Origin: Methylomonas sp. MK1
GTDB lineage: Bacteria; Pseudomonadota; Gammaproteobacteria; Methylococcales; Methylomonadaceae
Assembly (NCBI RefSeq): GCF_000365425.1
Contig: NZ_AQOV01000001.1
Coordinates: 2,108,001 to 2,172,000 of the forward strand
DNA: 64,000 bases
Reading direction: 5' to 3'
Positions 1 to 64,000 of this stretch are shown piece after piece; the stretch's first letter is position 1; each line of letters opens with the position of its first letter. The position numbers and the translations under genes are program-made. The notes beneath the pieces are model-generated. The model saw only the letters and a list, made by a program, of their open reading frames with translations. It did no database searches and was not told where the DNA came from.

Positions 1-1133
1 GCAACTGCCGTTGAATCAAGAGTACCCGCCGCAGTCGTCGCACTAACGTCGGTTATCGTCAAAATACCCTGCGATTCCCCCAAACCGGCTCCCGCCACAC
101 CGCCGGCGGACGCGGAATATATCATCAGCCTGTCGCCGATTTTGATTTTATCCTGAGCGCCGGCCGCAATCACAATCCGATTATTACCGGCCTGTATTAC
201 CCGGGTGGTAAAAGGATAACAGCCAAATAATTTATGAATGTCTTCGCTGGCTTCCTGAATAATCTCGCTGATGGCGTGACCGGCGGATGTCGAGTTGAAG
301 CGGTCACTACCTACCGTGTAGCCGCTCGGCAGCGAGACGTCGCCAAGTATGGAATCGGTATAACGATGTTGAAACAGCAAGGCACCGCTAAAACCATCGT
401 AAACATATACGTCAATCCCGACACTGCGGCGAGCCACGAAATCCCTGACCATGGATTTTAGATCCGCCAGTGGGCCGCTACCGCGCACATATTCGGTGGA
501 CTCCACGCGAAAGTCGCGAATCACGCCGGACAATACAAACTGCGCATTCTGCTGCTTGGCGATATTCAGAATTACCGATTCGGCTGTACCCTCGGCAAAG
601 CGAATCTCCGGCGCCATATCGGGCCGGCTGTATAAAGAGGTGTTGGTCAGATTACGGCCGATAAAATCGCCGGTTTCCATCAACTGATTATTAATTTCCC
701 TGGGGATGCCGCTGTATAAATCCTGGCTTTCGGTGCCGCTGATTTGATCGGCATTCATGACCGGAAAGCCGGTGGCGACGATTTTCTTCCGATACGGCGA
801 ACCGCAACGCTGTTTATCGGATAACACGGCCAGCACTTGCACATGGTAGAGATCGGCATCCTGCCATTCATCCACCACCTTAATGTCACTGACCAGCAGC
901 GCCGAATTATTGTTACGTTTTAATTGTAAGGACGCGTTACTCACTGCGTCGTCGATAGCCGCTCGGCGAGCTGCTTCGATACCTCCGCCGACGATAGCTG
1001 CACTACCTTGCACGCTAACCTGTTGACCGGACGCAGCAACGCCATTCTCATCACCGCGCCGCTTACTATTGCCGCTGCTGCATGCAGCCAGCAAGGCGAT
1101 CAGTACCACTGTTAGCAAGTTTCTATAAGGCAC
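1..1133 (-). CDS. FlgT-like flagellar assembly lipoprotein, partial (C-terminus off the window)
   Basis: The reading frame runs from a GTG at 1133 down to base 1 without a stop, so the 3' end lies outside the window. The first residues form a lipoprotein signal with the lipobox LLAAC, predicting an outer-membrane or periplasmic lipoprotein. The body has the order expected of FlgT: an N-terminal segment, a middle TolB-N-like region containing VLSGVIRDFRVE, and a C-terminal part entering a small beta domain. In Vibrio, FlgT builds the H ring around the flagellar basal body. The start overlaps the end of the upstream FlgP-like gene by 11 bases, so the two are translationally linked. No ATG is available at the signal peptide; GTG is chosen because it gives a complete lipoprotein signal. 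Family assignment is from recall of motif layout. Confidence 0.7.
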   Translation of the reverse strand, partial: MPYRNLLTVVLIALLAACSSGNSKRRGDENGVAASGQQVSVQGSAAIVGGGIEAARRAAIDDAVSNASLQLKRNNNSALLVSDIKVVDEWQDADLYHVQVLAVLSDKQRCGSPYRKKIVATGFPVMNADQISGTESQDLYSGIPREINNQLMETGDFIGRNLTNTSLYSRPDMAPEIRFAEGTAESVILNIAKQQNAQFVLSGVIRDFRVESTEYVRGSGPLADLKSMVRDFVARRSVGIDVYVYDGFSGALLFQHRYTDSILGDVSLPSGYTVGSDRFNSTSAGHAISEIIQEASEDIHKLFGCYPFTTRVIQAGNNRIVIAAGAQDKIKIGDRLMIYSASAGGVAGAGLGESQGILTITDVSATTAAGTLDSTAV

Positions 1134-1809
1134 TATAAAATCCGTTGATCAACAAATACTGAAATATCGTTCGCAAACCGGTATTGGCAATCCATTCCAC
1201 ATCGTAAAGGCCGGCTTCCAGCAAGGTATCATCCACGACATTGGCCTTTTTGGAAAAGCCTGCCACATAATATTGATCGCTACAATCCCGAGCACCACAG
1301 GCCAGGTTAGCAGAGGTCACCGTCGCGGCTTTATAACCCAGCCGCGTAAACGCCAGCTTATTATCTTCCTGCAAACACTGACCGGCAAAAGCAGTATCGC
1401 CAGACATACATTGATAAAAACGCGGGCTAAGACGTAATTCAAGAGTCGTTTTTAAACTGTCTCTGACAGTCCGATAGTCCGCAGCACGCGCTTCGCGTAA
1501 GTAACTATCCAGATAAACCCGGTAGACCTCGTCGCGCATCACCTGAGCACCGACGGTAGTTTGATTGCCCAATCTTTCTTGATACAACAAATCCGCCAAG
1601 CCGCGATAGGCGTCCAGTTTGGCGGCTTGTTGCGCCTGTAACCAGCGCTGATTAACCGCCAGCTTCCCGCTATCGTCAAAACGGCTATAACCGGTAGCAC
1701 GCAGGGTTTTACCGGCGGACGGCACCTCAGCATGTTTATCGCCCACCGCAGCACAACCGTTTAAGGCTAACGCCATCAACACCCAGCAAATTGTTTTGAA
1801 CGCTTTCAT
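1123..1809 (-). CDS. FlgP/LPP20-family outer-membrane lipoprotein
   Basis: This 228-residue protein begins with a classic lipoprotein signal; Cys19 of LNGC is the predicted lipidation site. The following region (ATGYSRFDDSGKL, then RWLQAQQAAKLDAYRGLAD) matches the LPP20/FlgP pattern, in which a conserved helix precedes the YRxLA motif. FlgP homologues form part of the flagellar outer-membrane disk or H ring and work with FlgT, which here is the next gene, overlapping by 11 bases. A strong ribosome site, GGAGGAGGGG, sits just ahead of the ATG. The C-terminal third contains four cysteines (in QCMSGD, QCLQED, ACGARDCS) that could form disulfides and are unusual for the family. No other flagellar gene is in view, so the role rests on homology and on the FlgT-like neighbour. 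Confidence 0.72.
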   Translation of the reverse strand: MKAFKTICWVLMALALNGCAAVGDKHAEVPSAGKTLRATGYSRFDDSGKLAVNQRWLQAQQAAKLDAYRGLADLLYQERLGNQTTVGAQVMRDEVYRVYLDSYLREARAADYRTVRDSLKTTLELRLSPRFYQCMSGDTAFAGQCLQEDNKLAFTRLGYKAATVTSANLACGARDCSDQYYVAGFSKKANVVDDTLLEAGLYDVEWIANTGLRTIFQYLLINGFYSAL

Positions 1810-1923
1810 GACCCCTCCTCCTACTCGCCTAAGTCATCGACTACTTGGACTTTTTCTTGAGGGCGGATGACAAATTCTGCCCTTGGGCCGCTGGAAATTT
1901 CTTTCGGCAATTCGCGGAGAAAA

Positions 1924-2265
1924 CTAACTATGCGTCTTGTCGCCTGCCACTGACCACAGTTTTTCCAGCTGATACAGTTCGCGGGCTTGACCGGTCATCA
2001 CATGCACGATTACATCGCCCAAGTCCAACAAGATCCAGTCTGAACTTTGGTCTCCTTCCAACCCCAGAGGTTGCTGCCCCTGCTCCTTGACCTTTTCCAT
2101 CACATAATCGCACAGCGACTTGGCGTGGCGGGACGAGGTACCGGTGGCAATGACCATGTAATCGGTAATACTGGTTTTGCCGCGCACATCGATAGTCTTG
2201 ATGTTAAGGCCTTTGCGGTCGTCGAGCTCGGTTTCGACCAGCTTGAGTAATACTTCTGTTTGCAT
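1924..2265 (-). CDS. rsfS: Ribosomal silencing factor RsfS
   Basis: RsfS binds ribosomal protein uL14 on the 50S subunit and blocks subunit joining, lowering translation when nutrients are short. The 113-residue length is typical. Family motifs are visible: the start VLLKLVETELDDRKG, the central DYMVIATGTSSRHAKS and the region DWILLDLGDVIVHVMTGQARELYQLEKLW. The gene starts directly after the nadD stop (TGA then ATG with no gap), so it is the last gene of a proA-nadD-rsfS run on the minus strand. nadD-rsfS adjacency is a common proteobacterial arrangement and supports both calls. Confidence 0.95.
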   Translation of the reverse strand: MQTEVLLKLVETELDDRKGLNIKTIDVRGKTSITDYMVIATGTSSRHAKSLCDYVMEKVKEQGQQPLGLEGDQSSDWILLDLGDVIVHVMTGQARELYQLEKLWSVAGDKTHS

Positions 2266-2907
2266 TCAATTTCCTGTGTGATGAATGGGGGGTTGATATA
2301 AACGATGCCGCCGAATCAATTCGATGACCCGGTCCGGCAGTAAAAATTGTGGATCGCGTCCGGTAACCACCAGCTCGCGGATGGCGGTGGCGGAAATCGC
2401 CAGCGCGGTGACTTCTTGGAAAGTTAAAAGCCCGGCTGCCTGCCGATTTAATTGCGTCCGGTCCTCGGCGATTCGCTGCTGTAAAAACGCCGACAACGCC
2501 AGTCCTGCATAGCCGGGCCGGGTCATGACCACGATGTGCGCATAATCGAATAAGCGCTGCCATTGGTGCCAGCGCTCCAAACCGGCAAATGCATCGGCAC
2601 CGATAAACAGCAACAAAGGCGTATTACCTATTTCATTACGCAAGGAATGCAGCGTATCCACCATATACGATGGCCCCGCCCTATCCAGCTCGCGTCTATC
2701 CACGCTAAAGCCGTGAGTATCGGCGACGGCGGCTTCCAGCATTTGCAAACGTAGGTCGGCCGGTACGTCGGGCTCGTCGCGATGTGCCGGCACCCGACAA
2801 GGAATCAAACGTAGCTGCTCCAACTCGAACAGCTCTTTCACTTCCAGGGCGGTGCGCAGATGGCCGTAATGGACCGGATTAAACGTGCCGCCATAAACTC
2901 CGATCAT
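2266..2907 (-). CDS. nadD: Nicotinate-nucleotide adenylyltransferase
   Basis: NadD joins nicotinate mononucleotide and ATP to form deamido-NAD, a cytoplasmic step shared by de novo and salvage NAD synthesis. The 213-residue protein has the nucleotidyltransferase signature GGTFNPVHYGHL near residue 6 (HxGH-type site) and the second ATP-binding motif ISATAIRE near residue 170. FIGADAFAGLERWHQW is the usual substrate-binding segment. The ATG overlaps the proA stop by one base and rsfS begins immediately after its stop, so all three are probably co-transcribed. Length and start agree with the family. Confidence 0.95.
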   Translation of the reverse strand: MIGVYGGTFNPVHYGHLRTALEVKELFELEQLRLIPCRVPAHRDEPDVPADLRLQMLEAAVADTHGFSVDRRELDRAGPSYMVDTLHSLRNEIGNTPLLLFIGADAFAGLERWHQWQRLFDYAHIVVMTRPGYAGLALSAFLQQRIAEDRTQLNRQAAGLLTFQEVTALAISATAIRELVVTGRDPQFLLPDRVIELIRRHRLYQPPIHHTGN

Positions 2908-4163
2908 TACTGGCGGATATGCCCGTCGCCCAACACGATGAATTTCAATGAGGTTAAACCATGTAACCCGACCGGACCGCGCGCGTGCAGCTTATCGGTG
3001 CTGATGCCAATCTCCGCGCCCAAACCATACTCAAAGCCGTCGGCAAAGCGCGTAGAAGCATTAACCATCACCGAGCTGGAATCCACCTCGCGCAAAAAGC
3101 GCCGCGCCAAGGTGTAATCCTCGGTGACGATGGCCTCGGTATGCGCGGAGCTGTAGGTGTTGATATGCGCTATCGCTTCGTCGATGTCGGCAACGATTTT
3201 GATAGACAAAATCGGCGCCAAATATTCGGTATGCCAGTCTTCCTCGGTAGCGCGCACGGCAGTTTTGACCAAGGAACAGGTTTTCAAACAACCGCGCAGT
3301 TCCACGTTTTTTGCCGCGTATTGTTCTGCCAAAATCGGCAACACCGTCGCGGCAATGCTCTCGGCCACCAGCAAGGTTTCCATCGCATTACAGACACCGT
3401 AGCGATGGGTTTTCGCGTTCATCGCAATCGCCACCGCTTTATCCAAGTCGGCTTTGCCATCGATGTAGACATGGCAAATGCCGTCCAGATGCTTGATGAC
3501 CGGGATGGTCGCTTCGCCACTGATACGTTCGATTAGACTTTTGCCGCCGCGCGGCACGATCACATCAACATAATCCTTCATCGTGATCAATTCACCGACT
3601 GCGGCTCTGTCTGTGGTTTCCACCACTTGCACCGCTTGTTGCGGCAAACCGGCAGCGGCCAAACCGCTGGCGATGCACACCGCAATCGCCCGATTGGAAT
3701 GAATCGACTCGGAACCGCCACGCAAAATACAGGCATTCCCGGATTTCAAGCACAAAGCCGCCGCATCGATAGTGACGTTAGGCCGCGACTCATAGATGAT
3801 GCCGATCACGCCCAAGGGCACCCGCATCTGTCCAACCTGGATGCCGCTGGGCTGATAGTTAAGGTTAGTAATTTCTCCGACCGGATCGGGTAGCGCAGCC
3901 ACTTGTTTCAGACCTTCTATCATCGCCTGAATACGAGCAGGCGTCAGTTCCAGTCGGTCCAACGACGCTGGATCCATGCCGTTTTGTTTACCGGCTTCCA
4001 AATCTTTGCGATTTTCGCTGGTGATCTCGGCACTGCCGGCGGCAATAGCCTCGGCGATTTTCAACAAAGCATTATTTTTCCGCCCGCTCTCGGCCTTGCT
4101 GATCTCACGGCCGGCCGCTCTGGCCTGTTGCCCCAATTGCTGCATGTATTGTTTAACGTCCAC
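2907..4163 (-). CDS. proA: Glutamate-5-semialdehyde dehydrogenase (gamma-glutamyl phosphate reductase)
   Basis: ProA reduces gamma-glutamyl phosphate to glutamate-5-semialdehyde with NADPH, the second step of proline synthesis. The 418-residue length matches the family. Visible signatures are [17 protein letters not shown], the segment [12 protein letters not shown] and the catalytic-cysteine region [13 protein letters not shown]. The C-terminus has the standard [10 protein letters not shown] block. proB is not adjacent. The gene leads a compact minus-strand run with nadD and rsfS. Confidence 0.96.
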
Positions 4164-4248
4164 AATTATCGACCCGATGAATTGGAAAAGCCGGCATTAT
4201 AGCAAGCCGGGCCACCTTACAACGAATACGGCAAATTCAGCAGCCTTC

Positions 4249-4288
4249 CCGGTCCAGAAGGCGGAATAAATTCGACCTTCTGGACCGG
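4249..4288. repeat. Near-perfect 40-bp palindrome between proA and the OYE gene
   Basis: Arms of 13 bases (CCGGTCCAGAAGG and its exact complement CCTTCTGGACCGG) flank a 14-base centre that itself contains GAAT/ATTC. It sits upstream of two divergent genes, so it does not terminate either. It could be an operator for one or both promoters, or a REP-like mobile palindrome. Confidence 0.6.
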
Positions 4289-4392
4289 CTTAAATACCGT
4301 TGCAGCGATAGATATTCCCATTGCCACGCCAGAACCGAGCTAATAGACTACTCGACAGTTTTACGCCAATCTTTATTCAAAGGTACACCGCC

Positions 4393-5505
4393 ATGAGTCA
4401 GCTTTTTTCGCCATATTCCATCGGCTCAGTTACGCTGCCCAACCGTATCATCATTGCGCCGATGTGCCAGTACTCGGCGGTCAACGGCGAAGCCAGCGAT
4501 TGGCACTTGATGCATCTAGGCAATTTGGCGATGTCCGGCGCCGGCTTGTTGATTATCGAAGCCACCGCCGTAGAACCGGAAGGCCGCATCTCACCGGCCG
4601 ATCTCGGCCTCTGGTCCGATGCCACTGAAGCAGCGCTAGCCCGAGTTTTGAACGCGATACGTCAATATTCGGCAATGCCCATCGCGATTCAACTGGCTCA
4701 CGCCGGCCGCAAGGCTTCCACCGCAGCCCCCTGGGATGGCGGTGGTCTGGTCGATGCCGATCACGGTGGCTGGCCTACTGTTGCCCCATCGACTTTGGCG
4801 TTTATGCCGGACGACCCCGCTCCGACCGAGCTTGATGCGGACGGTTTGCAACGCATCTTGCAGGCTTTTGTGTCTGCGGCACAGCGCGCGTATAAGCTGG
4901 GTCTCGACGCTATCGAAATTCACGCCGCCCACGGCTATTTGCTGCATGAATTTCTCTCGCCCTTATCGAATCAGCGCGACGACGAATACGGCGGCTCGCT
5001 GGAAAACCGCATGCGTTTCCCGTTGGCGGTATTCGAGGCGATGCGCGCCGCAGTGCCGGCGGAGTTGCCAATCGGGGTCCGTATTTCGGCTACAGACTGG
5101 GTGGATGGCGGCTGGGACCTAGAGCAAAGTGTGGCCTTTGCTAAAGCCTTGCAAGCGCGCGGCTGCGCATTTATCCATGTCTCCAGCGGCGGCCTGTCGC
5201 CACTGCAAAAAATCCCGGTCGGCCCCAATTATCAAGTACCACTGGCGACAAGCATCCGCGCTGAAACCGGCCTGCCCACCATCGCCGTCGGCCTGATCAC
5301 CGAAGCCGAAGAGGCTGAAGCCATCGTCGCCGACGGCAAGGCAGATATGGTTGGTTTGGCGCGCGGTATACTCTACGATCCGCGTTGGCCCTGGCACGCC
5401 GCCGCCAAACTTGGCGGGCAAGTGGACGCGCCGCCGCAATACTGGCGCTGCCAACCGCGCGAGCAAAAGACTCTATTTGGCGATATTCGCTTTCGCCAGC
5501 GCTAA
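4393..5505 (+). CDS. Old-yellow-enzyme family NADH:flavin oxidoreductase (YqjM-like)
   Basis: This is an FMN-dependent ene-reductase of about 370 residues that reduces activated double bonds of enals, enones or nitro compounds using NAD(P)H in the cytoplasm. The thermophilic-like (YqjM) subclass is indicated by the N-terminal APMCQYSA with its redox-tuning cysteine, by IEIHAAHGYLLHEFLSPLSN carrying the substrate-binding histidines, and by DEYGGSLENR. The C-terminal MVGLARGILYDPRWPWHAA is the FMN phosphate-binding end. The ATG at 4393 is preferred because homology begins at MSQLFSPYSIG; the frame is open further upstream only through a TTG. The physiological substrate cannot be told from sequence. 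Confidence 0.9.
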   Translation: MSQLFSPYSIGSVTLPNRIIIAPMCQYSAVNGEASDWHLMHLGNLAMSGAGLLIIEATAVEPEGRISPADLGLWSDATEAALARVLNAIRQYSAMPIAIQLAHAGRKASTAAPWDGGGLVDADHGGWPTVAPSTLAFMPDDPAPTELDADGLQRILQAFVSAAQRAYKLGLDAIEIHAAHGYLLHEFLSPLSNQRDDEYGGSLENRMRFPLAVFEAMRAAVPAELPIGVRISATDWVDGGWDLEQSVAFAKALQARGCAFIHVSSGGLSPLQKIPVGPNYQVPLATSIRAETGLPTIAVGLITEAEEAEAIVADGKADMVGLARGILYDPRWPWHAAAKLGGQVDAPPQYWRCQPREQKTLFGDIRFRQR

Positions 5506-5598
5506 GCTCTGTCACAGACTATTAGGCCGGTATCAATCAGCCACTTACTAAATTCGACCATACAGTTGGAGCCGGCTGTATTTCAAAACTGGACATTC

Positions 5599-6816
5599 AT
5601 GCGTTTTTTAGGCACTTCAAACCCTGCTTTTCTAAAACTTTTAACGTTTCGCGTGCTCATCGTGCTGGCCTATCAAATCGTGGCGATTGTGGTGGGTTGG
5701 CATATCTACGAACTGACGCACGATCCACTGGCACTAGGCCTGATCGGTCTGGCCGAAGTGATCCCGTATTTTTGCAGCGCACTATTCGCCGGTTACGCCG
5801 TCGATCATTACTCCCGGCGCTGGTTTGCGATTTCGGCGTGTATGCTGTTATGTCTGAATGCCCTGACCTTGACCGCCATCGCGGCGCAATGGATCCCCGA
5901 CAACCCGTTAGCATTGATGTATGGCTCCATAGCCGTCACCGGCGTGGCGCGCGCCTTTATCGGCCCATCTTACAGCGCACTGTTCGCCCTGGTTTTGCAC
6001 CGCGAACACTATGCGCGGGCAGCTGGGCTGGGGAGCTCGGTGTTTCAGTTTGCTCTGGTAGCCGGCCCGGCACTGGGTGGCGTTCTGGTCGGCTGGGCCG
6101 GTAAGACTGTCGCTTACGGCACATCCGGTGGTTTATGCGTACTGGCCGCGCTGGCTTTGCTGTCCTTACGCATCAAGGAACCGCCAGCGGCGGAAAGCGC
6201 GCCGATTTTTACCAGTATCGCCGAAGGCCTGCGCTTTGTATTCAATAACCAGATCATCCTGAGCGCACAGTCGCTGGATATGTTTGCAGTGTTATTCGGC
6301 GGTGCGGTAGCCATGTTGCCGGCGTTCATTCACGACATATTTCATTATGGCCCGGAAGGTCTGGGGATTTTACGCGCCGCACCCGCCGTCGGCGCAGTCA
6401 TGACCGGCTTATTCTTGGCCAGGTATCCGCTTAATAAGCACGCCGGACGTTGGTTATTGGTTGCGGTCGCGGGCTTTGGCCTGTGCATGATCGGCTTTGC
6501 GCTTTCGACGAATTTTTGGGTGGCTGGCCTGGCCTTACTGTTATCCGGCGTCTGCGACGGGGTATCGGTGGTGATGCGTACGACCATCATGCAATTGGCC
6601 ACCCCGGATACCATGCGTGGCAGAGTAGCGGCGATCAACGGCATATTCATAGGCTCGTCTAACGAACTGGGCGCATTCGAATCAGGGGTTGCCGCGCGGC
6701 TGCTGGGCTTGGTGCCGTCAGTAGTTTTTGGCGGCGGCATGACCCTGTTGGTAGTGGCGATTACGGCTAAATGGGCGCCTAAATTACGCAGGCTGGAGCT
6801 TGATCAGCTCCAGTAA
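5599..6816 (+). CDS. MFS transporter, EntS/MFS_3-like
   Basis: This integral membrane carrier has about 12 hydrophobic segments over roughly 405 residues. It has the major-facilitator loop pattern (AGYAVDHYSRRW between TM2 and TM3) and a second-half FARYPL-type loop at FLARYPLNKHAGRW. The layout resembles the EntS/MFS_3 branch, which includes siderophore and drug exporters, but the substrate is not determinable. The ATG at 5599 starts MRFLGTSNPAFLKLLTFR just before TM1; an in-frame TTG at 5566 is an alternative. It follows the OYE gene by 93 bases and may be co-expressed. Confidence 0.8.
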   Translation: MRFLGTSNPAFLKLLTFRVLIVLAYQIVAIVVGWHIYELTHDPLALGLIGLAEVIPYFCSALFAGYAVDHYSRRWFAISACMLLCLNALTLTAIAAQWIPDNPLALMYGSIAVTGVARAFIGPSYSALFALVLHREHYARAAGLGSSVFQFALVAGPALGGVLVGWAGKTVAYGTSGGLCVLAALALLSLRIKEPPAAESAPIFTSIAEGLRFVFNNQIILSAQSLDMFAVLFGGAVAMLPAFIHDIFHYGPEGLGILRAAPAVGAVMTGLFLARYPLNKHAGRWLLVAVAGFGLCMIGFALSTNFWVAGLALLLSGVCDGVSVVMRTTIMQLATPDTMRGRVAAINGIFIGSSNELGAFESGVAARLLGLVPSVVFGGGMTLLVVAITAKWAPKLRRLELDQLQ

Positions 6817-6846
6817 TCTTCGTTTCACAAACCAAAAACAGCGGTT

Positions 6847-6990
6847 TTATTCGGATTTTTTTCCGCGCATCAAGAAAAAACCCGCGCCGATAGTCGCGGC
6901 CACCAAAACCAACATTAAGATCGGATGCTGATAAAACATGTCGAAAAACGCTCCGGTGCTTTGCGACGTACCTCTGTAATACGGCCCCAT
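6847..6990 (-). CDS. Small single-span membrane protein (47 aa)
   Basis: A very short gene whose start is fixed by a near-ideal ribosome site, GGGAGGAAAT, directly before the ATG at 6990. The product has a short polar N-terminus (MGPYYRGTSQSTG), one hydrophobic span (HPILMLVLVAATIGAGFFLM) and a basic RGKKSE end, predicting an N-out, C-in single-pass inner-membrane peptide. The frame stays open upstream to 7329 but that part runs into the neighbouring IS element and is not believable as protein. It faces the MFS gene tail-to-tail. Function unknown. Confidence 0.6.
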   Translation of the reverse strand: MGPYYRGTSQSTGAFFDMFYQHPILMLVLVAATIGAGFFLMRGKKSE

Positions 6991-7315
6991 ATTTCCTCCC
7001 ACATTATCAATTGTTAGCCCACTCGCAGCCGAAACGGCTGGTAAGGTTTGAAAATCTACCTTGGAAATCTGGGTTGTCCAATTTTGTAAGCACTGCAAGT
7101 GCTTGCACTGGTTCCGATCATGATCGAACCGAGCCCCGTACCGTTTCCGAACGACTTCGGTCGAATACCGTACCCAATCAAAGGCTATGTTGTTGGCGCC
7201 GGGAGAAATTTGATCACCCGTACCGGTTGAAATTTGACTAGGGGATGGAGCCGGTTTTTTGAATGGCCGGCCGTGGATAAGTGTAACGGAAACGGATAAT
7301 GGGAAGGAAGTTTCA

Positions 7316-8158
7316 TTATCCGCTTCCATGGATTATATAGACGTTATTCACCTCTGACACTGCCTCATTCGATGGATTTTTACTACCGCCTCGCTTAGCT
7401 TGCTCTCGGGCCTGTATTCTTACCTTGGCTTGCTCGGTGCTGTGCCGAAAGCGGTAGGACTCATTGCCGGTTTCGATGATATGACAATGGTGAGTCAACC
7501 TGTCCAGCAACGCCGTGGTCATCTTGGCATCGCCGAACACGCTGGACCATTCGGCAAAGGTTAGATTGGTGGTAATCACCACACTGGTGCGCTCGTACAG
7601 TTTCGACAGCAGGTGAAACAACAAGGCGCCGCCGACCTGAGAGAACGGCAGATAGCCCAGTTCATCCAGAATGACTAAGTCCACTTGCATCAGTCTGTAC
7701 GCCAACTTGCCCTGATTGCCGGTCGCTTTTTCTCGTTCAAGTTGGGTGACCAAATCAATCGTCGAGTAAAATCGTACTCGCTTGCCGTAGTCGGTAATGG
7801 CTTTGACACCGAGAGCCGTAGCCAGATGTGTTTTACCTGTGCCAGTACCGCCAACCAAAACCACGTTATGGGCAGCATCGGTGAATTGGGTTCTGGCAAG
7901 CTGATCGATCAGCGAGCGGTCAACGTTGGCGGATTCAAAGTCAAAGCCCGCTAAATCACGATGCACGGGGAACCGCGCGGTTTGTAGCTGATAACGAATG
8001 GAGCGGATATGCCGATCCTCTGTCTCGGCTTGTAACAAGTGTCGGAGCAGCCATTCCGACGTGTGCAGGCTAGTGCCGGCTTGACTGGCGACCTCGGCAT
8101 AGCCTGCGGCCATGCCATAGAGTTTGAGCGATTTCAATTCGGCTTCAATATCAAGCAT
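7316..8158 (-). CDS. istB: IstB-like ATP-binding protein of IS21 element A
   Basis: A DnaA/DnaC-type AAA+ ATPase that assists the IstA transposase. The 280 residues contain Walker [12 protein letters not shown], Walker [13 protein letters not shown] and the sensor segment [12 protein letters not shown]. It overlaps istA by 8 bases, as usual in this family. The C-terminal ~40 residues after [10 protein letters not shown] are basic and variable. It is only about 60-70% similar by eye to the IstB of the three-copy element, so this is a different IS. Confidence 0.92.
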
Positions 8159-9695
8159 CTTCGCTCTCCTCAGCTAAACGGATGGGGCTGAGGTTTTCGC
8201 TCAACAAATCATAACGCCCGGTATCGGCAATAGGGGCTTCGTTTAGCTTTAAGGCATCCGGTGTGGTGATGGTGGCTGGCTCTGGCTCATGATTTTCTGG
8301 CAGGCGAGTTAACAGATGGCGTACCTGTTCAACGCTGGTATGCCCGGATTCCAGGCATCGATTGACAGCGGCGATGACAACGTCCAGGCCGTGAACCGGT
8401 ACGCACGCCAACACCTCGGCCATCACCCGGTCGCCGCCGGGGCGCTTACGCAATGCACGCTGCAAAGACAACAATGGCGACGGCATCTCGGCAAACGGCG
8501 CACCGTTGCGTAACGCGCCCGGCTTGCGCTCTAACAACAGGATATAGTGTTGCCAGTCATAGCTGACCTGGTCGCGGTCGAACAACCGTGCATGACTGGC
8601 AATCAGGGCATCGTCGGCATACAGATCGAGCCTTTCCGGATATAGCCTGACACTGACCCGACGATTGGCCCAGCGACACGGTACTGAATAACGATTGCGC
8701 TTCACGGTCACCAGGCAAGTACTGGATACGCGAGCCACCACCTCGATGTAGCCGTCAAACATTCCGGGCATTGGCATCAGATGGGGTTGCTCGATCTCCA
8801 CGGCCTCTTGCACGGTCATGCCGCTGGCATCCGGGCAAGGAATTTCAGCCCATAATGCCCGGCAGCGACTTTCCAACCACACGTTCAACTCTGCAAAGCT
8901 ACCAAAGCATTGTTGCCCTGCATCCTGCCAGATACGGCGCCGACTATCCTGCACATTTTTCTCGACGATACCTTTCTCCCAGCCGGACGCCACATTGCAA
9001 AAGTCCGGATCAAACAGGTAATAAGCCGTCAGCGCCGCAAAGCGCGCGTTGACAATGCGCTCCTTGCCGCTCTGCACTTTATCGACCGCCGTTTTCATGT
9101 TGTCGTAGATGCCGCGCAACGGTACGCCACCCAGTACCCGAAAGGCACGGCTATGGGCATCGAACAGCATTTCGTGGCTTTGGCTGGGATAGGCCACCAG
9201 CAAAAAAGCCCGACTGGCGCAGAGTTTGGTATGAGCGACTTGTAAGCGCCGGTAAATACCGCCGACCACCAAGGACTCTTCACTCCAATCGAATTGAAAG
9301 GCCTCACCCCAACGGAATTTCAACGGCACGAACGCGTGTTTGCCGGCGTCGCTGGTACCGGCCTTGCGCCACGCCCGAATGTAATCGGTCAACTGCGTAT
9401 AGCCACCGTCATAGCCGGCTTTCCGCAACTCTTCCAACAACCTCAATGCGGTACGTCTGTCGCGCTTGGGACGATAGCTATCGGCTATCAGGGCTTGCTT
9501 GAGCTGCTCTTCGTAAGGCGTCAGCTTGGTGGGTACCGAGCGACGTTGATAAGCAGGTTCGCTGCCATTAGGCATTCTCAGCCATTTTTTGACGGTATTG
9601 CGAGACAGACTGGTGCGTCTGGCAATCTCATTAATGGACAACTTATCGCGGAAATACATCCGCCGGATTTTGGCGTATAGGATCATGGTTATCAC
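8151..9695 (-). CDS. istA: IstA transposase of IS21 element A
   Basis: A 514-residue DDE transposase. The N-terminal helix-turn-helix ([21 protein letters not shown]) recognises the ends. The integrase core shows the first Asp in AFQFDWSEE, the second in [11 protein letters not shown] and the Glu in [11 protein letters not shown]. The C-terminal [20 protein letters not shown] beta domain is standard. The frame is full length and joins istB by an 8-base overlap, unlike the frameshifted istA of the three-copy element, so this IS could still be active. Confidence 0.92.
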
Positions 9696-9801
9696 CCTTT
9701 AGGTTCCTGTCTAATTTCTGGACAGGACAGGTTAATAACCCTGGTCAATCTTCAGCCGGAATTTACCGGTTTACTTGGTCAATTTTCAACCGGCGTCAAC
9801 A

Positions 9802-10773
9802 AGCGACATTAACCGCGAAGTGGCGCAACGCATTTTAGAGGGTGAAGGCGCGCATGTCGTGCTCGCTAATCATGGCGGACAAGCAGTGGAATGGCTGGAA
9901 ACCCATTTGAATCAGGTAGATATTGTTCTGATGGATGTGCAAATGCCGATCATGAACGGTTATGAGGCCACGCGGCATATTCGCCGCTTACCAGCATTGG
10001 CTGAGCTACCTGTCGTGGCGCTGACCGCCGGCGCCTTCATGGAACAGCAGGAATTAGCACAAGAAGCCGGCATGACCAGTTTTATTGCCAAACCTTTTGA
10101 TGTGGACGCGGCTATCGCATTGATCATCAAGTTGACCGACGGAGCGCGTCGGATTGCGCCAGTGGATACACCACAGTCGCCCATCCACCCAAGCAGTGCA
10201 GACCCAGAGCTACCGGGTTTAGACGTAGCTCGCGGGCTAAAAATTTTGCCGGATGTAGCAGCCTATCGGCAATATTTACGCAAGTTCGCCCGCGATTACG
10301 CCGACAGCGTGCAGACTATCAAGTCGGCTGATACCGCTGAAGCACTGGCGTTTCTGCATAAATTAAAGGGCGTTGCGACCACGCTGGCCCTAGTAGAGCT
10401 TGGCAAACAAGCGGCAGAAGCCGAACAGCAACTAACAAGGGGCGCGGATATGACTGGACCGTTGCGAAATCTAAAGTCTGCTTTGGAAACAGCACTCAAT
10501 TCGATCACTCAATATGCGCCCGACAGCCATGCTGCAGAAAACACCCAAGCTGAAACGATAGACCGCCAACAACTAGCGATGCTACTCGCGCAGATGCTGA
10601 CTATGCTGGCAAACGATGACATGGTGGAATTCAGGCCGTTGTTGGTCGAACTCGAAAAGACTGTCGGATCTGCTAGCCTTGAACCGTTGAATCGGGCCAT
10701 CGAGAACTACGATTTTCGTACTGCGGAAGCTGAAGTCAAAACACTTGCAGCCGAACATTTTATTACACTGTGA
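9802..10773 (+). pseudogene. Hybrid sensor kinase remnant: receiver plus HPt tail, 5' end replaced by IS
   Basis: The sequence enters a receiver domain mid-motif at SDINREVAQRILEGEG, right at the IS boundary, so the sensor, kinase core and the acidic DD pair of the receiver are missing. The remaining receiver keeps the phospho-acceptor Asp in IVLMDVQMPIMNGYE and the Lys in IAKPFD. An HPt domain follows (histidine in FLHKLKGVATTLALVELG), then a helical tail. An in-frame TTG inside the IS end at 9775 could allow translation of a 332-residue stub. Its stop overlaps the start of the next gene (GTGA), so the two were one signalling operon. The stub is unlikely to be phosphorylated normally. Confidence 0.8.
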
Positions 10774-11783
10774 GCATTGTCATGCCTAACGGTCCTATCC
10801 TAATCGTTGACGACGAACCCCAAAATCTACGGGTTTTGGAGCAAATCTTATCAGGCAAATATAAGTTGATATTTGCTCGCAATGGCGAAGAGGCGCTGGC
10901 GGCCACGCATAAATTTCGACCGTCTCTAATTTTATTGGATATTCAATTGCCGGACATGGACGGTTATGCAGTATGTCGGCAGCTAAAAGCCAATCCGCTT
11001 ACCGAAAGCATTCCGGTAATCTTTATCACGAGCTTGGCGGATGCCGATGATGAAGTCACTGGTTTTGAGGCCGGCGCGGTGGACTACATCGTTAAACCGG
11101 TTTCATCACCAACCGTCAGGGCGCGCGTGCAAACTCACCTGTCCTTGGTACGCGCGATCCATCTGGAAAAAAGCCATCGTGACGCCATCTATATGCTCGG
11201 TGAAGCCGGCCATTACAATGACAACGATACGGGGGTACATTTCTGGCGAATGGCGGATTATGCGGGAGCCTTGGCACAAGCCCTGGGCTGGCACGAGGAA
11301 CAATGTCGCCTCATCGAATTGGCGGCACCGATGCATGACACCGGCAAGATCGGCATTCCGGATGCAATTTTGAAGAAACCCGGCGCATTGGATGCGGCGG
11401 ACTGGGTAATCATGAAAACCCACCCCAGAATTGGCTATGACATCCTCAGCAAAAGCGACGCGCCGGTGTTTCAGATAGCCGCCGAAATTGCACTACACCA
11501 TCACGAGCATTGGGACGGGAGCGGCTATCCCGAAGGCTTGGTTGGCGAATCAATTCCGGAGTCGGCGCGTATCGCGGCTTTGGTCGATGTGTTCGACGCT
11601 CTGACGATGAAACGACCTTACAAAGAGGCTTGGCCAGTCGAGCAGGCGATGGCCACCATCCAGGCGGAAAGTGGTAGTCATTTTCAGCCGGCGATGATCG
11701 AGGTCTTTGTCTCCATCCTGCCCGAGATCTTAGCGATTCAAGCAAAATGGGCCGAACGCGAAGCGACGTCCGCTGCCTCATAA
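10770..11783 (+). CDS. RpfG-like response regulator with HD-GYP phosphodiesterase domain
   Basis: The product of about 337 residues has an N-terminal receiver (acid pocket ILIVDDEP, phospho-Asp in LILLDIQLPDMDGY, Lys in YIVKPVS) and a C-terminal HD-GYP domain (HD in APMHDTGKIG, HHHEHWDGSGYPEGLVG). HD-GYP proteins hydrolyse cyclic di-GMP and affect motility and surface growth. The GTG at 10770 overlaps the upstream stop as GTGA; an internal ATG at 10782 is an alternative start. Its natural partner, the hybrid kinase directly upstream, has been destroyed by an IS, so this regulator may now be uncoupled from its input. Confidence 0.9.
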   Translation: MSIVMPNGPILIVDDEPQNLRVLEQILSGKYKLIFARNGEEALAATHKFRPSLILLDIQLPDMDGYAVCRQLKANPLTESIPVIFITSLADADDEVTGFEAGAVDYIVKPVSSPTVRARVQTHLSLVRAIHLEKSHRDAIYMLGEAGHYNDNDTGVHFWRMADYAGALAQALGWHEEQCRLIELAAPMHDTGKIGIPDAILKKPGALDAADWVIMKTHPRIGYDILSKSDAPVFQIAAEIALHHHEHWDGSGYPEGLVGESIPESARIAALVDVFDALTMKRPYKEAWPVEQAMATIQAESGSHFQPAMIEVFVSILPEILAIQAKWAEREATSAAS

Positions 11784-11828
11784 CTGCGCTTTAGATAAAC
11801 AGCTAACTGGTTCACTCGCTACGATAAA

Positions 11829-13121
11829 TCACAAATCCAGCCGCGACACCTTCATCGGCTCTTTCATTGTCAACGCCACCAGCATCGACACGGCCGCACA
11901 CGCGCTGACGTAGTATGCAAACCATTCCGCGTGACCCAGACTTTTCAGCCAAAGAGCCAGATACTCGGCGGTGCCGCCGAATATCGCCACGGTCAGTGCA
12001 TAGGGAAAGCCCACCCCCAACGCCCGAATATGCACCGGAAACAGTTCGGCTTTAACGATGGCATTCACCGATGAGTAACCGGAGACAATCAGCAATGCGC
12101 AGACATACCATCCCAACGCGGATTGCATCGTTTGCGCGTGGCCTAATAAATCAAGCAATGGCGCAGTAAACAGGGTCGCGCCGACGCCGAAGGCAATCAG
12201 CATCGTGCGCCGACCGACGTAGTCCGAAATCAAACCGAACAGTGGCTGAATCAACATGAAGACGATCAAAGCCAGCGTGCAAATCGTAGTCGCGTCGTCC
12301 TTGCTGAAGCCCGTGGTGTTGACCAGATACTTTTGCATGTAGACGGTGAAGGTGTAGTACGACAAGGTCCCGCCGGCGGTCAAAGCCACCACGGTCATTA
12401 CCGGTTTGGGATAGTTCAGCAGCTCACGTAGTTTGGGGTGCCGGGCCGGATATGTATGCTGCTCGATGAAGGCCTTGGTTTCGGCCATGTTGCCGCGCAG
12501 GCCCATCGCCACCACAGCCAGCAAACCGCCGACGATAAAGCCGATACGCCAACCCCAAGCGTGCAGTTGCTCGCTGCTCAATAGGCATTTTTGTAAGATC
12601 ATCAATAACCCCAAGGCCAAAATTTGCCCCAAGACGATTGTGACGTATTGAAAACTGGAGTAATAGCCACGCCGGTGCGGTGCCGCCATCTCACTAAGAT
12701 AGGTAGCGGAACTGCCGTATTCGCCGCCTATACTAAAGCCCTGCAGCATGCGGGCGAACAGCAACAAGGCCGGCGCCCACATACCGATTACCGCATAGCC
12801 CGGTGTGCAAGCGATGATTAACGACCCTAAACACATCAAACTGACCGAAAACAACAAAGCACTTTTGCGGCCTTTGCGGTCCGCCAGACTGCCGAGCAAC
12901 CATCCGCCCAAAGGCCGAAAAATAAAGCCCACCGCAAATATCGCGGCATTGTTCAGCAACTGGGCGGTTTGATCGGTTTCCGGAAAAAAAGCCGGGGCAA
13001 AGTACAAGGCAAACGCGGCGTAAATGGCCCAATCAAAATATTCCACCAGGTTGCCAACCGAGCCACTAAAGATATTGAACAGCCGCCTTGTTTCAGAGTG
13101 CGGGTCATTGGAATGAGACAT
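11829..13121 (-). CDS. MHS-family (metabolite:H+ symporter) MFS permease, KgtP-like
   Basis: A 430-residue, 12-span carrier. The MHS signature is clear: GNLVEYFDWAIYAAFALYFAP at the N-terminus, RPLGGWLLGSLADRKGRKSAL after TM2, and RMLQGFSIGGEYGSSATYL. Relatives import alpha-ketoglutarate, citrate, proline/betaine or shikimate with protons; the exact substrate is not readable from sequence. It ends 45 bases from the convergent HD-GYP gene and no terminator hairpin stands out between them. Confidence 0.85.
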   Translation of the reverse strand: MSHSNDPHSETRRLFNIFSGSVGNLVEYFDWAIYAAFALYFAPAFFPETDQTAQLLNNAAIFAVGFIFRPLGGWLLGSLADRKGRKSALLFSVSLMCLGSLIIACTPGYAVIGMWAPALLLFARMLQGFSIGGEYGSSATYLSEMAAPHRRGYYSSFQYVTIVLGQILALGLLMILQKCLLSSEQLHAWGWRIGFIVGGLLAVVAMGLRGNMAETKAFIEQHTYPARHPKLRELLNYPKPVMTVVALTAGGTLSYYTFTVYMQKYLVNTTGFSKDDATTICTLALIVFMLIQPLFGLISDYVGRRTMLIAFGVGATLFTAPLLDLLGHAQTMQSALGWYVCALLIVSGYSSVNAIVKAELFPVHIRALGVGFPYALTVAIFGGTAEYLALWLKSLGHAEWFAYYVSACAAVSMLVALTMKEPMKVSRLDL

Positions 13122-13310
13122 ATCGCTTAAGCCGATGAATTTTTGACCATCTTAACTTACGCCCCCCGTGAACCACACCAATTTCGATGGTGCGTAACAG
13201 GGCCGAGCCATACGACAGCGGCAACGGACGTCGCAGGAATTCGGTTTCGAAACGACGCACACCCCGGCTCAACAACGCGCTTGAACGCGAACAACTGTAA
13301 GAAAATGATT

Positions 13311-13436
13311 TGTGAATCGCCCCGGTTTTCTCGGAGGCTCCAACCTTTGAGAGAATGGAGCAATGAAAGAGAAAACTACCAAGCATTATTCATCGGAAAT
13401 TCGAGAACGAGCGATTCGCATGGTGCGGGAGCATCA
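13311..13436 (+). mobile_element. IS3-family left-end remnant with truncated OrfA
   Basis: TGTGAATCGCCCCGG at 13311 resembles an IS3-family terminal repeat. It is followed by a small-transposase start at 13363, MKEKTTKHYSSEIRERAIRM, the usual helix-turn-helix opening of OrfA. Homology stops after MVREHQ, where P450 coding sequence on the other strand begins; the reading frame drifts on to a stop at 13497. The rest of the element (OrfB and right end) is gone. The 240 bases left of the ATG hold no gene I can recognise. Confidence 0.7.
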
Positions 13437-14288
13437 AGTAGGGTGCTTAGCGAGTAAGTACGATGTCCAGGTCAACAGATTCGAAGTCGTTTCATGACCG
13501 GCGCTAAAAATGGTGATCACTTCATCGCGCATTTGTTGTCGGCTCATGGGTTCGCCGGTTAACTCATCACGCGCAGCCAGCAACATATCTAATAAATCGC
13601 CATTGCCGGACGATTCACCACGGCGCTCATCAATAATCCCATAAATGATGTCGTCTAAGAATGCCATGGCTTTTTTGAACGCAACATTCGATGGCGTCGG
13701 TATCGATAAGGGAAGCGCCACAGGACTCATTAACGACTTGGCGGCGAAGCGAAGCACTGTGTCCAACGCAGGCGCAATTCGTTCGATCTTTTCCAACACG
13801 CTGGTTCCGAACATGGTCTGCGTAATCACCTCTAAGGTCAATCGCATCATTTCGTCAGCCAGGTTGCTTTCGGCACGAGCACCAAGTTGCCGCCAACGCT
13901 CCAGCATTTGTTCACCTGCCGTAGCAAATTGCGGCAGCAAAGCACTCAAATTTTTACGCTGAAATACCGGTTGCATCAAGCCGCGTTGCTTTTGCCACAA
14001 CTCGCCTTTGCTTGTCACCAAGCCTTGCCCTAGCACTAACTCCAAGCCTTTTGGTTTTTTAGGGTCGTACATCTTGACGAAGACATCCGACTGTTTGATC
14101 AGGGCTTCTTCGATCAGTTTCGGGTGGCTAAACAGATAGAATTGTTGGGCCCCGATCTTAAAACCTACTAAATCTCCATAATCCCGTTGCCATGCACAAA
14201 GGGTGCGAAATGAATCCGCTTTAAGTTGGCGAAAGTTGCCCAGTAGAAAATCACCTTTAGCTTGAGGAACGCGTTTTTTATGCGACAT
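13434..14288 (-). pseudogene. Cytochrome P450, truncated after the I-helix
   Basis: The N-terminal ~280 residues of a bacterial P450 are intact: the start is normal, WQKQRGLMQPVFQ is the C-helix region, and the oxygen-binding I-helix reads FSAGHETTSN. The gene should continue for about 150 more residues through ExxR and the FxxGxxxCxG heme loop, but after LLAKHP it meets the IS3 remnant and stops. Without the heme-ligand cysteine the protein cannot be a working P450. The IS3 insertion or a deletion next to it is the likely cause. Confidence 0.88.
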
Positions 14289-14483
14289 GTATTCTGGAAA
14301 TTATACTTATTAACGACAACTGGAAAACTAGGCCAAATTTTATTCATCAGCGTAGGCTATCGATGACCGCTTTTGATGTTTAAGGCGATTTGAGTTAGAG
14401 CTGAGAAAACTTGGCTATCGAGGACATCTAACGTTTCCGGTGGTTTGGTAAATTTGTTTATCGATTCGTTAGGCATAAAACTG

Positions 14484-14656
14484 TTAGCTATTTGTAATTC
14501 GAGTAACAACTGCATTCATAGTGTAGTGAACAAACTGCGAGCCAAGTTCAGTTAATACGTATGGCTTTGTTTCCTCAAAAGCCGATTCCATTGTGTTTGA
14601 TGATTGTCCACGACCAGTTCCTTTTTGGGGTTTCTTGATGAATTGTCCATCATATG
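14484..14656 (-). pseudogene. C-terminal fragment of an unidentified gene cut by IS copy 1
   Basis: Directly left of IS copy 1 an open frame on the minus strand reads YDGQFIKKPQKGTGRGQSS, then PYVLTELGSQFVHYTMNAVV, and ends at a TAA at 14484. It enters from the IS end without its own plausible start and has protein-like composition, so I read it as the last ~57 codons of a disrupted gene. I do not recognise the family. The 200 bases to its left (14289-14483) show nothing. Confidence 0.5.
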
Positions 14657-14730
14657 TGTCAAACGGCTTAGAAAACTTTCCAAAAGTATCCAGGAAAGAT
14701 CGTCGAAAAGTTTGCAGTTACAGCGACGGG

Positions 14731-15480
14731 TTATTGGTTTTCCACCGCCTTTTTTCGTTGCTTGAATCGATAGGAATCATTGCCGGTTTCCAAAATATCG
14801 CAGTGGTGGGTAATACGATCTAAAAGCGCCGTGGTCATCTTGGCATCGCCGAATACCTGAACCCATTCGCCGAAATTGAGATTGGTGGTGATGATCAAGG
14901 ATGTTTTTTCATAGAGTTGGCTGATCAGGTGGAATAGCAAGGCGCCACCGGATGCGGGAAAAGGTAGATAACCCAATTCATCTAGGATGACAGCATCCAT
15001 GGTGGTCAGTTGCTTCGCGAGATTACCGGCTTTGCCCTGCTGTTTTTCTTTATCCAATTGGTTGACGAGATCGACGGCGTTGTAGAAGCGTAACCGTTTG
15101 CCTTGGTGAATGGCCGCCACGCCCAAGGCCGTTGCGAGATGGGTTTTACCGGTGCCAGTACCGCCGACTAAAATGAGGTTGTAGGCTTGATCCATGAAGC
15201 CAGCGGTCGCGAGCTGTTCGATTCTGGCTTTGGGCAGCGGTGTTTCTACCCAGTCAAAATTCATCAAGTCACGATGGATGGGAAAGCGCGCCGCTTTGAG
15301 TTGATAATTTAAACTGCGCGCCTGGCGATCCGCTTGCTCCGTGGCAATCAAGCGATCCAACCAGACTTCCGGCATAATGGGTTTTTGTTGAAGTCCATAT
15401 TCGGCTTGCCATTCGTTCCAGGCAGCGGCCATACCGAACAGATGCAGGGTTTTCAGTTGCGCAGCGCGATCAATGGACAT
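14731..15480 (-). CDS. istB: IstB ATPase, element B copy 1
   Basis: 249 residues with Walker [12 protein letters not shown] (Thr113 intact here), Walker [12 protein letters not shown] and sensor [13 protein letters not shown]. It helps IstA choose and engage target DNA. It overlaps the displaced C-terminal frame of istA by 11 bases. Confidence 0.92.
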
Positions 15481-15648
15481 GGCGTGCGCTCCGTAAGGTG
15501 TCGTAGCGACTGCAATCGGCGACGGGTTCGAGCGTGAGTGTGGGTGTCGATGCCGGTGTATTCGTCAACGGTTTTGGCTGAGCAGCTTCCGTTAGGCGTC
15601 GCATTTCATTGAGTACGATGGCCGCGCTAATCACGCCGGTTTGCAAGG

Positions 15649-17043
15649 TCAGATCACAGGCCACATCCAGCGTATCCAGACCGGTTTCCCCCAGGTCTCT
15701 CGCCACTTGTGCCCTGTGGGTATTAACAGCAGATCGACAAAGGCTCTATCGCCCCTATCTTGTTTAAGGATACGATCACGCACCACCTTGATCGATACCG
15801 GCAAATCCCAGGTCACAAACGGTGCGCCATGGCGTAATGCACCGGGCTTTTTCTCCAATACCGGCAAATAGTGCCAAGGATCACAGATTAACTGATCTCG
15901 CCCAAAGCGACGTTCATGGTCGGCAAGCACTTTACCATTCGCCACCATACAGACGCGATGAGCCGTGAGTCTTACCGATACCACGCGATTGGCCCAGGCT
16001 GCCGGGACACTATACCGATTGCGATCAATACAGATCAGGCACTGGCTGGATACTCGGCGCATCGATTCCACATAACCCTCGAAGGGCGCCTTGATGGGCA
16101 GTAGCACTGGCCGCTCTTCCGCGAAGCATTCCGCTGTTGAGCGGCTAGTCTGTTCGGGATGCGGTCGTGCCGACAGCTCCTGGCAACGTCTTGCCAGCCA
16201 AGCATTCAACTCGGCAAAGTTGGCACAATGCGGCAGTGGCGTGAATAACCATTCGCGAATATTGCCGACCTGATTTTCGACCTGCCCCTTCTCCCAGCCC
16301 GCTTCCGGCGTACAGGCTATAGGCTCAAACAAATAGTGATTGGCTAAGGTGAGGAAACGGCGATTAAAGCGCCGCTCCTTGCCAACAAAGATCGCATCCA
16401 CCACGGTTTTCAGATTGTCGTACACCATGCGTTTGGGTACGCCGCCGAAGAACGCGAATGCCTGATTATGGGCGTCCAATACCATTTCTTGGGTTTCACG
16501 CGGATAAGCAATGACAAACATTTGCCGACTGTAGGTCAAACGGAAATGCGCCACCTTGACGATTTGTTCCACGCCGCCAAGCACGGCCGTTTCATGACTC
16601 CAGTCGAACTGGCACGTTTCACCAGGTGGGAAGCATAAAGGCACGAAGGCCTGTTTGGCGATGGGTTTGCCAGAGTGATTTAGCTTCCAGTCTTTGACAC
16701 GACGCTGCACCGCCGTGTACCCACCGATATAACCTTCAACCTGCAAACACTCGAATAGCCTTTGAGCGGTACGTCTCTGCTTGCGAGGTAAGCAAGCGTC
16801 TTTTGCTAGCCAGTCATCTAGCAGCTTGAGATAGTCGCCTAGCTTCGGGTGAGGTTGCTCCTTTCGGATTGGATAAACCGGCTCTTCGAGTGTATTGAGG
16901 TGCTTACGAATAGTGGGACGGGACAGCTTGAACAATTTCGCCAAGGCGCTGACGGTGACATTCTCAACAAAATGCAATCGCCTGATTTCGGTTATGACTT
17001 CCATTTTTATCACTCCAGGTTTCTCCGGCAAAAAGCCGGTCAT
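15649..17043 (-). CDS. istA: IstA transposase, element B copy 1 (frameshifted near its C-terminus)
   Basis: The main frame gives 464 residues with a helix-turn-helix (VSALAKLFKLSRPTIRKHL) and the DDE core: Asp in CQFDWSHET, Asp in MVYDNLKTVVD, Glu in GWEKGQVENQVG. After LLLIPTG the frame runs into unrelated residues and stops. The expected IstA tail (GETGLDTLDVACDLTLQTG onward) continues in another frame at 15470-15706 and overlaps istB as a normal IstA would. Reading one extra G at the GGG of 15712-15714 would rejoin the frames, pointing to loss of one G from a four-G run. The same lesion is in copies 2 and 3. Confidence 0.85.
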   Translation of the reverse strand: MTGFLPEKPGVIKMEVITEIRRLHFVENVTVSALAKLFKLSRPTIRKHLNTLEEPVYPIRKEQPHPKLGDYLKLLDDWLAKDACLPRKQRRTAQRLFECLQVEGYIGGYTAVQRRVKDWKLNHSGKPIAKQAFVPLCFPPGETCQFDWSHETAVLGGVEQIVKVAHFRLTYSRQMFVIAYPRETQEMVLDAHNQAFAFFGGVPKRMVYDNLKTVVDAIFVGKERRFNRRFLTLANHYLFEPIACTPEAGWEKGQVENQVGNIREWLFTPLPHCANFAELNAWLARRCQELSARPHPEQTSRSTAECFAEERPVLLPIKAPFEGYVESMRRVSSQCLICIDRNRYSVPAAWANRVVSVRLTAHRVCMVANGKVLADHERRFGRDQLICDPWHYLPVLEKKPGALRHGAPFVTWDLPVSIKVVRDRILKQDRGDRAFVDLLLIPTGHKWRETWGKPVWIRWMWPVI

Positions 17044-17117
17044 TGAACAACCTGGGGTGGAAACTTTTCAACGCTCTTTTCCCCAGGAACCTGGAAAGTT
17101 TTGCACGCCGTTTTGCA

Positions 17118-17197
17118 GTCTTAGCTTGGATAAAAGTGTAGTTCTTACGGATGTCGGCACGAAATCTGCCGTTTGGTAGCTTGCGAATTGTTGCCAT
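17118..17197 (-). pseudogene. Tyrosine integrase N-terminal fragment cut by IS copy 1
   Basis: From an ATG at 17197 the frame reads MATIRKLPNGRFRADIRKN, the arm-type DNA-binding start of phage or island integrases, then is cut by the IS end after 27 codons. It lies 140 bases from the 47-bp tRNA-Lys repeat and points away from it, the normal position of an integrase next to its attachment site. It therefore probably belonged to another island extending to the left. Confidence 0.65.
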
Positions 17198-17339
17198 GTT
17201 GTCGGTCCAAAAACGTTAAACTGACAGTGCGCAAATTTTCGATGCACGATTTGTGCATTTTGTTGTGCACTGCTGGAGTTTAAAGCGTCTTCAACCGATG
17301 GCATTTAGTTGAATTTCTCTTTGCCTATCAAAGAGTTAA

Positions 17340-17386
17340 GATGGTGGGTCGTGTGCGATTCGAACGCACGACCATCGCATTAAAAG
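17340..17386. repeat. Attachment-site repeat: 47-bp copy of the tRNA-Lys 3' end
   Basis: These 47 bases are identical to 47741-47787, the 3' half of the tRNA-Lys gene from the anticodon loop through CCA. Homology ends at AAAAG, and the 5' half of the tRNA is absent here. Such a partial tRNA copy marks the far end of an island integrated by a tyrosine recombinase. The surroundings (17198-17592) hold no other recognisable gene. Confidence 0.88.
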
Positions 17387-17601
17387 CGCAATTTACTATC
17401 TGTAACTTATTGTTTTAATTACATATTTAACCCTGTCTAGTCTGTCTACGCGACACGACGAATCACAACTGAGCATAACTAAGTCGCGTAAATCTCGCGT
17501 AAGATTTTGGGCTTCCGAACACTGCAACCCATTGTTGTGTTCGTACCAATCACAAAAAATATGATAAATTATATATTTATAATTATTTATTTGTGTTCGG
17601 T

Positions 17602-17862
17602 ATGCAACTTACAGCATCACAACTTCAGTCAAAACATAAGACTCTAATAGATGCCCTTAAGCGCGGTGAGACTGTTGAAATCACCTATCACGGTCAAACG
17701 CTTGGAGTCGTTCACCCTGCTACGCCAACTGTCAATTCACAAGAGCAAGAATCCGCAATGAATGAGTTCTTCGGCATGCACCGTGATTTGGGAGCTTCCA
17801 ATGTTGAAGCTGAATTGCGGAGTATCCGTAAAGGTCGTCGGAGCCAGTTGAGTGATCTTTGA
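17602..17862 (+). CDS. Phd/YefM-type antitoxin
   Basis: A small protein of about 86 residues opening MQLTASQLQSKHKTLIDALKRG and then VEITYHGQTLGVV, the Phd fold in which a short N-terminal DNA-binding region precedes the (V/I)xITxxGxxxA/GV strand. The C-terminal half is expected to wrap the toxin. It overlaps the PIN toxin gene downstream by 11 bases. The ATG at 17602 is preferred over a GTG at 17593. Such pairs usually autorepress their own promoter; the AT-rich stretch at 17560-17590 is the likely site. Confidence 0.8.
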   Translation: MQLTASQLQSKHKTLIDALKRGETVEITYHGQTLGVVHPATPTVNSQEQESAMNEFFGMHRDLGASNVEAELRSIRKGRRSQLSDL

Positions 17863-18238
17863 TACCAATATATTGATCTATGCTGATCGTGGTGTAGCTT
17901 CGGCTAAAGAATTGATCATGAACACGCAACAACGATCAGTCTCCGCAGTGACCTACATGGAGTACGTGCCGTTTTGTCGAAATAAAAAGGAATTGGCAAC
18001 GTTTGAAAAAATGCTTCAGGTTCTACAGTTCACCATCCATGAGATTGATCATGGAATTTCTTACCATGCTCGGCAATTGGTTCGACAATTTGCACTAAGC
18101 CATAGCATGGAAATGGGCGATGCTTTAATTGCCGCAACGGCTATGGCACACAATGAATTGTTATGTACTGGCAACATTAAGCACTTCTCGCAAATCAATG
18201 GCCTGGTACTTGACCATTATCAACCCGATGAAAACTGA
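17852..18238 (+). CDS. PIN-domain (VapC-like) toxin
   Basis: 128 residues with the PIN acidic set: Asp4 in IFDTNILIYA, the Glu of TYMEYVPF, the Asp of MEMGDALIAATA, and TGNIKHF at the C-terminus. VapC toxins are Mg-dependent ribonucleases that cleave tRNA or rRNA. The GTG start lies inside the end of the antitoxin gene. Position just inside the island boundary suggests a role in keeping the island. The 250 bases after it show no gene. Confidence 0.85.
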   Translation: MIFDTNILIYADRGVASAKELIMNTQQRSVSAVTYMEYVPFCRNKKELATFEKMLQVLQFTIHEIDHGISYHARQLVRQFALSHSMEMGDALIAATAMAHNELLCTGNIKHFSQINGLVLDHYQPDEN

Positions 18239-18491
18239 TTAGAAATGTCTAGTATAGAAAGAAGCACGATTGCTGAAGGAAAAAAACAACTTGTCGAGGT
18301 TAATTCGTCAACTTGAAACTGGAGAAGGCCGGTGGATGGATCAATTCACGTATATTCGCTTGAGCAAATTTAGCGACAATATTACTAATCTCAGGATGGT
18401 CGATTAAGACTTCGATGTGCTTGATGTTTTGGCGCAATTGCATGAGAAGTACTCACAAATGATGTATATCACTAAGTTTTATCAGCGGACA

Positions 18492-19586
18492 TCATAAGGA
18501 CTGGCTGCGACGCTGCCAAAACTTAGATTCTGGCCAGCGACGTTCAAGAGAGTAATAGTATGTCCGATTTTCGAGATACTTTGAGAAAGTCTGGCGCTGT
18601 AAGTTTTGATATAGCTCTCCAGCACTCTGATGACCTGCTAGCATTTCTAAAATAACTGGGGCGGCGTTTTTCGCCGAATTCATAGCATTCACCAATCCGA
18701 GTCCGGTAAGCGGGTCATAGCTTTGGACAGCGTCGCCAATGGCGATCCAGTTTGGCTGCGCCGATACCATTCTTTGCATTGACAGGGCAGAGAACGCTCT
18801 TCTTCGTGCAGGAAACAAACTTACACGATTTTTTGTTAAGTTTGTCTCTACTATCAGTTCTTCTAAGTAGGTTGCAGAACACTGTATTCCCTGCGCATAT
18901 ATATCAGGATCAGTCATGAACGCTATCACGAGTTTTGAAGCAGGGAGACGAGCAGAGTAAAACCATCCGTCCCGCACTGCCTCGATCATTGTATAGTCCG
19001 ATGAGGCTTGACTATTGGGACCTACCTCCAGAAATCCTGCGATTGCTATCAACCTATCATGCGTGATCCGGAAAGGATATGGTAATCGTTTTGAAGGATG
19101 ACGTCCGGAAGCATCGACCAGCACAGTACACACTAACTCGCCGCCCGTGTTCGTACTAAGTACCCAGCCAGTTGCATTTTTGGATCGTTTCCAGCTATTT
19201 AGCGTTGTAGCATGAAAGAACTGTGCCCCTGCTTCAGAGGCTACATCGCGAAATTGCGTATTAAAACGCGATCTATCAATATGCCAACCATCTCCGTGCG
19301 GTGAAAAAAGGTAATCTGTGGCCAAAGGTTCTTCGCTGCCCCAAACTGATACTATCCCTGGTGAAGGACGGTGACTTTGTTTCTGAAACCACTCTAGCAG
19401 ATCTGCTTCTGCGAAAATACGTGTTGCTGCCGGAGGTAAGGTTTCACCGATCAGCATTTGGTTAGGGCGTGTATGATCGAACACCGCAACCGAGCATCCT
19501 GCACGAGCTAGAAGTAATGCGGCAAAACATCCTGCGGGACCTCCCCCGATGATAGCTGCATCATATCGAATCAGCGATCGATTCAC
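18492..19586 (-). CDS. LodB-like FAD-dependent maturation flavoprotein
   Basis: 364 residues with an N-terminal FAD-binding Rossmann motif AAIIGGGPAGCFAALLLARAG, the DG-type segment VLVDASGRH and the second FAD motif NWIAIGDAVQSYDPLTGLGL. It belongs to the tryptophan-halogenase-like flavoproteins. In Marinomonas, LodB is needed to build the cysteine tryptophylquinone cofactor of LodA. Here its GTG start overlaps the LodA-like stop (GTGA), so the two are translationally coupled, which strongly supports the pairing. No signal peptide is present, consistent with a cytoplasmic maturase. Confidence 0.85.
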   Translation of the reverse strand: MNRSLIRYDAAIIGGGPAGCFAALLLARAGCSVAVFDHTRPNQMLIGETLPPAATRIFAEADLLEWFQKQSHRPSPGIVSVWGSEEPLATDYLFSPHGDGWHIDRSRFNTQFRDVASEAGAQFFHATTLNSWKRSKNATGWVLSTNTGGELVCTVLVDASGRHPSKRLPYPFRITHDRLIAIAGFLEVGPNSQASSDYTMIEAVRDGWFYSARLPASKLVIAFMTDPDIYAQGIQCSATYLEELIVETNLTKNRVSLFPARRRAFSALSMQRMVSAQPNWIAIGDAVQSYDPLTGLGLVNAMNSAKNAAPVILEMLAGHQSAGELYQNLQRQTFSKYLENRTYYYSLERRWPESKFWQRRSQSL

Positions 19587-21157
19587 GGACGTGGCAGTTC
19601 TTCGAAGCGACCGTCACCCCCTTCAACTACAAAGGCTAGATGGTTCCAACCATCAATCATTTCTTCGACCGACATCGCTACCGAGTTAACATCGCTCACC
19701 CGAGCCCACGGTATATATGTATTTGAACCTGGCTTCAAAACGTCAACCGGGCGCTGTGCTGGCCACCAAACAAGATCGTCTGGCCCATTACCAGATTCAA
19801 CAGCGCAGTCGAGGAAGTCAGACTGCCATGGGAGGGACATCTGACTGGTTAAATCACCCGGATGCACTTGGGTAGGGTCGAGACGAAATGGCTCTATAAA
19901 TGCGAATAAGTCGCGGGTTTTCCAACTTACCTCGATCCCAGGGAAGAATGCGGCTCCGACACAGGGTTCAAGGGCGGCGCGCGTGAGGCCTGCTGGAGTA
20001 ATGGGGTCGTCGGGAGATGGCGGAGACCCCGCCTCAGTCTCTCCTTCCGTCCACATCTTCACCATAGTATATTGAATTCGAGTAAGTGTGCCGTTCGAAC
20101 CGTCTGGATAGTCATCCGACCACATTTTGGGCATGTCGCCGTTGCCAGAACCTGGTTCGCCCGGGTTGGCTGAAGGCGTGGATAGCCTATTGAACACATT
20201 TTCCGCTGCAGCAGGTGGGATATTATTGAAAGTGTGGTGAAATCCTAGGGGGCGAAATTGTTGATGGCCTGCTGAATAAACCCAACGCACTTGGGCCGCA
20301 CGCGTAAGGATTGGTATGATGTCTCTCTCAATCGAGGGTTTGAATTCTGGATTAGCAAACGGACTTGGCATCAAGTTACGATCCACGGCCGCCTGAAGCA
20401 AAGTATCGTAAAGTGTCACTATCGGCTGAATGCCTGGTGCGTATTTCGGTGGTGCGACGACTACCCAAGCGCTTACAACAACCGGCTGAGATCCGTCCGG
20501 AAGAGTTACTCTGGCGGTTACCAACCCATCAGAGACGTCATCATACCAGCCATCATGGTTGGCAAAATTGGATCCAGGCTCGTGAAGCGAGGATCCCGTC
20601 GGTGATTTTGATTCGCCATAACCGCCGAGTATAAGCAATCGTCCGATATCGTCAGTTGTCGCAGTGCCAAGGCTGAGTTGGATGTGGTGGCCGATGAATT
20701 GCTGATCAACTGTAAATTCCTTCGCCAAACCTGCAAGCCTGGAAGCCGCAAGATCGCTGAAGTTCTCATTCCTACCACTGACAGAAACTGGTGAAGGTGT
20801 CAGCTTGAGTTGGTCGCGATTTTGAAAATCGGCATTGCGTAGCCCGTGAGCTGTATCGTCTTTATCGAATTTACCGAAGAATCGATTCGCAGCAGCTTTG
20901 GTATTTGCGAGTTTGACAGTCCATTCAATGCTCTGTGCATTATCGAGCGTGACTTCTTCAACAAGTTTGTTATTTTCGTCAAATGCGAAAAGGCGAAATC
21001 GAGCAGCCTGACGCTTGATGAGTCCGAAGGCATCTCGGTAGCCTCCGTTTGGGATAGTCGGTGGTATCGGCTGCTCTGGACCGATGAAATAGCTATCTGG
21101 ACTCTTACCTAACCGGGCTATACCGATTGGCGGGAAAATCTTAATTGATTCGATCAT
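19583..21157 (-). CDS. LodA-like cysteine tryptophylquinone oxidase
   Basis: 524 residues, beginning IKIFPPIGIARLGKSPD as LodA/GoxA proteins do. LodA proteins oxidise amino acids (lysine or glycine in known cases), releasing ammonia and hydrogen peroxide, and some are antibacterial through the peroxide. The cofactor is made from a Cys and a Trp. Here the likely pair is Cys399 in EPCVGAAFFPGIE and Trp464 in WWPAQRP; their spacing of 65 equals the Cys516-Trp581 spacing I recall for Marinomonas LodA. There is no classical signal peptide, as for LodA. An AAAGAGG ribosome site precedes the ATG. Substrate unknown. Confidence 0.88.
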   Translation of the reverse strand: MIESIKIFPPIGIARLGKSPDSYFIGPEQPIPPTIPNGGYRDAFGLIKRQAARFRLFAFDENNKLVEEVTLDNAQSIEWTVKLANTKAAANRFFGKFDKDDTAHGLRNADFQNRDQLKLTPSPVSVSGRNENFSDLAASRLAGLAKEFTVDQQFIGHHIQLSLGTATTDDIGRLLILGGYGESKSPTGSSLHEPGSNFANHDGWYDDVSDGLVTARVTLPDGSQPVVVSAWVVVAPPKYAPGIQPIVTLYDTLLQAAVDRNLMPSPFANPEFKPSIERDIIPILTRAAQVRWVYSAGHQQFRPLGFHHTFNNIPPAAAENVFNRLSTPSANPGEPGSGNGDMPKMWSDDYPDGSNGTLTRIQYTMVKMWTEGETEAGSPPSPDDPITPAGLTRAALEPCVGAAFFPGIEVSWKTRDLFAFIEPFRLDPTQVHPGDLTSQMSLPWQSDFLDCAVESGNGPDDLVWWPAQRPVDVLKPGSNTYIPWARVSDVNSVAMSVEEMIDGWNHLAFVVEGGDGRFEELPRP

Positions 21158-21212
21158 TGATCAAAACCTCTTTCAATTGTTAACACTAGGTTGCAGCCAT
21201 CAGCATTCCTGT

Positions 21213-21590
21213 TTACTCAGGGAATCCGTTTAGCAACCAGTCAATAATATCGTCCTGAATCTGCTGTCCAGAAACTTGCGACCCATCCACCAGAGTAATT
21301 GCGTAGCCCTCATCAGTAATCCACGGTCCACCTCTCGGCATCTGTGCCTTGTTGCAAAAGGCCGCGTTGGCTTTCAGCACTAAGAAGAATGAGGAATTAG
21401 CTGGATTTTCGTGATCAATTATCGGGATGTCTGCTCCATGGCAATGCACGTTTGGAACAGTGCCGTTAACGAATTGTTCTCGAGACAGATCCTTCCAGAA
21501 GCGGTCATGCGGTGCGTCTTCGGTTTTGTTGATTCCTTTATCGGCGATTGCATCGAGATAAGCGATTACTCTGCTGTAGGTGATAGGCAT
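21213..21590 (-). CDS. Small cytochrome-c-like protein with a degenerate heme motif
   Basis: 125 residues, no clear signal peptide. The core reads VPNVHCHGADIPIIDHENP, then SSFFLVLKANAAFCNKAQMP, and the end is IQDDIIDWLLNGFPE. This order (CHG, NPxxSxF, MPxGG, WIxxGAP) is that of small cytochrome c domains, but the CXXCH is NVHCH, lacking the first cysteine. It may bind heme by one thioether, bind another cofactor, or be a non-heme partner. It sits 15 bases after the larger cytochrome-like gene and 55 before the LodA-like gene, so it belongs to that operon. Similarity is by eye only. Confidence 0.55.
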   Translation of the reverse strand: MPITYSRVIAYLDAIADKGINKTEDAPHDRFWKDLSREQFVNGTVPNVHCHGADIPIIDHENPANSSFFLVLKANAAFCNKAQMPRGGPWITDEGYAITLVDGSQVSGQQIQDDIIDWLLNGFPE

Positions 21591-21605
21591 ATTGTTAATC
21601 TTTGG

Positions 21606-23090
21606 CTACGGTTTAGGAGCGTCTATTAAGTATTTGGAGATAATGTGGCTGACATTGATCAGCTTTCCCCCAATTGTGAAGTCTTTATCAATTGGGATGT
21701 CCTGAGTGTCATGACAGGCAAAGCAGTTCTTATCGCTCTTCTGGGTAAAGGATTCCATGGCCGTACTAGAGAGGGCGTCTTCGCCAGCGACTATCCCGTC
21801 ATCCGACGTCTCGGTTAGACCATTCTTAAATGGTTTATTAGGCTTAAATGTTTCGCTCGGTTTGTCAAGCCACACGGCTCCTACCAAACGGTAATAGCGA
21901 CGCTTGTCGGCAGTACCGTTTGCAACTTCCGTCTTGAAAAGATCTCCCATCCCCTTATTTACTGCGACGATTTGACCATCAAGTTTGTTTGCTGGTATCA
22001 CCTTTTTAGTCGCATCATCTTTGCCATTGACCTTCGAGAAAGGATAAAGCCTGTAAATCGATGAGGGTATCTTGTCCGTCTTTCCTATGAATCTTTGGGT
22101 TGCTTCGTCGAACGAGGCGATTCGCTCTGCGGGGGATGAAGCCTTATTTCCTCCACCGACTGTTGTGTGCTGATGGAAGAAGAGAAAGTGGTCATCCGCA
22201 TTTATTTCAGAGGTCTGCAACGGCGGTGGATTACTGTTTGGAATCGGCCCATTTGGTGCACTATCGGGATTTCCGTCTTCATCGGTATGTTCGAAGGTTG
22301 ACCATATAAATTCGCTATGATTGCCAAGCACAAACACGACGTGAATTGCTACCAATGCTACTCTTACGTCGAGTGGAGGTGAACCCGTATCGATAACCAC
22401 ATCAGGGTCAGCACCGCTAGCCTTTTTCAGGCGTGGCACTTGCGCATCAACGGTGAAATACTTCTCATCGAGCTTGGAGCCAGCGGGAACGACCTTCCAG
22501 GCCGATTTGAGTTCTATTGCGCCTGCAGGAAACCCTTTATTTTTATCGAATGACTGTACTGCTGACTTTACTACTTTAGGGTCTGAATTAATTAAATTGT
22601 TGTCGCGTAGAAATTTCGTGAACACAAAGGGATCCATGTGAATCGCGTAATAAACTGGATAGCCATCGCGGTCAATCAAAATGCCCGCCAGATCTCCAGC
22701 CTGCGCAACCCCTGCGTTAATTTGGGCGTGCCCCGGTTGCTTATCACCCCGAGGAAGCAGCGCAAGCTTGCCAAGTTTCTGCGATGGAAACTTACCCTTC
22801 GCTGCCGTACCCAAGGCGCTTTCGATCGTATCAAATTTCGACACAAACTTAGGAAGTCCACCATCTGGATTGGTCGCGTAGAGGAATGTGCTCCAAGCAG
22901 CTTGATAAAAGGGGCAATCGTCACCTTCTGGGTGCGATTTCGGTGTCAGTGTAAGGTCGGGCGGTGAGGTGGGATGCAACCAAGCTTTATCTGGAGTGCA
23001 TTCTTCCTCCGCATAGCTTCGGTTAGTCGCAAATGGTGAGATAACAGCTAAAAACAAAACAATTTTGCCGCAAAAATGTAATTTTTTCAT
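21606..23090 (-). CDS. Secreted cytochrome-c family protein with one heme motif
   Basis: 494 residues with a signal peptide (KIVLFLAVISPFATNRSYA) and a single heme-binding CXXCH near the C-terminus in NCFACHDTQDIP. The large middle region contains GAIELKSAWKVVP and FIWSTFEHTDEDGNP, seen in a family of periplasmic cytochrome-c-like proteins found beside oxidases. It may pass electrons in the periplasm or scaffold another enzyme. It leads the lower part of the LodA operon on the minus strand. No enzymatic function can be assigned. Confidence 0.7.
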   Translation of the reverse strand: MKKLHFCGKIVLFLAVISPFATNRSYAEEECTPDKAWLHPTSPPDLTLTPKSHPEGDDCPFYQAAWSTFLYATNPDGGLPKFVSKFDTIESALGTAAKGKFPSQKLGKLALLPRGDKQPGHAQINAGVAQAGDLAGILIDRDGYPVYYAIHMDPFVFTKFLRDNNLINSDPKVVKSAVQSFDKNKGFPAGAIELKSAWKVVPAGSKLDEKYFTVDAQVPRLKKASGADPDVVIDTGSPPLDVRVALVAIHVVFVLGNHSEFIWSTFEHTDEDGNPDSAPNGPIPNSNPPPLQTSEINADDHFLFFHQHTTVGGGNKASSPAERIASFDEATQRFIGKTDKIPSSIYRLYPFSKVNGKDDATKKVIPANKLDGQIVAVNKGMGDLFKTEVANGTADKRRYYRLVGAVWLDKPSETFKPNKPFKNGLTETSDDGIVAGEDALSSTAMESFTQKSDKNCFACHDTQDIPIDKDFTIGGKLINVSHIISKYLIDAPKP

Positions 23091-23431
23091 GCCTTCTACC
23101 TAATTAGTGAAAGTAACTTTTGGAGTATCGTTCCCTAAAAAAAGGGATCAAAGAATATATTCGATTGCTCGTTGAAACAACTGTAAACGAAATCAGTTGA
23201 GTATTGATAATGCAATGAATCTTTCCAGATTTCCAAGAAAAATATTCAATCAATGGTTTAGTTTAATTGACTATCAAGATAGGTCCCCCTTTACTCCATT
23301 GCCCATCAATCTAACAGTCTGGTGGAAACCAACCAATACAAACCACCATCATTCAAACGCGGTCTAAACAATCGCTAGCTTATTGACCTGTTCATTTTTG
23401 GTAGTGGGGATCACTTTATATCTACTTAAAC
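23091..23431. other. Intergenic, no gene; probable promoter of the cytochrome-LodA-LodB operon
   Basis: About 340 AT-rich bases between the transglutaminase-like gene and the cytochrome-like gene. I find no plausible coding frame or clear hairpin. The gap divides the oxidase cluster into two likely transcription units. Confidence 0.4.
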
Positions 23432-24841
23432 TCAACCTTGGCCCTCCCAATTAACATATACCTTTTGAATATGCTCTATAGCTGCCTGACGGCGTAAATA
23501 AAATTGATTTACGTAGGTTCCCTGATTTACGAAATAGTGATTTTTATTATCGGTAGTCGGTGCGTCTATCGCAATACAATCGTGTTCCGGTAAGGTTTGC
23601 CGATCCTGGCGTTGGCCGTTAAGGTCGGCAGGATAACCGGCAAACCACCTAAACCATTGGCCACTAATTAGTTTGCCATTCCAGTGTTGCGCGGCGTCTT
23701 GAGCACTTAAAGTCGATCCGGGCAAATCCAGTCCGACGAAATTATAGTTAAGCGGTTTGCCGCACTGGGTCGCGGGATTGATAGCTGGGTCATATAATTG
23801 CATGGTATTTTTTCCGGTTTGCAGCTTGGCAAATTCACCGTACATGGAATGCGCGTAGAAGTCGCCGATTGCATGGGCAGCTAAACCAAAATCGGCTAAA
23901 TTGCCAGTCGCAAGATGAGTTTGCACCCGAGCCCAACCTTCGTCGATATACGCCGAATCGAAATGATCGCGAGGATCATAGGCCGCGGTGTTTACATCAA
24001 TGCCCAAGCTTACTGATTTTACATACAAGCGATTCCACACAGTCATTTTGGAAAGCGCTTCATCGAAAATGCTGTTATGCACACCCGCTGCGAATGTGGG
24101 ATTGAAGTTTTTCCAAAAGCTTCTTTGTTCTAAATAGGTTTGTAAGTTATCGGTGGTGTCAGAGGCTTCCGGGGTGCTGGCCATCCATAAGTGATCATTG
24201 TTAAAGACAAACACCGGAACATATTCAACCTCGGTAGTTGCCGTTTGCGGCTGGTCGCTTGCGTCGGGATTTTGCACTCTGGCGAGTGGATCGAATATTT
24301 CCCAGCCGCCGCTTTCTTTTTGATAGACCACCCAAGCATGGTCGTGTTTTTTGCTTTTTTTGGCACCCGTAATATCGTGCACCATGACGGCGCCCAGCGC
24401 CACGCGAACACAATAAGAACTTATACCGCTCTGTAACAGTAGAGCCGCAAACAAGAATGCCAAATCTTCACAGTCGCCACCGCCCAAGGCTAGCGTTTCT
24501 TCGGGAAAATACCATTGGTCAAAGCGTCTTTTTCCGGGAATATAATTTAGCGATCTGAACCACTCAAAAATAACATCGGCCCGAAAATCGAAATGGCCGT
24601 GGCCATTGGTAAAAAAGCGTAAGCGTAGCGGATCGGCTAGATTTTCTGTGGCTGCTTTTATGGCTTCTCCCACCACTGCGTTATTACTAAATGACAGGAA
24701 TTCGCGGATGTCTATCCTGTAGTTTTTTATTTTAGTGCCGGGAATTGTCCGGCTAGCCGGAATAATAGTATCGTGAAAGATTTGGTCGCCTGCCCAGCGC
24801 CACTTTTGATAGGGTCTGACATTGTTAGTTTGCATGCACAT
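23432..24841 (-). CDS. Transglutaminase-like protein with C-terminal HetC/phospholipase-C-like helical domain
   Basis: 469 residues in two parts. The first has a papain-fold transglutaminase triad: Cys in LGGGDCEDLAFLFA (about residue 139), His in KKHDHAWVVY, Asp in EIFDPLARV, so it may cleave or cross-link peptides. The second part contains YIDEGWARVQTHL and FGLAAHAIGDFYAHSMYGEF, the histidine/aspartate-rich helical pattern of HetC-like, zinc phospholipase C-like or S1/P1-nuclease-like proteins. No signal peptide is evident. It follows the multicopper oxidase by 20 bases and is probably co-expressed. The joining of these two folds is unusual, and the role is unknown. Confidence 0.7.
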   Translation of the reverse strand: MCMQTNNVRPYQKWRWAGDQIFHDTIIPASRTIPGTKIKNYRIDIREFLSFSNNAVVGEAIKAATENLADPLRLRFFTNGHGHFDFRADVIFEWFRSLNYIPGKRRFDQWYFPEETLALGGGDCEDLAFLFAALLLQSGISSYCVRVALGAVMVHDITGAKKSKKHDHAWVVYQKESGGWEIFDPLARVQNPDASDQPQTATTEVEYVPVFVFNNDHLWMASTPEASDTTDNLQTYLEQRSFWKNFNPTFAAGVHNSIFDEALSKMTVWNRLYVKSVSLGIDVNTAAYDPRDHFDSAYIDEGWARVQTHLATGNLADFGLAAHAIGDFYAHSMYGEFAKLQTGKNTMQLYDPAINPATQCGKPLNYNFVGLDLPGSTLSAQDAAQHWNGKLISGQWFRWFAGYPADLNGQRQDRQTLPEHDCIAIDAPTTDNKNHYFVNQGTYVNQFYLRRQAAIEHIQKVYVNWEGQG

Positions 24842-24861
24842 AAGTAGCCCATTTTCTATTA

Positions 24862-26874
24862 TTAGTGGGAATGATTTTTCATGAACTTCATTATTGCTGA
24901 TGGAGTAACAACAAAGGGACGCATCATTTCCTGGTCTTCATGCTCAAGGATGTGGCAGTGGTACATGTAGCGTCCGGCGTGACCGGTAAATTGCGCCGCC
25001 AAGCTGAGCATTTCTGCCGTTTGGATATTGTCTGTATCGGCTTCGCGATTGCCTGGATTTACCCGAATGGTGTCCTTCCAACCTTGTTCGTTATTGGCTA
25101 GATCCGCAGAAGGTAATTGAAGTTCGAACTCGAAGCTGTATTCATCTTTTGGATAGGAGGTTTGTCCAGCAGCAAACTTGGGAGTCAGGGTATAGCGCTT
25201 TAATCCCTGAAACTGCACCAGATGAATATGAAACGGATGGGTATCCGGGCTGAGGTTGATAATGCGCCAAACCCGCCAAGAGTCTTTTTCGATGTGAATT
25301 GTCGCGGTGTCGTTAAAGCCTTTCGCGACAGTCACATACGCTGCAAGCGCAAGCGTACCATCGGGCTGTATTTCTGGAATCGCTAGGCGGATGCCCGTTG
25401 GTGTTGGAGAGCCTGTCGCAAACACTTTGTGCATATTCATACCCATCGCATCCGCCTCTGACTCTTCCATCATTTCGTGCATAAACAACATGCCGTTCTC
25501 TTCGCGCAGCACGATAAGTGTATGGTCATGGGTTTGCGGTAACTGGTGATGATCGAGGCGATGAAATTTGTCACCTAACAGTTTCATGCCCTGGATATTT
25601 TTTGGTTTTACGTCCTCACATGCAATATCAAAGCGCATCACTGCCGGATATGGGCGCAAATTGTCAGGGTCGGGTGTATAAATAGTCTCAAGCGGCTGTG
25701 GATCGGATGATCCAGATCCAAATGGTGCCGGCGCGCTGTTATAAACCACAACATGTTGCCAGCCGGCCTGTCTGACACCACCCAGATCGATTAACACATC
25801 AGCACGTTCTCCAGGGGCCAGCAGCAAACAGCCTGCGTTTGGAACACCATCAACTGGCAAGTCTATTGAATTGCCAAGTAATCCGCCGTCCGTACCAATT
25901 TGCTGCACAAACTTGGCCGGTAACACCTCGGGTACCTGTTGCGCTTGAGATTTTAAGCCCATGAAATGCAATCGATAGAATCTTGCATTGGAACCATTGA
26001 CGATACGCAGTCGATACAATGTCGGTTCCACGCGGGCATGCGGCCACAACTTACCGTTTACTAAAGTCGCTGGCGCAAAACACTCCATAATGTTTTCTTG
26101 CACCTTATGGAGTAGTTGCCCGGTCAGCAGGCCATCGCGGTCGCCGTTAACCGTGTCAAAGTTTCTATCCTGAATAACCAGCGGCAGCTCGTGTTTGTGT
26201 GTCGGCAGGCTCAGTTCATGCTCAATGGGATGACGCACTAACCACATACCGGCAAGTCCAGCGTACACATTAAAGCGTGTCACGCCCATCGCGTGGTCGT
26301 GATACCAAAATGTGGGGGCAATGCCGCCGGAAAATTTATTGCTTTTGTCCAACAGCCAATATTGTTCTACCGGGAAATCATATACTTTCTCGGCAATTTC
26401 GCCGGCGCTTGCCATATTGTCAGTCCAGCCATCGCTGTCGCCTTGGGCCGGAGCGCCGTGCAAATGGGTCACTGTCCAAGCGATTAAGGTATCGAGGCGC
26501 GTGTCCTTAGCCGCGTTTTCGTTGCCCGTATAGAGCATTGGCAAGTCTGGATCAGGATCAGGAACCACATAGCTGGCGAAGGGGATGTTTGCGGGACCAA
26601 TAGCGGTGGAAAGTTGGTTTATATATTTGACGCGAATCCGCTCGCCGGTATTAACCACAATGGTGGGGCCTGGGACGCTGCCTTCATAGCTCCAGAAATT
26701 GGTGGGGGGCATGGTGCCGTGAACTTTTGCGCCAACCGGTTGAAGCTTTAGCGAAACTCGCCAAGGGTCGAGTGGTGGCGTACCGACGGGTGCGGACGGC
26801 AGCATACGGACTGGAAATGTTAGTATTTCAGTAAATAAATATTGTGCGTAGATTTCTGAAAGTTTGATCGGCAT
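24862..26874 (-). CDS. Multicopper oxidase (CotA/bilirubin-oxidase type)
   Basis: 670 residues with all four copper motifs: HLHGAPAQGD, FWYHDHAMGVTR, HPFHIHLVQFQ and YMYHCHILEHEDQEMM, the last carrying the type 1 Cys and a Met axial ligand. These enzymes couple oxidation of phenols, bilirubin, metals or other donors to reduction of oxygen to water. There is no Tat or Sec signal, as in spore-coat CotA, so its location is uncertain; the LodA-like neighbour also lacks one. A Met-rich stretch (MHEMMEESEADAMGMNMHK) could bind extra copper. It heads the oxidase cluster, with a palindromic candidate operator 115 bases upstream. Confidence 0.9.
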   Translation of the reverse strand: MPIKLSEIYAQYLFTEILTFPVRMLPSAPVGTPPLDPWRVSLKLQPVGAKVHGTMPPTNFWSYEGSVPGPTIVVNTGERIRVKYINQLSTAIGPANIPFASYVVPDPDPDLPMLYTGNENAAKDTRLDTLIAWTVTHLHGAPAQGDSDGWTDNMASAGEIAEKVYDFPVEQYWLLDKSNKFSGGIAPTFWYHDHAMGVTRFNVYAGLAGMWLVRHPIEHELSLPTHKHELPLVIQDRNFDTVNGDRDGLLTGQLLHKVQENIMECFAPATLVNGKLWPHARVEPTLYRLRIVNGSNARFYRLHFMGLKSQAQQVPEVLPAKFVQQIGTDGGLLGNSIDLPVDGVPNAGCLLLAPGERADVLIDLGGVRQAGWQHVVVYNSAPAPFGSGSSDPQPLETIYTPDPDNLRPYPAVMRFDIACEDVKPKNIQGMKLLGDKFHRLDHHQLPQTHDHTLIVLREENGMLFMHEMMEESEADAMGMNMHKVFATGSPTPTGIRLAIPEIQPDGTLALAAYVTVAKGFNDTATIHIEKDSWRVWRIINLSPDTHPFHIHLVQFQGLKRYTLTPKFAAGQTSYPKDEYSFEFELQLPSADLANNEQGWKDTIRVNPGNREADTDNIQTAEMLSLAAQFTGHAGRYMYHCHILEHEDQEMMRPFVVTPSAIMKFMKNHSH

Positions 26875-27260
26875 AAGTTAACCTAGGCTAAGGTGTAAAA
26901 TCGCTAACAATACAAATAAGAACTGAGCGCATTTAGACTAGATGTTAACCTGAAAAAATACAATGACTCTTATCAACCAAAACGTACTAGTACATTTGTA
27001 CTGTATAAGTATTTTGAAAGTACTTTTAATCATGAGCGCAAAGTGGTAACCCTAGAAATAAAAGCTTTGCAATTCCTAAATCCACTCAAACAGGCCGTGT
27101 ATCAGTATCTGTCGGCTAATCTTGTGAACGCTCATAAGTGAATACCTGCTGATTATTCAGCACTGATTTATTTCCAGCAAAAGCGGCATACCTAAAAATA
27201 CAATACCCTAACTCGGAGCCACGTTAATTGTTAAGGCTTCGTGATTACTCTGATTTCAGC
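26875..27260. other. Intergenic region upstream of the multicopper oxidase; no gene seen
   Basis: Roughly 390 AT-rich bases containing the promoter side of the oxidase operon and the dyad at 26989-27002. No coding frame is convincing. Confidence 0.4.
26989..27002. promoter_or_regulatory. Candidate operator AGTAC-N4-GTACT upstream of the multicopper oxidase
   Basis: The 14-base dyad AGTACATTTGTACT lies 115 bases before the oxidase ATG. The same dyad, with one base changed in the spacer, occurs at 31130-31143 upstream of the CHAT cassette. A dimeric regulator encoded on or outside the island could bind both. No regulator gene is identified. Confidence 0.35.
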
Positions 27261-27644
27261 TCAATGGCCTTGTTTTGCAGGTTTTTGTGAAAAAAAGAAG
27301 ATAAAACAGGCCATTAACACAAATAATGTTGCTGATGCCGAATAACGACTGAATTCCAAACCACCCTTACTAAAAGGCTTATCCAGAAAATCGCCGACTA
27401 CGGCTCCCAGTGGCCGGGTGAGAATAAAGGCTGACTAAAACAGAATTGTGTGTGAAATTGCTGATTTGTGATTGGCCACCGCAATGATTACCAACATCAA
27501 GCCAAAAACAACGGCGCTGCCACTGTAGCCAAGGCCAGCTGAATCTGCCGTCCAATCACCGAGTGTAGTTCAAAAGGTTTGAGAAAACATGATGGTGATC
27601 CAGTAAAACATTTCAGCTTTCGGTGAAATGACTGTATCAACCGC
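27261..27644 (-). pseudogene. COG4705-type membrane protein, truncated and with two in-frame stops
   Basis: In one continuous frame ending at 27261 the translation reads AEMFYWITIMFSQTF, stop, TTLGDWTADSAGLGYSGSAVVF, then ISHTILF, stop, SAFILTRPLGAVVGDFLDKPF, KGGLEFSRYSAS. These are the hallmark blocks of the COG4705 multi-span membrane family of unknown function. Two nonsense codons interrupt it (after QTF and ILF), and IS copy 2 removes its 5' end. There are no frameshifts, so the decay is recent. Confidence 0.75.
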
Positions 27645-27718
27645 TGTCAAACGGCTTAGAAAACTTTCCAAAAGTATCCAGGAAAGATCGTCGAAAAGTT
27701 TGCAGTTACAGCGACGGG

Positions 27719-28468
27719 TTATTGGTTTTCCACCGCCTTTTTTCGTTGCTTGAATCGATAGGAATCATTGCCGGTTTCCAAAATATCGCAGTGGTGGGTA
27801 ATACGATCTAAAAGCGCCGTGGTCATCTTGGCATCGCCGAATACCTGAACCCATTCGCCGAAATTGAGATTGGTGGTGATGATCAAGGATGTTTTTTCAT
27901 AGAGTTGGCTGATCAGGTGGAATAGCAAGGCGCCACCGGATGCGGGAAAAGGTAGATAACCCAATTCATCTAGGATGACAGCATCCATGGTGGTCAGTTG
28001 CTTCGCGAGATTACCGGCTTTGCCCTGCTGTTTTTCTTTATCCAATTGGTTGACGAGATCGACGGCGTTGTAGAAGCGTAACCGTTTGCCTTGGTGAATG
28101 GCCGCCACGCCCAAGGCCGTTGCGAGATGGGTTTTACCGGTGCCAGTACCGCCGACTAAAATGAGGTTGTAGGCTTGATCCATGAAGCCAGCGGTCGCGA
28201 GCTGTTCGATTCTGGCTTTGGGCAGCGGTGTTTCTACCCAGTCAAAATTCATCAAGTCACGATGGATGGGAAAGCGCGCCGCTTTGAGTTGATAATTTAA
28301 ACTGCGCGCCTGGCGATCCGCTTGCTCCGTGGCAATCAAGCGATCCAACCAGACTTCCGGCATAATGGGTTTTTGTTGAAGTCCATATTCGGCTTGCCAT
28401 TCGTTCCAGGCAGCGGCCATACCGAACAGATGCAGGGTTTTCAGTTGCGCAGCGCGATCAATGGACAT
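27719..28468 (-). CDS. istB: IstB ATPase, element B copy 2
   Basis: Same 249-residue sequence as in copy 1, with an intact Walker A (GTGTGKTH) and Walker B. Overlaps the displaced istA tail. Confidence 0.92.
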
Positions 28469-28636
28469 GGCGTGCGCTCCGTAAGGTGTCGTAGCGACTG
28501 CAATCGGCGACGGGTTCGAGCGTGAGTGTGGGTGTCGATGCCGGTGTATTCGTCAACGGTTTTGGCTGAGCAGCTTCCGTTAGGCGTCGCATTTCATTGA
28601 GTACGATGGCCGCGCTAATCACGCCGGTTTGCAAGG

Positions 28637-30031
28637 TCAGATCACAGGCCACATCCAGCGTATCCAGACCGGTTTCCCCCAGGTCTCTCGCCACTTGTGC
28701 CCTGTGGGTATTAACAGCAGATCGACAAAGGCTCTATCGCCCCTATCTTGTTTAAGGATACGATCACGCACCACCTTGATCGATACCGGCAAATCCCAGG
28801 TCACAAACGGTGCGCCATGGCGTAATGCACCGGGCTTTTTCTCCAATACCGGCAAATAGTGCCAAGGATCACAGATTAACTGATCTCGCCCAAAGCGACG
28901 TTCATGGTCGGCAAGCACTTTACCATTCGCCACCATACAGACGCGATGAGCCGTGAGTCTTACCGATACCACGCGATTGGCCCAGGCTGCCGGGACACTA
29001 TACCGATTGCGATCAATACAGATCAGGCACTGGCTGGATACTCGGCGCATCGATTCCACATAACCCTCGAAGGGCGCCTTGATGGGCAGTAGCACTGGCC
29101 GCTCTTCCGCGAAGCATTCCGCTGTTGAGCGGCTAGTCTGTTCGGGATGCGGTCGTGCCGACAGCTCCTGGCAACGTCTTGCCAGCCAAGCATTCAACTC
29201 GGCAAAGTTGGCACAATGCGGCAGTGGCGTGAATAACCATTCGCGAATATTGCCGACCTGATTTTCGACCTGCCCCTTCTCCCAGCCCGCTTCCGGCGTA
29301 CAGGCTATAGGCTCAAACAAATAGTGATTGGCTAAGGTGAGGAAACGGCGATTAAAGCGCCGCTCCTTGCCAACAAAGATCGCATCCACCACGGTTTTCA
29401 GATTGTCGTACACCATGCGTTTGGGTACGCCGCCGAAGAACGCGAATGCCTGATTATGGGCGTCCAATACCATTTCTTGGGTTTCACGCGGATAAGCAAT
29501 GACAAACATTTGCCGACTGTAGGTCAAACGGAAATGCGCCACCTTGACGATTTGTTCCACGCCGCCAAGCACGGCCGTTTCATGACTCCAGTCGAACTGG
29601 CACGTTTCACCAGGTGGGAAGCATAAAGGCACGAAGGCCTGTTTGGCGATGGGTTTGCCAGAGTGATTTAGCTTCCAGTCTTTGACACGACGCTGCACCG
29701 CCGTGTACCCACCGATATAACCTTCAACCTGCAAACACTCGAATAGCCTTTGAGCGGTACGTCTCTGCTTGCGAGGTAAGCAAGCGTCTTTTGCTAGCCA
29801 GTCATCTAGCAGCTTGAGATAGTCGCCTAGCTTCGGGTGAGGTTGCTCCTTTCGGATTGGATAAACCGGCTCTTCGAGTGTATTGAGGTGCTTACGAATA
29901 GTGGGACGGGACAGCTTGAACAATTTCGCCAAGGCGCTGACGGTGACATTCTCAACAAAATGCAATCGCCTGATTTCGGTTATGACTTCCATTTTTATCA
30001 CTCCAGGTTTCTCCGGCAAAAAGCCGGTCAT
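28637..30031 (-). CDS. istA: IstA transposase, element B copy 2 (frameshifted)
   Basis: 464-residue main frame identical to copy 1, with the DDE core intact. The missing C-terminal tail is found in another frame at 28458-28694. The shared break lies at the GGG of 28700-28702. Confidence 0.85.
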   Translation of the reverse strand: MTGFLPEKPGVIKMEVITEIRRLHFVENVTVSALAKLFKLSRPTIRKHLNTLEEPVYPIRKEQPHPKLGDYLKLLDDWLAKDACLPRKQRRTAQRLFECLQVEGYIGGYTAVQRRVKDWKLNHSGKPIAKQAFVPLCFPPGETCQFDWSHETAVLGGVEQIVKVAHFRLTYSRQMFVIAYPRETQEMVLDAHNQAFAFFGGVPKRMVYDNLKTVVDAIFVGKERRFNRRFLTLANHYLFEPIACTPEAGWEKGQVENQVGNIREWLFTPLPHCANFAELNAWLARRCQELSARPHPEQTSRSTAECFAEERPVLLPIKAPFEGYVESMRRVSSQCLICIDRNRYSVPAAWANRVVSVRLTAHRVCMVANGKVLADHERRFGRDQLICDPWHYLPVLEKKPGALRHGAPFVTWDLPVSIKVVRDRILKQDRGDRAFVDLLLIPTGHKWRETWGKPVWIRWMWPVI

Positions 30032-30105
30032 TGAACAACCTGGGGTGGAAACTTTTCAACGCTCTTTTCCCCAGGAACCTGGAAAGCTTTGCACGCCGTT
30101 TTGCA

Positions 30106-30474
30106 GTCAAAGAGGCTATTGAGCAAGGATTATATGGTGAATACCTGGCTGATCCGATTGAAGGCACTGAATACGGTACAACCACTGCGCAGTTGATTAA
30201 ACGTAAAGGTCATCCTTTTATTCGTTCCTTTGCGCATGGTGGTCGTAACTACAGAATCAATTTTCAAAAGGCATTTAATCTTTCTGTACTCACTGCTAAT
30301 CCCGGTTACGGTAAAACCTTTGCTATGCATCCAAAAGTATGGCAATTGTACAAACAGGGTGAATATGTCTGTTTGGTTGTGCCAACGACAAAACTAATGG
30401 AACAATGCGCGAACGACTTGATGAAGCATAATGCTGGAATTGGCTGTTACCAAAGATGGGTACACATTGTTTAG
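30106..30474 (+). pseudogene. Plasmid/phage primase-helicase fragment beginning at the IS end
   Basis: The frame enters from IS copy 2 and reads GHPFIRSFAHGGRNYRINF, typical of primase or DNA-helicase proteins of phages and plasmids, followed by LTANPGYGKTFAMHPKVW with a Walker A-like P-loop, then VCLVVPTTKLMEQCANDL, and stops at 30472. Catalytic parts before and after are absent, so it cannot function. It is debris of a replication module once carried by the island. Confidence 0.6.
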
Positions 30475-30632
30475 CAGGTGAATATGAAATCAATTAGCAG
30501 CTGATTTTATGCGTTAATTCCATTACGTCTAAAAGAATATATGGTGTAGACAAACTAACATATAGGGATCAGTTGACTAACAAACAGTGGCCCTACCCCC
30601 AGTACATTTTTTCACGTACAGCTACAAATCGA

Positions 30633-30938
30633 TCACATTTTGTCTGAATAAATCGCATCTACTAATCGCTTAAACCAGTTAGGTCGGAATATTACAATCA
30701 GTAGTCCTATAGTACTGGTAACAGGAATCGGTACAACGCTAACAGCCATCAACACGATCAGGACTAAGGCCGTTTTTATTCTAGCAACGGTACTACGCAT
30801 GAGATTACCTCTATCATCTGATTTAGTCGGTAAAATGCCAACAATGGTCATAAACGCTACGATACCAACTAGCCACCAAGCGAGCCCCATAAACGCGCCG
30901 CCCAATATGAACCAGAAGAAGTTGCCGATTGTTCTCAT
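30633..30938 (-). CDS. YccF-like small membrane protein, probably chimeric
   Basis: 101 residues. The start IGNFFWFILGGAFMGLAWWL through FMTIVGI is the first YccF (DUF307) motif, but instead of the usual IPWxxA continuation it goes to a different tail, SVVPIPVTSTIGLLIVIF then RPNWFKRLVDAIY. It has about three hydrophobic segments. The tail is nearly repeated at 37444-37563 on the other strand. The gene is divergent from the lipoprotein gene at 31551. Function of YccF proteins is unknown; this may be a fusion formed by rearrangement. Confidence 0.6.
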   Translation of the reverse strand: MRTIGNFFWFILGGAFMGLAWWLVGIVAFMTIVGILPTKSDDRGNLMRSTVARIKTALVLIVLMAVSVVPIPVTSTIGLLIVIFRPNWFKRLVDAIYSDKM

Positions 30939-31129
30939 GCGTATAGCTCACTAATGTAATAACCGGGGCTTGATCTTACATTGCAATGCGCTATTTTGGG
31001 AGGTATTGACCTTTACTGCCTCGGTACGAGCCGTATACGACAAACCTATTGATGGCGGCATTTGAGCGGAATACAGACATTCCTTCGCAACTAATCAAAG
31101 TCATTAATATTTTTATTGTCCAACGACTT

Positions 31130-31143
31130 AGTACGTTTGTACT
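31130..31143. promoter_or_regulatory. Candidate operator AGTAC-N4-GTACT upstream of the CHAT cassette
   Basis: AGTACGTTTGTACT matches the dyad before the multicopper oxidase in 13 of 14 bases. A related dyad, TAAGTA-AACG-TACTTA, occurs at 43552-43567. Confidence 0.35.
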
Positions 31144-31330
31144 GGTACGAATGTAACGTTGATTAGTGAAACGATTTATTACAAGATAAATTCAGATTTA
31201 GATTTAATTGAATCGGTGTTATCCAATCGTTGTAGTCCGTCGTCCGCAGTGATTAAATGGCGGCGATATGGCTATTAGCGACCATAATTTCTGTTAACAA
31301 AATGATTCACAGGAGGGATAACCCTATACT

Positions 31331-31453
31331 AACAGGCTGTTGATTTTTGCAAAAAACGAATTGTTGCACACTAATTTAGTGTTTTATTTTTAAAGACTGC
31401 GCCATATATTGTGATGAGCTAGCACTAAAAATCAGTTTTTCAACAGACTGCTA
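31331..31453. repeat. Possible MITE-like or IS-derived remnant
   Basis: The segment starts near GGCTGTTGATTTTT and ends near TTTTTCAACAGAC, so its edges are imperfect inverted repeats sharing CTGTTGA, a common IS terminal sequence. The interior (~100 bases) is non-coding. Confidence 0.3.
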
Positions 31454-31550
31454 AACAATCTGTTATTGCTCAAATAAGCCTTAGTTTCGAGGCATACGGA
31501 TACTAAATCAATTACTTTTAGCCAACAGACGAAATTAACTAGGAGAACAA

Positions 31551-32531
31551 ATGTTTAAATCCGTATCAGCTGGAAAACTAAGTAATGAAACCTTTAAAAA
31601 TGGGGTTTCTTTAGTTTTAGTATTGTTTTTAACGGGGTGCTCCAGTATCAGCCTTGATGCTGCCAAGTCGTTAAGTGTAACTGGCAAAAATGTTGCCACT
31701 CAAACGCAAGAAAACATTTTCGTATCTGACAATGAATATCTTCGCGCACGAGATTCAGAGGCATTAATGCATGGCGTTAGCGGGACTGTGGGTTTGGAGA
31801 GCTACAATAATATCCTTGCCCTTTTCAGCAATATACATCAGGAGCTTTTGACGCGCACAGTTGTATTTGAAAAACTTAGTGATGTTTACGATTCATTTGG
31901 TGATCTCGCTGGATTAGAAGCATCAAAGGAAACTCAGGCCGCTTTAGGAAACCTCGGGGGCGCCATTAATGAATACGCCAAAGCAGTAAACAGTAAGCCA
32001 CCTATTTCATCTGATACTACAGCAGTAATATCAGAGATTGGTGGACTCATAGCTGAAGAAATTCAAAAGGCAAAAATTAAAGAGGCGAGCAAGCAAATTC
32101 GAAGTAATCTCGAGGAATTTTTACAACTTCTAGAAACTCCTCTCGTCCGTGAGCAAATGAATGGATTTAAACAGTTTTTAGCGTCTGATAGGAAAACAGC
32201 AATAATCACATTATGGAATGCAGGACTGTATGATCCAACACCTCTCCTCAACGACATAGGTGCGGATGTGGGTCTAACCGCACAAAAGGATGCATCAAAG
32301 CTGTTAGCATCAAGCCCGGTACTTACAGGTGCAATGGGAGAAATAATCGACAAGCGGCTTACGCATAAAAGCGAGTTAATTGAACGTTCATATGATGTCA
32401 GCCTTTCATCAATAAGAAACTTAATTGCTGAGCATAAAAAACTTGAGGAAGGCCAAGAGTTGGATTTAGCTCGTCTGCGAGAAATTGTGTCCAGATTAAA
32501 AGGGATAGCGGCTCTCCTGGCAAAATCCTAA
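31551..32531 (+). CDS. Lipoprotein of unknown function, first gene of the CHAT cassette
   Basis: 326 residues. The N-terminus is a long lipoprotein signal ending VLFLTGC, with Cys30 the predicted lipidated residue, so the mature protein is tethered to a membrane on the outer side. The remainder is mostly alpha-helical and charged, e.g. EEIQKAKIKEASKQIRSN and ELDLARLREIVSRLKG, without a recognised domain. The start has a strong ribosome site (AGGAG, 7 bases ahead). The next gene follows after 51 bases. It could sense envelope damage or stabilise the partner membrane protein; that is inference. Confidence 0.75.
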   Translation: MFKSVSAGKLSNETFKNGVSLVLVLFLTGCSSISLDAAKSLSVTGKNVATQTQENIFVSDNEYLRARDSEALMHGVSGTVGLESYNNILALFSNIHQELLTRTVVFEKLSDVYDSFGDLAGLEASKETQAALGNLGGAINEYAKAVNSKPPISSDTTAVISEIGGLIAEEIQKAKIKEASKQIRSNLEEFLQLLETPLVREQMNGFKQFLASDRKTAIITLWNAGLYDPTPLLNDIGADVGLTAQKDASKLLASSPVLTGAMGEIIDKRLTHKSELIERSYDVSLSSIRNLIAEHKKLEEGQELDLARLREIVSRLKGIAALLAKS

Positions 32532-32582
32532 TTTGCTGAGTTATACCACCATTCAAGTCGCTAAAATATTTGGAGAAAATCG

Positions 32583-32939
32583 ATGACTACAATTTTTCAT
32601 GATGGCAAGTTAACTAGAGACGAAGCTCTCGGAAGTTTACGTCTTGCCGCGCAGCGTGCAACTGAATCATTACCAGCAGCACTCTCTAAGTGTGAGAAAG
32701 AAGAGGAAAAGCATAAGATTATTGGAGATCGAGATATTATAGTTCTAGCTTATCTCAATTCTTTGAATAAATCACTTTTACATACCGGACCTTTGTTTGA
32801 GGAAACAGCCTCAAACCTTGAAAAGGAAGCGGAGATAGTTGGGGAAATGGCAAAGAGTCTTAAAGACACTACTGAGGCAATCAATTTATTTGCTGGACTC
32901 CTACAACTTGCCGCTGCTTTAGCTGTTGCGTTTGCATGA
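32583..32939 (+). CDS. Small helical protein with hydrophobic C-terminal tail, second gene of the CHAT cassette
   Basis: 118 residues, strongly helical, with heptad-like stretches (ETASNLEKEAEIVGEMAKSL) and a hydrophobic end AINLFAGLLQLAAALAVAFA that would make a C-terminal membrane anchor or an oligomerising pore helix. No family recognised. GGAG ribosome site 7-8 bases before the ATG. Its position between a lipoprotein and a caspase-like protease raises the idea of a membrane effector activated by cleavage, but it is far shorter than bacterial gasdermins and shows none of their features that I can see. Confidence 0.7.
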   Translation: MTTIFHDGKLTRDEALGSLRLAAQRATESLPAALSKCEKEEEKHKIIGDRDIIVLAYLNSLNKSLLHTGPLFEETASNLEKEAEIVGEMAKSLKDTTEAINLFAGLLQLAAALAVAFA

Positions 32940-33478
32940 ACAAAGCCCAGGTTTTACGAATTAAAGCCGAAAGTGCTGTGTCATTTATAAAATACACAGC
33001 CTAACAAATGATTAACCTCCGCATATGTATTGAGAAACTTGAACTACATATGTGAAGGTTTCTCATAGCGTTATGAATGAGCAATTACATATTTAACCAG
33101 TCATTCAAAAAGCCGCCTTGACAGACCGGTATTGATCTGCTCTTTGAATTCGCAACTCTCGATAGTTGTCGTTGAGGATTTTTTACCAAGCTAAAGCACT
33201 ACCCGACCAATAGCCGCCGTTCGACTAATTATTACAGATGTCTCCTTACTGACAGAGGTAAGGCAGATAACTTCAGAAACTGAATTAATAGACAATCAGA
33301 TTAAAGACACATTTAAAGCAATTACCATTCCAGGGCTAAATTAGGCTTGAAGTTACTCTTTTGTTTTTCATTGATAGACTGCTATTGCATTTAAAGGGGT
33401 TCTTTTACTAGAACAAAAAACTATCAAGACATACCCCTTTAAAAACTTGAAGTGCTCAGTTCCAATCTGGAGATATTT
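32940..33478. other. Intergenic gap inside the CHAT cassette, no gene; two inverted repeats
   Basis: Some 540 AT-rich bases. Near 33015-33060 CATATGTA and TACATATG, flanked by AACCT and AGGTT, can form a hairpin. TTAAAGGGGT at 33391-33400 is repeated inverted at 33433-33442, just before the CHAT start. These may terminate the upstream pair and control the CHAT gene separately. Confidence 0.45.
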
Positions 33479-35773
33479 ATGAAAGGAATAATAAATGCGA
33501 TCAAAAATGCCTTAAATGCGATCAATGAGCTTCTTAATATGCCCATTGACCAAGTCAACAGAATACATTTAAGAAATCTGTACTTCAGATATGATGTGTT
33601 ATTGAATGAGATCCAAGTCCTAAACTTAGACAGTGAAATGATAAATGTCAATGATGTTGTAGTTGCATTATCCGTCGCAACACAACATCTCGAGAAATCT
33701 AAAATTGATATTCTGGAAATTTCTGATGCTATTAATAAAGCAGAGCATGCGATTCAAGCAGTAAATTTAAGGATTGAATCTACAATATCTTTTTCTAGAG
33801 GTTCTTCTAATCCCGACATAGAAACTTCAATAACCTATAGCGATAATACCCGAACAATAAAACACCACAAGAAGGATGATTTTAGCATTCCCTTTCTGGA
33901 TCATGATCTAAAAGTTGGTCCCCGGCTTAATTTAAATAAACCTAATCATCCAGTTGAAAAATTGACGAAAACAGAAAATGATATTGATCGCATTTCTACT
34001 TTAAATACAAACAACGAAATTGTTAAAACACTTAACTCTTCAGAGGGTCGTTATTTCAATGCTGGGTTCTTCTCTAGCAAATCTGAAAGAGCCATTATTG
34101 CTAAAGATAAACCACTGGTAAGGACAGTAAATAGCTATCAGCTAGGAGTAAATATAGGTCGGTCATGGGGATTAGGTGCGGCGGAAAAGCAATTTCCCGA
34201 TGATATTTTAAGACAGGAATTTAAAAAGAATCCTGTCTTGCAAACATATCTAGTGGTGCGCTCATTCACAGTTAAACTACCCATACCTTTTCAACCTCTA
34301 ATTCTTGCGGAAAAAGGCGACAGCGAATTGTTGTTTTTCCCTATAGAGTTTCCTGGCATAGGTCGTCATGCCATAGAAATTGACATAATTTATCAGGGGA
34401 ATCTGCTCCAATCTCGCCGCGTAGAAGTTTATCTTGTTGAAACAATAGATGAGACACCACCCGAGTCGGCCTGGCCTGTGCAAGATTCTTATTTGACGTT
34501 TACTCGTACCGATGCGTTGGATGCTGAATCTCTAAAGACGATTGCTAAACGACCTAGACAATTAACAATTGTTGCAGAAAAGAGCTTAGATGAGCACTCG
34601 ATTGGTTTGCGTTTTTATACGATAGAAAACACAAAAGAACAGTCTATAGCCTTTGAACAGTCAACTTTATCGGATACAAATTTGGCTACAATTTTGGGCT
34701 ACGTTCGAGCACAACTTGAAGATGTCATGAATTATTATGCTGGTACGATAGGGGGTAATGATGAGCAACTCCGTAAACCTTTGGCTAAACTGGCTAATGC
34801 AGGTTACAGCTTTTATTGTTCACTATTCCCTGGTTTAAGCAATACTATTAATGAGAGACAGGAAATCCTGCTACTTAAAACAAAAATGGTAGCGGGAATG
34901 ATTATTCAAGTTGCCCCCTTATCTAAACAATTAAGTATTCCCTGGGAGTTATTATATGAACGACCTATGATGAGTTTTCATCAAACAAAAACTAAACTTT
35001 GCTCATCCTTCCGCAGCCACGGAAAAAACTGGCAGGATTGCCCTCACCATGATGATCCGTATGTAGTCTGTCCACATGGCTTTTGGGGATTCAGGTACAT
35101 CATTGAGCAATTGCCCTGTCGATTGGAGCGTAGCCAATTGTCGGGATCGACATTGCCCTTGTATATTAAAAATCACATCCCGTTAAATATATATGCTCTC
35201 AGTAATCCGAATTTAAGTAATTGGATCGATCATAAGGAAAGGCTCATGAATCTTGCCAGCTCACAAGAGCTCACCCTAAGGGATTGTGATCAACTAGATG
35301 AAATCTTTGCCGCTATGAAGGAGAAAAAAGTGAATATCTTTTATGTCTATGCTCATGGTGGTAAAGATGTAACAAATAGACCTTGCTTAAAGCTCGCCAC
35401 CGACAATACTTTAATAACAGTAACTGATTTAAATGCCCAAAAAATTAGCTTCAGTCAAAACTCACCATTATTTTTGTTAAACACTTGCGAGTCCGCTGAC
35501 TATACGCCAGATGACTTTGAGAGCTTTATCCAGTTCTTTTGCAGCCGTGGAGCCGCTGGGGTTATTGGCGTTCAATGTGATGTAAAGGAGATATTGGTAA
35601 ATTCAATGATGACTTGTTTCCTTGCTAGTTTCCTTAAACAAGAAACAGCTGGTGAGGCACTGCTGGCTGCTCGAAAATCTTTGATGTTTGCTGACAGGCC
35701 CGATCCCCGGGGGTTAGCTTATAGTTTGTTTGCCGCCGCTGATTTGAAGCTGTCTACACGTGTTATTAATTAA
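33479..35773 (+). CDS. CHAT-domain caspase-like protease with helical N-terminus
   Basis: 764 residues. The C-terminal ~350 residues are a CHAT (caspase HetF-associated) domain: SIPWELLYERPM, a CPHHDDPYVVCPHGFWGFRY segment whose Cys/His could bind zinc, catalytic His626 in YVYAHGGK, catalytic Cys670 in LLNTCESAD, then SRGAAGVIGVQCDV. The N-terminal ~110 residues are helical (possible adaptor region). A middle part around 270-340 is beta-rich (VRSFTVKLPIPFQPLIL). The ATG at 33479 follows GGAG; an upstream GTG at 33452 is less likely. The membrane-protein gene follows after 26 bases. In bacteria CHAT proteases often act in phage defence or programmed death by cutting a partner; the target here is unknown. 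Confidence 0.88.
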   Translation: MKGIINAIKNALNAINELLNMPIDQVNRIHLRNLYFRYDVLLNEIQVLNLDSEMINVNDVVVALSVATQHLEKSKIDILEISDAINKAEHAIQAVNLRIESTISFSRGSSNPDIETSITYSDNTRTIKHHKKDDFSIPFLDHDLKVGPRLNLNKPNHPVEKLTKTENDIDRISTLNTNNEIVKTLNSSEGRYFNAGFFSSKSERAIIAKDKPLVRTVNSYQLGVNIGRSWGLGAAEKQFPDDILRQEFKKNPVLQTYLVVRSFTVKLPIPFQPLILAEKGDSELLFFPIEFPGIGRHAIEIDIIYQGNLLQSRRVEVYLVETIDETPPESAWPVQDSYLTFTRTDALDAESLKTIAKRPRQLTIVAEKSLDEHSIGLRFYTIENTKEQSIAFEQSTLSDTNLATILGYVRAQLEDVMNYYAGTIGGNDEQLRKPLAKLANAGYSFYCSLFPGLSNTINERQEILLLKTKMVAGMIIQVAPLSKQLSIPWELLYERPMMSFHQTKTKLCSSFRSHGKNWQDCPHHDDPYVVCPHGFWGFRYIIEQLPCRLERSQLSGSTLPLYIKNHIPLNIYALSNPNLSNWIDHKERLMNLASSQELTLRDCDQLDEIFAAMKEKKVNIFYVYAHGGKDVTNRPCLKLATDNTLITVTDLNAQKISFSQNSPLFLLNTCESADYTPDDFESFIQFFCSRGAAGVIGVQCDVKEILVNSMMTCFLASFLKQETAGEALLAARKSLMFADRPDPRGLAYSLFAAADLKLSTRVIN

Positions 35774-35799
35774 AAAGCGAATTTAGAGGATGCCTCATT

Positions 35800-37410
35800 A
35801 TGAACAGTTTATTAAAATATTGGTTTTTTTTTATCTTTTTCAGTTCAGTTTCGCTAGCGAGGGCAGAAGAAGAGTTGATTGTAGAGAAAACTGATTATCC
35901 ATTGATAATTAAAGGCATTTTCGATGATAAAACCGCAATTACCCTTAGTGGCACTGTGCGCATCACCCTTAAAGCCGGGGATGTCAATACTAAAATATAT
36001 GCTGTAGGCGACAATTTGATAGATGGCGATGTTACGATTTTCAGGGATAACATCAGCATTCCTGCAATTTCGCTAACCAAGGACCAACCTCAAGATATAA
36101 AGATAACCATCAATAATATTAACCAGATCGGTAATTTTACAGGCAACTTAAGAATTTGGACTCAAAGCGAAGGCTATGATAAAGCATTACTAATTCCAAT
36201 CAAGCTAAATATTGCCGAAAAGATACAAGTGAAACCCTTAAACGAGAATATATCGTACCAAATAACACGATGTGATTGGTCTTTTGATTGTTTTTTAGCC
36301 AAACTTGTTTTGCCAGAGAGTGAAACCGACAATCAATGGCAAGTAGGACTAAATAATCTTACAAAACAAACAGAGGTTAAGGTTACTGAAGCTAATCTAG
36401 CAATTATGAACGACAGTGCGATTCTGCCACCGCAAGTAACCAATCCTAACCAAATACTAACTACTGATTTAAACTCTATCCCTGTTAAATTTGTATCTGA
36501 TTATATACCGCCAAACAGTTATAAAGGACATTTGCGATTTTCGGTAGCTGGATTAGATGATCCTGTTATTATTCAGACAAACTTGAGTGTTCGCGATGGC
36601 CCGTTTTTGGCTTTGGTTACAATTTTAGTTGGTATCTTGGTTGGACGCATGGCGCGTGATATGGAATCGCCCATTGCCCAAAAACAGACGAGTTTACTAC
36701 CTCGTTGGTATAAGCTGCAGTACGATGGATTCTATAAGATTTTTGGTCAATCCGTTCAACAATCCCTCCGAAAAGATTTGCTTGGTGCCAGAGAATCTAT
36801 TGACTCAAGCTACGACACTATAGAAGTAGCATCCAAGCGCTTGGATGAATTAGCTTTCAAAGTTGACTTTTTTCTGGACCTTCAAACTATTGAAGATGAC
36901 CTACCGGATGATTTACAAAAAGATCATTTCATTGAGTTGATTGATAATTGTCGCAAACAAATGTTGGCAGGTAAAATTGAAGACGCAAATAACAGTAAAA
37001 AAGCAATCTTTTTAGAAATTGTTAACTTAAGAAGCGATGGGACTATGGGCATGAGGGAAGATGTTAAGGCTGCAATTGCTAGGATCAGCTCATTTACCGA
37101 TGAATCAATGAGTAATGCAAAGAACGTATTAGACAAAGCAATAAAGTTTCAGAATAGTTTATTGCGTAGGTCGATGGTCGGCTTATCTGGGGCATACGTG
37201 ACCGCTGAGACGCGGTACTGGATATTTCGGCCGTTAATTTCATTGTTGATTCTTGTTTTGCTTATGTTACTCGGTTTACAGACACTCTATGTTAAATCCG
37301 GTTCAACTTTTGGCTCGGGTGGTTTGTATGATTATCTGGGGCTATTTCTGTGGGGTATCTCAGCCGATGTGGCACAGCGGACGTTGTTTAACCTGCCTCA
37401 GAGCAAATGA
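35800..37410 (+). CDS. Membrane protein with exported beta domain and cytoplasmic coiled region, fourth gene of the CHAT cassette
   Basis: 536 residues. A signal peptide (about 1-22) leads to an exported, beta-rich region (about 23-265). A membrane span follows (GPFLALVTILVGILVGRMAR, about 267-285), then a cytoplasmic helical region (~290-470). A strong span (PLISLLILVLLMLLGLQTLY) and a further hydrophobic segment near YLGLFLWGISADV lie at the C-terminus. This is the shape of a transmembrane sensor or receptor that could pass an envelope signal to the cytoplasmic CHAT protease encoded 26 bases upstream. AGAGGA ribosome site. No family recognised. Confidence 0.75.
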   Translation: MNSLLKYWFFFIFFSSVSLARAEEELIVEKTDYPLIIKGIFDDKTAITLSGTVRITLKAGDVNTKIYAVGDNLIDGDVTIFRDNISIPAISLTKDQPQDIKITINNINQIGNFTGNLRIWTQSEGYDKALLIPIKLNIAEKIQVKPLNENISYQITRCDWSFDCFLAKLVLPESETDNQWQVGLNNLTKQTEVKVTEANLAIMNDSAILPPQVTNPNQILTTDLNSIPVKFVSDYIPPNSYKGHLRFSVAGLDDPVIIQTNLSVRDGPFLALVTILVGILVGRMARDMESPIAQKQTSLLPRWYKLQYDGFYKIFGQSVQQSLRKDLLGARESIDSSYDTIEVASKRLDELAFKVDFFLDLQTIEDDLPDDLQKDHFIELIDNCRKQMLAGKIEDANNSKKAIFLEIVNLRSDGTMGMREDVKAAIARISSFTDESMSNAKNVLDKAIKFQNSLLRRSMVGLSGAYVTAETRYWIFRPLISLLILVLLMLLGLQTLYVKSGSTFGSGGLYDYLGLFLWGISADVAQRTLFNLPQSK

Positions 37411-37443
37411 ACAATTGCTTTAAGTAGATTCTTTGCCATTTAA

Positions 37444-37563
37444 TTAGCAATTAGCGTTGTACCGATTCCTGTGACCAGTACCATAGGACTATTGATTGTG
37501 ATATTCCGACCACACTGGTTTAAACATCTGGTTGATACCATTTATGCTGACAAGCAAATGTAA
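37444..37563 (+). pseudogene. Second copy of the YccF-like gene tail
   Basis: The frame reads AISVVPIPVTSTIGLLIVIF, RPHWFKHLVDTIYADK and stops at 37561. Apart from a few changes this repeats the C-terminus of the gene at 30633-30938, in the opposite orientation, and the DNA is visibly alike. No start codon or N-terminal part precedes it. Confidence 0.7.
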
Positions 37564-37596
37564 TGTAGCAACAGTGCTGTTCTAATGATCGTCATA

Positions 37597-37905
37597 TTAG
37601 TTTGCAGCCGATCTGCGCTTCTCAATCAGCTCGTTGCGTTGCACAGTCCAATGAACACTTGCAGCTTGTTCCGTGATGCTGCCGTCATTGACCAATCGAC
37701 ATAACCCTAGATACAACGCATAAAGATTGATGATGCCTTCATCATTTGGGTACTGCTTAAATAGCTCGCGATGTTTGCTACTACTCTCCGCATTGCAAAA
37801 TTCACCCGGAATCGGAAGAAAGTCAATTTTGTCGCCATCGCCTAGTGCTGCGTTTGCATCTAATGCAAATAGCAATAATGTCATGAATACAATTTTGTTA
37901 GTCAT
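37597..37905 (-). CDS. Small secreted protein of unknown function
   Basis: 102 residues from the ATG at 37905. The first 19 residues (TNKIVFMTLLLFALDANA) are a signal peptide; the mature part has two cysteines (FCNAE, GLCRL) that could pair, plus charged helices. The frame is open for 21 codons upstream, but the signal peptide fixes the start. Not recognised. It faces the CHAT cassette tail-to-tail. Confidence 0.6.
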   Translation of the reverse strand: MTNKIVFMTLLLFALDANAALGDGDKIDFLPIPGEFCNAESSSKHRELFKQYPNDEGIINLYALYLGLCRLVNDGSITEQAASVHWTVQRNELIEKRRSAAN

Positions 37906-38020
37906 GGACGTTTCGTTGTCATGGTGATAACCAGTAGATATTCCTTGGGCCAAAGCGTGTTTTGTCATCGGACAGTTTTCGTTCTTTCCGTTTGGTCAGG
38001 AAGCAATTAGTCGTCGCGAA

Positions 38021-38158
38021 TTGAATCAACACGATGACATTGGCACAGGCGCATTAGGCCTACTCGGCAACCTGATTTGGTTTATATTTGCTGGCTTGTG
38101 GTTAGCAATCGGTCACATCATTTCCGCTGTCATCAACTTTTCTACGATCATTGGTAAT
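38021..38158 (+). pseudogene. YccF-domain fragment
   Basis: LGLLGNLIWFIFAGLWLAI then GHIISAVINFSTIIG is the second repeat of YccF (DUF307) membrane proteins. After IIG the frame runs into sequence belonging to a gene on the opposite strand, so only this piece survives. With the copies at 30633 and 37444 it shows that YccF-like DNA has been cut and rejoined around the CHAT cassette. Confidence 0.55.
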
Positions 38159-38328
38159 GCAATGTACCCGTGGCTTGCCATTTGTTTCAGCGAAGCCATC
38201 ATGAGGGCATCGCGTTCTGGGTGCTGTAATTGTTCAGGGTTAACCTGTAACCAGTAACGCCGAAGATCTGACAAATCGATGCGTTTACGACGTACTGCCT
38301 GTAAGGCCAAAAGAAATTCGGCATTCAC
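38152..38328 (-). pseudogene. N-terminal fragment of the gene following the SMC-like ATPase
   Basis: Starts with an ATG that overlaps the SMC-like stop (ATGA), so it is the next gene of that operon. It reads FLLALQAVRRKRIDLSDLRR and ALMMASLKQMASHGYIALP, a winged-helix-like opening, then breaks at a YccF fragment. In Wadjet-type and related SMC systems a winged-helix/toprim subunit follows the SMC gene; the resemblance here is positional and weak. Confidence 0.4.
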
Positions 38329-38585
38329 GCTACGGCTTCCTTGGTTTCTGTCAGATCTTCAAACGTGGCAGATACCATTTCGATGTGGGATCTATTGGTT
38401 TTACTATTAGCGCCGGATTTTCTTAGACGGATAACTCGTCGGAATCCGGACAAAATGTTGTAATCAGCATTCGCCGTGAAGAAAATCAGCTGCACACCAA
38501 TTTCTTTGGCTAATAATCGCTGCACATCAATGAGAGCACGGGTCTGAACTTTGGCAAATGGGTTGTCAAGAATAAGTGGCCCGCC
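38325..38585 (-). pseudogene. SMC-like ATPase, C-terminal piece (interrupted by IS copy 3)
   Basis: GGPLILDNPFAKVQTRALID is a Walker B/D-loop segment, followed by AKEIGVQLIFFTANADYNIL and a basic tail, as in SMC-like coiled-coil ATPases of defence and mobile-element systems. It continues the fragment at 41047-41353: removing the IS and one 7-bp target duplicate joins TKRGGGG to PLILDNPF in frame. The stop overlaps the start of the next gene. Confidence 0.65.
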
Positions 38586-38659
38586 TGCAAAACGGCGTGC
38601 AAAACTTTCCAGGTTCCTGGGGAAAAGAGCGTTGAAAAGTTTCCACCCCAGGTTGTTCA

Positions 38660-40054
38660 ATGACCGGCTTTTTGCCGGAGAAACCTGGAGTGATAAAAAT
38701 GGAAGTCATAACCGAAATCAGGCGATTGCATTTTGTTGAGAATGTCACCGTCAGCGCCTTGGCGAAATTGTTCAAGCTGTCCCGTCCCACTATTCGTAAG
38801 CACCTCAATACACTCGAAGAGCCGGTTTATCCAATCCGAAAGGAGCAACCTCACCCGAAGCTAGGCGACTATCTCAAGCTGCTAGATGACTGGCTAGCAA
38901 AAGACGCTTGCTTACCTCGCAAGCAGAGACGTACCGCTCAAAGGCTATTCGAGTGTTTGCAGGTTGAAGGTTATATCGGTGGGTACACGGCGGTGCAGCG
39001 TCGTGTCAAAGACTGGAAGCTAAATCACTCTGGCAAACCCATCGCCAAACAGGCCTTCGTGCCTTTATGCTTCCCACCTGGTGAAACGTGCCAGTTCGAC
39101 TGGAGTCATGAAACGGCCGTGCTTGGCGGCGTGGAACAAATCGTCAAGGTGGCGCATTTCCGTTTGACCTACAGTCGGCAAATGTTTGTCATTGCTTATC
39201 CGCGTGAAACCCAAGAAATGGTATTGGACGCCCATAATCAGGCATTCGCGTTCTTCGGCGGCGTACCCAAACGCATGGTGTACGACAATCTGAAAACCGT
39301 GGTGGATGCGATCTTTGTTGGCAAGGAGCGGCGCTTTAATCGCCGTTTCCTCACCTTAGCCAATCACTATTTGTTTGAGCCTATAGCCTGTACGCCGGAA
39401 GCGGGCTGGGAGAAGGGGCAGGTCGAAAATCAGGTCGGCAATATTCGCGAATGGTTATTCACGCCACTGCCGCATTGTGCCAACTTTGCCGAGTTGAATG
39501 CTTGGCTGGCAAGACGTTGCCAGGAGCTGTCGGCACGACCGCATCCCGAACAGACTAGCCGCTCAACAGCGGAATGCTTCGCGGAAGAGCGGCCAGTGCT
39601 ACTGCCCATCAAGGCGCCCTTCGAGGGTTATGTGGAATCGATGCGCCGAGTATCCAGCCAGTGCCTGATCTGTATTGATCGCAATCGGTATAGTGTCCCG
39701 GCAGCCTGGGCCAATCGCGTGGTATCGGTAAGACTCACGGCTCATCGCGTCTGTATGGTGGCGAATGGTAAAGTGCTTGCCGACCATGAACGTCGCTTTG
39801 GGCGAGATCAGTTAATCTGTGATCCTTGGCACTATTTGCCGGTATTGGAGAAAAAGCCCGGTGCATTACGCCATGGCGCACCGTTTGTGACCTGGGATTT
39901 GCCGGTATCGATCAAGGTGGTGCGTGATCGTATCCTTAAACAAGATAGGGGCGATAGAGCCTTTGTCGATCTGCTGTTAATACCCACAGGGCACAAGTGG
40001 CGAGAGACCTGGGGGAAACCGGTCTGGATACGCTGGATGTGGCCTGTGATCTGA
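38660..40054 (+). CDS. istA: IstA transposase, element B copy 3 (frameshifted)
   Basis: Main frame of 464 residues identical to copies 1 and 2; DDE core intact. The displaced C-terminal tail is at 39997-40233. The shared break lies at the GGG of 39989-39991. Confidence 0.85.
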   Translation: MTGFLPEKPGVIKMEVITEIRRLHFVENVTVSALAKLFKLSRPTIRKHLNTLEEPVYPIRKEQPHPKLGDYLKLLDDWLAKDACLPRKQRRTAQRLFECLQVEGYIGGYTAVQRRVKDWKLNHSGKPIAKQAFVPLCFPPGETCQFDWSHETAVLGGVEQIVKVAHFRLTYSRQMFVIAYPRETQEMVLDAHNQAFAFFGGVPKRMVYDNLKTVVDAIFVGKERRFNRRFLTLANHYLFEPIACTPEAGWEKGQVENQVGNIREWLFTPLPHCANFAELNAWLARRCQELSARPHPEQTSRSTAECFAEERPVLLPIKAPFEGYVESMRRVSSQCLICIDRNRYSVPAAWANRVVSVRLTAHRVCMVANGKVLADHERRFGRDQLICDPWHYLPVLEKKPGALRHGAPFVTWDLPVSIKVVRDRILKQDRGDRAFVDLLLIPTGHKWRETWGKPVWIRWMWPVI

Positions 40055-40222
40055 CCTTGCAAACCGGCGTGATTAGCGCGGCCATCGTACTCAATGAAAT
40101 GCGACGCCTAACGGAAGCTGCTCAGCCAAAACCGTTGACGAATACACCGGCATCGACACCCACACTCACGCTCGAACCCGTCGCCGATTGCAGTCGCTAC
40201 GACACCTTACGGAGCGCACGCC

Positions 40223-40972
40223 ATGTCCATTGATCGCGCTGCGCAACTGAAAACCCTGCATCTGTTCGGTATGGCCGCTGCCTGGAACGAATGGCAAGCC
40301 GAATATGGACTTCAACAAAAACCCATTATGCCGGAAGTCTGGTTGGATCGCTTGATTGCCACGGAGCAAGCGGATCGCCAGGCGCGCAGTTTAAATTATC
40401 AACTCAAAGCGGCGCGCTTTCCCATCCATCGTGACTTGATGAATTTTGACTGGGTAGAAACACCGCTGCCCAAAGCCAGAATCGAACAGCTCGCGACCGC
40501 TGGCTTCATGGATCAAGCCTACAACCTCATTTTAGTCGGCGGTACTGGCACCGGTAAAATCCATCTCGCAACGGCCTTGGGCGTGGCGGCCATTCACCAA
40601 GGCAAACGGTTACGCTTCTACAACGCCGTCGATCTCGTCAACCAATTGGATAAAGAAAAACAGCAGGGCAAAGCCGGTAATCTCGCGAAGCAACTGACCA
40701 CCATGGATGCTGTCATCCTAGATGAATTGGGTTATCTACCTTTTCCCGCATCCGGTGGCGCCTTGCTATTCCACCTGATCAGCCAACTCTATGAAAAAAC
40801 ATCCTTGATCATCACCACCAATCTCAATTTCGGCGAATGGGTTCAGGTATTCGGCGATGCCAAGATGACCACGGCGCTTTTAGATCGTATTACCCACCAC
40901 TGCGATATTTTGGAAACCGGCAATGATTCCTATCGATTCAAGCAACGAAAAAAGGCGGTGGAAAACCAATAA
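40223..40972 (+). CDS. istB: IstB ATPase, element B copy 3, with altered Walker A
   Basis: Same as copies 1 and 2 except at codon 113 (bases 40559-40561), where ATC replaces ACC, so Walker A reads GGTGTGKIH instead of GGTGTGKTH. The Thr/Ser after the P-loop Lys binds Mg with ATP; isoleucine there should abolish ATP hydrolysis. This copy can probably move only with help from another copy. Confidence 0.92.
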
Positions 40973-41046
40973 CCCGTCGCTGTAACTGCAAACTTTTCGA
41001 CGATCTTTCCTGGATACTTTTGGAAAGTTTTCTAAGCCGTTTGACA

Positions 41047-41353
41047 GCCCGCCTCCACCACGTTTGGTTCGGGCTTGAGTATCGGCCCGCAATTGGCTAA
41101 TCAGCAAATAGAGAAACATAGCAATCACTGTACCCTGTCCCTTCGATCCTTTAAGCTCACCAGCAAGCTGATACTGATATACCTCGTTCTGCTCCATTTT
41201 TAACACTTGCAATCCCAGTTCCTGACGCCCGCAAACGGCAGTGAGGCATTGCGCAACTAAGTCAGCACCCTTGGCGGGAATCACGCTGCTTTTTATTAAC
41301 CCATTTAGATAATGCCGGATTGCGTCTTTACGATTGTCGACAGTCGATGGCAA
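41047..41353 (-). pseudogene. SMC-like ATPase, signature-motif piece (interrupted by IS copy 3)
   Basis: The fragment reads YQYQLAGELKGSKGQGTVIA, MFLYLLISQLRADTQARTK and then the glycine-rich link into the Walker B piece at 38585. The KGSKGQGT segment stands where SMC proteins have their LSGGE-type signature. An in-frame TGA just upstream of 41353 closes the frame, so the long coiled coil and N-terminal ATPase half are missing: the gene was already truncated or was cut by another rearrangement. Exact defence family not assignable. Confidence 0.6.
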
Positions 41354-41907
41354 CGTTGGATGTCACGATTTGGCATTACGAAAAAATGGCGATGGCGACC
41401 AAGGACTCGCCATCGTTACGGTTGATTGCCTGGAACCTTCTTCACCGAGGGATTCAAGCAAAACTCGGCGAACCACCATTTGCCGACTTTCAGTGGCAAT
41501 TGCTGATTGATGACCGAAACACACTGCGTTACCAACATGGCGGACTCAAGCTCATTTCAAATCAAGGCATGTTTGGTGATGCAGCTTCTTCTATCGGTGA
41601 AACCGTCATCAGTCTTTATCAATCGGTTTGGACGGAAGCGTTTTGGCTCGAATTGCAGATTGCTTGTGATGTTCCATTTGTACCATCTTCATTTGACCAT
41701 GTCGTCGCGCACTGTGCTGACGCCGATGACGACTGGGAAATAGAAAACGAACCTCACTTTACCGCCACCCTCGATCTCGAAGAAAGCTTGCTGATTGATC
41801 CATCCATGACGATTGAAGACCTTTCAAAATGGATAATACAGATCGTACAAAAAACGATGGATGCAATTCTGTTCATCATTGGCACCAATAACCCGGAGAA
41901 AAGCTAA
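41347..41907 (+). CDS. Hypothetical protein, possibly 5'-truncated
   Basis: About 186 residues from an ATG at 41347; a later ATG at 41386 is also possible. Sequence features are LRLIAWNLLHRGIQAKLGEP and a strongly acidic C-terminal half (HCADADDDWEIENEP). No family recognised, no signal peptide or membrane span. It lies between the broken SMC-like gene and the integrase module, and its start falls at the junction with the SMC fragment, so its true N-terminus may be lost. Confidence 0.45.
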   Translation: MATLDVTIWHYEKMAMATKDSPSLRLIAWNLLHRGIQAKLGEPPFADFQWQLLIDDRNTLRYQHGGLKLISNQGMFGDAASSIGETVISLYQSVWTEAFWLELQIACDVPFVPSSFDHVVAHCADADDDWEIENEPHFTATLDLEESLLIDPSMTIEDLSKWIIQIVQKTMDAILFIIGTNNPEKS

Positions 41908-42059
41908 AAAACCAAAGTTTTGCTCAAACTGTCCAAAAGACGGTGTTGATTGCCTTATCAGCGCCATCTTTTAGCTTTTTTACCGGCAAAAACCACTGCC
42001 AAAAAAGCCAATTCTAAAGCTGTAAATGACTTGCACCCTAACGAAACGCGGTGCAAATC

Positions 42060-42449
42060 ATGTCCGAAACACACATTTCAACACATTCCATTCTTCCCCG
42101 ATTTATTCGCATCCGCGATGCGCCTTTCTATCTCGGGATGGACAAAAACCGTTTTAACACCGAAGTCAGACCTTCGCTTACCGAAATCAAAATCGGCCAG
42201 CAAGGTATTGCCTTCGATCGTATTGAACTCGACGCCTGGGCCGACGAATACGTTCGTCGCTTCGGTAAATCAAGTATGAAAAAACAAGATAAACAAGAGA
42301 AATCATCATGGCAAAGAAAATCCCAGGTCTCGTCAAAAGAGGCGAATTTTGGCACATTGATAAAGTCATCAAAGGCAAAGGACGTGTTTGCCTCAGTACT
42401 GGAACAGACAATCTCCAGGAAGCCGAAAACTTCCTCGCGAAAATCATAG
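42060..42449 (+). CDS. AlpA/excisionase-like DNA-binding protein
   Basis: About 129 residues. The part FIRIRDAPFYLGMDKNRFN, then IKIGQQGIAFDRIELDAWAD, has the shape of MerR-like AlpA/Xis proteins that direct excision or control integrase expression. The C-terminus is basic and Ser/Lys-rich and overlaps the integrase start by about 140 bases in another frame, an unusually long overlap; the working protein may effectively end near 42290. Adjacent to the integrase, so likely its recombination directionality factor. Confidence 0.6.
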   Translation: MSETHISTHSILPRFIRIRDAPFYLGMDKNRFNTEVRPSLTEIKIGQQGIAFDRIELDAWADEYVRRFGKSSMKKQDKQEKSSWQRKSQVSSKEANFGTLIKSSKAKDVFASVLEQTISRKPKTSSRKS

Positions 42450-43432
42450 ATGAGATTCGGCAAGTGACGGTCTACGGTGCCAGGCCTAAACGCACGTTTC
42501 GAGAAGCGGCGACGAAATATTTGCAGGAAACCGAAAAACGCAGTTTAGCTAGAGATGCGTACTGCCTCAAAAACCTTGATCCCTTCATTGGCGATATGGA
42601 CATTATGCATGTGCATATGGGCACTTTGATGCCCTATATTGAAGCAAGGAAAGCGGCGGGCATCAAAAGTAAAACCATCGGCAGAGACCTCGCTGTTTTA
42701 CGTCGGATTCTCACTTTGGCTGCTCGGTCGTGGCGAGACGAACAAAACAAGCCTTGGATCGATATACCACCTTTGTTGGCAATGCCAAATTGGGAGGATG
42801 GTGCCGAACCTTATCCCTTGAACTGGCAAGAGCAAGCCCGGTTCTTTGACTTGCTGCCAGAACATCTTCGCGTGATGGCACTGTTCAAAGTCAATACCGG
42901 CTTGCGTGAACAAGGTGTTTGTTGGTTGCGCCGGGACTGGGAAGTCAAAGTGTCGGAGTTGAACACGTCGATTTTCATCACCCCCGGTAAACGCATCGAA
43001 TATGAAGATGGCATTTGGCGAGGAGAGAAAAACAAGGAAGACCAAATCGTGGTGCTCAACCAAGTGGCCAGAGGCATTATCGAGCAACAACGCGGCTTGC
43101 ATCCGATTTACGTGTTTCCTTATGAAGGGCGGAGGATCGGTGCCATCCATACGACGGCATGGAAAAATGCATGGCGCAAAGCAGGTCTGCCGGTCGATGG
43201 TTCGCATAATAAAGGGCCACATAATCTCAAGCATACCTTTGGGCGTCGCTTACGTTCTGCTGGCGTGCCTTTGGAAACACGCAAAGTGTTGCTTCACCAC
43301 AAGTCAGGTGACATTACCACGCATTATTCCGGTGCTGAGCTTCGAGAGCTGATTGCTGCGGTCGAAAGCATCTGCGAAGCCGATGCCGGTATTCCGATCA
43401 CGTTACTGAGACGAGGAACAAAAGCCAAATAA
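42308..43432 (+). CDS. Tyrosine recombinase (island integrase)
   Basis: 374 residues. The N-terminal arm (KKIPGLVKRGEFWHIDKVIK) and a SAM-like core-binding domain precede the catalytic domain. The catalytic set is visible: Arg in FKVNTGLREQGVCWLR, His-x-x-Arg in LKHTFGRRLR, His in VLLHHKSGDITTHYSG and the Tyr nucleophile in THYSG. It should integrate the island at the tRNA-Lys 3' end, 4.3 kb to the right. It is not immediately next to the att site; secreted-protein genes lie between. Confidence 0.9.
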   Translation: MAKKIPGLVKRGEFWHIDKVIKGKGRVCLSTGTDNLQEAENFLAKIIDEIRQVTVYGARPKRTFREAATKYLQETEKRSLARDAYCLKNLDPFIGDMDIMHVHMGTLMPYIEARKAAGIKSKTIGRDLAVLRRILTLAARSWRDEQNKPWIDIPPLLAMPNWEDGAEPYPLNWQEQARFFDLLPEHLRVMALFKVNTGLREQGVCWLRRDWEVKVSELNTSIFITPGKRIEYEDGIWRGEKNKEDQIVVLNQVARGIIEQQRGLHPIYVFPYEGRRIGAIHTTAWKNAWRKAGLPVDGSHNKGPHNLKHTFGRRLRSAGVPLETRKVLLHHKSGDITTHYSGAELRELIAAVESICEADAGIPITLLRRGTKAK

Positions 43433-44046
43433 CATCGCTGAACTGGCGGTCTTCTTTAAGGCCGCCAACAGCAAGTTGTTGGTCCATATCTTACGATTGT
43501 GTTGCCATGACAGATGTAACATAATTGAATTTGAATGATTCCAAACATTAGTAAGTAAACGTACTTATATGAAGAACTTTTTTAAAAGTTAACCTTTATG
43601 CATAATTAATGGCCGGAAAGTAAGTTCAGACAAACATCGGAATTTAAAATAATATTTGCTTTGGGTCTAGATTTTTGATTGCGAAGTTTCAGCCAATAGC
43701 CGTCAAAATTTCGATGTCAACTGTCCAGCCGATAGCAAGGGTGTGGTGAGGTTACGAACCTTTTCGTATGAAATGAATGATGGCTATATCTGCGAGTTAC
43801 TTGAAAGCAAGTCATTAAATTCAAACGACTCTTGGTATTGAATTGAAAAAACAGAATTTTTTTTCATGACTCCGAATTATGTTGAAGCCCCGCAGGGCAC
43901 AAGCAAGTTGCGGTCGATTTACAACAGTCGCAGTCAAGCGATCCGTTTGAGGAGAAGTTAACTAGGTCGCACCTAATTGGTATCAATAGATTCTAATGCG
44001 CGATAGAGTTAATGTTGTTACCAACAATAAGCAATCAGGAGTAAAC
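43433..44046. other. Intergenic; weak hairpin, one dyad and a possible coding relic
   Basis: TGGCGG/CCGCCA at 43444-43467 could terminate the integrase transcript. The dyad TAAGTA-AACG-TACTTA is at 43552-43567. Bases 43675-43842 can be read as FDVNCPADSKGVVRLRTF...ICELLESKSL then a stop, without a start codon, perhaps the end of a lost secreted protein. Confidence 0.35.
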
Positions 44047-45465
44047 ATGAAATCAATATTCCTTAACTTCAATGCTTTATTCGTGTGCACAGTAGGATTA
44101 TTTGCATCAGTTGCACAAGCTCAAAATGACGTTATATCGCAACGGATGAATGAATGTCGTAAATCAATTATCCCGCTGGAAATATATCAAAAGTTTGGCT
44201 CTAATTATGAAAGCGCTTTCCGCGATGCCATGTGTGGAAAATGGTATACCGAGCATGAAGAAGAGGCAAAGAATTCCGCGGGCGGGGGAATCGATGTATT
44301 AATTGTTAGTGCATCTGGTTCAGCGGATTCAAGTAAATCACAAAAGACGGTATCGCGAATAGAGTACTGCCAGAACACTAATTACAAGGTCAGGCAAGAG
44401 TTTAATGATGAGTTTTGGAGGCGTTCTGCTGATCCAATTTCACAATCTGGTTACAATCTTTGCATTCATCAGGTTTTTCAATACGCGAGTAGTACGACAG
44501 GTAGCTATCCAGTCAAAATCTCGGTTCAAGAGATTGGTGAAATGCTGCAATTTTCCGTTCGATTTGATGCGAACTTCGGTGGAGATAAACCACGTCTCAA
44601 GGATATAAATCCTGCCAGACTCCGTTGTAGCGGTAAGAACGACCGGTGGAAGAACATGGTAATTCCAAGTCAAGGTGACGGAATAGTATTTGAATGCCGA
44701 TGGGCAACTGAAGATGCTGGTGAAGCAATATTTACTGCTATCACTACGAGAGGTGATGTTGTTAGCTCAGTGACTCGGGAGGTTCGTCCTTATGTTAATG
44801 TTCGACAAGTTAAACTAACTCCCGAAGATAAAACGATCAGTACTAAGCCAGTCTGCGGAGATCCTGTCAACACTCCGGAATTCTTTCATAACTGGAAAAA
44901 TCATGACGATGGTAGATGCGCAGCTCTTACTGGCGATTATTGTTTAGGTAAATATGGAGTCGCTCTTACAGCTGAAAAACCGGAGGCTGATAAATTTGTT
45001 CGCCTTGTGAAACCATATATTAACTGTAACGACAATGCTAACGGTAGTTGCAATTGGAACGGAGGGAATATTGCAAATGCACAATGGACTACATCTGATT
45101 CAAGAGCACAAGCTGAGCTTTATTTTGGCTCTCATCAGGCAAGCCTAAAGATCTGTGCTGAACAACAAACCTACTCCAAGCAAGATAGAGAGGACCCAGT
45201 AAAAACATTCGATCTACCATTAGGGGGCAGGTTTACTGTTTCCATACCCAAAGGAGAACATCACAAACTCAATGCAACTTGGCGGAATGGTATTTCTGAG
45301 CAATTCAATCCAGACGTGGGAAATAGAGCTTTCCAGCTAGAGACTCGGCAAGATGTTGGCAACCAAACACTGTTGACATACAAAATACTGACTTGGGAAC
45401 AGCCTGGCTCGGTTATTGGTCAACAGTTTAGAACAACAAGAACAAGACTGAAAATGATGGATTGA
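44047..45465 (+). CDS. Large secreted protein of unknown function
   Basis: 472 residues from the ATG at 44047 (AGGAG six bases ahead). A signal peptide (FNALFVCTVGLFASVAQA) leads to a Cys-rich exported body: at least ten cysteines, e.g. NECRKS, DAMCGKW, RIEYCQN, NLCIHQ, suggesting disulfides. A repeated Asn/Gly-rich part (NCNDNANGSCNWNGGN) lies in the middle. Not recognised. The next gene, also secreted and Cys-rich, follows after 63 bases. Confidence 0.7.
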   Translation: MKSIFLNFNALFVCTVGLFASVAQAQNDVISQRMNECRKSIIPLEIYQKFGSNYESAFRDAMCGKWYTEHEEEAKNSAGGGIDVLIVSASGSADSSKSQKTVSRIEYCQNTNYKVRQEFNDEFWRRSADPISQSGYNLCIHQVFQYASSTTGSYPVKISVQEIGEMLQFSVRFDANFGGDKPRLKDINPARLRCSGKNDRWKNMVIPSQGDGIVFECRWATEDAGEAIFTAITTRGDVVSSVTREVRPYVNVRQVKLTPEDKTISTKPVCGDPVNTPEFFHNWKNHDDGRCAALTGDYCLGKYGVALTAEKPEADKFVRLVKPYINCNDNANGSCNWNGGNIANAQWTTSDSRAQAELYFGSHQASLKICAEQQTYSKQDREDPVKTFDLPLGGRFTVSIPKGEHHKLNATWRNGISEQFNPDVGNRAFQLETRQDVGNQTLLTYKILTWEQPGSVIGQQFRTTRTRLKMMD

Positions 45466-45528
45466 TAGACTTATTCTCTCTTGATTGTTAGCTAACATCC
45501 ATAATTTACTAAACAGAAGGGGGTAAAT

Positions 45529-45810
45529 ATGAAATTAGGTATAAAAAATCTTTTATTTATAAGTGTCAATGCTATAAGCATGGTAACTATATTGCCCACA
45601 GCTAAAGCAGACTGTTTAGCTGCACAGCAAGTTTGTGAAGATGCCAGAAAAAAAGCAGCGGAATGCCTGGATAGAACAAAGATTGCTTGCGGACCTATTC
45701 TTGAACAAAAGATTTCTGCATGTAATCAGGCTGATTTTACTTGCGAAAAAGAGCGTTCTATTAGCAGACCTTGTCCTTCTGGACAAACCTGTGCAGGTTC
45801 AGCACGATAG
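45529..45810 (+). CDS. Small secreted cysteine-rich protein
   Basis: 93 residues with a signal peptide (about 1-27, ending AKA before DCLAAQ) and eight cysteines in the mature part in a spaced pattern (CLAAQQVC, AECLDRTKIAC, ACNQADFTC, PCPSGQTC). Such density suggests a disulfide-stabilised peptide. A GAAGGGGG-like ribosome site precedes the ATG. Probably co-transcribed with the larger secreted protein. Family unknown. Confidence 0.65.
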   Translation: MKLGIKNLLFISVNAISMVTILPTAKADCLAAQQVCEDARKKAAECLDRTKIACGPILEQKISACNQADFTCEKERSISRPCPSGQTCAGSAR

Positions 45811-45833
45811 ATTTTAAAAAAAATGATTTACTG

Positions 45834-45869
45834 TTGTGACACTATTTCTACTAGTAGTGTCACAATTTT
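45834..45869. terminator. Bidirectional intrinsic terminator
   Basis: A perfect 11-bp stem, TTGTGACACTA/TAGTGTCACAA, with a 10-base loop and TTTT after it (and A-runs on the other side). It lies between the convergent Cys-rich and Sel1-repeat genes. Confidence 0.8.
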
Positions 45870-45898
45870 CAGCACTACTTCTACACATTTAAAAATGG

Positions 45899-46597
45899 CT
45901 ATTCTTTCAACCAATGCTCTGTAAGGTTCTGCGCATTACGTAATTGCTCAGGGGTCATAACACCTGCAACTGCATCTCTAGCCCCCGGGGCATCTTTATT
46001 ACCATTTGATGCTGCTAAATTAAACCACATGTATGCAATTTCAACATTATATTTTCCATAACTATATTGAGAATACATGCGTCCTAGATTATATTGAGAA
46101 AGTGCAGAACCTTTCTTGGCTGCTTTCAAATACCAATCTTCGGCTTTTGCGTAATCCTGGACAACTCCTTTGCCCCTCTCATACATGTAAGCAATATTAT
46201 TATATGCTGCTATAACACCATCATTGGCGGCTTTACTAATTAATAAAAATGCTTTCGCATTGTCTTGAGTAACACCATGCCCATTCATATACATAACCCC
46301 TAATGCATTGTTTGCATCAGAGTAACCGTTATTAGCGGCCTTATTAAACCAATCAATGGCGACTTTATAGTCTTTACGCACACCTTTCCCTTCAGAATAT
46401 AAAACACCAAGTTTGTATTGTGCTTGCGAAACCCCGCTGTTGGCAGCTAATATGAACTCGTTAATGGCTTTATTAAAGTCTCCATCGGCTTCAGCCTTTA
46501 ATCCATCTACTAAATCAGCTTTGGATTGATGATTTAGTCCGATAACAATCATAATGATTAGGCAAAAGACTTTATATTTTTCATTTTTCATACTCAT
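45899..46597 (-). CDS. Exported Sel1-repeat (TPR-like) protein
   Basis: About 232 residues with a signal peptide and five or so Sel1-like repeats. Each carries the pattern AQYKLGVLYSEGKGVRKDYK, e.g. ANNALGVMYMNGHGVTQDNA and AYNNIAYMYERGKGVVQDYA. Sel1 repeats form alpha-solenoids that bind proteins; exported ones sometimes tune signalling or interaction with host cells. The final part (LAASNGNKDAPGARDAVAG) is a typical Sel1 end. Role here unknown. Confidence 0.85.
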   Translation of the reverse strand: MSMKNEKYKVFCLIIMIVIGLNHQSKADLVDGLKAEADGDFNKAINEFILAANSGVSQAQYKLGVLYSEGKGVRKDYKVAIDWFNKAANNGYSDANNALGVMYMNGHGVTQDNAKAFLLISKAANDGVIAAYNNIAYMYERGKGVVQDYAKAEDWYLKAAKKGSALSQYNLGRMYSQYSYGKYNVEIAYMWFNLAASNGNKDAPGARDAVAGVMTPEQLRNAQNLTEHWLKE

Positions 46598-47054
46598 AAG
46601 TAGCGGCCTTTATAATAAATCACATGATTTGAATAAATATAAAACAAAATAGTTTAAAAGCTACTGCATTATCTCAAGGCCACTTTGAGATCAATCCAGA
46701 TTTAGGAAGCTCTCAGGCCATTTTTTTGATGCACTTGAACTCGTTGCGAAACACACACCTATTGCTAGAGATCGGCTTGACTGTGGCGAGAAACATCGGT
46801 CATTCGGTCATCTATTCGTCAAAACAATTCAATGATAAAGTCGTCTGTGGTCATGGGCGAGACTCCGGCGAAAAAGCATTTTTGGTCAAATACTTATCGC
46901 TCTATATTCTACCCATGACCACCATAAATCAACTAGCGACAAAGGTTAATATTTTTAGTATTCTAAATTTGATTGGCTGCTTTCCGTCAGTATTGAGTCA
47001 TCGATAAAATTAGTATAACTGACTCTTGTGGGTCGTCAGCTGCTGGTCGATGCA
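46598..47054. other. Intergenic; possible coding relic, no intact gene
   Basis: A plus-strand frame ending at 46835 reads GHFFDALELVAKHTPIARDR and then CGEKHRSFGHLFVKTIQ, protein-like but without a start. Nothing else is evident. Confidence 0.3.
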
Positions 47055-47396
47055 TCACGCTTCGAACTCGACATCGAAATATGAGTGACTTGACTCATCT
47101 CCATATATCAAAGACAAACAAGAAATTTCTGGCATATCACATGCCTTTGCCGAATACGCATCAAGTATTGGCAAGACATGTCGGACTGATCTGGGGCTGA
47201 TATAAACGAAATAGCAATCATCATCCGCCCAACAGCCAAACATCGCCATACCTTCAGGCCCATTTCTGGCAATATAGGCGGCATGAAATGCTCCCTGAAG
47301 GACGTGCAATTCGCCAGATTCATATTCTTGACGGGAAAGAGTGATTCGGTGCCAGCTCCAGCTCATTGATGTTGTCATACCATGCTCGCTTTCCAA
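47055..47396 (-). CDS. Hypothetical protein
   Basis: Up to 113 residues; a Met at position 7 is an alternative start. It is rich in aromatic residues and acidic at the C-terminus (YGDESSHSYFDVEFEA). No signal peptide, span or known motif. It is the last likely gene inside the island before the tRNA. Confidence 0.4.
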   Translation of the reverse strand: MESEHGMTTSMSWSWHRITLSRQEYESGELHVLQGAFHAAYIARNGPEGMAMFGCWADDDCYFVYISPRSVRHVLPILDAYSAKACDMPEISCLSLIYGDESSHSYFDVEFEA

Positions 47397-47429
47397 TGGA
47401 AGCTTATGTGGAAAGTCAGTGTAGGCCTG

Positions 47430-47654
47430 TTACTGGCTAATGCCAAACTTAGGAAGGGCTTTACGATCTTCCAAGAAGGGGAAGCGATTTGCAACTGAGC
47501 GTCGAACAATGGCAATAGCAAGCTGAGCTAAGTGATTGTCACCGATGATAGCAATCGGTGACTTAATTGTATTGGTTTGAATGAAAGCTGCTATCGGCTG
47601 AAATGGTGATTCAGCATGGCGACAAAGTTGGCGTAGGCCGCAGTGACAATCAAG
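47430..47654 (-). pseudogene. Probable C-terminal gene fragment beside the tRNA
   Basis: An open frame with protein-like content (KSPIAIIGDNHLAQLAIAIV, RRSVANRFPFLEDRKAL) ends at 47430. It has no ATG and is closed by a stop upstream at 47655-47657. Possibly the tail of a lost island gene; family unknown. Confidence 0.3.
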
Positions 47655-47688
47655 TCACGCAAAAATCACGCAAGCCGAATTTCAGGCA

Positions 47689-47723
47689 CAAAAAAACCAG
47701 CTCTGATTTCTCAGTAACTGGTT
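47689..47723 (-). terminator. Intrinsic terminator of tRNA-Lys, supplied by the island
   Basis: On the minus strand AACCAG pairs with CTGGTT around an inner CTGA-GAAA-TCAG hairpin and is followed by seven T. It lies 18 bases beyond the 47-bp repeat, on the island side. Confidence 0.75.
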
Positions 47724-47740
47724 GATTTGCTTATCGAATT

Positions 47741-47787
47741 GATGGTGGGTCGTGTGCGATTCGAACGCACGACCATCGCATTAAAAG
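47741..47787. repeat. Attachment-site repeat at the tRNA-Lys 3' end
   Basis: Identical to 17340-17386. It covers the anticodon loop to CCA plus two bases and marks the integrase-proximal end of the island. Confidence 0.88.
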
Positions 47788-47818
47788 TGCGGTGCTCTAC
47801 CGGCTGAGCTAACGACCC
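47743..47818 (-). tRNA. tRNA-Lys (TTT)
   Basis: A 76-base cloverleaf with encoded CCA. The acceptor GGGTCGT pairs with ACGACCC; D-arm GCTCAGCCGGTAGAGC; anticodon loop CTTTTAA gives TTT (Lys); T-arm GTGCGTTCGAATCGCAC. It is intact although an island is integrated at its 3' end, because the island carried the same 47 bases. Confidence 0.95.
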
Positions 47819-47920
47819 CCTGAATGAGCCGCCCATTATACTCAGAAATATTAGCTTTGCAACGACTAATTGTAATAAATACAAAAACAATGCTTTCCCT
47901 TCCTAAATAATGCCGGTCCT

Positions 47921-48469
47921 TTACTCTTTTACCGGCCTTTTTTCCAGCTTTCTTTGCAAGGTTCTTCTGTGCATATTTAATGCTCTGGCGGCGGCTGAGA
48001 TGTTACCGTCGTGCTGCATCAGCACTTTTTGCAAGTGCTCCCACTCCAAGCGCTTTACCGATAGCGGATTGTCACTGATAGCTACCGACGCATCGCCTTC
48101 GTTTTTGTATAAGGCACTAACAATCTCATCGGCATTCGCCGGCTTGGTCAGATAATGGATAGCACCTAATTTTATAGCCTCTACAGCTGTGGCTATACTG
48201 GCAAAGCCGGTCAACATGACGATTTGGGTATTGTCATCCAAGGAAATCAATTTTTTGACCATTTCCAGACCGGAGTCAAAACCGATTCGTAAGTCGATTA
48301 CCGCATATTCGGGCTCGGTTTGTTCCGCCAGTTTCATTGCCGTATCGACATCATTGGCGACAGTCACTTGAAAATTGCGCTTTTCCAACGCCGGCTTCAG
48401 CACCGAACAAAAGGTGACGTCATCATCGACCAGCAGTAAATTGGGCTTATCCGTAGGTAATTCGTTCAT
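47921..48469 (-). CDS. regA: RegA/PrrA-type response regulator
   Basis: 182 residues. The receiver has the acid pair in LLLVDDDVTF, phospho-Asp in YAVIDLRIGFDSGLE and Lys in HYLTKPANADE. The C-terminal Fis-like helix-turn-helix GNISAAARALNMHRRTLQRK is almost the invariant RegA/PrrA/ActR sequence. The protein controls respiratory, carbon and nitrogen genes in response to redox state. Its ATG lies inside the end of regB (23-base overlap). Confidence 0.92.
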   Translation of the reverse strand: MNELPTDKPNLLLVDDDVTFCSVLKPALEKRNFQVTVANDVDTAMKLAEQTEPEYAVIDLRIGFDSGLEMVKKLISLDDNTQIVMLTGFASIATAVEAIKLGAIHYLTKPANADEIVSALYKNEGDASVAISDNPLSVKRLEWEHLQKVLMQHDGNISAAARALNMHRRTLQRKLEKRPVKE

Positions 48470-49820
48470 GCGTACTCTCCTTAGCTAATAGCGGCAAACT
48501 GATTTCGACGCAGGCGCCGCCCGACTCTAAATTACTGAACTGTATTTTACCGCCGAGCCGCTTGATAGTGGTATAAGTCAAAAACAAGCCAACCCCCATG
48601 CCTTGCTTATTGCTCTTGACCGGTTGATGCCCGGCAAACTCGATAAATTCAGCGGGCAAACCTGGACCGAAATCCCTGATTTTCAAATTTAGTGTTTCCT
48701 CGTCCCATTCCACATGAAACTCGATGCCCGCGTCGACCGGCGATGCCTCTGCTGCGTTATTTAGAATATTGATGATGGAGTGTGTCACAGTACGCTCCGC
48801 AATCACCCGCGCGTCCATATCCACATCCGGCGATATAAATAGTTTAAGCCGGGTAGCGGCTTTATGCGTGCGCCACTGCCCCAACACTTCATCGATGTAC
48901 TCGCTCACCAGCATCACCTTGCCGGATTCCGCCCGCATCTCGCCGGCGGAGGCCGACATCACCGACAAGGCCTGCTTACAGCGATCAATCTGCTGCTGAA
49001 CTATCACCAGCTTCTGATGCATATCCGGGTAACGATGCTCCGACAACTCTTCCGCCATCTCATGCGTCAAAATGGCAATCGTCCCCAACGGTGTGCCCAT
49101 ATCGTGCGCGGCACTAGCCGCCAAGGTGCCCAGGGATACAACTCGTTCGTCGCGTAGCGCACTCTCGCGGGCATCCGCTAAATTTCGCTCACGTTCTTTC
49201 AAGGTTTTGGACAGTTCGACTACGAAAAAAGCCACCAAGCCGGCGCTAAACACAAAACCAAACCACATACCAAATACATGCAGATTGAAATACCGCCTGT
49301 CGTTCATCAAATGCATTTGCAGACTCATTTCCGGCGTCATCTCCGCCATTGCCGGATGCGCCATATGCGGCTCCACGGCCGGCAAGGGTACGTTGTAGGC
49401 AATCAGCACGGTATAGACGCAGGACGTAATGATTACCATATTCCAGGCATAAGCCTGCGGTAGCATGATAGCGGTAACAATTAATGGTAAAAGAAACACC
49501 CAAATAATCGGGTTTGACGCGCCGCCAGTGAGATAAAGCAAATAGGCCAGCGCCAACACATCCATGCATATTTGCGAAAAAATCTCGTGCTCGGTTACTT
49601 CTTCCGGCGTTCTCAGTCGCAGCCAGGTGTATAGATTGAGTATGGAAATCGCAAAAATCGCCAGCCACAACTGATTTTGCGGCAAATTGATACCCAAACC
49701 GTTCACCGCGATAAATACCGCTACCGTGACGGCAAACAGCATCAAATTTCTAAGAATGTATAACCAACGCAGGTTTTCGCGAATGGAGATTTCGGCTTTG
49801 GGCAGAATGTGTGAAAGCAT
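48447..49820 (-). CDS. regB: RegB/PrrB-type redox sensor histidine kinase
   Basis: 457 residues. About six membrane spans fill the first ~200 residues, with the quinone-binding signature TGGASNPIIWVFLLPL. The H-box is ASAAHDMGTPLGTIAILTHE, and the ATP domain shows NILNNAAEAS, RDFGPGLP and GMGVGLFLTYTTIKRLGG. RegB senses the ubiquinone pool and oxygen-linked redox signals. It is the upstream gene of the pair. The spans are separated by a longer periplasmic loop rich in Met and Pro (HMAHPAMAEMTPEMSLQMHL) than I recall for RegB, which could bind metal. Confidence 0.9.
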   Translation of the reverse strand: MLSHILPKAEISIRENLRWLYILRNLMLFAVTVAVFIAVNGLGINLPQNQLWLAIFAISILNLYTWLRLRTPEEVTEHEIFSQICMDVLALAYLLYLTGGASNPIIWVFLLPLIVTAIMLPQAYAWNMVIITSCVYTVLIAYNVPLPAVEPHMAHPAMAEMTPEMSLQMHLMNDRRYFNLHVFGMWFGFVFSAGLVAFFVVELSKTLKERERNLADARESALRDERVVSLGTLAASAAHDMGTPLGTIAILTHEMAEELSEHRYPDMHQKLVIVQQQIDRCKQALSVMSASAGEMRAESGKVMLVSEYIDEVLGQWRTHKAATRLKLFISPDVDMDARVIAERTVTHSIINILNNAAEASPVDAGIEFHVEWDEETLNLKIRDFGPGLPAEFIEFAGHQPVKSNKQGMGVGLFLTYTTIKRLGGKIQFSNLESGGACVEISLPLLAKESTHERITYG

Positions 49821-50109
49821 AGAAACAACACTAAATTGAAGAAAGCACCGCAGCGATATACTACCGCCGCTCGCTTAATAAGGTGGAAAGCCAACCAAAC
49901 TTGGATGGCGGCCACCTGAGTATTCACAATCGATTTTTGGTAGCAAAACCTTAACCCCGTTTGCTCACCCGATATAAACCCCTACGCGCCTTGGCAAATA
50001 CGGAATTAAGCTAGCCGCTTAAAAGATCGAAAGAGAATCTACGAGCTAATCTTTCTGGAGCAAACACAAAGGTCTGACGAATCATGCCCCTAAAAAATAG
50101 TGCGGCATA

Positions 50110-50385
50110 TCACGCACCGGCCAAACGCCAGCCGCCGTTTTTATCCACCCATCTCATGCTCAGCCAATACCAGAACGTCATGGGCAGCATCATCGCAAAC
50201 CATTCCCAATCGTCGATTAAAAATAATTTGGCAACCCAGCCGTTGCCATCGAAATAGAGTGGCCAAGGCACACAGTACAGAGTAAAAACAATACTACTCC
50301 AGATCAACAGTAATGCGCCTTTGCGGGTTTCTATACTGGACAGTGCCAGAAACACCCACAACGGGGTTTTATCGGTTTTTTGCAT
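50110..50385 (-). CDS. Small two-span membrane protein
   Basis: 91 residues from the ATG at 50385, preceded by GGAGAG. Hydrophobic segments GALLLIWSSIVFTLYCVPWP and FAMMLPMTFWYWLSMRWV predict two spans. The size and the W/Y-rich second span resemble small uncharacterised inner-membrane proteins found in many gammaproteobacteria. No function assigned. Confidence 0.6.
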   Translation of the reverse strand: MQKTDKTPLWVFLALSSIETRKGALLLIWSSIVFTLYCVPWPLYFDGNGWVAKLFLIDDWEWFAMMLPMTFWYWLSMRWVDKNGGWRLAGA

Positions 50386-50756
50386 ACATCTCTCCACTGA
50401 AAAATCTCGTGCCAACCCAATTAGCGGCGCAACAACCTAACAATAAACGACTAGAAAATAAAGAAATTCCTTATCAAATCCACCAAAACAAGCTTCAGCG
50501 CCAACCCCGGAATATTCCCCAATAATTGAACTGTGTTATATGAAGCAAGCGTCTGAGCTATTTCGCTGAGTTTCGCTCGCCGCTCACTCACGCCATCCCA
50601 GGCAAAATAAGCAGTAATGCAATGAAATTTATATATTTTATTAAGTTGGCCCACTATTCGCTTCAACTAGTGTACTTGCTTCGTGGTTTGCTTTAAAAAA
50701 AGCGGTTAGTAGGTCTCTATCCCTGCCATGTCTGCCGCTGGCGTAATTAGCAAATC
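50386..50756. other. Intergenic; no gene seen
   Basis: About 370 bases between divergent transcripts. A minus-strand open frame at 50451-50666 lacks a ribosome site and recognisable sequence. Confidence 0.35.
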
Positions 50757-50848
50757 TCTGAAAGCAAGAATTGCCACACCCGTCGTGAGGCGGGGCCGGA
50801 AAATCACGGTTCTTATAAAACGATTTAAAGAAGGCCGGATTGCCCCCA
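50757..50848 (+). ncRNA. Structured leader resembling a c-di-GMP-I (GEMM) riboswitch
   Basis: Two adjacent hairpins in the expected order. The first is CCCGTC-GTGA-GGCGGG with a GNRA loop (50779-50794). Then GGCCGGAAAATCACGG stands where GEMM has GGACGCAAAGCCACGG. The second stem, TTCTT(A)TAAA/TTTAAAGAA, is closed by GGCCGGATTGCC, close to the GEMM 3' block. Core bases deviate from the consensus I recall, so ligand binding is uncertain. It lies about 100 bases before a secreted surface-type protein, a common c-di-GMP target. Confidence 0.4.
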
Positions 50849-50946
50849 TGCGCGCCATGGGCGAGGACAAAATTTGGCTCGATGCAATTGGTCAAGTTTT
50901 GTCAGTTTCGCTGTTACCTTTAATTCCAATAACAAAGAGGACGATC

Positions 50947-52059
50947 ATGATCTTTCATAAAACGGCTATAGCAGCTATTTTGACAGCTGGCCTAGCGGGC
51001 GTTTCAGGCCAAGCGTTTGCACATTCTTACTACAATCTGACCGGCGCGGGTACAGTAGCCTCGGGTAACTCAGCAATCGGCTTCGGCATCGCCAACAGCA
51101 TCAACGGCACCGACGGTGTTTCCGCCAACTCTAACGGCACCAATAGAATCGCGAACGGTACCAACGTTTATACAGTGGGCGACTTAAGCGCGAACACCTT
51201 GATCCCTGGCACAGGTACAGCGGCTGAGACAGCCACAGAAGTAGCAGGTAACCTACCTTATATGTGGTACTCCGGTCAGCACACAACCGCTACCGGTTTC
51301 ACCAAGCGCGAATTGCATACCGGCTCAAGCGCTACAGACAACACTGGCGCCTTGACAGCAAACCTCATTAGCTCAAACCCTAGCTTCGGCACCAACACTA
51401 TCGGTAGCTTGTGGAAAGCTTACTCGGACAAAAACGGCGGCACCAACGCCGCTACCTGGGGCACCATCATGGCTGATTTGCCCGCTGATGGCGACCATCC
51501 TTACTTGGCGGTAGCAGGCAATTCGGCATCAACCGGCCTGGGACTGGATTACGGTTTGATTCATATTAGCTGCGGCGCAAACACAGCAAGCGCTAACTGC
51601 GCCAGCGCCGGCAATATCAAAACCACCATTACCGTGAAAAACGACGCCGATTACAGCCAATTTAACGGTTTATTGGATGTTGCCCTGTATCGCAATGTAG
51701 ACAGCAGCTCCACATCTGACCGTAACGCGGCTGCCACAATCGGCGAAACCGGCCTGCAAGGCTCAAGCTTGGGCGAAGCTATCTGGACGGCCAGCATGAG
51801 CAGTACTTCCGACACCTTGTTCTACTCGTTTGTGTTCGACCAAGCCGAATGGAATGCAACCGGCACACCCGGGCTGCACACCAATGGCTTTTATACCTTG
51901 GTGGTCGGCGCACACGGTGGCGGCGCACTCGATGGCGTAACCTACGACGTATTGGTAACTACTTCGGCCGTGCCTGTTCCAGGCGCAGTCTGGCTGTTCG
52001 GCAGCGCCATGGCCGGCTTGATCGGTTTCGGTCGCCGCAAACAACCACTAGCGGCTTAA
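50947..52059 (+). CDS. Secreted protein with predicted N-terminal His and PEP-CTERM-like tail (370 aa)
   Basis: From the ATG at 50947 (AGAGGA site ahead) a signal peptide ends GQAFA, leaving His26 as first mature residue (HSYYNLTGAG). The body is Asn/Gly/Thr-rich and beta-like. The C-terminus is a variant exosortase tail, VPVPGAVWLFGSAMAGL followed by IGFGRRK: a Pro-rich motif, a span and a basic stop. Such proteins are exported and sorted to the surface or matrix. The frame is open upstream to 50728, but the signal peptide sets the start. An N-terminal His after cleavage is typical of copper histidine-brace proteins; that link is inference. Confidence 0.75.
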   Translation: MIFHKTAIAAILTAGLAGVSGQAFAHSYYNLTGAGTVASGNSAIGFGIANSINGTDGVSANSNGTNRIANGTNVYTVGDLSANTLIPGTGTAAETATEVAGNLPYMWYSGQHTTATGFTKRELHTGSSATDNTGALTANLISSNPSFGTNTIGSLWKAYSDKNGGTNAATWGTIMADLPADGDHPYLAVAGNSASTGLGLDYGLIHISCGANTASANCASAGNIKTTITVKNDADYSQFNGLLDVALYRNVDSSSTSDRNAAATIGETGLQGSSLGEAIWTASMSSTSDTLFYSFVFDQAEWNATGTPGLHTNGFYTLVVGAHGGGALDGVTYDVLVTTSAVPVPGAVWLFGSAMAGLIGFGRRKQPLAA

Positions 52060-52068
52060 TTGCCAAGC

Positions 52069-52096
52069 GGGATTGCCGCCAGACAACGGCAATCCC
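52069..52096 (+). terminator. Strong hairpin between the two His-fronted protein genes
   Basis: Perfect 10-bp stem GGGATTGCCG/CGGCAATCCC with an 8-base loop, 10 bases after the stop. It lacks a T-run, so it may be an attenuator or an mRNA 3'-end stabiliser rather than a full terminator. Confidence 0.5.
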
Positions 52097-52158
52097 CTCA
52101 CCAAGCATTGTTTAACGAAAGGCTTCCTCTCATTTATTTCATTCGATAGAGATCCAAA

Positions 52159-52929
52159 ATGACTGCAAACTCACCATTAAAAAAACTAGCATTAGCGGGC
52201 GCCATGGGCGCGTTGATGTCAGTCAGCGGCTTGGCTAGCGCTCACGTAACCTACAATTTGGCCGCCGGCGATACCTTCCCACCGGACGGTTCCGCCACGG
52301 GCCCATGGTCTGATGGCGATCCAGGCTATATTGGCAATTTGCCCGCCACCTGGGTCGCGATGATCCACAACGACGGCGGCGTAGCGAACTCGCAAACCGC
52401 CAGCGGCCACGGCATAGGCATGGGCGCCAAAGCTTATAAAGATGGCGCGACAAACTGGGGGCATACCGCCGATTACGGTTTGTTTGAATTGCATGCCGAC
52501 GCGGAAGTGACCATCACCGTATCGTCGGACGGCTCCAATCTGCGTCCGGCTTTTGGTTTGTGGAGCGGCTGGGATACCGCGGGCAGCAGCAGTCGCCATC
52601 AAAGCTACCTGAACAACGGCGCACTAAATCCAATGGCTGCCAGCCCACTGGGCACAACGCTGGCTTTGGTTGACGCAAGCGCCTGGACCTTCGCGGCCAC
52701 TCAAGGCACCACCGCTACCGCGACGCTGACCCGCTTCCTGACCGCCGGTAATTACACGCTGATTTTGGGCGGTTACGACGGCACGGTAGGCGGGGCCAAT
52801 CTGGCCTATACAGCCACAATCTCCGCTGCTGCGTCACCCGTACCCGTACCGGGCGCGGTTTGGCTGTTCGGTAGCGCGATGGCGGGCTTAGTAGGTTTCG
52901 GCAAACGCAAAACGGCAGAAAACGTCTGA
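52159..52929 (+). CDS. Secreted protein with predicted N-terminal His and PEP-CTERM-like tail (256 aa)
   Basis: A signal peptide ends SGLASA before His29 (HVTYNLAAGD), sharing the HxxYNL start of the upstream protein. The body contains WVAMIHNDGG, SGHGIGMGAKAYKDG and WGHTADYGLFELHADAEVTI with extra histidines, then a beta-rich domain. The C-terminus VPVPGAVWLFGSAMAGL plus VGFGKRK is nearly the same as in the neighbour. The pair look like diverged paralogues acting together on the surface. Substrate or metal unknown. Confidence 0.75.
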   Translation: MTANSPLKKLALAGAMGALMSVSGLASAHVTYNLAAGDTFPPDGSATGPWSDGDPGYIGNLPATWVAMIHNDGGVANSQTASGHGIGMGAKAYKDGATNWGHTADYGLFELHADAEVTITVSSDGSNLRPAFGLWSGWDTAGSSSRHQSYLNNGALNPMAASPLGTTLALVDASAWTFAATQGTTATATLTRFLTAGNYTLILGGYDGTVGGANLAYTATISAAASPVPVPGAVWLFGSAMAGLVGFGKRKTAENV

Positions 52930-52959
52930 CGCGTTTCTATGTAACTTAAGACTGATTTT

Positions 52960-53001
52960 AACCCGATGTCCTTGAATACCCGTGTTATTGAGGGCCGGGT
53001 T
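52960..53001 (+). terminator. Imperfect hairpin after the second His-fronted gene
   Basis: AACCCG (52960) pairs with CGGGTT (53001) around an interrupted inner stem; no T-run. Possible terminator. Confidence 0.3.
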
Positions 53002-53127
53002 AATCAGTAAAAAATCAGTTCGGTTTCGGTCAAGGATGACCGGGGGCACGGAAGCTCCATTTTTACATCCGCTCGATCCAAGTCCGCTTGGCCCAAAAGC
53101 TTAATCTACCCTTCCCATTCGCTTCAT

Positions 53128-54783
53128 TCATGCGTAACCGAACGCATCGATATACGGCGCCAAGATCGGCAAAACCGGTTCGTAAAAACTTTCATAGTGC
53201 TGCCAACGTGCAACCGAGCGCGAATAAATCGGTTGAGAAACAGCAGCAAAACTCGGCGTGGCAATGTAACGGCCTTTAGCCTTTTCATGAAACGCGCTCA
53301 CTTCGGCCACCCATTCCAAATCCAATAACGCAAACACCCGGCGAAAACTGTTTTCGAAATCGTTGACGGTATCCTCGTAACGCAATTCCATATAACGCGG
53401 CTGAATCATCGGCTTCATGTAAAGCCACAGCGCCATCACGGCCGCATATTGCTTGGCCACACCTTCCCAGCTCAGCAAATTGACTGTCACGCTAGACGGC
53501 TTAAACGCTTGCTGGAAGCAACTGAGACAGACATCGCGCGGATCGCGCAGAGCAAAGATGATCCTGGCCTCCGGAAATAGGCAGCTAATCAGGCCAATAT
53601 CGATACTATTCAGTGCCACTTTATCGATGAAGCGTTTGTTTAAGGCATCCGCGCCATATTCCTCGCTAACCCGTCGCCAATAGTAAGCGCGCAACTTTCG
53701 GGCATCGTCCAAACCCAGTCGGCGGAGAGCGGCTGGAATGTCCTCTCGAAAACCGCTCAACCTTTGCAGCTCTTGAATCAAGCCATGAATCAAATCATTT
53801 TCATCGGAGGTAAACACATCGGGATGCGCTGCCAGGACTTGCTCAGTCAACGTCGTGCCGGAACGCAAAAAGCCCAGTAGAAACGTCGGCGCCGGCAAAC
53901 TATCGGCAAAGTCGCTTACCGTCCAACGGAGCAGTAAATCCCGATCAAACCCCTGTTTGTTGCATTGAATCGCGCGAAAAACCTGTCCGGCATCAAGCGA
54001 GCTGACTTCAGGTAATTGCTTATACAAAGCCTTTGCTTGTTGGCAAGCCGCAAACGATGCCTCGTATTCTTCCAGCTTATCCAACACCCCTACCAACTCC
54101 TGCCAGGCGCGTGCGGTCTGCTGCATATTACGATTGGCGGCTACCACATTCTGAAAGCGCTGTTTCGCTTCCGGCAAACGGTTTAAATGCGCTTCCAGCA
54201 CCGCCAACATGTTATTGCAGGCTGGATCGTCTGGACGTAGTTCACAGACCTTGCTGGCGAAAGGCAAGGCTTCTTCGAATCGATTAACCCTCGTCAAATA
54301 CAGGGCCCGGTTATTCAGCGCCGCCGGGTTTGCAGGTTCCAGCTTAACCGCCAACGCGGTCAGTTTCAGCGCGGTATCCAGATCGCCCCAGTGATGCAAT
54401 TGCTCGGCCAGCTCCAGAATAAAACGGATATTACGCGTTTGCTGAGCGTCAATTTCCAGTTGGCGAGCGGCCTGTTGCAGATAGGCCAAACCTTCCCGGC
54501 GCTGCTGCTGCCAGCACAATGCCTGCCCCAAACCGGCCAGCGCTTCCGCATGATTGGGCTGGATCGCCAAGACTTGCCGAAACCCATGCAGCGTACCCAC
54601 CATATCGCGCCGCGCCACGGCCTGCCAGGCTTGCGTTAACGCATCGTTCACGCTGGGTTGAACCGGCCTTGCGGCGGCTTCGGCCTGCTTCAGGCAACAG
54701 GCTTTATATTTTTTGCCGCTGCCGCATGGACACGGATCGTTGCGGCCAAATTTACCGTTGCCGGCTGCTGTTGTATTTTTCAT
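53128..54783 (-). CDS. SEC-C / TPR / sulfotransferase-domain protein
   Basis: 551 residues in three parts. An N-terminal SEC-C zinc motif, GRNDPCPCGSGKKYKACC, is followed by about six TPR-like repeats (e.g. ALAGLGQALCWQQQRREG, PANPAALNNRALYLTRVNRF). The C-terminal sulfotransferase domain has the PAPS P-loop FLLGFLRSGTTLTEQVLAAHP and the 3'-phosphate region IIFALRDPRDVCLSCFQQAF. TPR-sulfotransferases transfer sulfate from PAPS to peptides or glycans; fusion to SEC-C is less common. The ATG at 54783 has AGGG upstream. It follows radA after 36 bases. Confidence 0.85.
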   Translation of the reverse strand: MKNTTAAGNGKFGRNDPCPCGSGKKYKACCLKQAEAAARPVQPSVNDALTQAWQAVARRDMVGTLHGFRQVLAIQPNHAEALAGLGQALCWQQQRREGLAYLQQAARQLEIDAQQTRNIRFILELAEQLHHWGDLDTALKLTALAVKLEPANPAALNNRALYLTRVNRFEEALPFASKVCELRPDDPACNNMLAVLEAHLNRLPEAKQRFQNVVAANRNMQQTARAWQELVGVLDKLEEYEASFAACQQAKALYKQLPEVSSLDAGQVFRAIQCNKQGFDRDLLLRWTVSDFADSLPAPTFLLGFLRSGTTLTEQVLAAHPDVFTSDENDLIHGLIQELQRLSGFREDIPAALRRLGLDDARKLRAYYWRRVSEEYGADALNKRFIDKVALNSIDIGLISCLFPEARIIFALRDPRDVCLSCFQQAFKPSSVTVNLLSWEGVAKQYAAVMALWLYMKPMIQPRYMELRYEDTVNDFENSFRRVFALLDLEWVAEVSAFHEKAKGRYIATPSFAAVSQPIYSRSVARWQHYESFYEPVLPILAPYIDAFGYA

Positions 54784-54819
54784 ATCGTTCCCTGACGAGG
54801 CATAGACTATTGGCGGCAA

Positions 54820-56187
54820 TTATAAATCCGCCAGCACTGCCAACGCTTCTTGAATATTGCTGACCGCATGTATTTGCAAGTTCTTCACCGCATCCTTGGG
54901 TTTGTTGCTTTTCGGTATGATCGCCCGCTTGAAACCGTGCTTAGCCGCTTCGTTGAGCCGGGCGTGTCCATTAGCCACCGGGCGAATTTCGCCGTTTAAA
55001 CCCACCTCACCGAAGAACACCGTGTCGTAAGGAATGATGCGATCACGCAGACTGGACACCACGCCTATCATGATCGCCAAGTCGCTGCTGGTTTCAGATA
55101 CCTTTATGCCGCCAACCACGTTGGCGTAAATCTCATCGTTGCCGGTGAATATCCCGCCGTGGCGCGACAACACCGCCAGCAACATGGCCAGCCGGTTTTG
55201 GTCCAAACCCACCGCCAGCCGGCGCGGATTGCCGTACTGGCTTTCGGTGACCAATGCTTGAATCTCCACGAGCAACGGGCGGGTGCCTTCCCATAATACG
55301 GTCACCACACTGCCCGGCGAGGGCTTTTCAGCGCGAGATAAAAACATTGCCGACGGGTTTTTCACTTCCTTCAAGCCGCTGCTTTCCATTGCAAAAAAAC
55401 CCAACTCACCGACACTGCCGAAGCGATTCTTGTCGGCGCGCAATACCCGAAATCGTGAATCGTCGGTGGACGACAACACCACCTGCGCATCGACGATATG
55501 GCTCAGTGTCATCGGCCCGGCCAGCGATTGATCCTTGGTCACATGACCCACCATAAAAAACGATACGCCGGTACGTTTGGCGTATTGCGTCAGATAGCTG
55601 GCAGACTCGCGCACCTGCGACACCGAACCCGGCGCCGAGTCCGAATCGGCGGTATACATCACCTGAATCGAATCGATGATCACCACCTTGGGCTGCTCCT
55701 CGTCCAAGACTTGGCAAATCTGCTGCACCGAGGTTTCTGCCAACATCTTGATGCCGGCAGTATTCAATTGCAGACGATGGGCGCGCTCGGCGATCTGTTG
55801 CAGCGACTCTTCGCCGGACACATACAACACCGGCAGTTGCTGGGCAATATGACCGATGGCTTGCAGCAGGATAGTGCTCTTGCCGGCCCCCGGCGCACCG
55901 CCGATTAACACCACGCTACCGGTGACGATGCCGCCGCCCAGCACCCGGTCGAACTCGGCCAGACCGGTGGAAATCCGCTCGGCTTGGGCCAGATTGACTT
56001 CCGACAACAAACGCACTTCGCTGCGGCTGCCGGCATAGCCGGAGTTATCGCGCGCGCTTTTACCGCTACCCAGCTTCACTTCCTTAATGCTGTTCCAGGC
56101 CCCGCATTGATTGCACTGCCCGGACCAGCCGGGAAAATCGGCGCCGCATTCGGTGCAGACGTAGGCGGATTTGGTTTTTTTAGCCAT
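54820..56187 (-). CDS. radA: DNA repair protein RadA
   Basis: 455 residues, a RecA-related helicase that extends branches during recombinational repair. Its order is classic: a zinc finger (CTECGADFPGWSGQCNQCGAW), Walker A LIGGAPGAGKSTILLQ, the RadA KNRFG motif (RADKNRFGSVGELGFF) and a C-terminal Lon-protease-like domain (IMIGVVSSLRDRIIPYDT, GEVGLNGEIRPV). Complete and ordinary. Confidence 0.96.
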   Translation of the reverse strand: MAKKTKSAYVCTECGADFPGWSGQCNQCGAWNSIKEVKLGSGKSARDNSGYAGSRSEVRLLSEVNLAQAERISTGLAEFDRVLGGGIVTGSVVLIGGAPGAGKSTILLQAIGHIAQQLPVLYVSGEESLQQIAERAHRLQLNTAGIKMLAETSVQQICQVLDEEQPKVVIIDSIQVMYTADSDSAPGSVSQVRESASYLTQYAKRTGVSFFMVGHVTKDQSLAGPMTLSHIVDAQVVLSSTDDSRFRVLRADKNRFGSVGELGFFAMESSGLKEVKNPSAMFLSRAEKPSPGSVVTVLWEGTRPLLVEIQALVTESQYGNPRRLAVGLDQNRLAMLLAVLSRHGGIFTGNDEIYANVVGGIKVSETSSDLAIMIGVVSSLRDRIIPYDTVFFGEVGLNGEIRPVANGHARLNEAAKHGFKRAIIPKSNKPKDAVKNLQIHAVSNIQEALAVLADL

Positions 56188-56289
56188 AACGATATTCGAT
56201 TTCTGGTTGGTAAACGTCGCAAGAGGCGGTTAGGCTTTCATACTCAAAAAGCCTTTTGTATGTTCTGTCATTTAAGGCGAAGCCGACAA

Positions 56290-56574
56290 TCACACAATGC
56301 ACGGCAGCCTTGCCTTTCGCCTCATGTCCCGCATTTCTCGGTCGAAGGCCGCCATCAATATGCGTTCGAAGTAAAGCTTGCCGTTGACATAAGGGAAGGC
56401 GGCTAGCTGTTCATCCAAGGTTTTCAGGCGTTTGCCGTGGGGTTTGTCCAACACTTCAAACAGGTTGACCAGCAATTGCGCGAGGTCTTGGCCGTCTTCT
56501 GCAGTGCGCTGTTAGATGAGTTCCCGAAACTGCCGCCGCTCTAGGGCTGGTAGGCGCTTTTGGCGAAACGTGCT
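56290..56574 (-). pseudogene. Relic of a DNA methyltransferase/restriction gene
   Basis: The frame reads DLAQLLVNLFEVLDKPHGKR, then LDEQLAAFPYVNGKLYFERI, the pre-catalytic region of large adenine methyltransferases (type IIG/MmeI-like). A TAA at 56512 interrupts it and a stop at 56290 ends it; the catalytic NPPY is absent. Only ~95 codons survive. Confidence 0.6.
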
Positions 56575-56976
56575 TCACTCAAGAAAATCCTCAATCGTCC
56601 GAGCAATCTCCGGAAAGGCTTGCAGCACTTTTCGGTCGGCGGTAATCAGTGGGACGTTCAACAGTTTGGCCAGCGCGACGAATTCGCAGTCGTAAGCCGA
56701 GCAATCGCTGCCGGCCACTAATTGCAAAACCTGGGCGGATGAGACTTCGTATTCGTTTTGCTGCAGCAAGGTTTCAGCGTGGCGCACAATCCGTAAGGCG
56801 TCGTCCAAGGCCAACAGATTTTTGCGTAGATACAAAGCCAGGACATTGCGAAATTCGCTTTTCCACAGATTGGGTGCAATCCACTGCGCTTCCTGTCTTA
56901 GCAGCTGTTCGGCTTGTGCGGATTTTTCGCTATTGAGGTAAAGATAAGCAATCGTGTTGGTATCGGCAACAATCAT
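56575..56976 (-). CDS. VapC-type PIN toxin
   Basis: 133 residues: Asp in MIVADTNTIAYLYLN, Glu in NLWKSEFRNVLALYL, Asp pair in CSAYDCEFVALAKLL and the end LITADRKVLQAFP. Mg-dependent RNase expected. Its start overlaps the antitoxin stop by 4 bases. It sits beside a restriction-methylation relic, so this may once have been a larger defence or stability locus. Confidence 0.9.
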   Translation of the reverse strand: MIVADTNTIAYLYLNSEKSAQAEQLLRQEAQWIAPNLWKSEFRNVLALYLRKNLLALDDALRIVRHAETLLQQNEYEVSSAQVLQLVAGSDCSAYDCEFVALAKLLNVPLITADRKVLQAFPEIARTIEDFLE

Positions 56977-57215
56977 GGCCGGCCGGCAAATTTGGCTTGG
57001 TCGATGTCCTGGTCGGTTAACAGGTAATGCGCGGTTTTCTCGCGCAGTTGCCGGGCCTGAGCGAGATGCTGATCGACACTGAGCCGATGCGGATCGATGA
57101 CCCTTTCCACGCAGTAAATGACTTCACTGTTAATGCTGCGGTGGTGCAGTTTCGCTGCGGTTTTTAGCTGTTCGTATAAATCGTCGGGGATGTTTTTTAG
57201 GGTCAAGGTTGCCAT
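56973..57215 (-). CDS. FitA/VapB-type ribbon-helix-helix antitoxin
   Basis: 80 residues: MATLTLKNIPDDLYEQLKTA, KLHHRSINSEVIYCVERVI is the ribbon-helix-helix DNA-binding fold of FitA-like antitoxins; the C-terminal half binds the toxin. The ATG at 57215 is preferred over an upstream frame extension to 57263. Upstream of and overlapping its toxin gene. Confidence 0.88.
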   Translation of the reverse strand: MATLTLKNIPDDLYEQLKTAAKLHHRSINSEVIYCVERVIDPHRLSVDQHLAQARQLREKTAHYLLTDQDIDQAKFAGRP

Positions 57216-57281
57216 GACGCTCACCTGGAAAATCAAATAGGTTCCATTATGGAACCCAATCAATACCTGTCAAGCGGCCGA

Positions 57282-58874
57282 TCAGTAAAACACCCTAAAC
57301 AAGCGCTGAATCTGCCCAAACTCGTACAAATACGGCTGCGCCACGTCGCGGTTGGCGGCGACGACGATCAAGTCGTGGGAGAACACCGAGGTGTTGTACC
57401 AATTGAAACTACCGTCGATGACGATGTAATCGTCGATCACGCAGTATTTACTGTGGATGGGCGAGTACGGCACCGGCAGATCGTCCTGGCCGTAAACCAA
57501 GCCCACGCGTATCCCGGCATCGCGCAGACGTTGTACGGCCGGTAACAGCGGCCTTGCCAGTTCGTCGGCCATGCTGCGCTCGACGCCGATTTTGCCCTGC
57601 CGAGCCAAGTGGCCGTTGAACAATAATTGCACGTCAACACCCCGGTCGCGGGCCTGGATCAAGGCGTTGACGACGCTATCGTGGTGATCGCCCAGCAAAT
57701 CGCCGATCAAAAACAAACACAACTTCAAGGAGCGGCGCGCTCTATGAATTTCCGCCAATATAGCGTGATGCGGCCGGTAAACCCTGCCATTAGCCATGGT
57801 GTGGCGGCCAAAGGTATATAACAAGTTGAATGGGCTGAGCGGGTCGACGCCATACTTTTGAATCACACCGCCGCGCTGGCTCTGGAAGATGTTGTCCAGC
57901 AAACGGCACACGCCCTTGGAATGAAAACTCATCCCGGATTCCCAGTTGGCCCACCAGCGATCGAAAGTGATGTTGAACGAGCCGATAATGCAATCGTCGT
58001 CGTTGAAGATCACGAACTTGGTGTGCATGTCCGGTTCCACTTCGATCAAGTGGTGTTTGGGGGTGCAAAACACGCCGACCAGTTCGATACCGGAGCGCTT
58101 CAAGCGCGCGTAATTCTGGCTGTTGGTCAGCGTCATTTTCCGCCAATCGACGATGCATTGCACCCATACGCCCTGCTGGCTGGCGTGAATCAAGTGGTTA
58201 ATAAAATCGCCGTCGTCGATGCAATCCACGCTGACTTTAATGGTGCATAAGCGGTCGGGCTGGCTGTGTTTGGCCGCGATGACTTTATCGATATGATCGT
58301 GAATAAAGCGCTTGGGATGATAGGGGTGAAATTGCTGGCCCTTGGTAAATTTGGGCGTCAGTTGCAAGGAGTCGAAATGATGGTTGTACCAATCCACATC
58401 GCTTTGCAACTGGCCGGGGTCCAGCTCGTAACTGCGGAAATGGTTGGGCGTGGCCCAATGCTCGTTAATATGGCGCTGCTGCGGATGATTGTCGCGCAAC
58501 TGGTCGCCATCCATGAAAATATAATCATGGCGCGAGGCGATGGAATGCTCGCCCAAATGCACGATAAACGAAAATTTGATGCAGCTGATCTTGCCGAATT
58601 GCCCGGAGTGCGGCATCACGTAAAAATCCCGCGTCGAGCGCTTGTGCCTATCCCACTGCACATCGTAAGCATCGGTGTCGACGATATAAGTTTCGCAGAT
58701 CGACTCCCGATACACCTTTAGCACCACCTTCAAATTAGCGGCAATGCCGTGCGACATGTCGAAGTCTATCTTGCCCCAGCGCACGTCGAAGGTTTCCCTA
58801 AAATCGTTACCGCGTTGAAAACAACCGCCCAATTTGCCAAATACCGGTTTGGCGTAGTGTTCTGCTACTTGCAT
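57282..58874 (-). CDS. Phospholipase D-like protein
   Basis: 530 residues with two HKD motifs: HTKFVIFNDDDCIIGSFNIT and HSKYCVIDDYIVIDGSFNWY. The His/Lys/Asp pairs make a phosphodiester-cleaving active site; PLD-family members act on lipids or nucleic acids. The N-terminal ~180 residues (QVAEHYAKPVFGKLGGCFQR, then DFRETFDVRWGKIDF) do not match a domain I know and may bind a carbohydrate. No signal peptide. It lies after the nuclease-fold gene of the glycogen locus on the same strand. Confidence 0.85.
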   Translation of the reverse strand: MQVAEHYAKPVFGKLGGCFQRGNDFRETFDVRWGKIDFDMSHGIAANLKVVLKVYRESICETYIVDTDAYDVQWDRHKRSTRDFYVMPHSGQFGKISCIKFSFIVHLGEHSIASRHDYIFMDGDQLRDNHPQQRHINEHWATPNHFRSYELDPGQLQSDVDWYNHHFDSLQLTPKFTKGQQFHPYHPKRFIHDHIDKVIAAKHSQPDRLCTIKVSVDCIDDGDFINHLIHASQQGVWVQCIVDWRKMTLTNSQNYARLKRSGIELVGVFCTPKHHLIEVEPDMHTKFVIFNDDDCIIGSFNITFDRWWANWESGMSFHSKGVCRLLDNIFQSQRGGVIQKYGVDPLSPFNLLYTFGRHTMANGRVYRPHHAILAEIHRARRSLKLCLFLIGDLLGDHHDSVVNALIQARDRGVDVQLLFNGHLARQGKIGVERSMADELARPLLPAVQRLRDAGIRVGLVYGQDDLPVPYSPIHSKYCVIDDYIVIDGSFNWYNTSVFSHDLIVVAANRDVAQPYLYEFGQIQRLFRVFY

Positions 58875-58934
58875 ATGGTGCTGCCTAATTAAACAAGCTT
58901 TATTTTAATTGTAAAATCGCCTTAGCAATTCAGT

Positions 58935-60431
58935 CTATAGCGGCTCAAAGGTCATCAGATAGCCGCAATGATCGGATACCGGCCCGTAATCCTGCTCGGT
59001 GAACACGGTTCGCGCCGAGCTAGCCCGCAAGCCGCTATTCCTGTCCATGAAAATGTAATCGATTCGATAATCGTCGGCCAGATAATCCTGCCAATGCGCG
59101 TCGTTAACCCGAAAAATCTGTTCGAACAGCGCCGGGGCGTTGGCGGCCAGATATTGATCTTCGTATTGATGGCCGTTGACTACCAACTGATAGCCGGTCG
59201 AGCCGGCGGCGATATTGAAATCACCACACAGCAAGGTGGCATCCACCTCGGCGCTGCGTTTGCCGTTAGCCCAAGCGGATAGCCGTTGAAATTGTTGCTG
59301 GAAGCCGTCTTCCCACCAACTCAAATGCGCGGAAAACACATCGAGAGTACCGATATACGGCACGTTGATCCGCGCCGACACCACTTTACGGGAATGAATG
59401 CTGTAAGCATCGTGACTATCCGACACGTAGCGGGCTTCTTGCTCGGCCAAGGGATGGCGACTGAGTATGGCCACACCTTCGCGGAATTTGTCGAACCCCA
59501 GGTGCGACCAATCCGTGTACAGATGAAACGGTTGCGGCAAGCGCTGGTTGATAATATTCGCGGAATTCGACGGCCAATCGCCGCGACCGTCATTCCAATA
59601 CTCCGCCACTTCCTGCAGGCAAACTATATCGGCTTCCAATTCGTCAATGGCAGTGGCGATTTGCCAGAACTTCCGGTCTTGCTCGTCTTCCTGATAACAA
59701 TGCAGATTCAAAATCAACAGCCGCAGCGGCCTGCGGCTTAGGGTGTAATTTTGGCCGGCGTTGTTGTCCCACCGCGTCTGCTCCTTACTTTCGCAGCTGA
59801 TGCTGTATTGCAGACGAAACGCCTCCCCCACCCTGATCCGCCCGCTCCACACTTGGGCAAGATGCAGGCCGGCATAGAGGGCTTTACTGGCGGATTTTCT
59901 TTGCGCCTGGCGGCGGCAACTGGTCGTATGGCTGTGTTGCCAGTTATCGATAGTCCAGTGGATGGTGACTTTCTCTATCTCCAGAGCGGCGTCTACCGCC
60001 AGCTTGATCGGCACGGAATGCTGACCATCCAGAAGTTGCTCGGCGTGGCTCAATTGTAGTATCGACGCGGCGCCGGTCAATCTGCCGCCACTACCCGCAC
60101 CGCTGAAATAATCGCCGCCCTCGTTGTTGTCCCAATATTCGCTACCGGCCGATTGCAGCCGCAAGGCAAACCGAATGTCGCCGGGTATGTCGGCGTGCGC
60201 CTGCGGCGGAAAAACGATTTCGGCCTGCCAATACTCCCAACCATCTTCCGCCTTGCGGTTAAACAAGGCCGGCAAAAAGTGCCAGACGCCATCTTCGCCG
60301 GCCCAGAGCACTTCCACCTGCTTGTGATAATCCAGGTCTGCGACTTGAATCAAAAACAGTAAGGATTGCTGACAGGCCACAGCTTTGCCGGTCACATTAT
60401 TGGCTACATACAACAATTGGATGTTATTCAT
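58935..60431 (-). CDS. Endonuclease/exonuclease/phosphatase-family protein with starch-binding-like modules
   Basis: 498 residues. The first half has two beta modules of the CBM21/25/53 starch-binding type: YWDNNEGGDYFSGAG and, later, TRWDNNAGQNYTLSR. The second half is an EEP domain: LNLHCYQEDEQDRKFWQIA (entry), Glu in VCLQEVAEYWND, CGDFNIAAGS, and the final SDH in GPVSDHCGYL. EEP enzymes cleave phosphodiesters or phosphomonoesters in DNA, lipids or sugars. The union with glucan-binding modules next to glycogen enzymes suggests action on a phosphorylated glucan, an inference. Spaced 48 bases after the GH57 gene. Confidence 0.8.
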   Translation of the reverse strand: MNNIQLLYVANNVTGKAVACQQSLLFLIQVADLDYHKQVEVLWAGEDGVWHFLPALFNRKAEDGWEYWQAEIVFPPQAHADIPGDIRFALRLQSAGSEYWDNNEGGDYFSGAGSGGRLTGAASILQLSHAEQLLDGQHSVPIKLAVDAALEIEKVTIHWTIDNWQHSHTTSCRRQAQRKSASKALYAGLHLAQVWSGRIRVGEAFRLQYSISCESKEQTRWDNNAGQNYTLSRRPLRLLILNLHCYQEDEQDRKFWQIATAIDELEADIVCLQEVAEYWNDGRGDWPSNSANIINQRLPQPFHLYTDWSHLGFDKFREGVAILSRHPLAEQEARYVSDSHDAYSIHSRKVVSARINVPYIGTLDVFSAHLSWWEDGFQQQFQRLSAWANGKRSAEVDATLLCGDFNIAAGSTGYQLVVNGHQYEDQYLAANAPALFEQIFRVNDAHWQDYLADDYRIDYIFMDRNSGLRASSARTVFTEQDYGPVSDHCGYLMTFEPL

Positions 60432-60479
60432 AGCTCCCCCTGGAGGTTGAGTTAGGCAGTGCCCGCCACGGGCGTCTGT

Positions 60480-62069
60480 CTAGGCGGCATAATGGCGAAA
60501 GTCAATATCCGGAAAAATATCGTCCATGATCTCCAGCGCCGTCAGGTAGCGTTCATCGATACGGTTTTTGCGGATCGCATCATGCAGATAATTAAAACGG
60601 GCCAAATGATCGGTGATGCGTTTGCGCGCGTAATCGATCGTGGTGCCGGCCTTCATGATAAACGGCCAATCCGAAGACTGCGCCAGCAACAGTGATCGGG
60701 CGGCCTGATTTAAAGCGCGCCGCTGCAAATCACTCACGCCAAAGCCGCGCAAATCGCCCGCCAGCTTTTCCATTTCGGCGGCGGCCTTGTGCAATAAGGG
60801 ATAAATCCAGTCGTTGCTTTCGTTCAGCCAGTAACTGGAATAACCGTGTTCGCCCCAACTGGAAGCGGCCGGCGTAGCCCGCACGTGCTGCAAAGGCAAT
60901 TGCAAATAATCACCGCAACTGACGGTCTGGACACCGTTTTCGCTGCTGGCTGCCAAGCGTAACACTTGCTCTAGCCATAAAGGCCCTTCGAACCACCAAT
61001 GTCCAAATAGTTCAGCATCGTAAGGTGCGACGATAATCGGCGCTTGCGGCATTTCCGCAGCCAGCGCGTCGATTTGCTGCTGGCGGCGCAAGATAAAATC
61101 CTCGGCATGCCGGCGCGCTTTTAGCCTGGCCAGTTCAGGCTGGTAAACCTGCTTGGTTTGCTTGGCGCCGGTGATGCGGAAATACTTGATGCCGGTGTTA
61201 ATCCGGGTTTCGCCGTCCAAAATATAAGGCGCGATATATTCCAGAGGCAAATCGAAACCGATGTCGCGATAATACTCGCGATAATCGCCATCGCCCGGAT
61301 AGCCTTCCTCCGCGCTCCAGACCTGTCGCGACGACGCCGGATCGCGGCCGAACGCCGCCACGCCGTTGCCGCAGTCCAGCGGCGCATACACACCATAGCG
61401 CGGCGACTGGTCGGCGTCCATGATCGCGTGACTATCGACGAAAAAATAATCGATACCTTCGGCTTTCAGCAGCTGTTCCAGGCCTGGATAGTAGCCGCAT
61501 TCCGGCAACCAAAAGCCGCTCGGTGCAAAACCGAATTGGCTCTTGAAACTGGCAATGCCTACGCCAATTTGATTGCGCACCGACACCGGGCTGACATTCA
61601 ACAAGGGCAAGAAACCGTGGGTGGCTGCCGTGGTAATCAATTCCAGGCCGCCAGCGCTGTGATGGCGTTGAAACGCGGTCAGCAAATCGCATTGATAGCG
61701 CTGCTGGTAGCGGTGTAGAGCATCCTGAAACCACTGCATATACATCTGCGCCAGCGGCTCGAACTGCGGCAGCCGGCGCGTGCGCTCCAACTCCCGCTCC
61801 GCCAATTCCAGCCTGCCTTGCAGATAATGCAGATAACGGCTTTGCAACAAAGGGTCGCGCAACATCGTCATCAGTGTTGGCGACAGGGATAAGGTCAGCC
61901 GATACGGCACTTGGTCGACATGCAAGCGCTCCAGCATCGCCAACAAGGGCAGATAACATTCGGTAATCGCTTCGAACAGCCAGTTTTCTTCAAAAAAACT
62001 GTCGTGTTCGGGATGATGCACATAGGGCAAATGGGCATGCAGAACGATGCTGAGATAGCCTTTGTTCAT
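60480..62069 (-). CDS. GH57 1,4-alpha-glucan branching enzyme
   Basis: 529 residues. It begins YLSIVLHAHLPYVHHPEHD, the GH57 first region. The catalytic nucleophile is the Glu in GFWLPECGYYPGLEQ, and the Asp acid lies in APYDAELFGHWWFEGPLW. Regions ITTAATHGFLPLL and the C-terminal helical DUF1957-like domain fit branching enzymes rather than amylopullulanase. It forms alpha-1,6 branches in glycogen. Seven bases after the DUF4912 gene. Confidence 0.9.
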   Translation of the reverse strand: MNKGYLSIVLHAHLPYVHHPEHDSFFEENWLFEAITECYLPLLAMLERLHVDQVPYRLTLSLSPTLMTMLRDPLLQSRYLHYLQGRLELAERELERTRRLPQFEPLAQMYMQWFQDALHRYQQRYQCDLLTAFQRHHSAGGLELITTAATHGFLPLLNVSPVSVRNQIGVGIASFKSQFGFAPSGFWLPECGYYPGLEQLLKAEGIDYFFVDSHAIMDADQSPRYGVYAPLDCGNGVAAFGRDPASSRQVWSAEEGYPGDGDYREYYRDIGFDLPLEYIAPYILDGETRINTGIKYFRITGAKQTKQVYQPELARLKARRHAEDFILRRQQQIDALAAEMPQAPIIVAPYDAELFGHWWFEGPLWLEQVLRLAASSENGVQTVSCGDYLQLPLQHVRATPAASSWGEHGYSSYWLNESNDWIYPLLHKAAAEMEKLAGDLRGFGVSDLQRRALNQAARSLLLAQSSDWPFIMKAGTTIDYARKRITDHLARFNYLHDAIRKNRIDERYLTALEIMDDIFPDIDFRHYAA

Positions 62070-62076
62070 CGCGGAG

Positions 62077-62766
62077 TTAGTTTTGTTGGCCGGACGCGGT
62101 TACGGCAAGCGCCGAAGACGCTTGGGAAGGCGGTATTATAAACTGCGCCATCGTCGGCGACAGTCTTTCCGTCATCGGCGACACTTGCGGTGCGACTGCG
62201 GTAGCCTGCGAATAAGCGAAGGGGCTGAATTCCTGCTGAGCGTTTAGCCGGCCAATCGCCACCTGGTAAATCCCGGCGATGCAGTTGTCGCCGCTGGGCA
62301 GCGTAATCTGCTGCTGGCTGCGTTCGGCAGCGACCGGCACATCGAACCAAGTCTTGGCCGAGTCTTGCGGCGACGAGACCGCTTCAGCCGGCGCAGGCCG
62401 ACTGTAAACTCTCAAGGTCAAAGGCTGGGCATCTGGCGGTTCGGCAGGCGACGTAGACGCCTGTGCCACGTCATCAAGATGCCAATAGACATGGATATGT
62501 TCCGGATCGACCGGCAACGCAACCAACTTGGCGCTTTCAACTTTGGCGGCAGTGAGTTGCTGGCGTGGCGCGAACTCGCGATTAATCTGCTGACTAATAC
62601 TTAACAGCTCTTGCGGCGAAAAGCCGAAACTCGTCAACCGCGCCGCACCAGCTCTAAACCGGCGCGGGGCAAAGCCCCGGCTAATCTCCAGACTAATAGC
62701 CCGCATTTCCTCCGCAGAAAGCGGCATGCGGACTTGAGACGGTGAGGAGGAAAAGGCCATCGGCAA
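62077..62766 (-). CDS. DUF4912-domain protein
   Basis: 229 residues. Two N-terminal helical repeats (LSAEEMRAISLEISRGFAPR and FSPQELLSISQQINREFAPR) precede a DUF4912 domain starting VALPVDPEHIHVYWHLDDVA and ending GIYQVAIGRLNAQQEF. DUF4912 proteins often sit next to GH57 branching enzymes and may recruit or regulate them on glycogen. Divergent from glgX across 178 bases. Confidence 0.85.
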   Translation of the reverse strand: MPMAFSSSPSQVRMPLSAEEMRAISLEISRGFAPRRFRAGAARLTSFGFSPQELLSISQQINREFAPRQQLTAAKVESAKLVALPVDPEHIHVYWHLDDVAQASTSPAEPPDAQPLTLRVYSRPAPAEAVSSPQDSAKTWFDVPVAAERSQQQITLPSGDNCIAGIYQVAIGRLNAQQEFSPFAYSQATAVAPQVSPMTERLSPTMAQFIIPPSQASSALAVTASGQQN

Positions 62767-62944
62767 TGTTAACGGGTCGGGTGACTAGGTTTTATCCTGT
62801 GGATAGCGGACATTCCGCGACGTATCGCCGCAGCGACCGGCGTTTATAGACTCTAACCGTTGTCGATTATTTACGCAAGGCGTAGGCCCGCAGCCCCTAT
62901 ATGCAGTAAAATCAGGACTAATTCACAGTTTCTCGGTAAAGGGC

Positions 62945-64000
62945 ATGCACAAACCATACAGTTTAAAGTCAGGGAGTCCCTATCCTCACGGCGCCAAGGT
63001 TAGCGAGGGCGGCGTAAACTTCTCCATCTCCAGCCGCCATGCGACGGACGTGGAACTGCTGCTATTTGCCGAGCCTGACAGCACAAATCCCTTACAAGTC
63101 ATACCCTTACAAAAAGATAAAAACCATACATTTTTCTCGTGGCATGTGTTTGTCGAAGAACTGCCGGTAGGCATCTGGTACGCCTGGCGCATCGACGGCC
63201 CGGACAACACCCGCGAGTCGGGCTTGCGTTTTGATCGCGAAAAATTATTGCTAGACCCTTGGGCTCGCGCAATCAGCGACAAGCTATGGAACCGCGCCGC
63301 CGCCTGCAAGCCCGGCGATAATAGCCAGCATGCCATGCGCGCGGTGGTAGTAGATGATCGTTACGACTGGGAAGGCGATACACCGCTGGCAATCCGTAGC
63401 GAAAAAGCCATTATTTACGAGTTGCATGTCGGCGGTTTTACTCGCCACGCGTCCGCCAAGGTGAAGCACCCAGGTACCTTTATCGGCCTGATCGAAAAAA
63501 TCCCCTATCTGAAAAAGCTGGGCATCACCCATGTCGAATTGCTGCCCATCATGGCCTTCGATGAGCAAGACGTGCCGCCGCATACCGCCGATCTTGGATT
63601 AAAAAACTATTGGGGCTACAGCACGCACAGCTTTTTCAGTCCGCATCCCGGCTATTGCGTCACACCGGAACAGGGTACGCATATCCGCGAGTTCCGCGAT
63701 CTGGTCAAAGCCTTGCATAAGGCCGGCATCGGCGTAATCATGGACGTGGTGTTCAATCACACCTCGGAAGCCGGCGCCGACGGCCCGGTAATTAACTTCA
63801 AAGGCATTACCGGCAACAGCTTTTATTTGACCGACAAGCACGATAAACGCATCTTTCACGACTATACCGGCTGCGGTAACACCGTGAATGCCAATCACCC
63901 GCTGGTGACCAACTTCATCATCAGCTGCCTGGAATACTGGGTGCGGGAAATGCATGTCGACGGCTTTAGATTCGACCTGGCCAGTGCACTGGCCCGCGGC
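62945..64000 (+). CDS. glgX: Glycogen debranching enzyme (GlgX/isoamylase type), 3' partial
   Basis: 352 codons run to the window edge. An N-terminal CBM48-like domain (HGAKVSEGGVNFSISS, PVGIWYAWRIDGP) precedes a GH13 barrel: YELHVGGFTRHASA, region I DVVFNHTSEAG, region II ending DGFRFDLASALARG with the catalytic Asp. It removes alpha-1,6 branches from glycogen. AAGGG precedes the ATG. It diverges from the branching-enzyme operon, so both could share control. Confidence 0.9.
   Translation, partial: MHKPYSLKSGSPYPHGAKVSEGGVNFSISSRHATDVELLLFAEPDSTNPLQVIPLQKDKNHTFFSWHVFVEELPVGIWYAWRIDGPDNTRESGLRFDREKLLLDPWARAISDKLWNRAAACKPGDNSQHAMRAVVVDDRYDWEGDTPLAIRSEKAIIYELHVGGFTRHASAKVKHPGTFIGLIEKIPYLKKLGITHVELLPIMAFDEQDVPPHTADLGLKNYWGYSTHSFFSPHPGYCVTPEQGTHIREFRDLVKALHKAGIGVIMDVVFNHTSEAGADGPVINFKGITGNSFYLTDKHDKRIFHDYTGCGNTVNANHPLVTNFIISCLEYWVREMHVDGFRFDLASALARG

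Follow-up and report, generated by a model that had tools for sequence, protein, structure and literature searches.

Four adjacent genes in a tRNA-Lys island

The window, that is, the whole stretch of 64,000 nucleotides of Methylomonas sp. MK1 that was analysed, carries four + strand open reading frames, each with a purine-rich site just 5' of its start (AGGAG, TTGGAG, TGGAG and AGAGG in gene order). These genes, which the sequence-only reading had taken as one cassette in an integrase island, are referred to below as module A (genes 1 and 2) and module B (genes 3 and 4). The features of the locus are:

17340..17389, no strand: duplicate of the 3' end of tRNA-Lys, likely one attachment site of the island (47 bases identical to 47741-47787; 50 at 98%)
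27645..30105, − strand: left-hand flanking IS21-type element with istA and istB (profile matches)
31551..32531, + strand: lipoprotein of module A, 326 aa, with Cys30 as the lipobox cysteine (ORF list, alignment)
32583..32939, + strand: small helical protein of module A, 118 aa, hydrophobic at its C-terminal tail (ORF list, hydrophobicity)
33479..35773, + strand: module B CHAT protease, 764 aa (ATG 33479 fits the ribosome site; the frame opens at GTG 33452)
33479..34042, + strand: CHAT residues 1-188, N-terminal helical part with a disordered linker, of unrelated sequence in relatives (model, comparisons)
34046..35770, + strand: CHAT residues 190-764, conserved core of beta domain and CHAT domain (alignment, model)
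35354..35356, + strand: His626 codon of the dyad (22 rows; 11/11 paired loci)
35486..35488, + strand: Cys670 codon of the dyad (22 rows; 11/11 paired loci)
35800..37410, + strand: module B membrane protein, 536 aa (ORF list, hydrophobicity, model)
37036..37050, + strand: D413-G417 loop (DGTMG), candidate cleavage loop chosen post hoc (alignment of membrane proteins)
38586..41046, + strand: right-hand flanking IS21-type element with istA and istB and a 7-base duplication GCCCGCC (profile matches, repeat)
42308..43432, + strand: tyrosine integrase of the island (Pfam, PHROG)
47741..47790, no strand: tRNA-Lys 3' end, likely other attachment site (repeat; gene 47743-47818, − strand)

The integrase and the direct repeat of the tRNA-Lys end, whose copies at 17340 and 47741 lie 30,401 bases apart, bear out the island setting and give the island a length of 30.4 kb. 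In the same-genus genome G011, 97% identity begins at 47643, a tRNA-Lys is likewise present, and the integrase region is 76% identical. The two IS21-type elements that flank the block are inverted and nearly identical; a composite transposon carrying all four genes is nevertheless not supported as a unit, as the right element has its own GCCCGCC duplication and the left one has no matching copy. A scan for promoters and terminators returned sites no more numerous than in shuffles. It had also been stated that the block resembles no described defence system, and PADLOC 2.0.0 models indeed match none of the four proteins (0 PADLOC-DB families for each at E up to 1).

The lipoprotein and the 118-aa protein probably belong to a module of their own

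A gap of 539 bases (32940-33478) parts genes 1 and 2 from genes 3 and 4. The identities read from the letters for the first two proteins hold: Cys30 of the lipoprotein follows a hydrophobic leader and is invariant in 18 rows, and the hydrophobic tail of the small protein is segment 99-117. Among the 81 stretches compared (some overlapping), module A genes were found only in the prophage contig L039, both together, lying side by side between excisionase and integrase. The 117-aa protein after the lipoprotein in L039 shares 49% identity over 101 residues with the 118-aa protein; tail protein, excisionase and integrase of this contig were identified by PHROGs, and its ORF list holds no CHAT-like gene. 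Neither module A gene was found in any of 33 CHAT loci.

The lipoprotein has 40 homologues besides itself, with genomic context known for a minority. Within the class it was found in 1 of 369 genomes and within the phylum in 1 of 398, each time its own genome, and in 0/25 and 0/398 in the genus and family of the class chosen as possible Pseudomonas kin; no match was found for it in plasmid or phage records, for the 118-aa protein in plasmid records, or for the L039 homologue of the latter in phage records. A PDB sequence search with the lipoprotein alignment gave weak rows only (best E 0.1). Lying between the excisionase and integrase genes of L039, a variable phage slot seen in this one contig, the pair is placed like lysogenic-conversion (moron) genes of prophages, although the module A proteins fall into no PHROG family. 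Module A is likely a prophage-type module of the envelope in its own right, perhaps one that excludes other phages.

Most likely, then, the four genes are two separate two-gene modules side by side. That they make up a single protease system for sensing the envelope, as had been proposed, with the small protein or the lipoprotein as cleaved effector, is very improbable: the genes are adjacent on one strand within one IS pair, but the first two are missing from all CHAT loci tested and have a pairing of their own in L039. Because the module A pair was found in no CHAT locus tested, the small protein is a poor effector candidate. The neighbourhood comparison proposed earlier for all four families thus came out in two halves, with the CHAT and membrane genes as recurrent neighbours and the lipoprotein and small protein never in CHAT loci tested.

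The third gene encodes a predicted CHAT protease with an exchangeable N-terminus

The CHAT gene is an open frame of 776 aa with no internal stop, and its ribosome site fits ATG 33479, not GTG 33452. The protein scores 26.7 bits against Pfam CHAT (PF12770; cut-off 24). The His626/Cys670 dyad reported earlier, numbered on the 764-aa form, is intact. Neither residue varies in 22 alignment rows or in the 11/11 paired loci tested (L011 left out). The protein model has a caspase-clan fold resembling Csx29 and separase. A PDB sequence search with the CHAT alignment found nothing at E up to 1. By score, dyad and predicted fold, this protein is a CHAT-domain protease, with proteolysis as its predicted activity. 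To our knowledge, most bacterial CHAT proteases have no known substrate.

The N-terminal 110 residues match none of 69 proteins compared except their own copy, and the N-terminal 200 residues find a match in 0/10 other paired loci, indicating at the sequence level that the protease N-terminus is exchanged between loci. A comparison of this part with the small protein and the lipoprotein gave no match. No EAD or TCAD domain is listed for the window protein (Pfam, E up to 1); its relatives carry TCAD7 and a sub-threshold EAD7, and divergent CHATs carry EAD2. The CHAT protein was found in 0/150 relatives and in 5 plasmid records, the best being from Calothrix. There is no second caspase-clan gene in the window, and by Pfam the sole CHAT protein of the genome is that of module B.

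Despite the fold likeness, the window protein is not Csx29, the TPR-CHAT protease that acts with Csx30 in the type III-E CRISPR Craspase (NCBIfam 15.4 bits vs a cut-off of 300); the N-terminal part of Csx29 differs from that of the window protein, whose partner is a membrane protein with exported domains. The SAVED-CHAT effector acts in a CRISPR-driven proteolytic cascade. It differs (PDB 8tl0) from the window protein, in which Pfam finds no SAVED domain.

The CHAT and membrane genes recur as neighbours in distant bacteria

Consistent with the earlier description of exported domains, membrane spans and a cytoplasmic helical part, the membrane protein has hydrophobic spans at ~264-285 and 475-493, and its predicted layout comprises a signal peptide, two exported beta domains, a span at 269-287, cytoplasmic helices and a span at 469-500, with a third helix at 506-530 in the model. 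Confidence in this model is low: the mean pLDDT is 72.5 and the pTM 0.41, and the membrane helices at the C-terminus reach about 45-68. Conservation is moderate in the exported part (0.49-0.73 per 20 residues), weak in the helical cytoplasmic arm and strong in the C-terminal membrane part. A Met followed by Gly or Ser in the D413-G417 loop, noticed by inspection, is present in 10/12 CHAT-adjacent rows, 0/4 solo rows and 2/4 rows with unassigned context. A single-sequence query of viral contigs gave no match, and one plasmid match was found.

The membrane gene lies directly downstream of CHAT in 7 of 33 CHAT loci (raw count), and these seven are the entire closest CHAT clade (Chloroflexota and Cyanobacteriota); the other 26 have no recognisable membrane partner. 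In the reverse test, four of the eight strong cyanobacterial membrane-protein matches had CHAT upstream and four (L082-L085) were solo within the stretch examined. The membrane profile matched in 7/301 Chloroflexota genomes, strongly only for the centre; in 8 stretches taken around weak matches (the two weakest places left out), a divergent CHAT ORF was found in four, all confirmed by Pfam. Over 11 loci the divergence of protease and membrane protein runs in parallel (r 0.957), which may be mere shared descent. A plasmid copy of the pair was also found. Conflict-type neighbours of the pair include caspase, nSTAND1 and iSTAND genes, with a second caspase-clan protein nearby in 8/12 paired loci (raw count). 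The CHAT and membrane genes are thus a recurrent neighbour pair in distant bacteria. Neither this pair nor that of module A is described in the open-literature passages searched, including those of PMC7159879, PMC8195603, PMC10907252, PMC10028731 and PMC11106740.

In the passages of Kaur et al. 2020 (PMC7159879) that describe it, EACC1-caspase (system 4) likewise combines in two genes a membrane protein and a caspase-superfamily protease with exchangeable domains. There a small EACC1 protein with a single span is encoded 5' and the caspase protein 3', whereas in module B the protease is CHAT and 5', and the partner has 536 aa, exported domains and two to three spans; the order is protease first in 12/12 pairs, and Pfam finds CHAT, not Peptidase_C14. 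On the best reading, the pair fits among bacterial caspase/CHAT conflict systems as a variant.

A possible protease switch at the membrane

The constant membrane protein is likely the substrate of the protease, or else its anchor. We give about an even chance to the pair being a protease switch at the membrane, in which the activated CHAT protein cuts the membrane protein. The CHAT N-terminus would receive an alarm, which in many lineages would come from a larger CHAT protein or a caspase-STAND protein. Tethered to the membrane via its partner, the CHAT domain would then cut the weakly conserved cytoplasmic arm of that partner, and the cut would free or open the strongly conserved C-terminal membrane part, so that the infected cell is halted or killed. 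Bacterial gasdermin operons place a protease beside a membrane-active protein that is switched on by cutting. Module B may resemble them by analogy in having a protease beside a membrane-active candidate and in activation by cutting, but differs in that the membrane protein has no gasdermin match (Pfam, E up to 1); no gasdermin chain is among the fold matches listed for the weak membrane model.

Against the switch stand the solo half of the strong cyanobacterial matches, the 26 CHAT loci with no recognisable membrane partner, the 0/150 relatives with the CHAT protein, the low confidence of the membrane model and the missing second caspase-clan gene in the window genome; the candidate cut loop was chosen after looking, in passages of PMC11106740 Craspase orthologues cut at non-conserved sites, and anchor plus enzyme without cleavage is equally possible for two partners. 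A narrower version, which we regard as unlikely and offer tentatively, makes the membrane protein a new class of protease-triggered executioner whose conserved loop would be cut by CHAT as the second step of a caspase/STAND cascade. The cut at D413-G417 would set free a membrane hairpin at the C-terminus, and this would breach the inner membrane, by gasdermin-like logic in an unrelated fold, and the pair would be a portable cartridge whose protease N-terminus is swapped to plug into different alarms.

In the opposite flow, with the membrane protein relaying a signal as first suggested, its exported beta domains would sense phage entry or damage to the envelope and activate CHAT, which would then cut other proteins. 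This is rather unlikely, and signalling from membrane protein to protease is doubtful: conservation of the exported part is moderate, where a receptor would be hypervariable, and in the stretch examined no such protease accompanies the four solo membrane proteins. Because the protease N-terminus is the exchangeable part and the membrane protein the constant one, the reverse direction, from protease to membrane protein, fits better.

The pair might instead have a housekeeping or developmental role, for example in envelope stress or cell division, which we consider distinctly unlikely. A paper on HetF, a divisome component of a filamentous cyanobacterium, contains the phrase CHAT domain (PMC8406250), and solo membrane proteins are encoded on contigs of 6.4 and 6.8 Mb and therefore in chromosomes. 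The scattered distribution with absence from all relatives searched, the plasmid copy and mobile-island setting, and the conflict-type neighbours argue for the other side, and from sequence context anti-phage defence is perhaps the role of the pair.

It is quite improbable that the membrane protein does no more than hold CHAT at the inner membrane, as anchor or scaffold, the true substrate being a host or phage protein. The pair stays together and diverges in parallel with no shared cut site proven, as this would have it, but the solo copies suggest that the membrane protein has a role of its own.

Returning to the switch, the presence nearby of caspase-STAND genes and of genes for larger CHAT proteins suggests protease cascades of two steps that end at the membrane. 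As this locus illustrates, an orderly row of four genes in an island can consist of two separate modules. For the CHAT protease itself, a partner encoded downstream that co-diverges with it over distant phyla is a concrete candidate substrate or anchor.

Identity of the four genes

The four genes that the sequence-only reading had proposed as a single envelope-sensing protease system were all recovered as open reading frames at the coordinates it claimed, and each start fits a ribosome site, which for the CHAT gene favours the ATG at 33479:

31551-32531, + strand, gene 1, lipoprotein
32583-32939, + strand, gene 2, small protein of 118 residues
33479-35773, + strand, gene 3, CHAT protease of 764 residues
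35800-37410, + strand, gene 4, membrane protein of 536 residues

Genes 1-2 are separated from genes 3-4 by 539 bases, and the block is enclosed by two inverted IS21-type elements. When the four proteins were searched against Pfam, CHAT matched gene 3 above the cut-off and no family exceeded it on the lipoprotein, small protein or membrane protein; PADLOC matched 0/4 proteins, in agreement with the earlier failure to recognise a described defence system. Score, dyad (His626, Cys670) and fold all identify the product of gene 3 as a CHAT protein. Its assignment as Csx29, the Craspase protease, was ruled out by score.

The integrated island

Tyrosine-integrase islands leave a direct repeat pair of the kind found here, which supports the integrase island suspected from the sequence:

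17340-17386, copy of the tRNA-Lys 3' end (47 bases, exact), in direct orientation to 47741-47787
17340-17389 and 47741-47790, the same direct repeat as extended
14657-17118, 27643-30106 and 38585-41048, IS21-type element in three copies of almost the same sequence

The repeats start 30,401 bases apart with a tyrosine integrase (42308-43432) between them, so the four genes sit in an integrated island of 30.4 kb that extends well past them and takes in an oxidase-like cluster at 18-27 kb. This cluster (18492-26874) encodes a 524-residue protein and a flavoprotein-like neighbour, which may be LodA/LodB-like, and a multicopper oxidase (the last by Pfam). The right IS21-type copy has a 7-base target duplication and separates two minus-strand ORF pieces, apparently of one ATPase-type gene without a Pfam family; the middle copy has no matching target duplication. 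An inverted 103-base repeat (84%) lies at both block edges (30640-30742, inside a YccF-type ORF at 30633-30938, and 37451-37553), and an ORF piece adjoining the left IS element (30106-30480) weakly matches type III restriction enzyme res subunit/DEAD helicase (E 5e-5). Elsewhere in the window, a c-di-GMP-I riboswitch (50763-50847, 54.9 bits) overlaps the first codons of a mechanically called ORF at 50728; downstream of it are two secreted proteins whose C-terminal tail is of the VPxPGAVWLFGSA type, presumably PEP-CTERM-like.

Integrase-region DNA was matched in 16/51 genomes (own genome counted, many matches weak), best in the same-genus genome G011, which has the same tRNA-Lys and is 97% identical to the window over 47643 to 60545, the end of the stretch compared. 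On the other side of the tRNA-Lys, the stretches compared have nothing in common but the integrase region (41986-43366, 76%), so the cargo differs. Beside its integrase-region match, another genome of the same genus, G026, carries a type III restriction-modification pair, a DrmD-like helicase and an LmuB-like protein (L100, 650-11995), together with a homologue of the window's 123-residue protein (37597-37968; 67% over 98 residues). This fits an integration slot used for defence genes, without thereby proving the window's own genes to be such.

Genes 3-4 recur as a pair

For the CHAT protein, 21 other proteins were found as homologues; their alignments cover 72-79% of the query and leave out the N-terminus. 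A GTDB contig scan gave 33 CHAT loci, in 7 of which (L004 to L009 and L011, the last with CHAT readable in its C-terminal part only) the membrane gene lay directly downstream; it was present in 7/7 loci with at least 42% identity in the best segment and 0/26 others (at most 29%). In reverse, the membrane profile matched 10/292 cyanobacterial genomes; once the centre genome and a weak, stop-containing match are set aside, CHAT was directly upstream in 4/8 (L078-L081) and absent from the stretch examined in 4/8 (L082-L085), these solo copies falling on one side of one tree branch (support 78/81). The profile matched 7/301 Chloroflexota genomes, strongly only in the centre genome, and the stretches surrounding the weak matches held a divergent CHAT in 4/8, one of them CHAT-EAD2-SAVED. 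By neighbourhood, genes 3-4 are a recurrent pair, whose other holders are Chloroflexota and Cyanobacteriota (record titles, groups searched). Identities of the CHAT core and the membrane protein run parallel over 11 loci (r 0.957, 0/5000 permutations), which shared descent of a fixed pair would explain as well as direct contact.

Among individual stretches, L077 (Chloroflexota) has a divergent membrane homologue, from which CHAT-EAD2-SAVED (5137-7674, on the other strand) is separated by one gene; in L082 and L083 a ParA-like ORF stands two genes upstream of the solo homologue. A 501-residue protein on a Calothrix chromosome (L087, 8160-9665) shares the C-terminal membrane motif (TFGxxGxxDYxxLxxWGxxAE-like), which suggests a wider superfamily.

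A second caspase-clan protein was found near the pair in 8/12 paired loci (plain count, stretches examined). In L004 and L007 this is a larger CHAT protein encoded upstream. The one in L004 carries TPR repeats; for L007, represented in the scan by its twin L003, the TPR match is only sub-threshold. In L005, L006, L078, L079, L080 and L081 a caspase-domain protein adjoins the pair or is one gene off, several being fused to nSTAND1 or iSTAND, WD40 or TPR repeats, or FGE. The stretches examined of the window, L008, L009 and L011 (short) contained none.

Genes 1-2 as a probable separate module

Among the candidates scored, 40 other proteins are homologous to the lipoprotein at E up to 0.01; two named ones are from Pseudomonas and one is from Thermodesulfobacteriota. 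Scanning viral contigs with it gave one locus, L039, on a prophage-type contig with phage tail protein, excisionase and integrase. Its lipoprotein is 46% identical and is followed 13 bases on by a 117-residue small-protein homologue (49% over 101 residues); the two are placed with a third exported protein between excisionase and integrase. This third gene (9953-10492) encodes 179 residues and has no PHROG family. No homologue of gene 1 or gene 2 was found in 81 stretches (some overlapping) except L039. On this single, thin instance, genes 1 and 2 belong together and apart from genes 3 and 4, and are most likely a module of their own. The proposal of one four-gene system was rejected: in the loci compared, the expected co-occurrence held for the adjacent CHAT and membrane genes and failed for genes 1-2.

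Possible mechanism and place among known systems

The CHAT model (mean pLDDT 72.3, pTM 0.68) best matches the folds of Csx29, SAVED-CHAT and separase, and has the following parts:

residues 1-108, helical N-terminus
residues 105-188, disordered linker
thereafter, beta domain and CHAT domain

Among 11 loci compared, CHAT N-termini are alike in L005, L006 and L078-L081 and weakly alike in L008 and L009 (CpXC and TPR in L009), and those of the window, L004 and L007 match none; homologues given without genomic context begin with a TCAD7 or caspase domain. The N-terminus is exchanged between loci. For the membrane protein, the prediction gives two beta domains that are exported, then a span, helices in the cytoplasm and a C-terminal helix pair, the C-terminal part at low confidence; signal peptide aside, the cytoplasmic arm is its least conserved part and the C-terminal 76 residues are its most conserved.

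Because the input end of the protease is exchanged and its membrane partner is constant, the most economical order of events would run from an alarm to the CHAT protease and from there to the membrane protein. We infer cleavage of the latter, as well as the cut position and outcome. The precedent is Csx29, whose cut in Csx30 falls in a flexible loop of small size, between residues 427 and 429 (PMC10028731). A candidate loop with Met followed by Gly or Ser (D413-G417 in the window) occurs in 10/12 CHAT-adjacent rows, 0/4 solo rows and 2/4 rows without context given. Since Craspase sites are not conserved (PMC11106740), we place little weight on it as the cut site.

The pair resembles the EACC1-caspase system (PMC7159879), which likewise consists of two genes, one of them encoding a membrane protein; gene order, protease family and partner are different. 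We rate the CHAT and membrane-protein pair as a new variant among the caspase/CHAT conflict systems.
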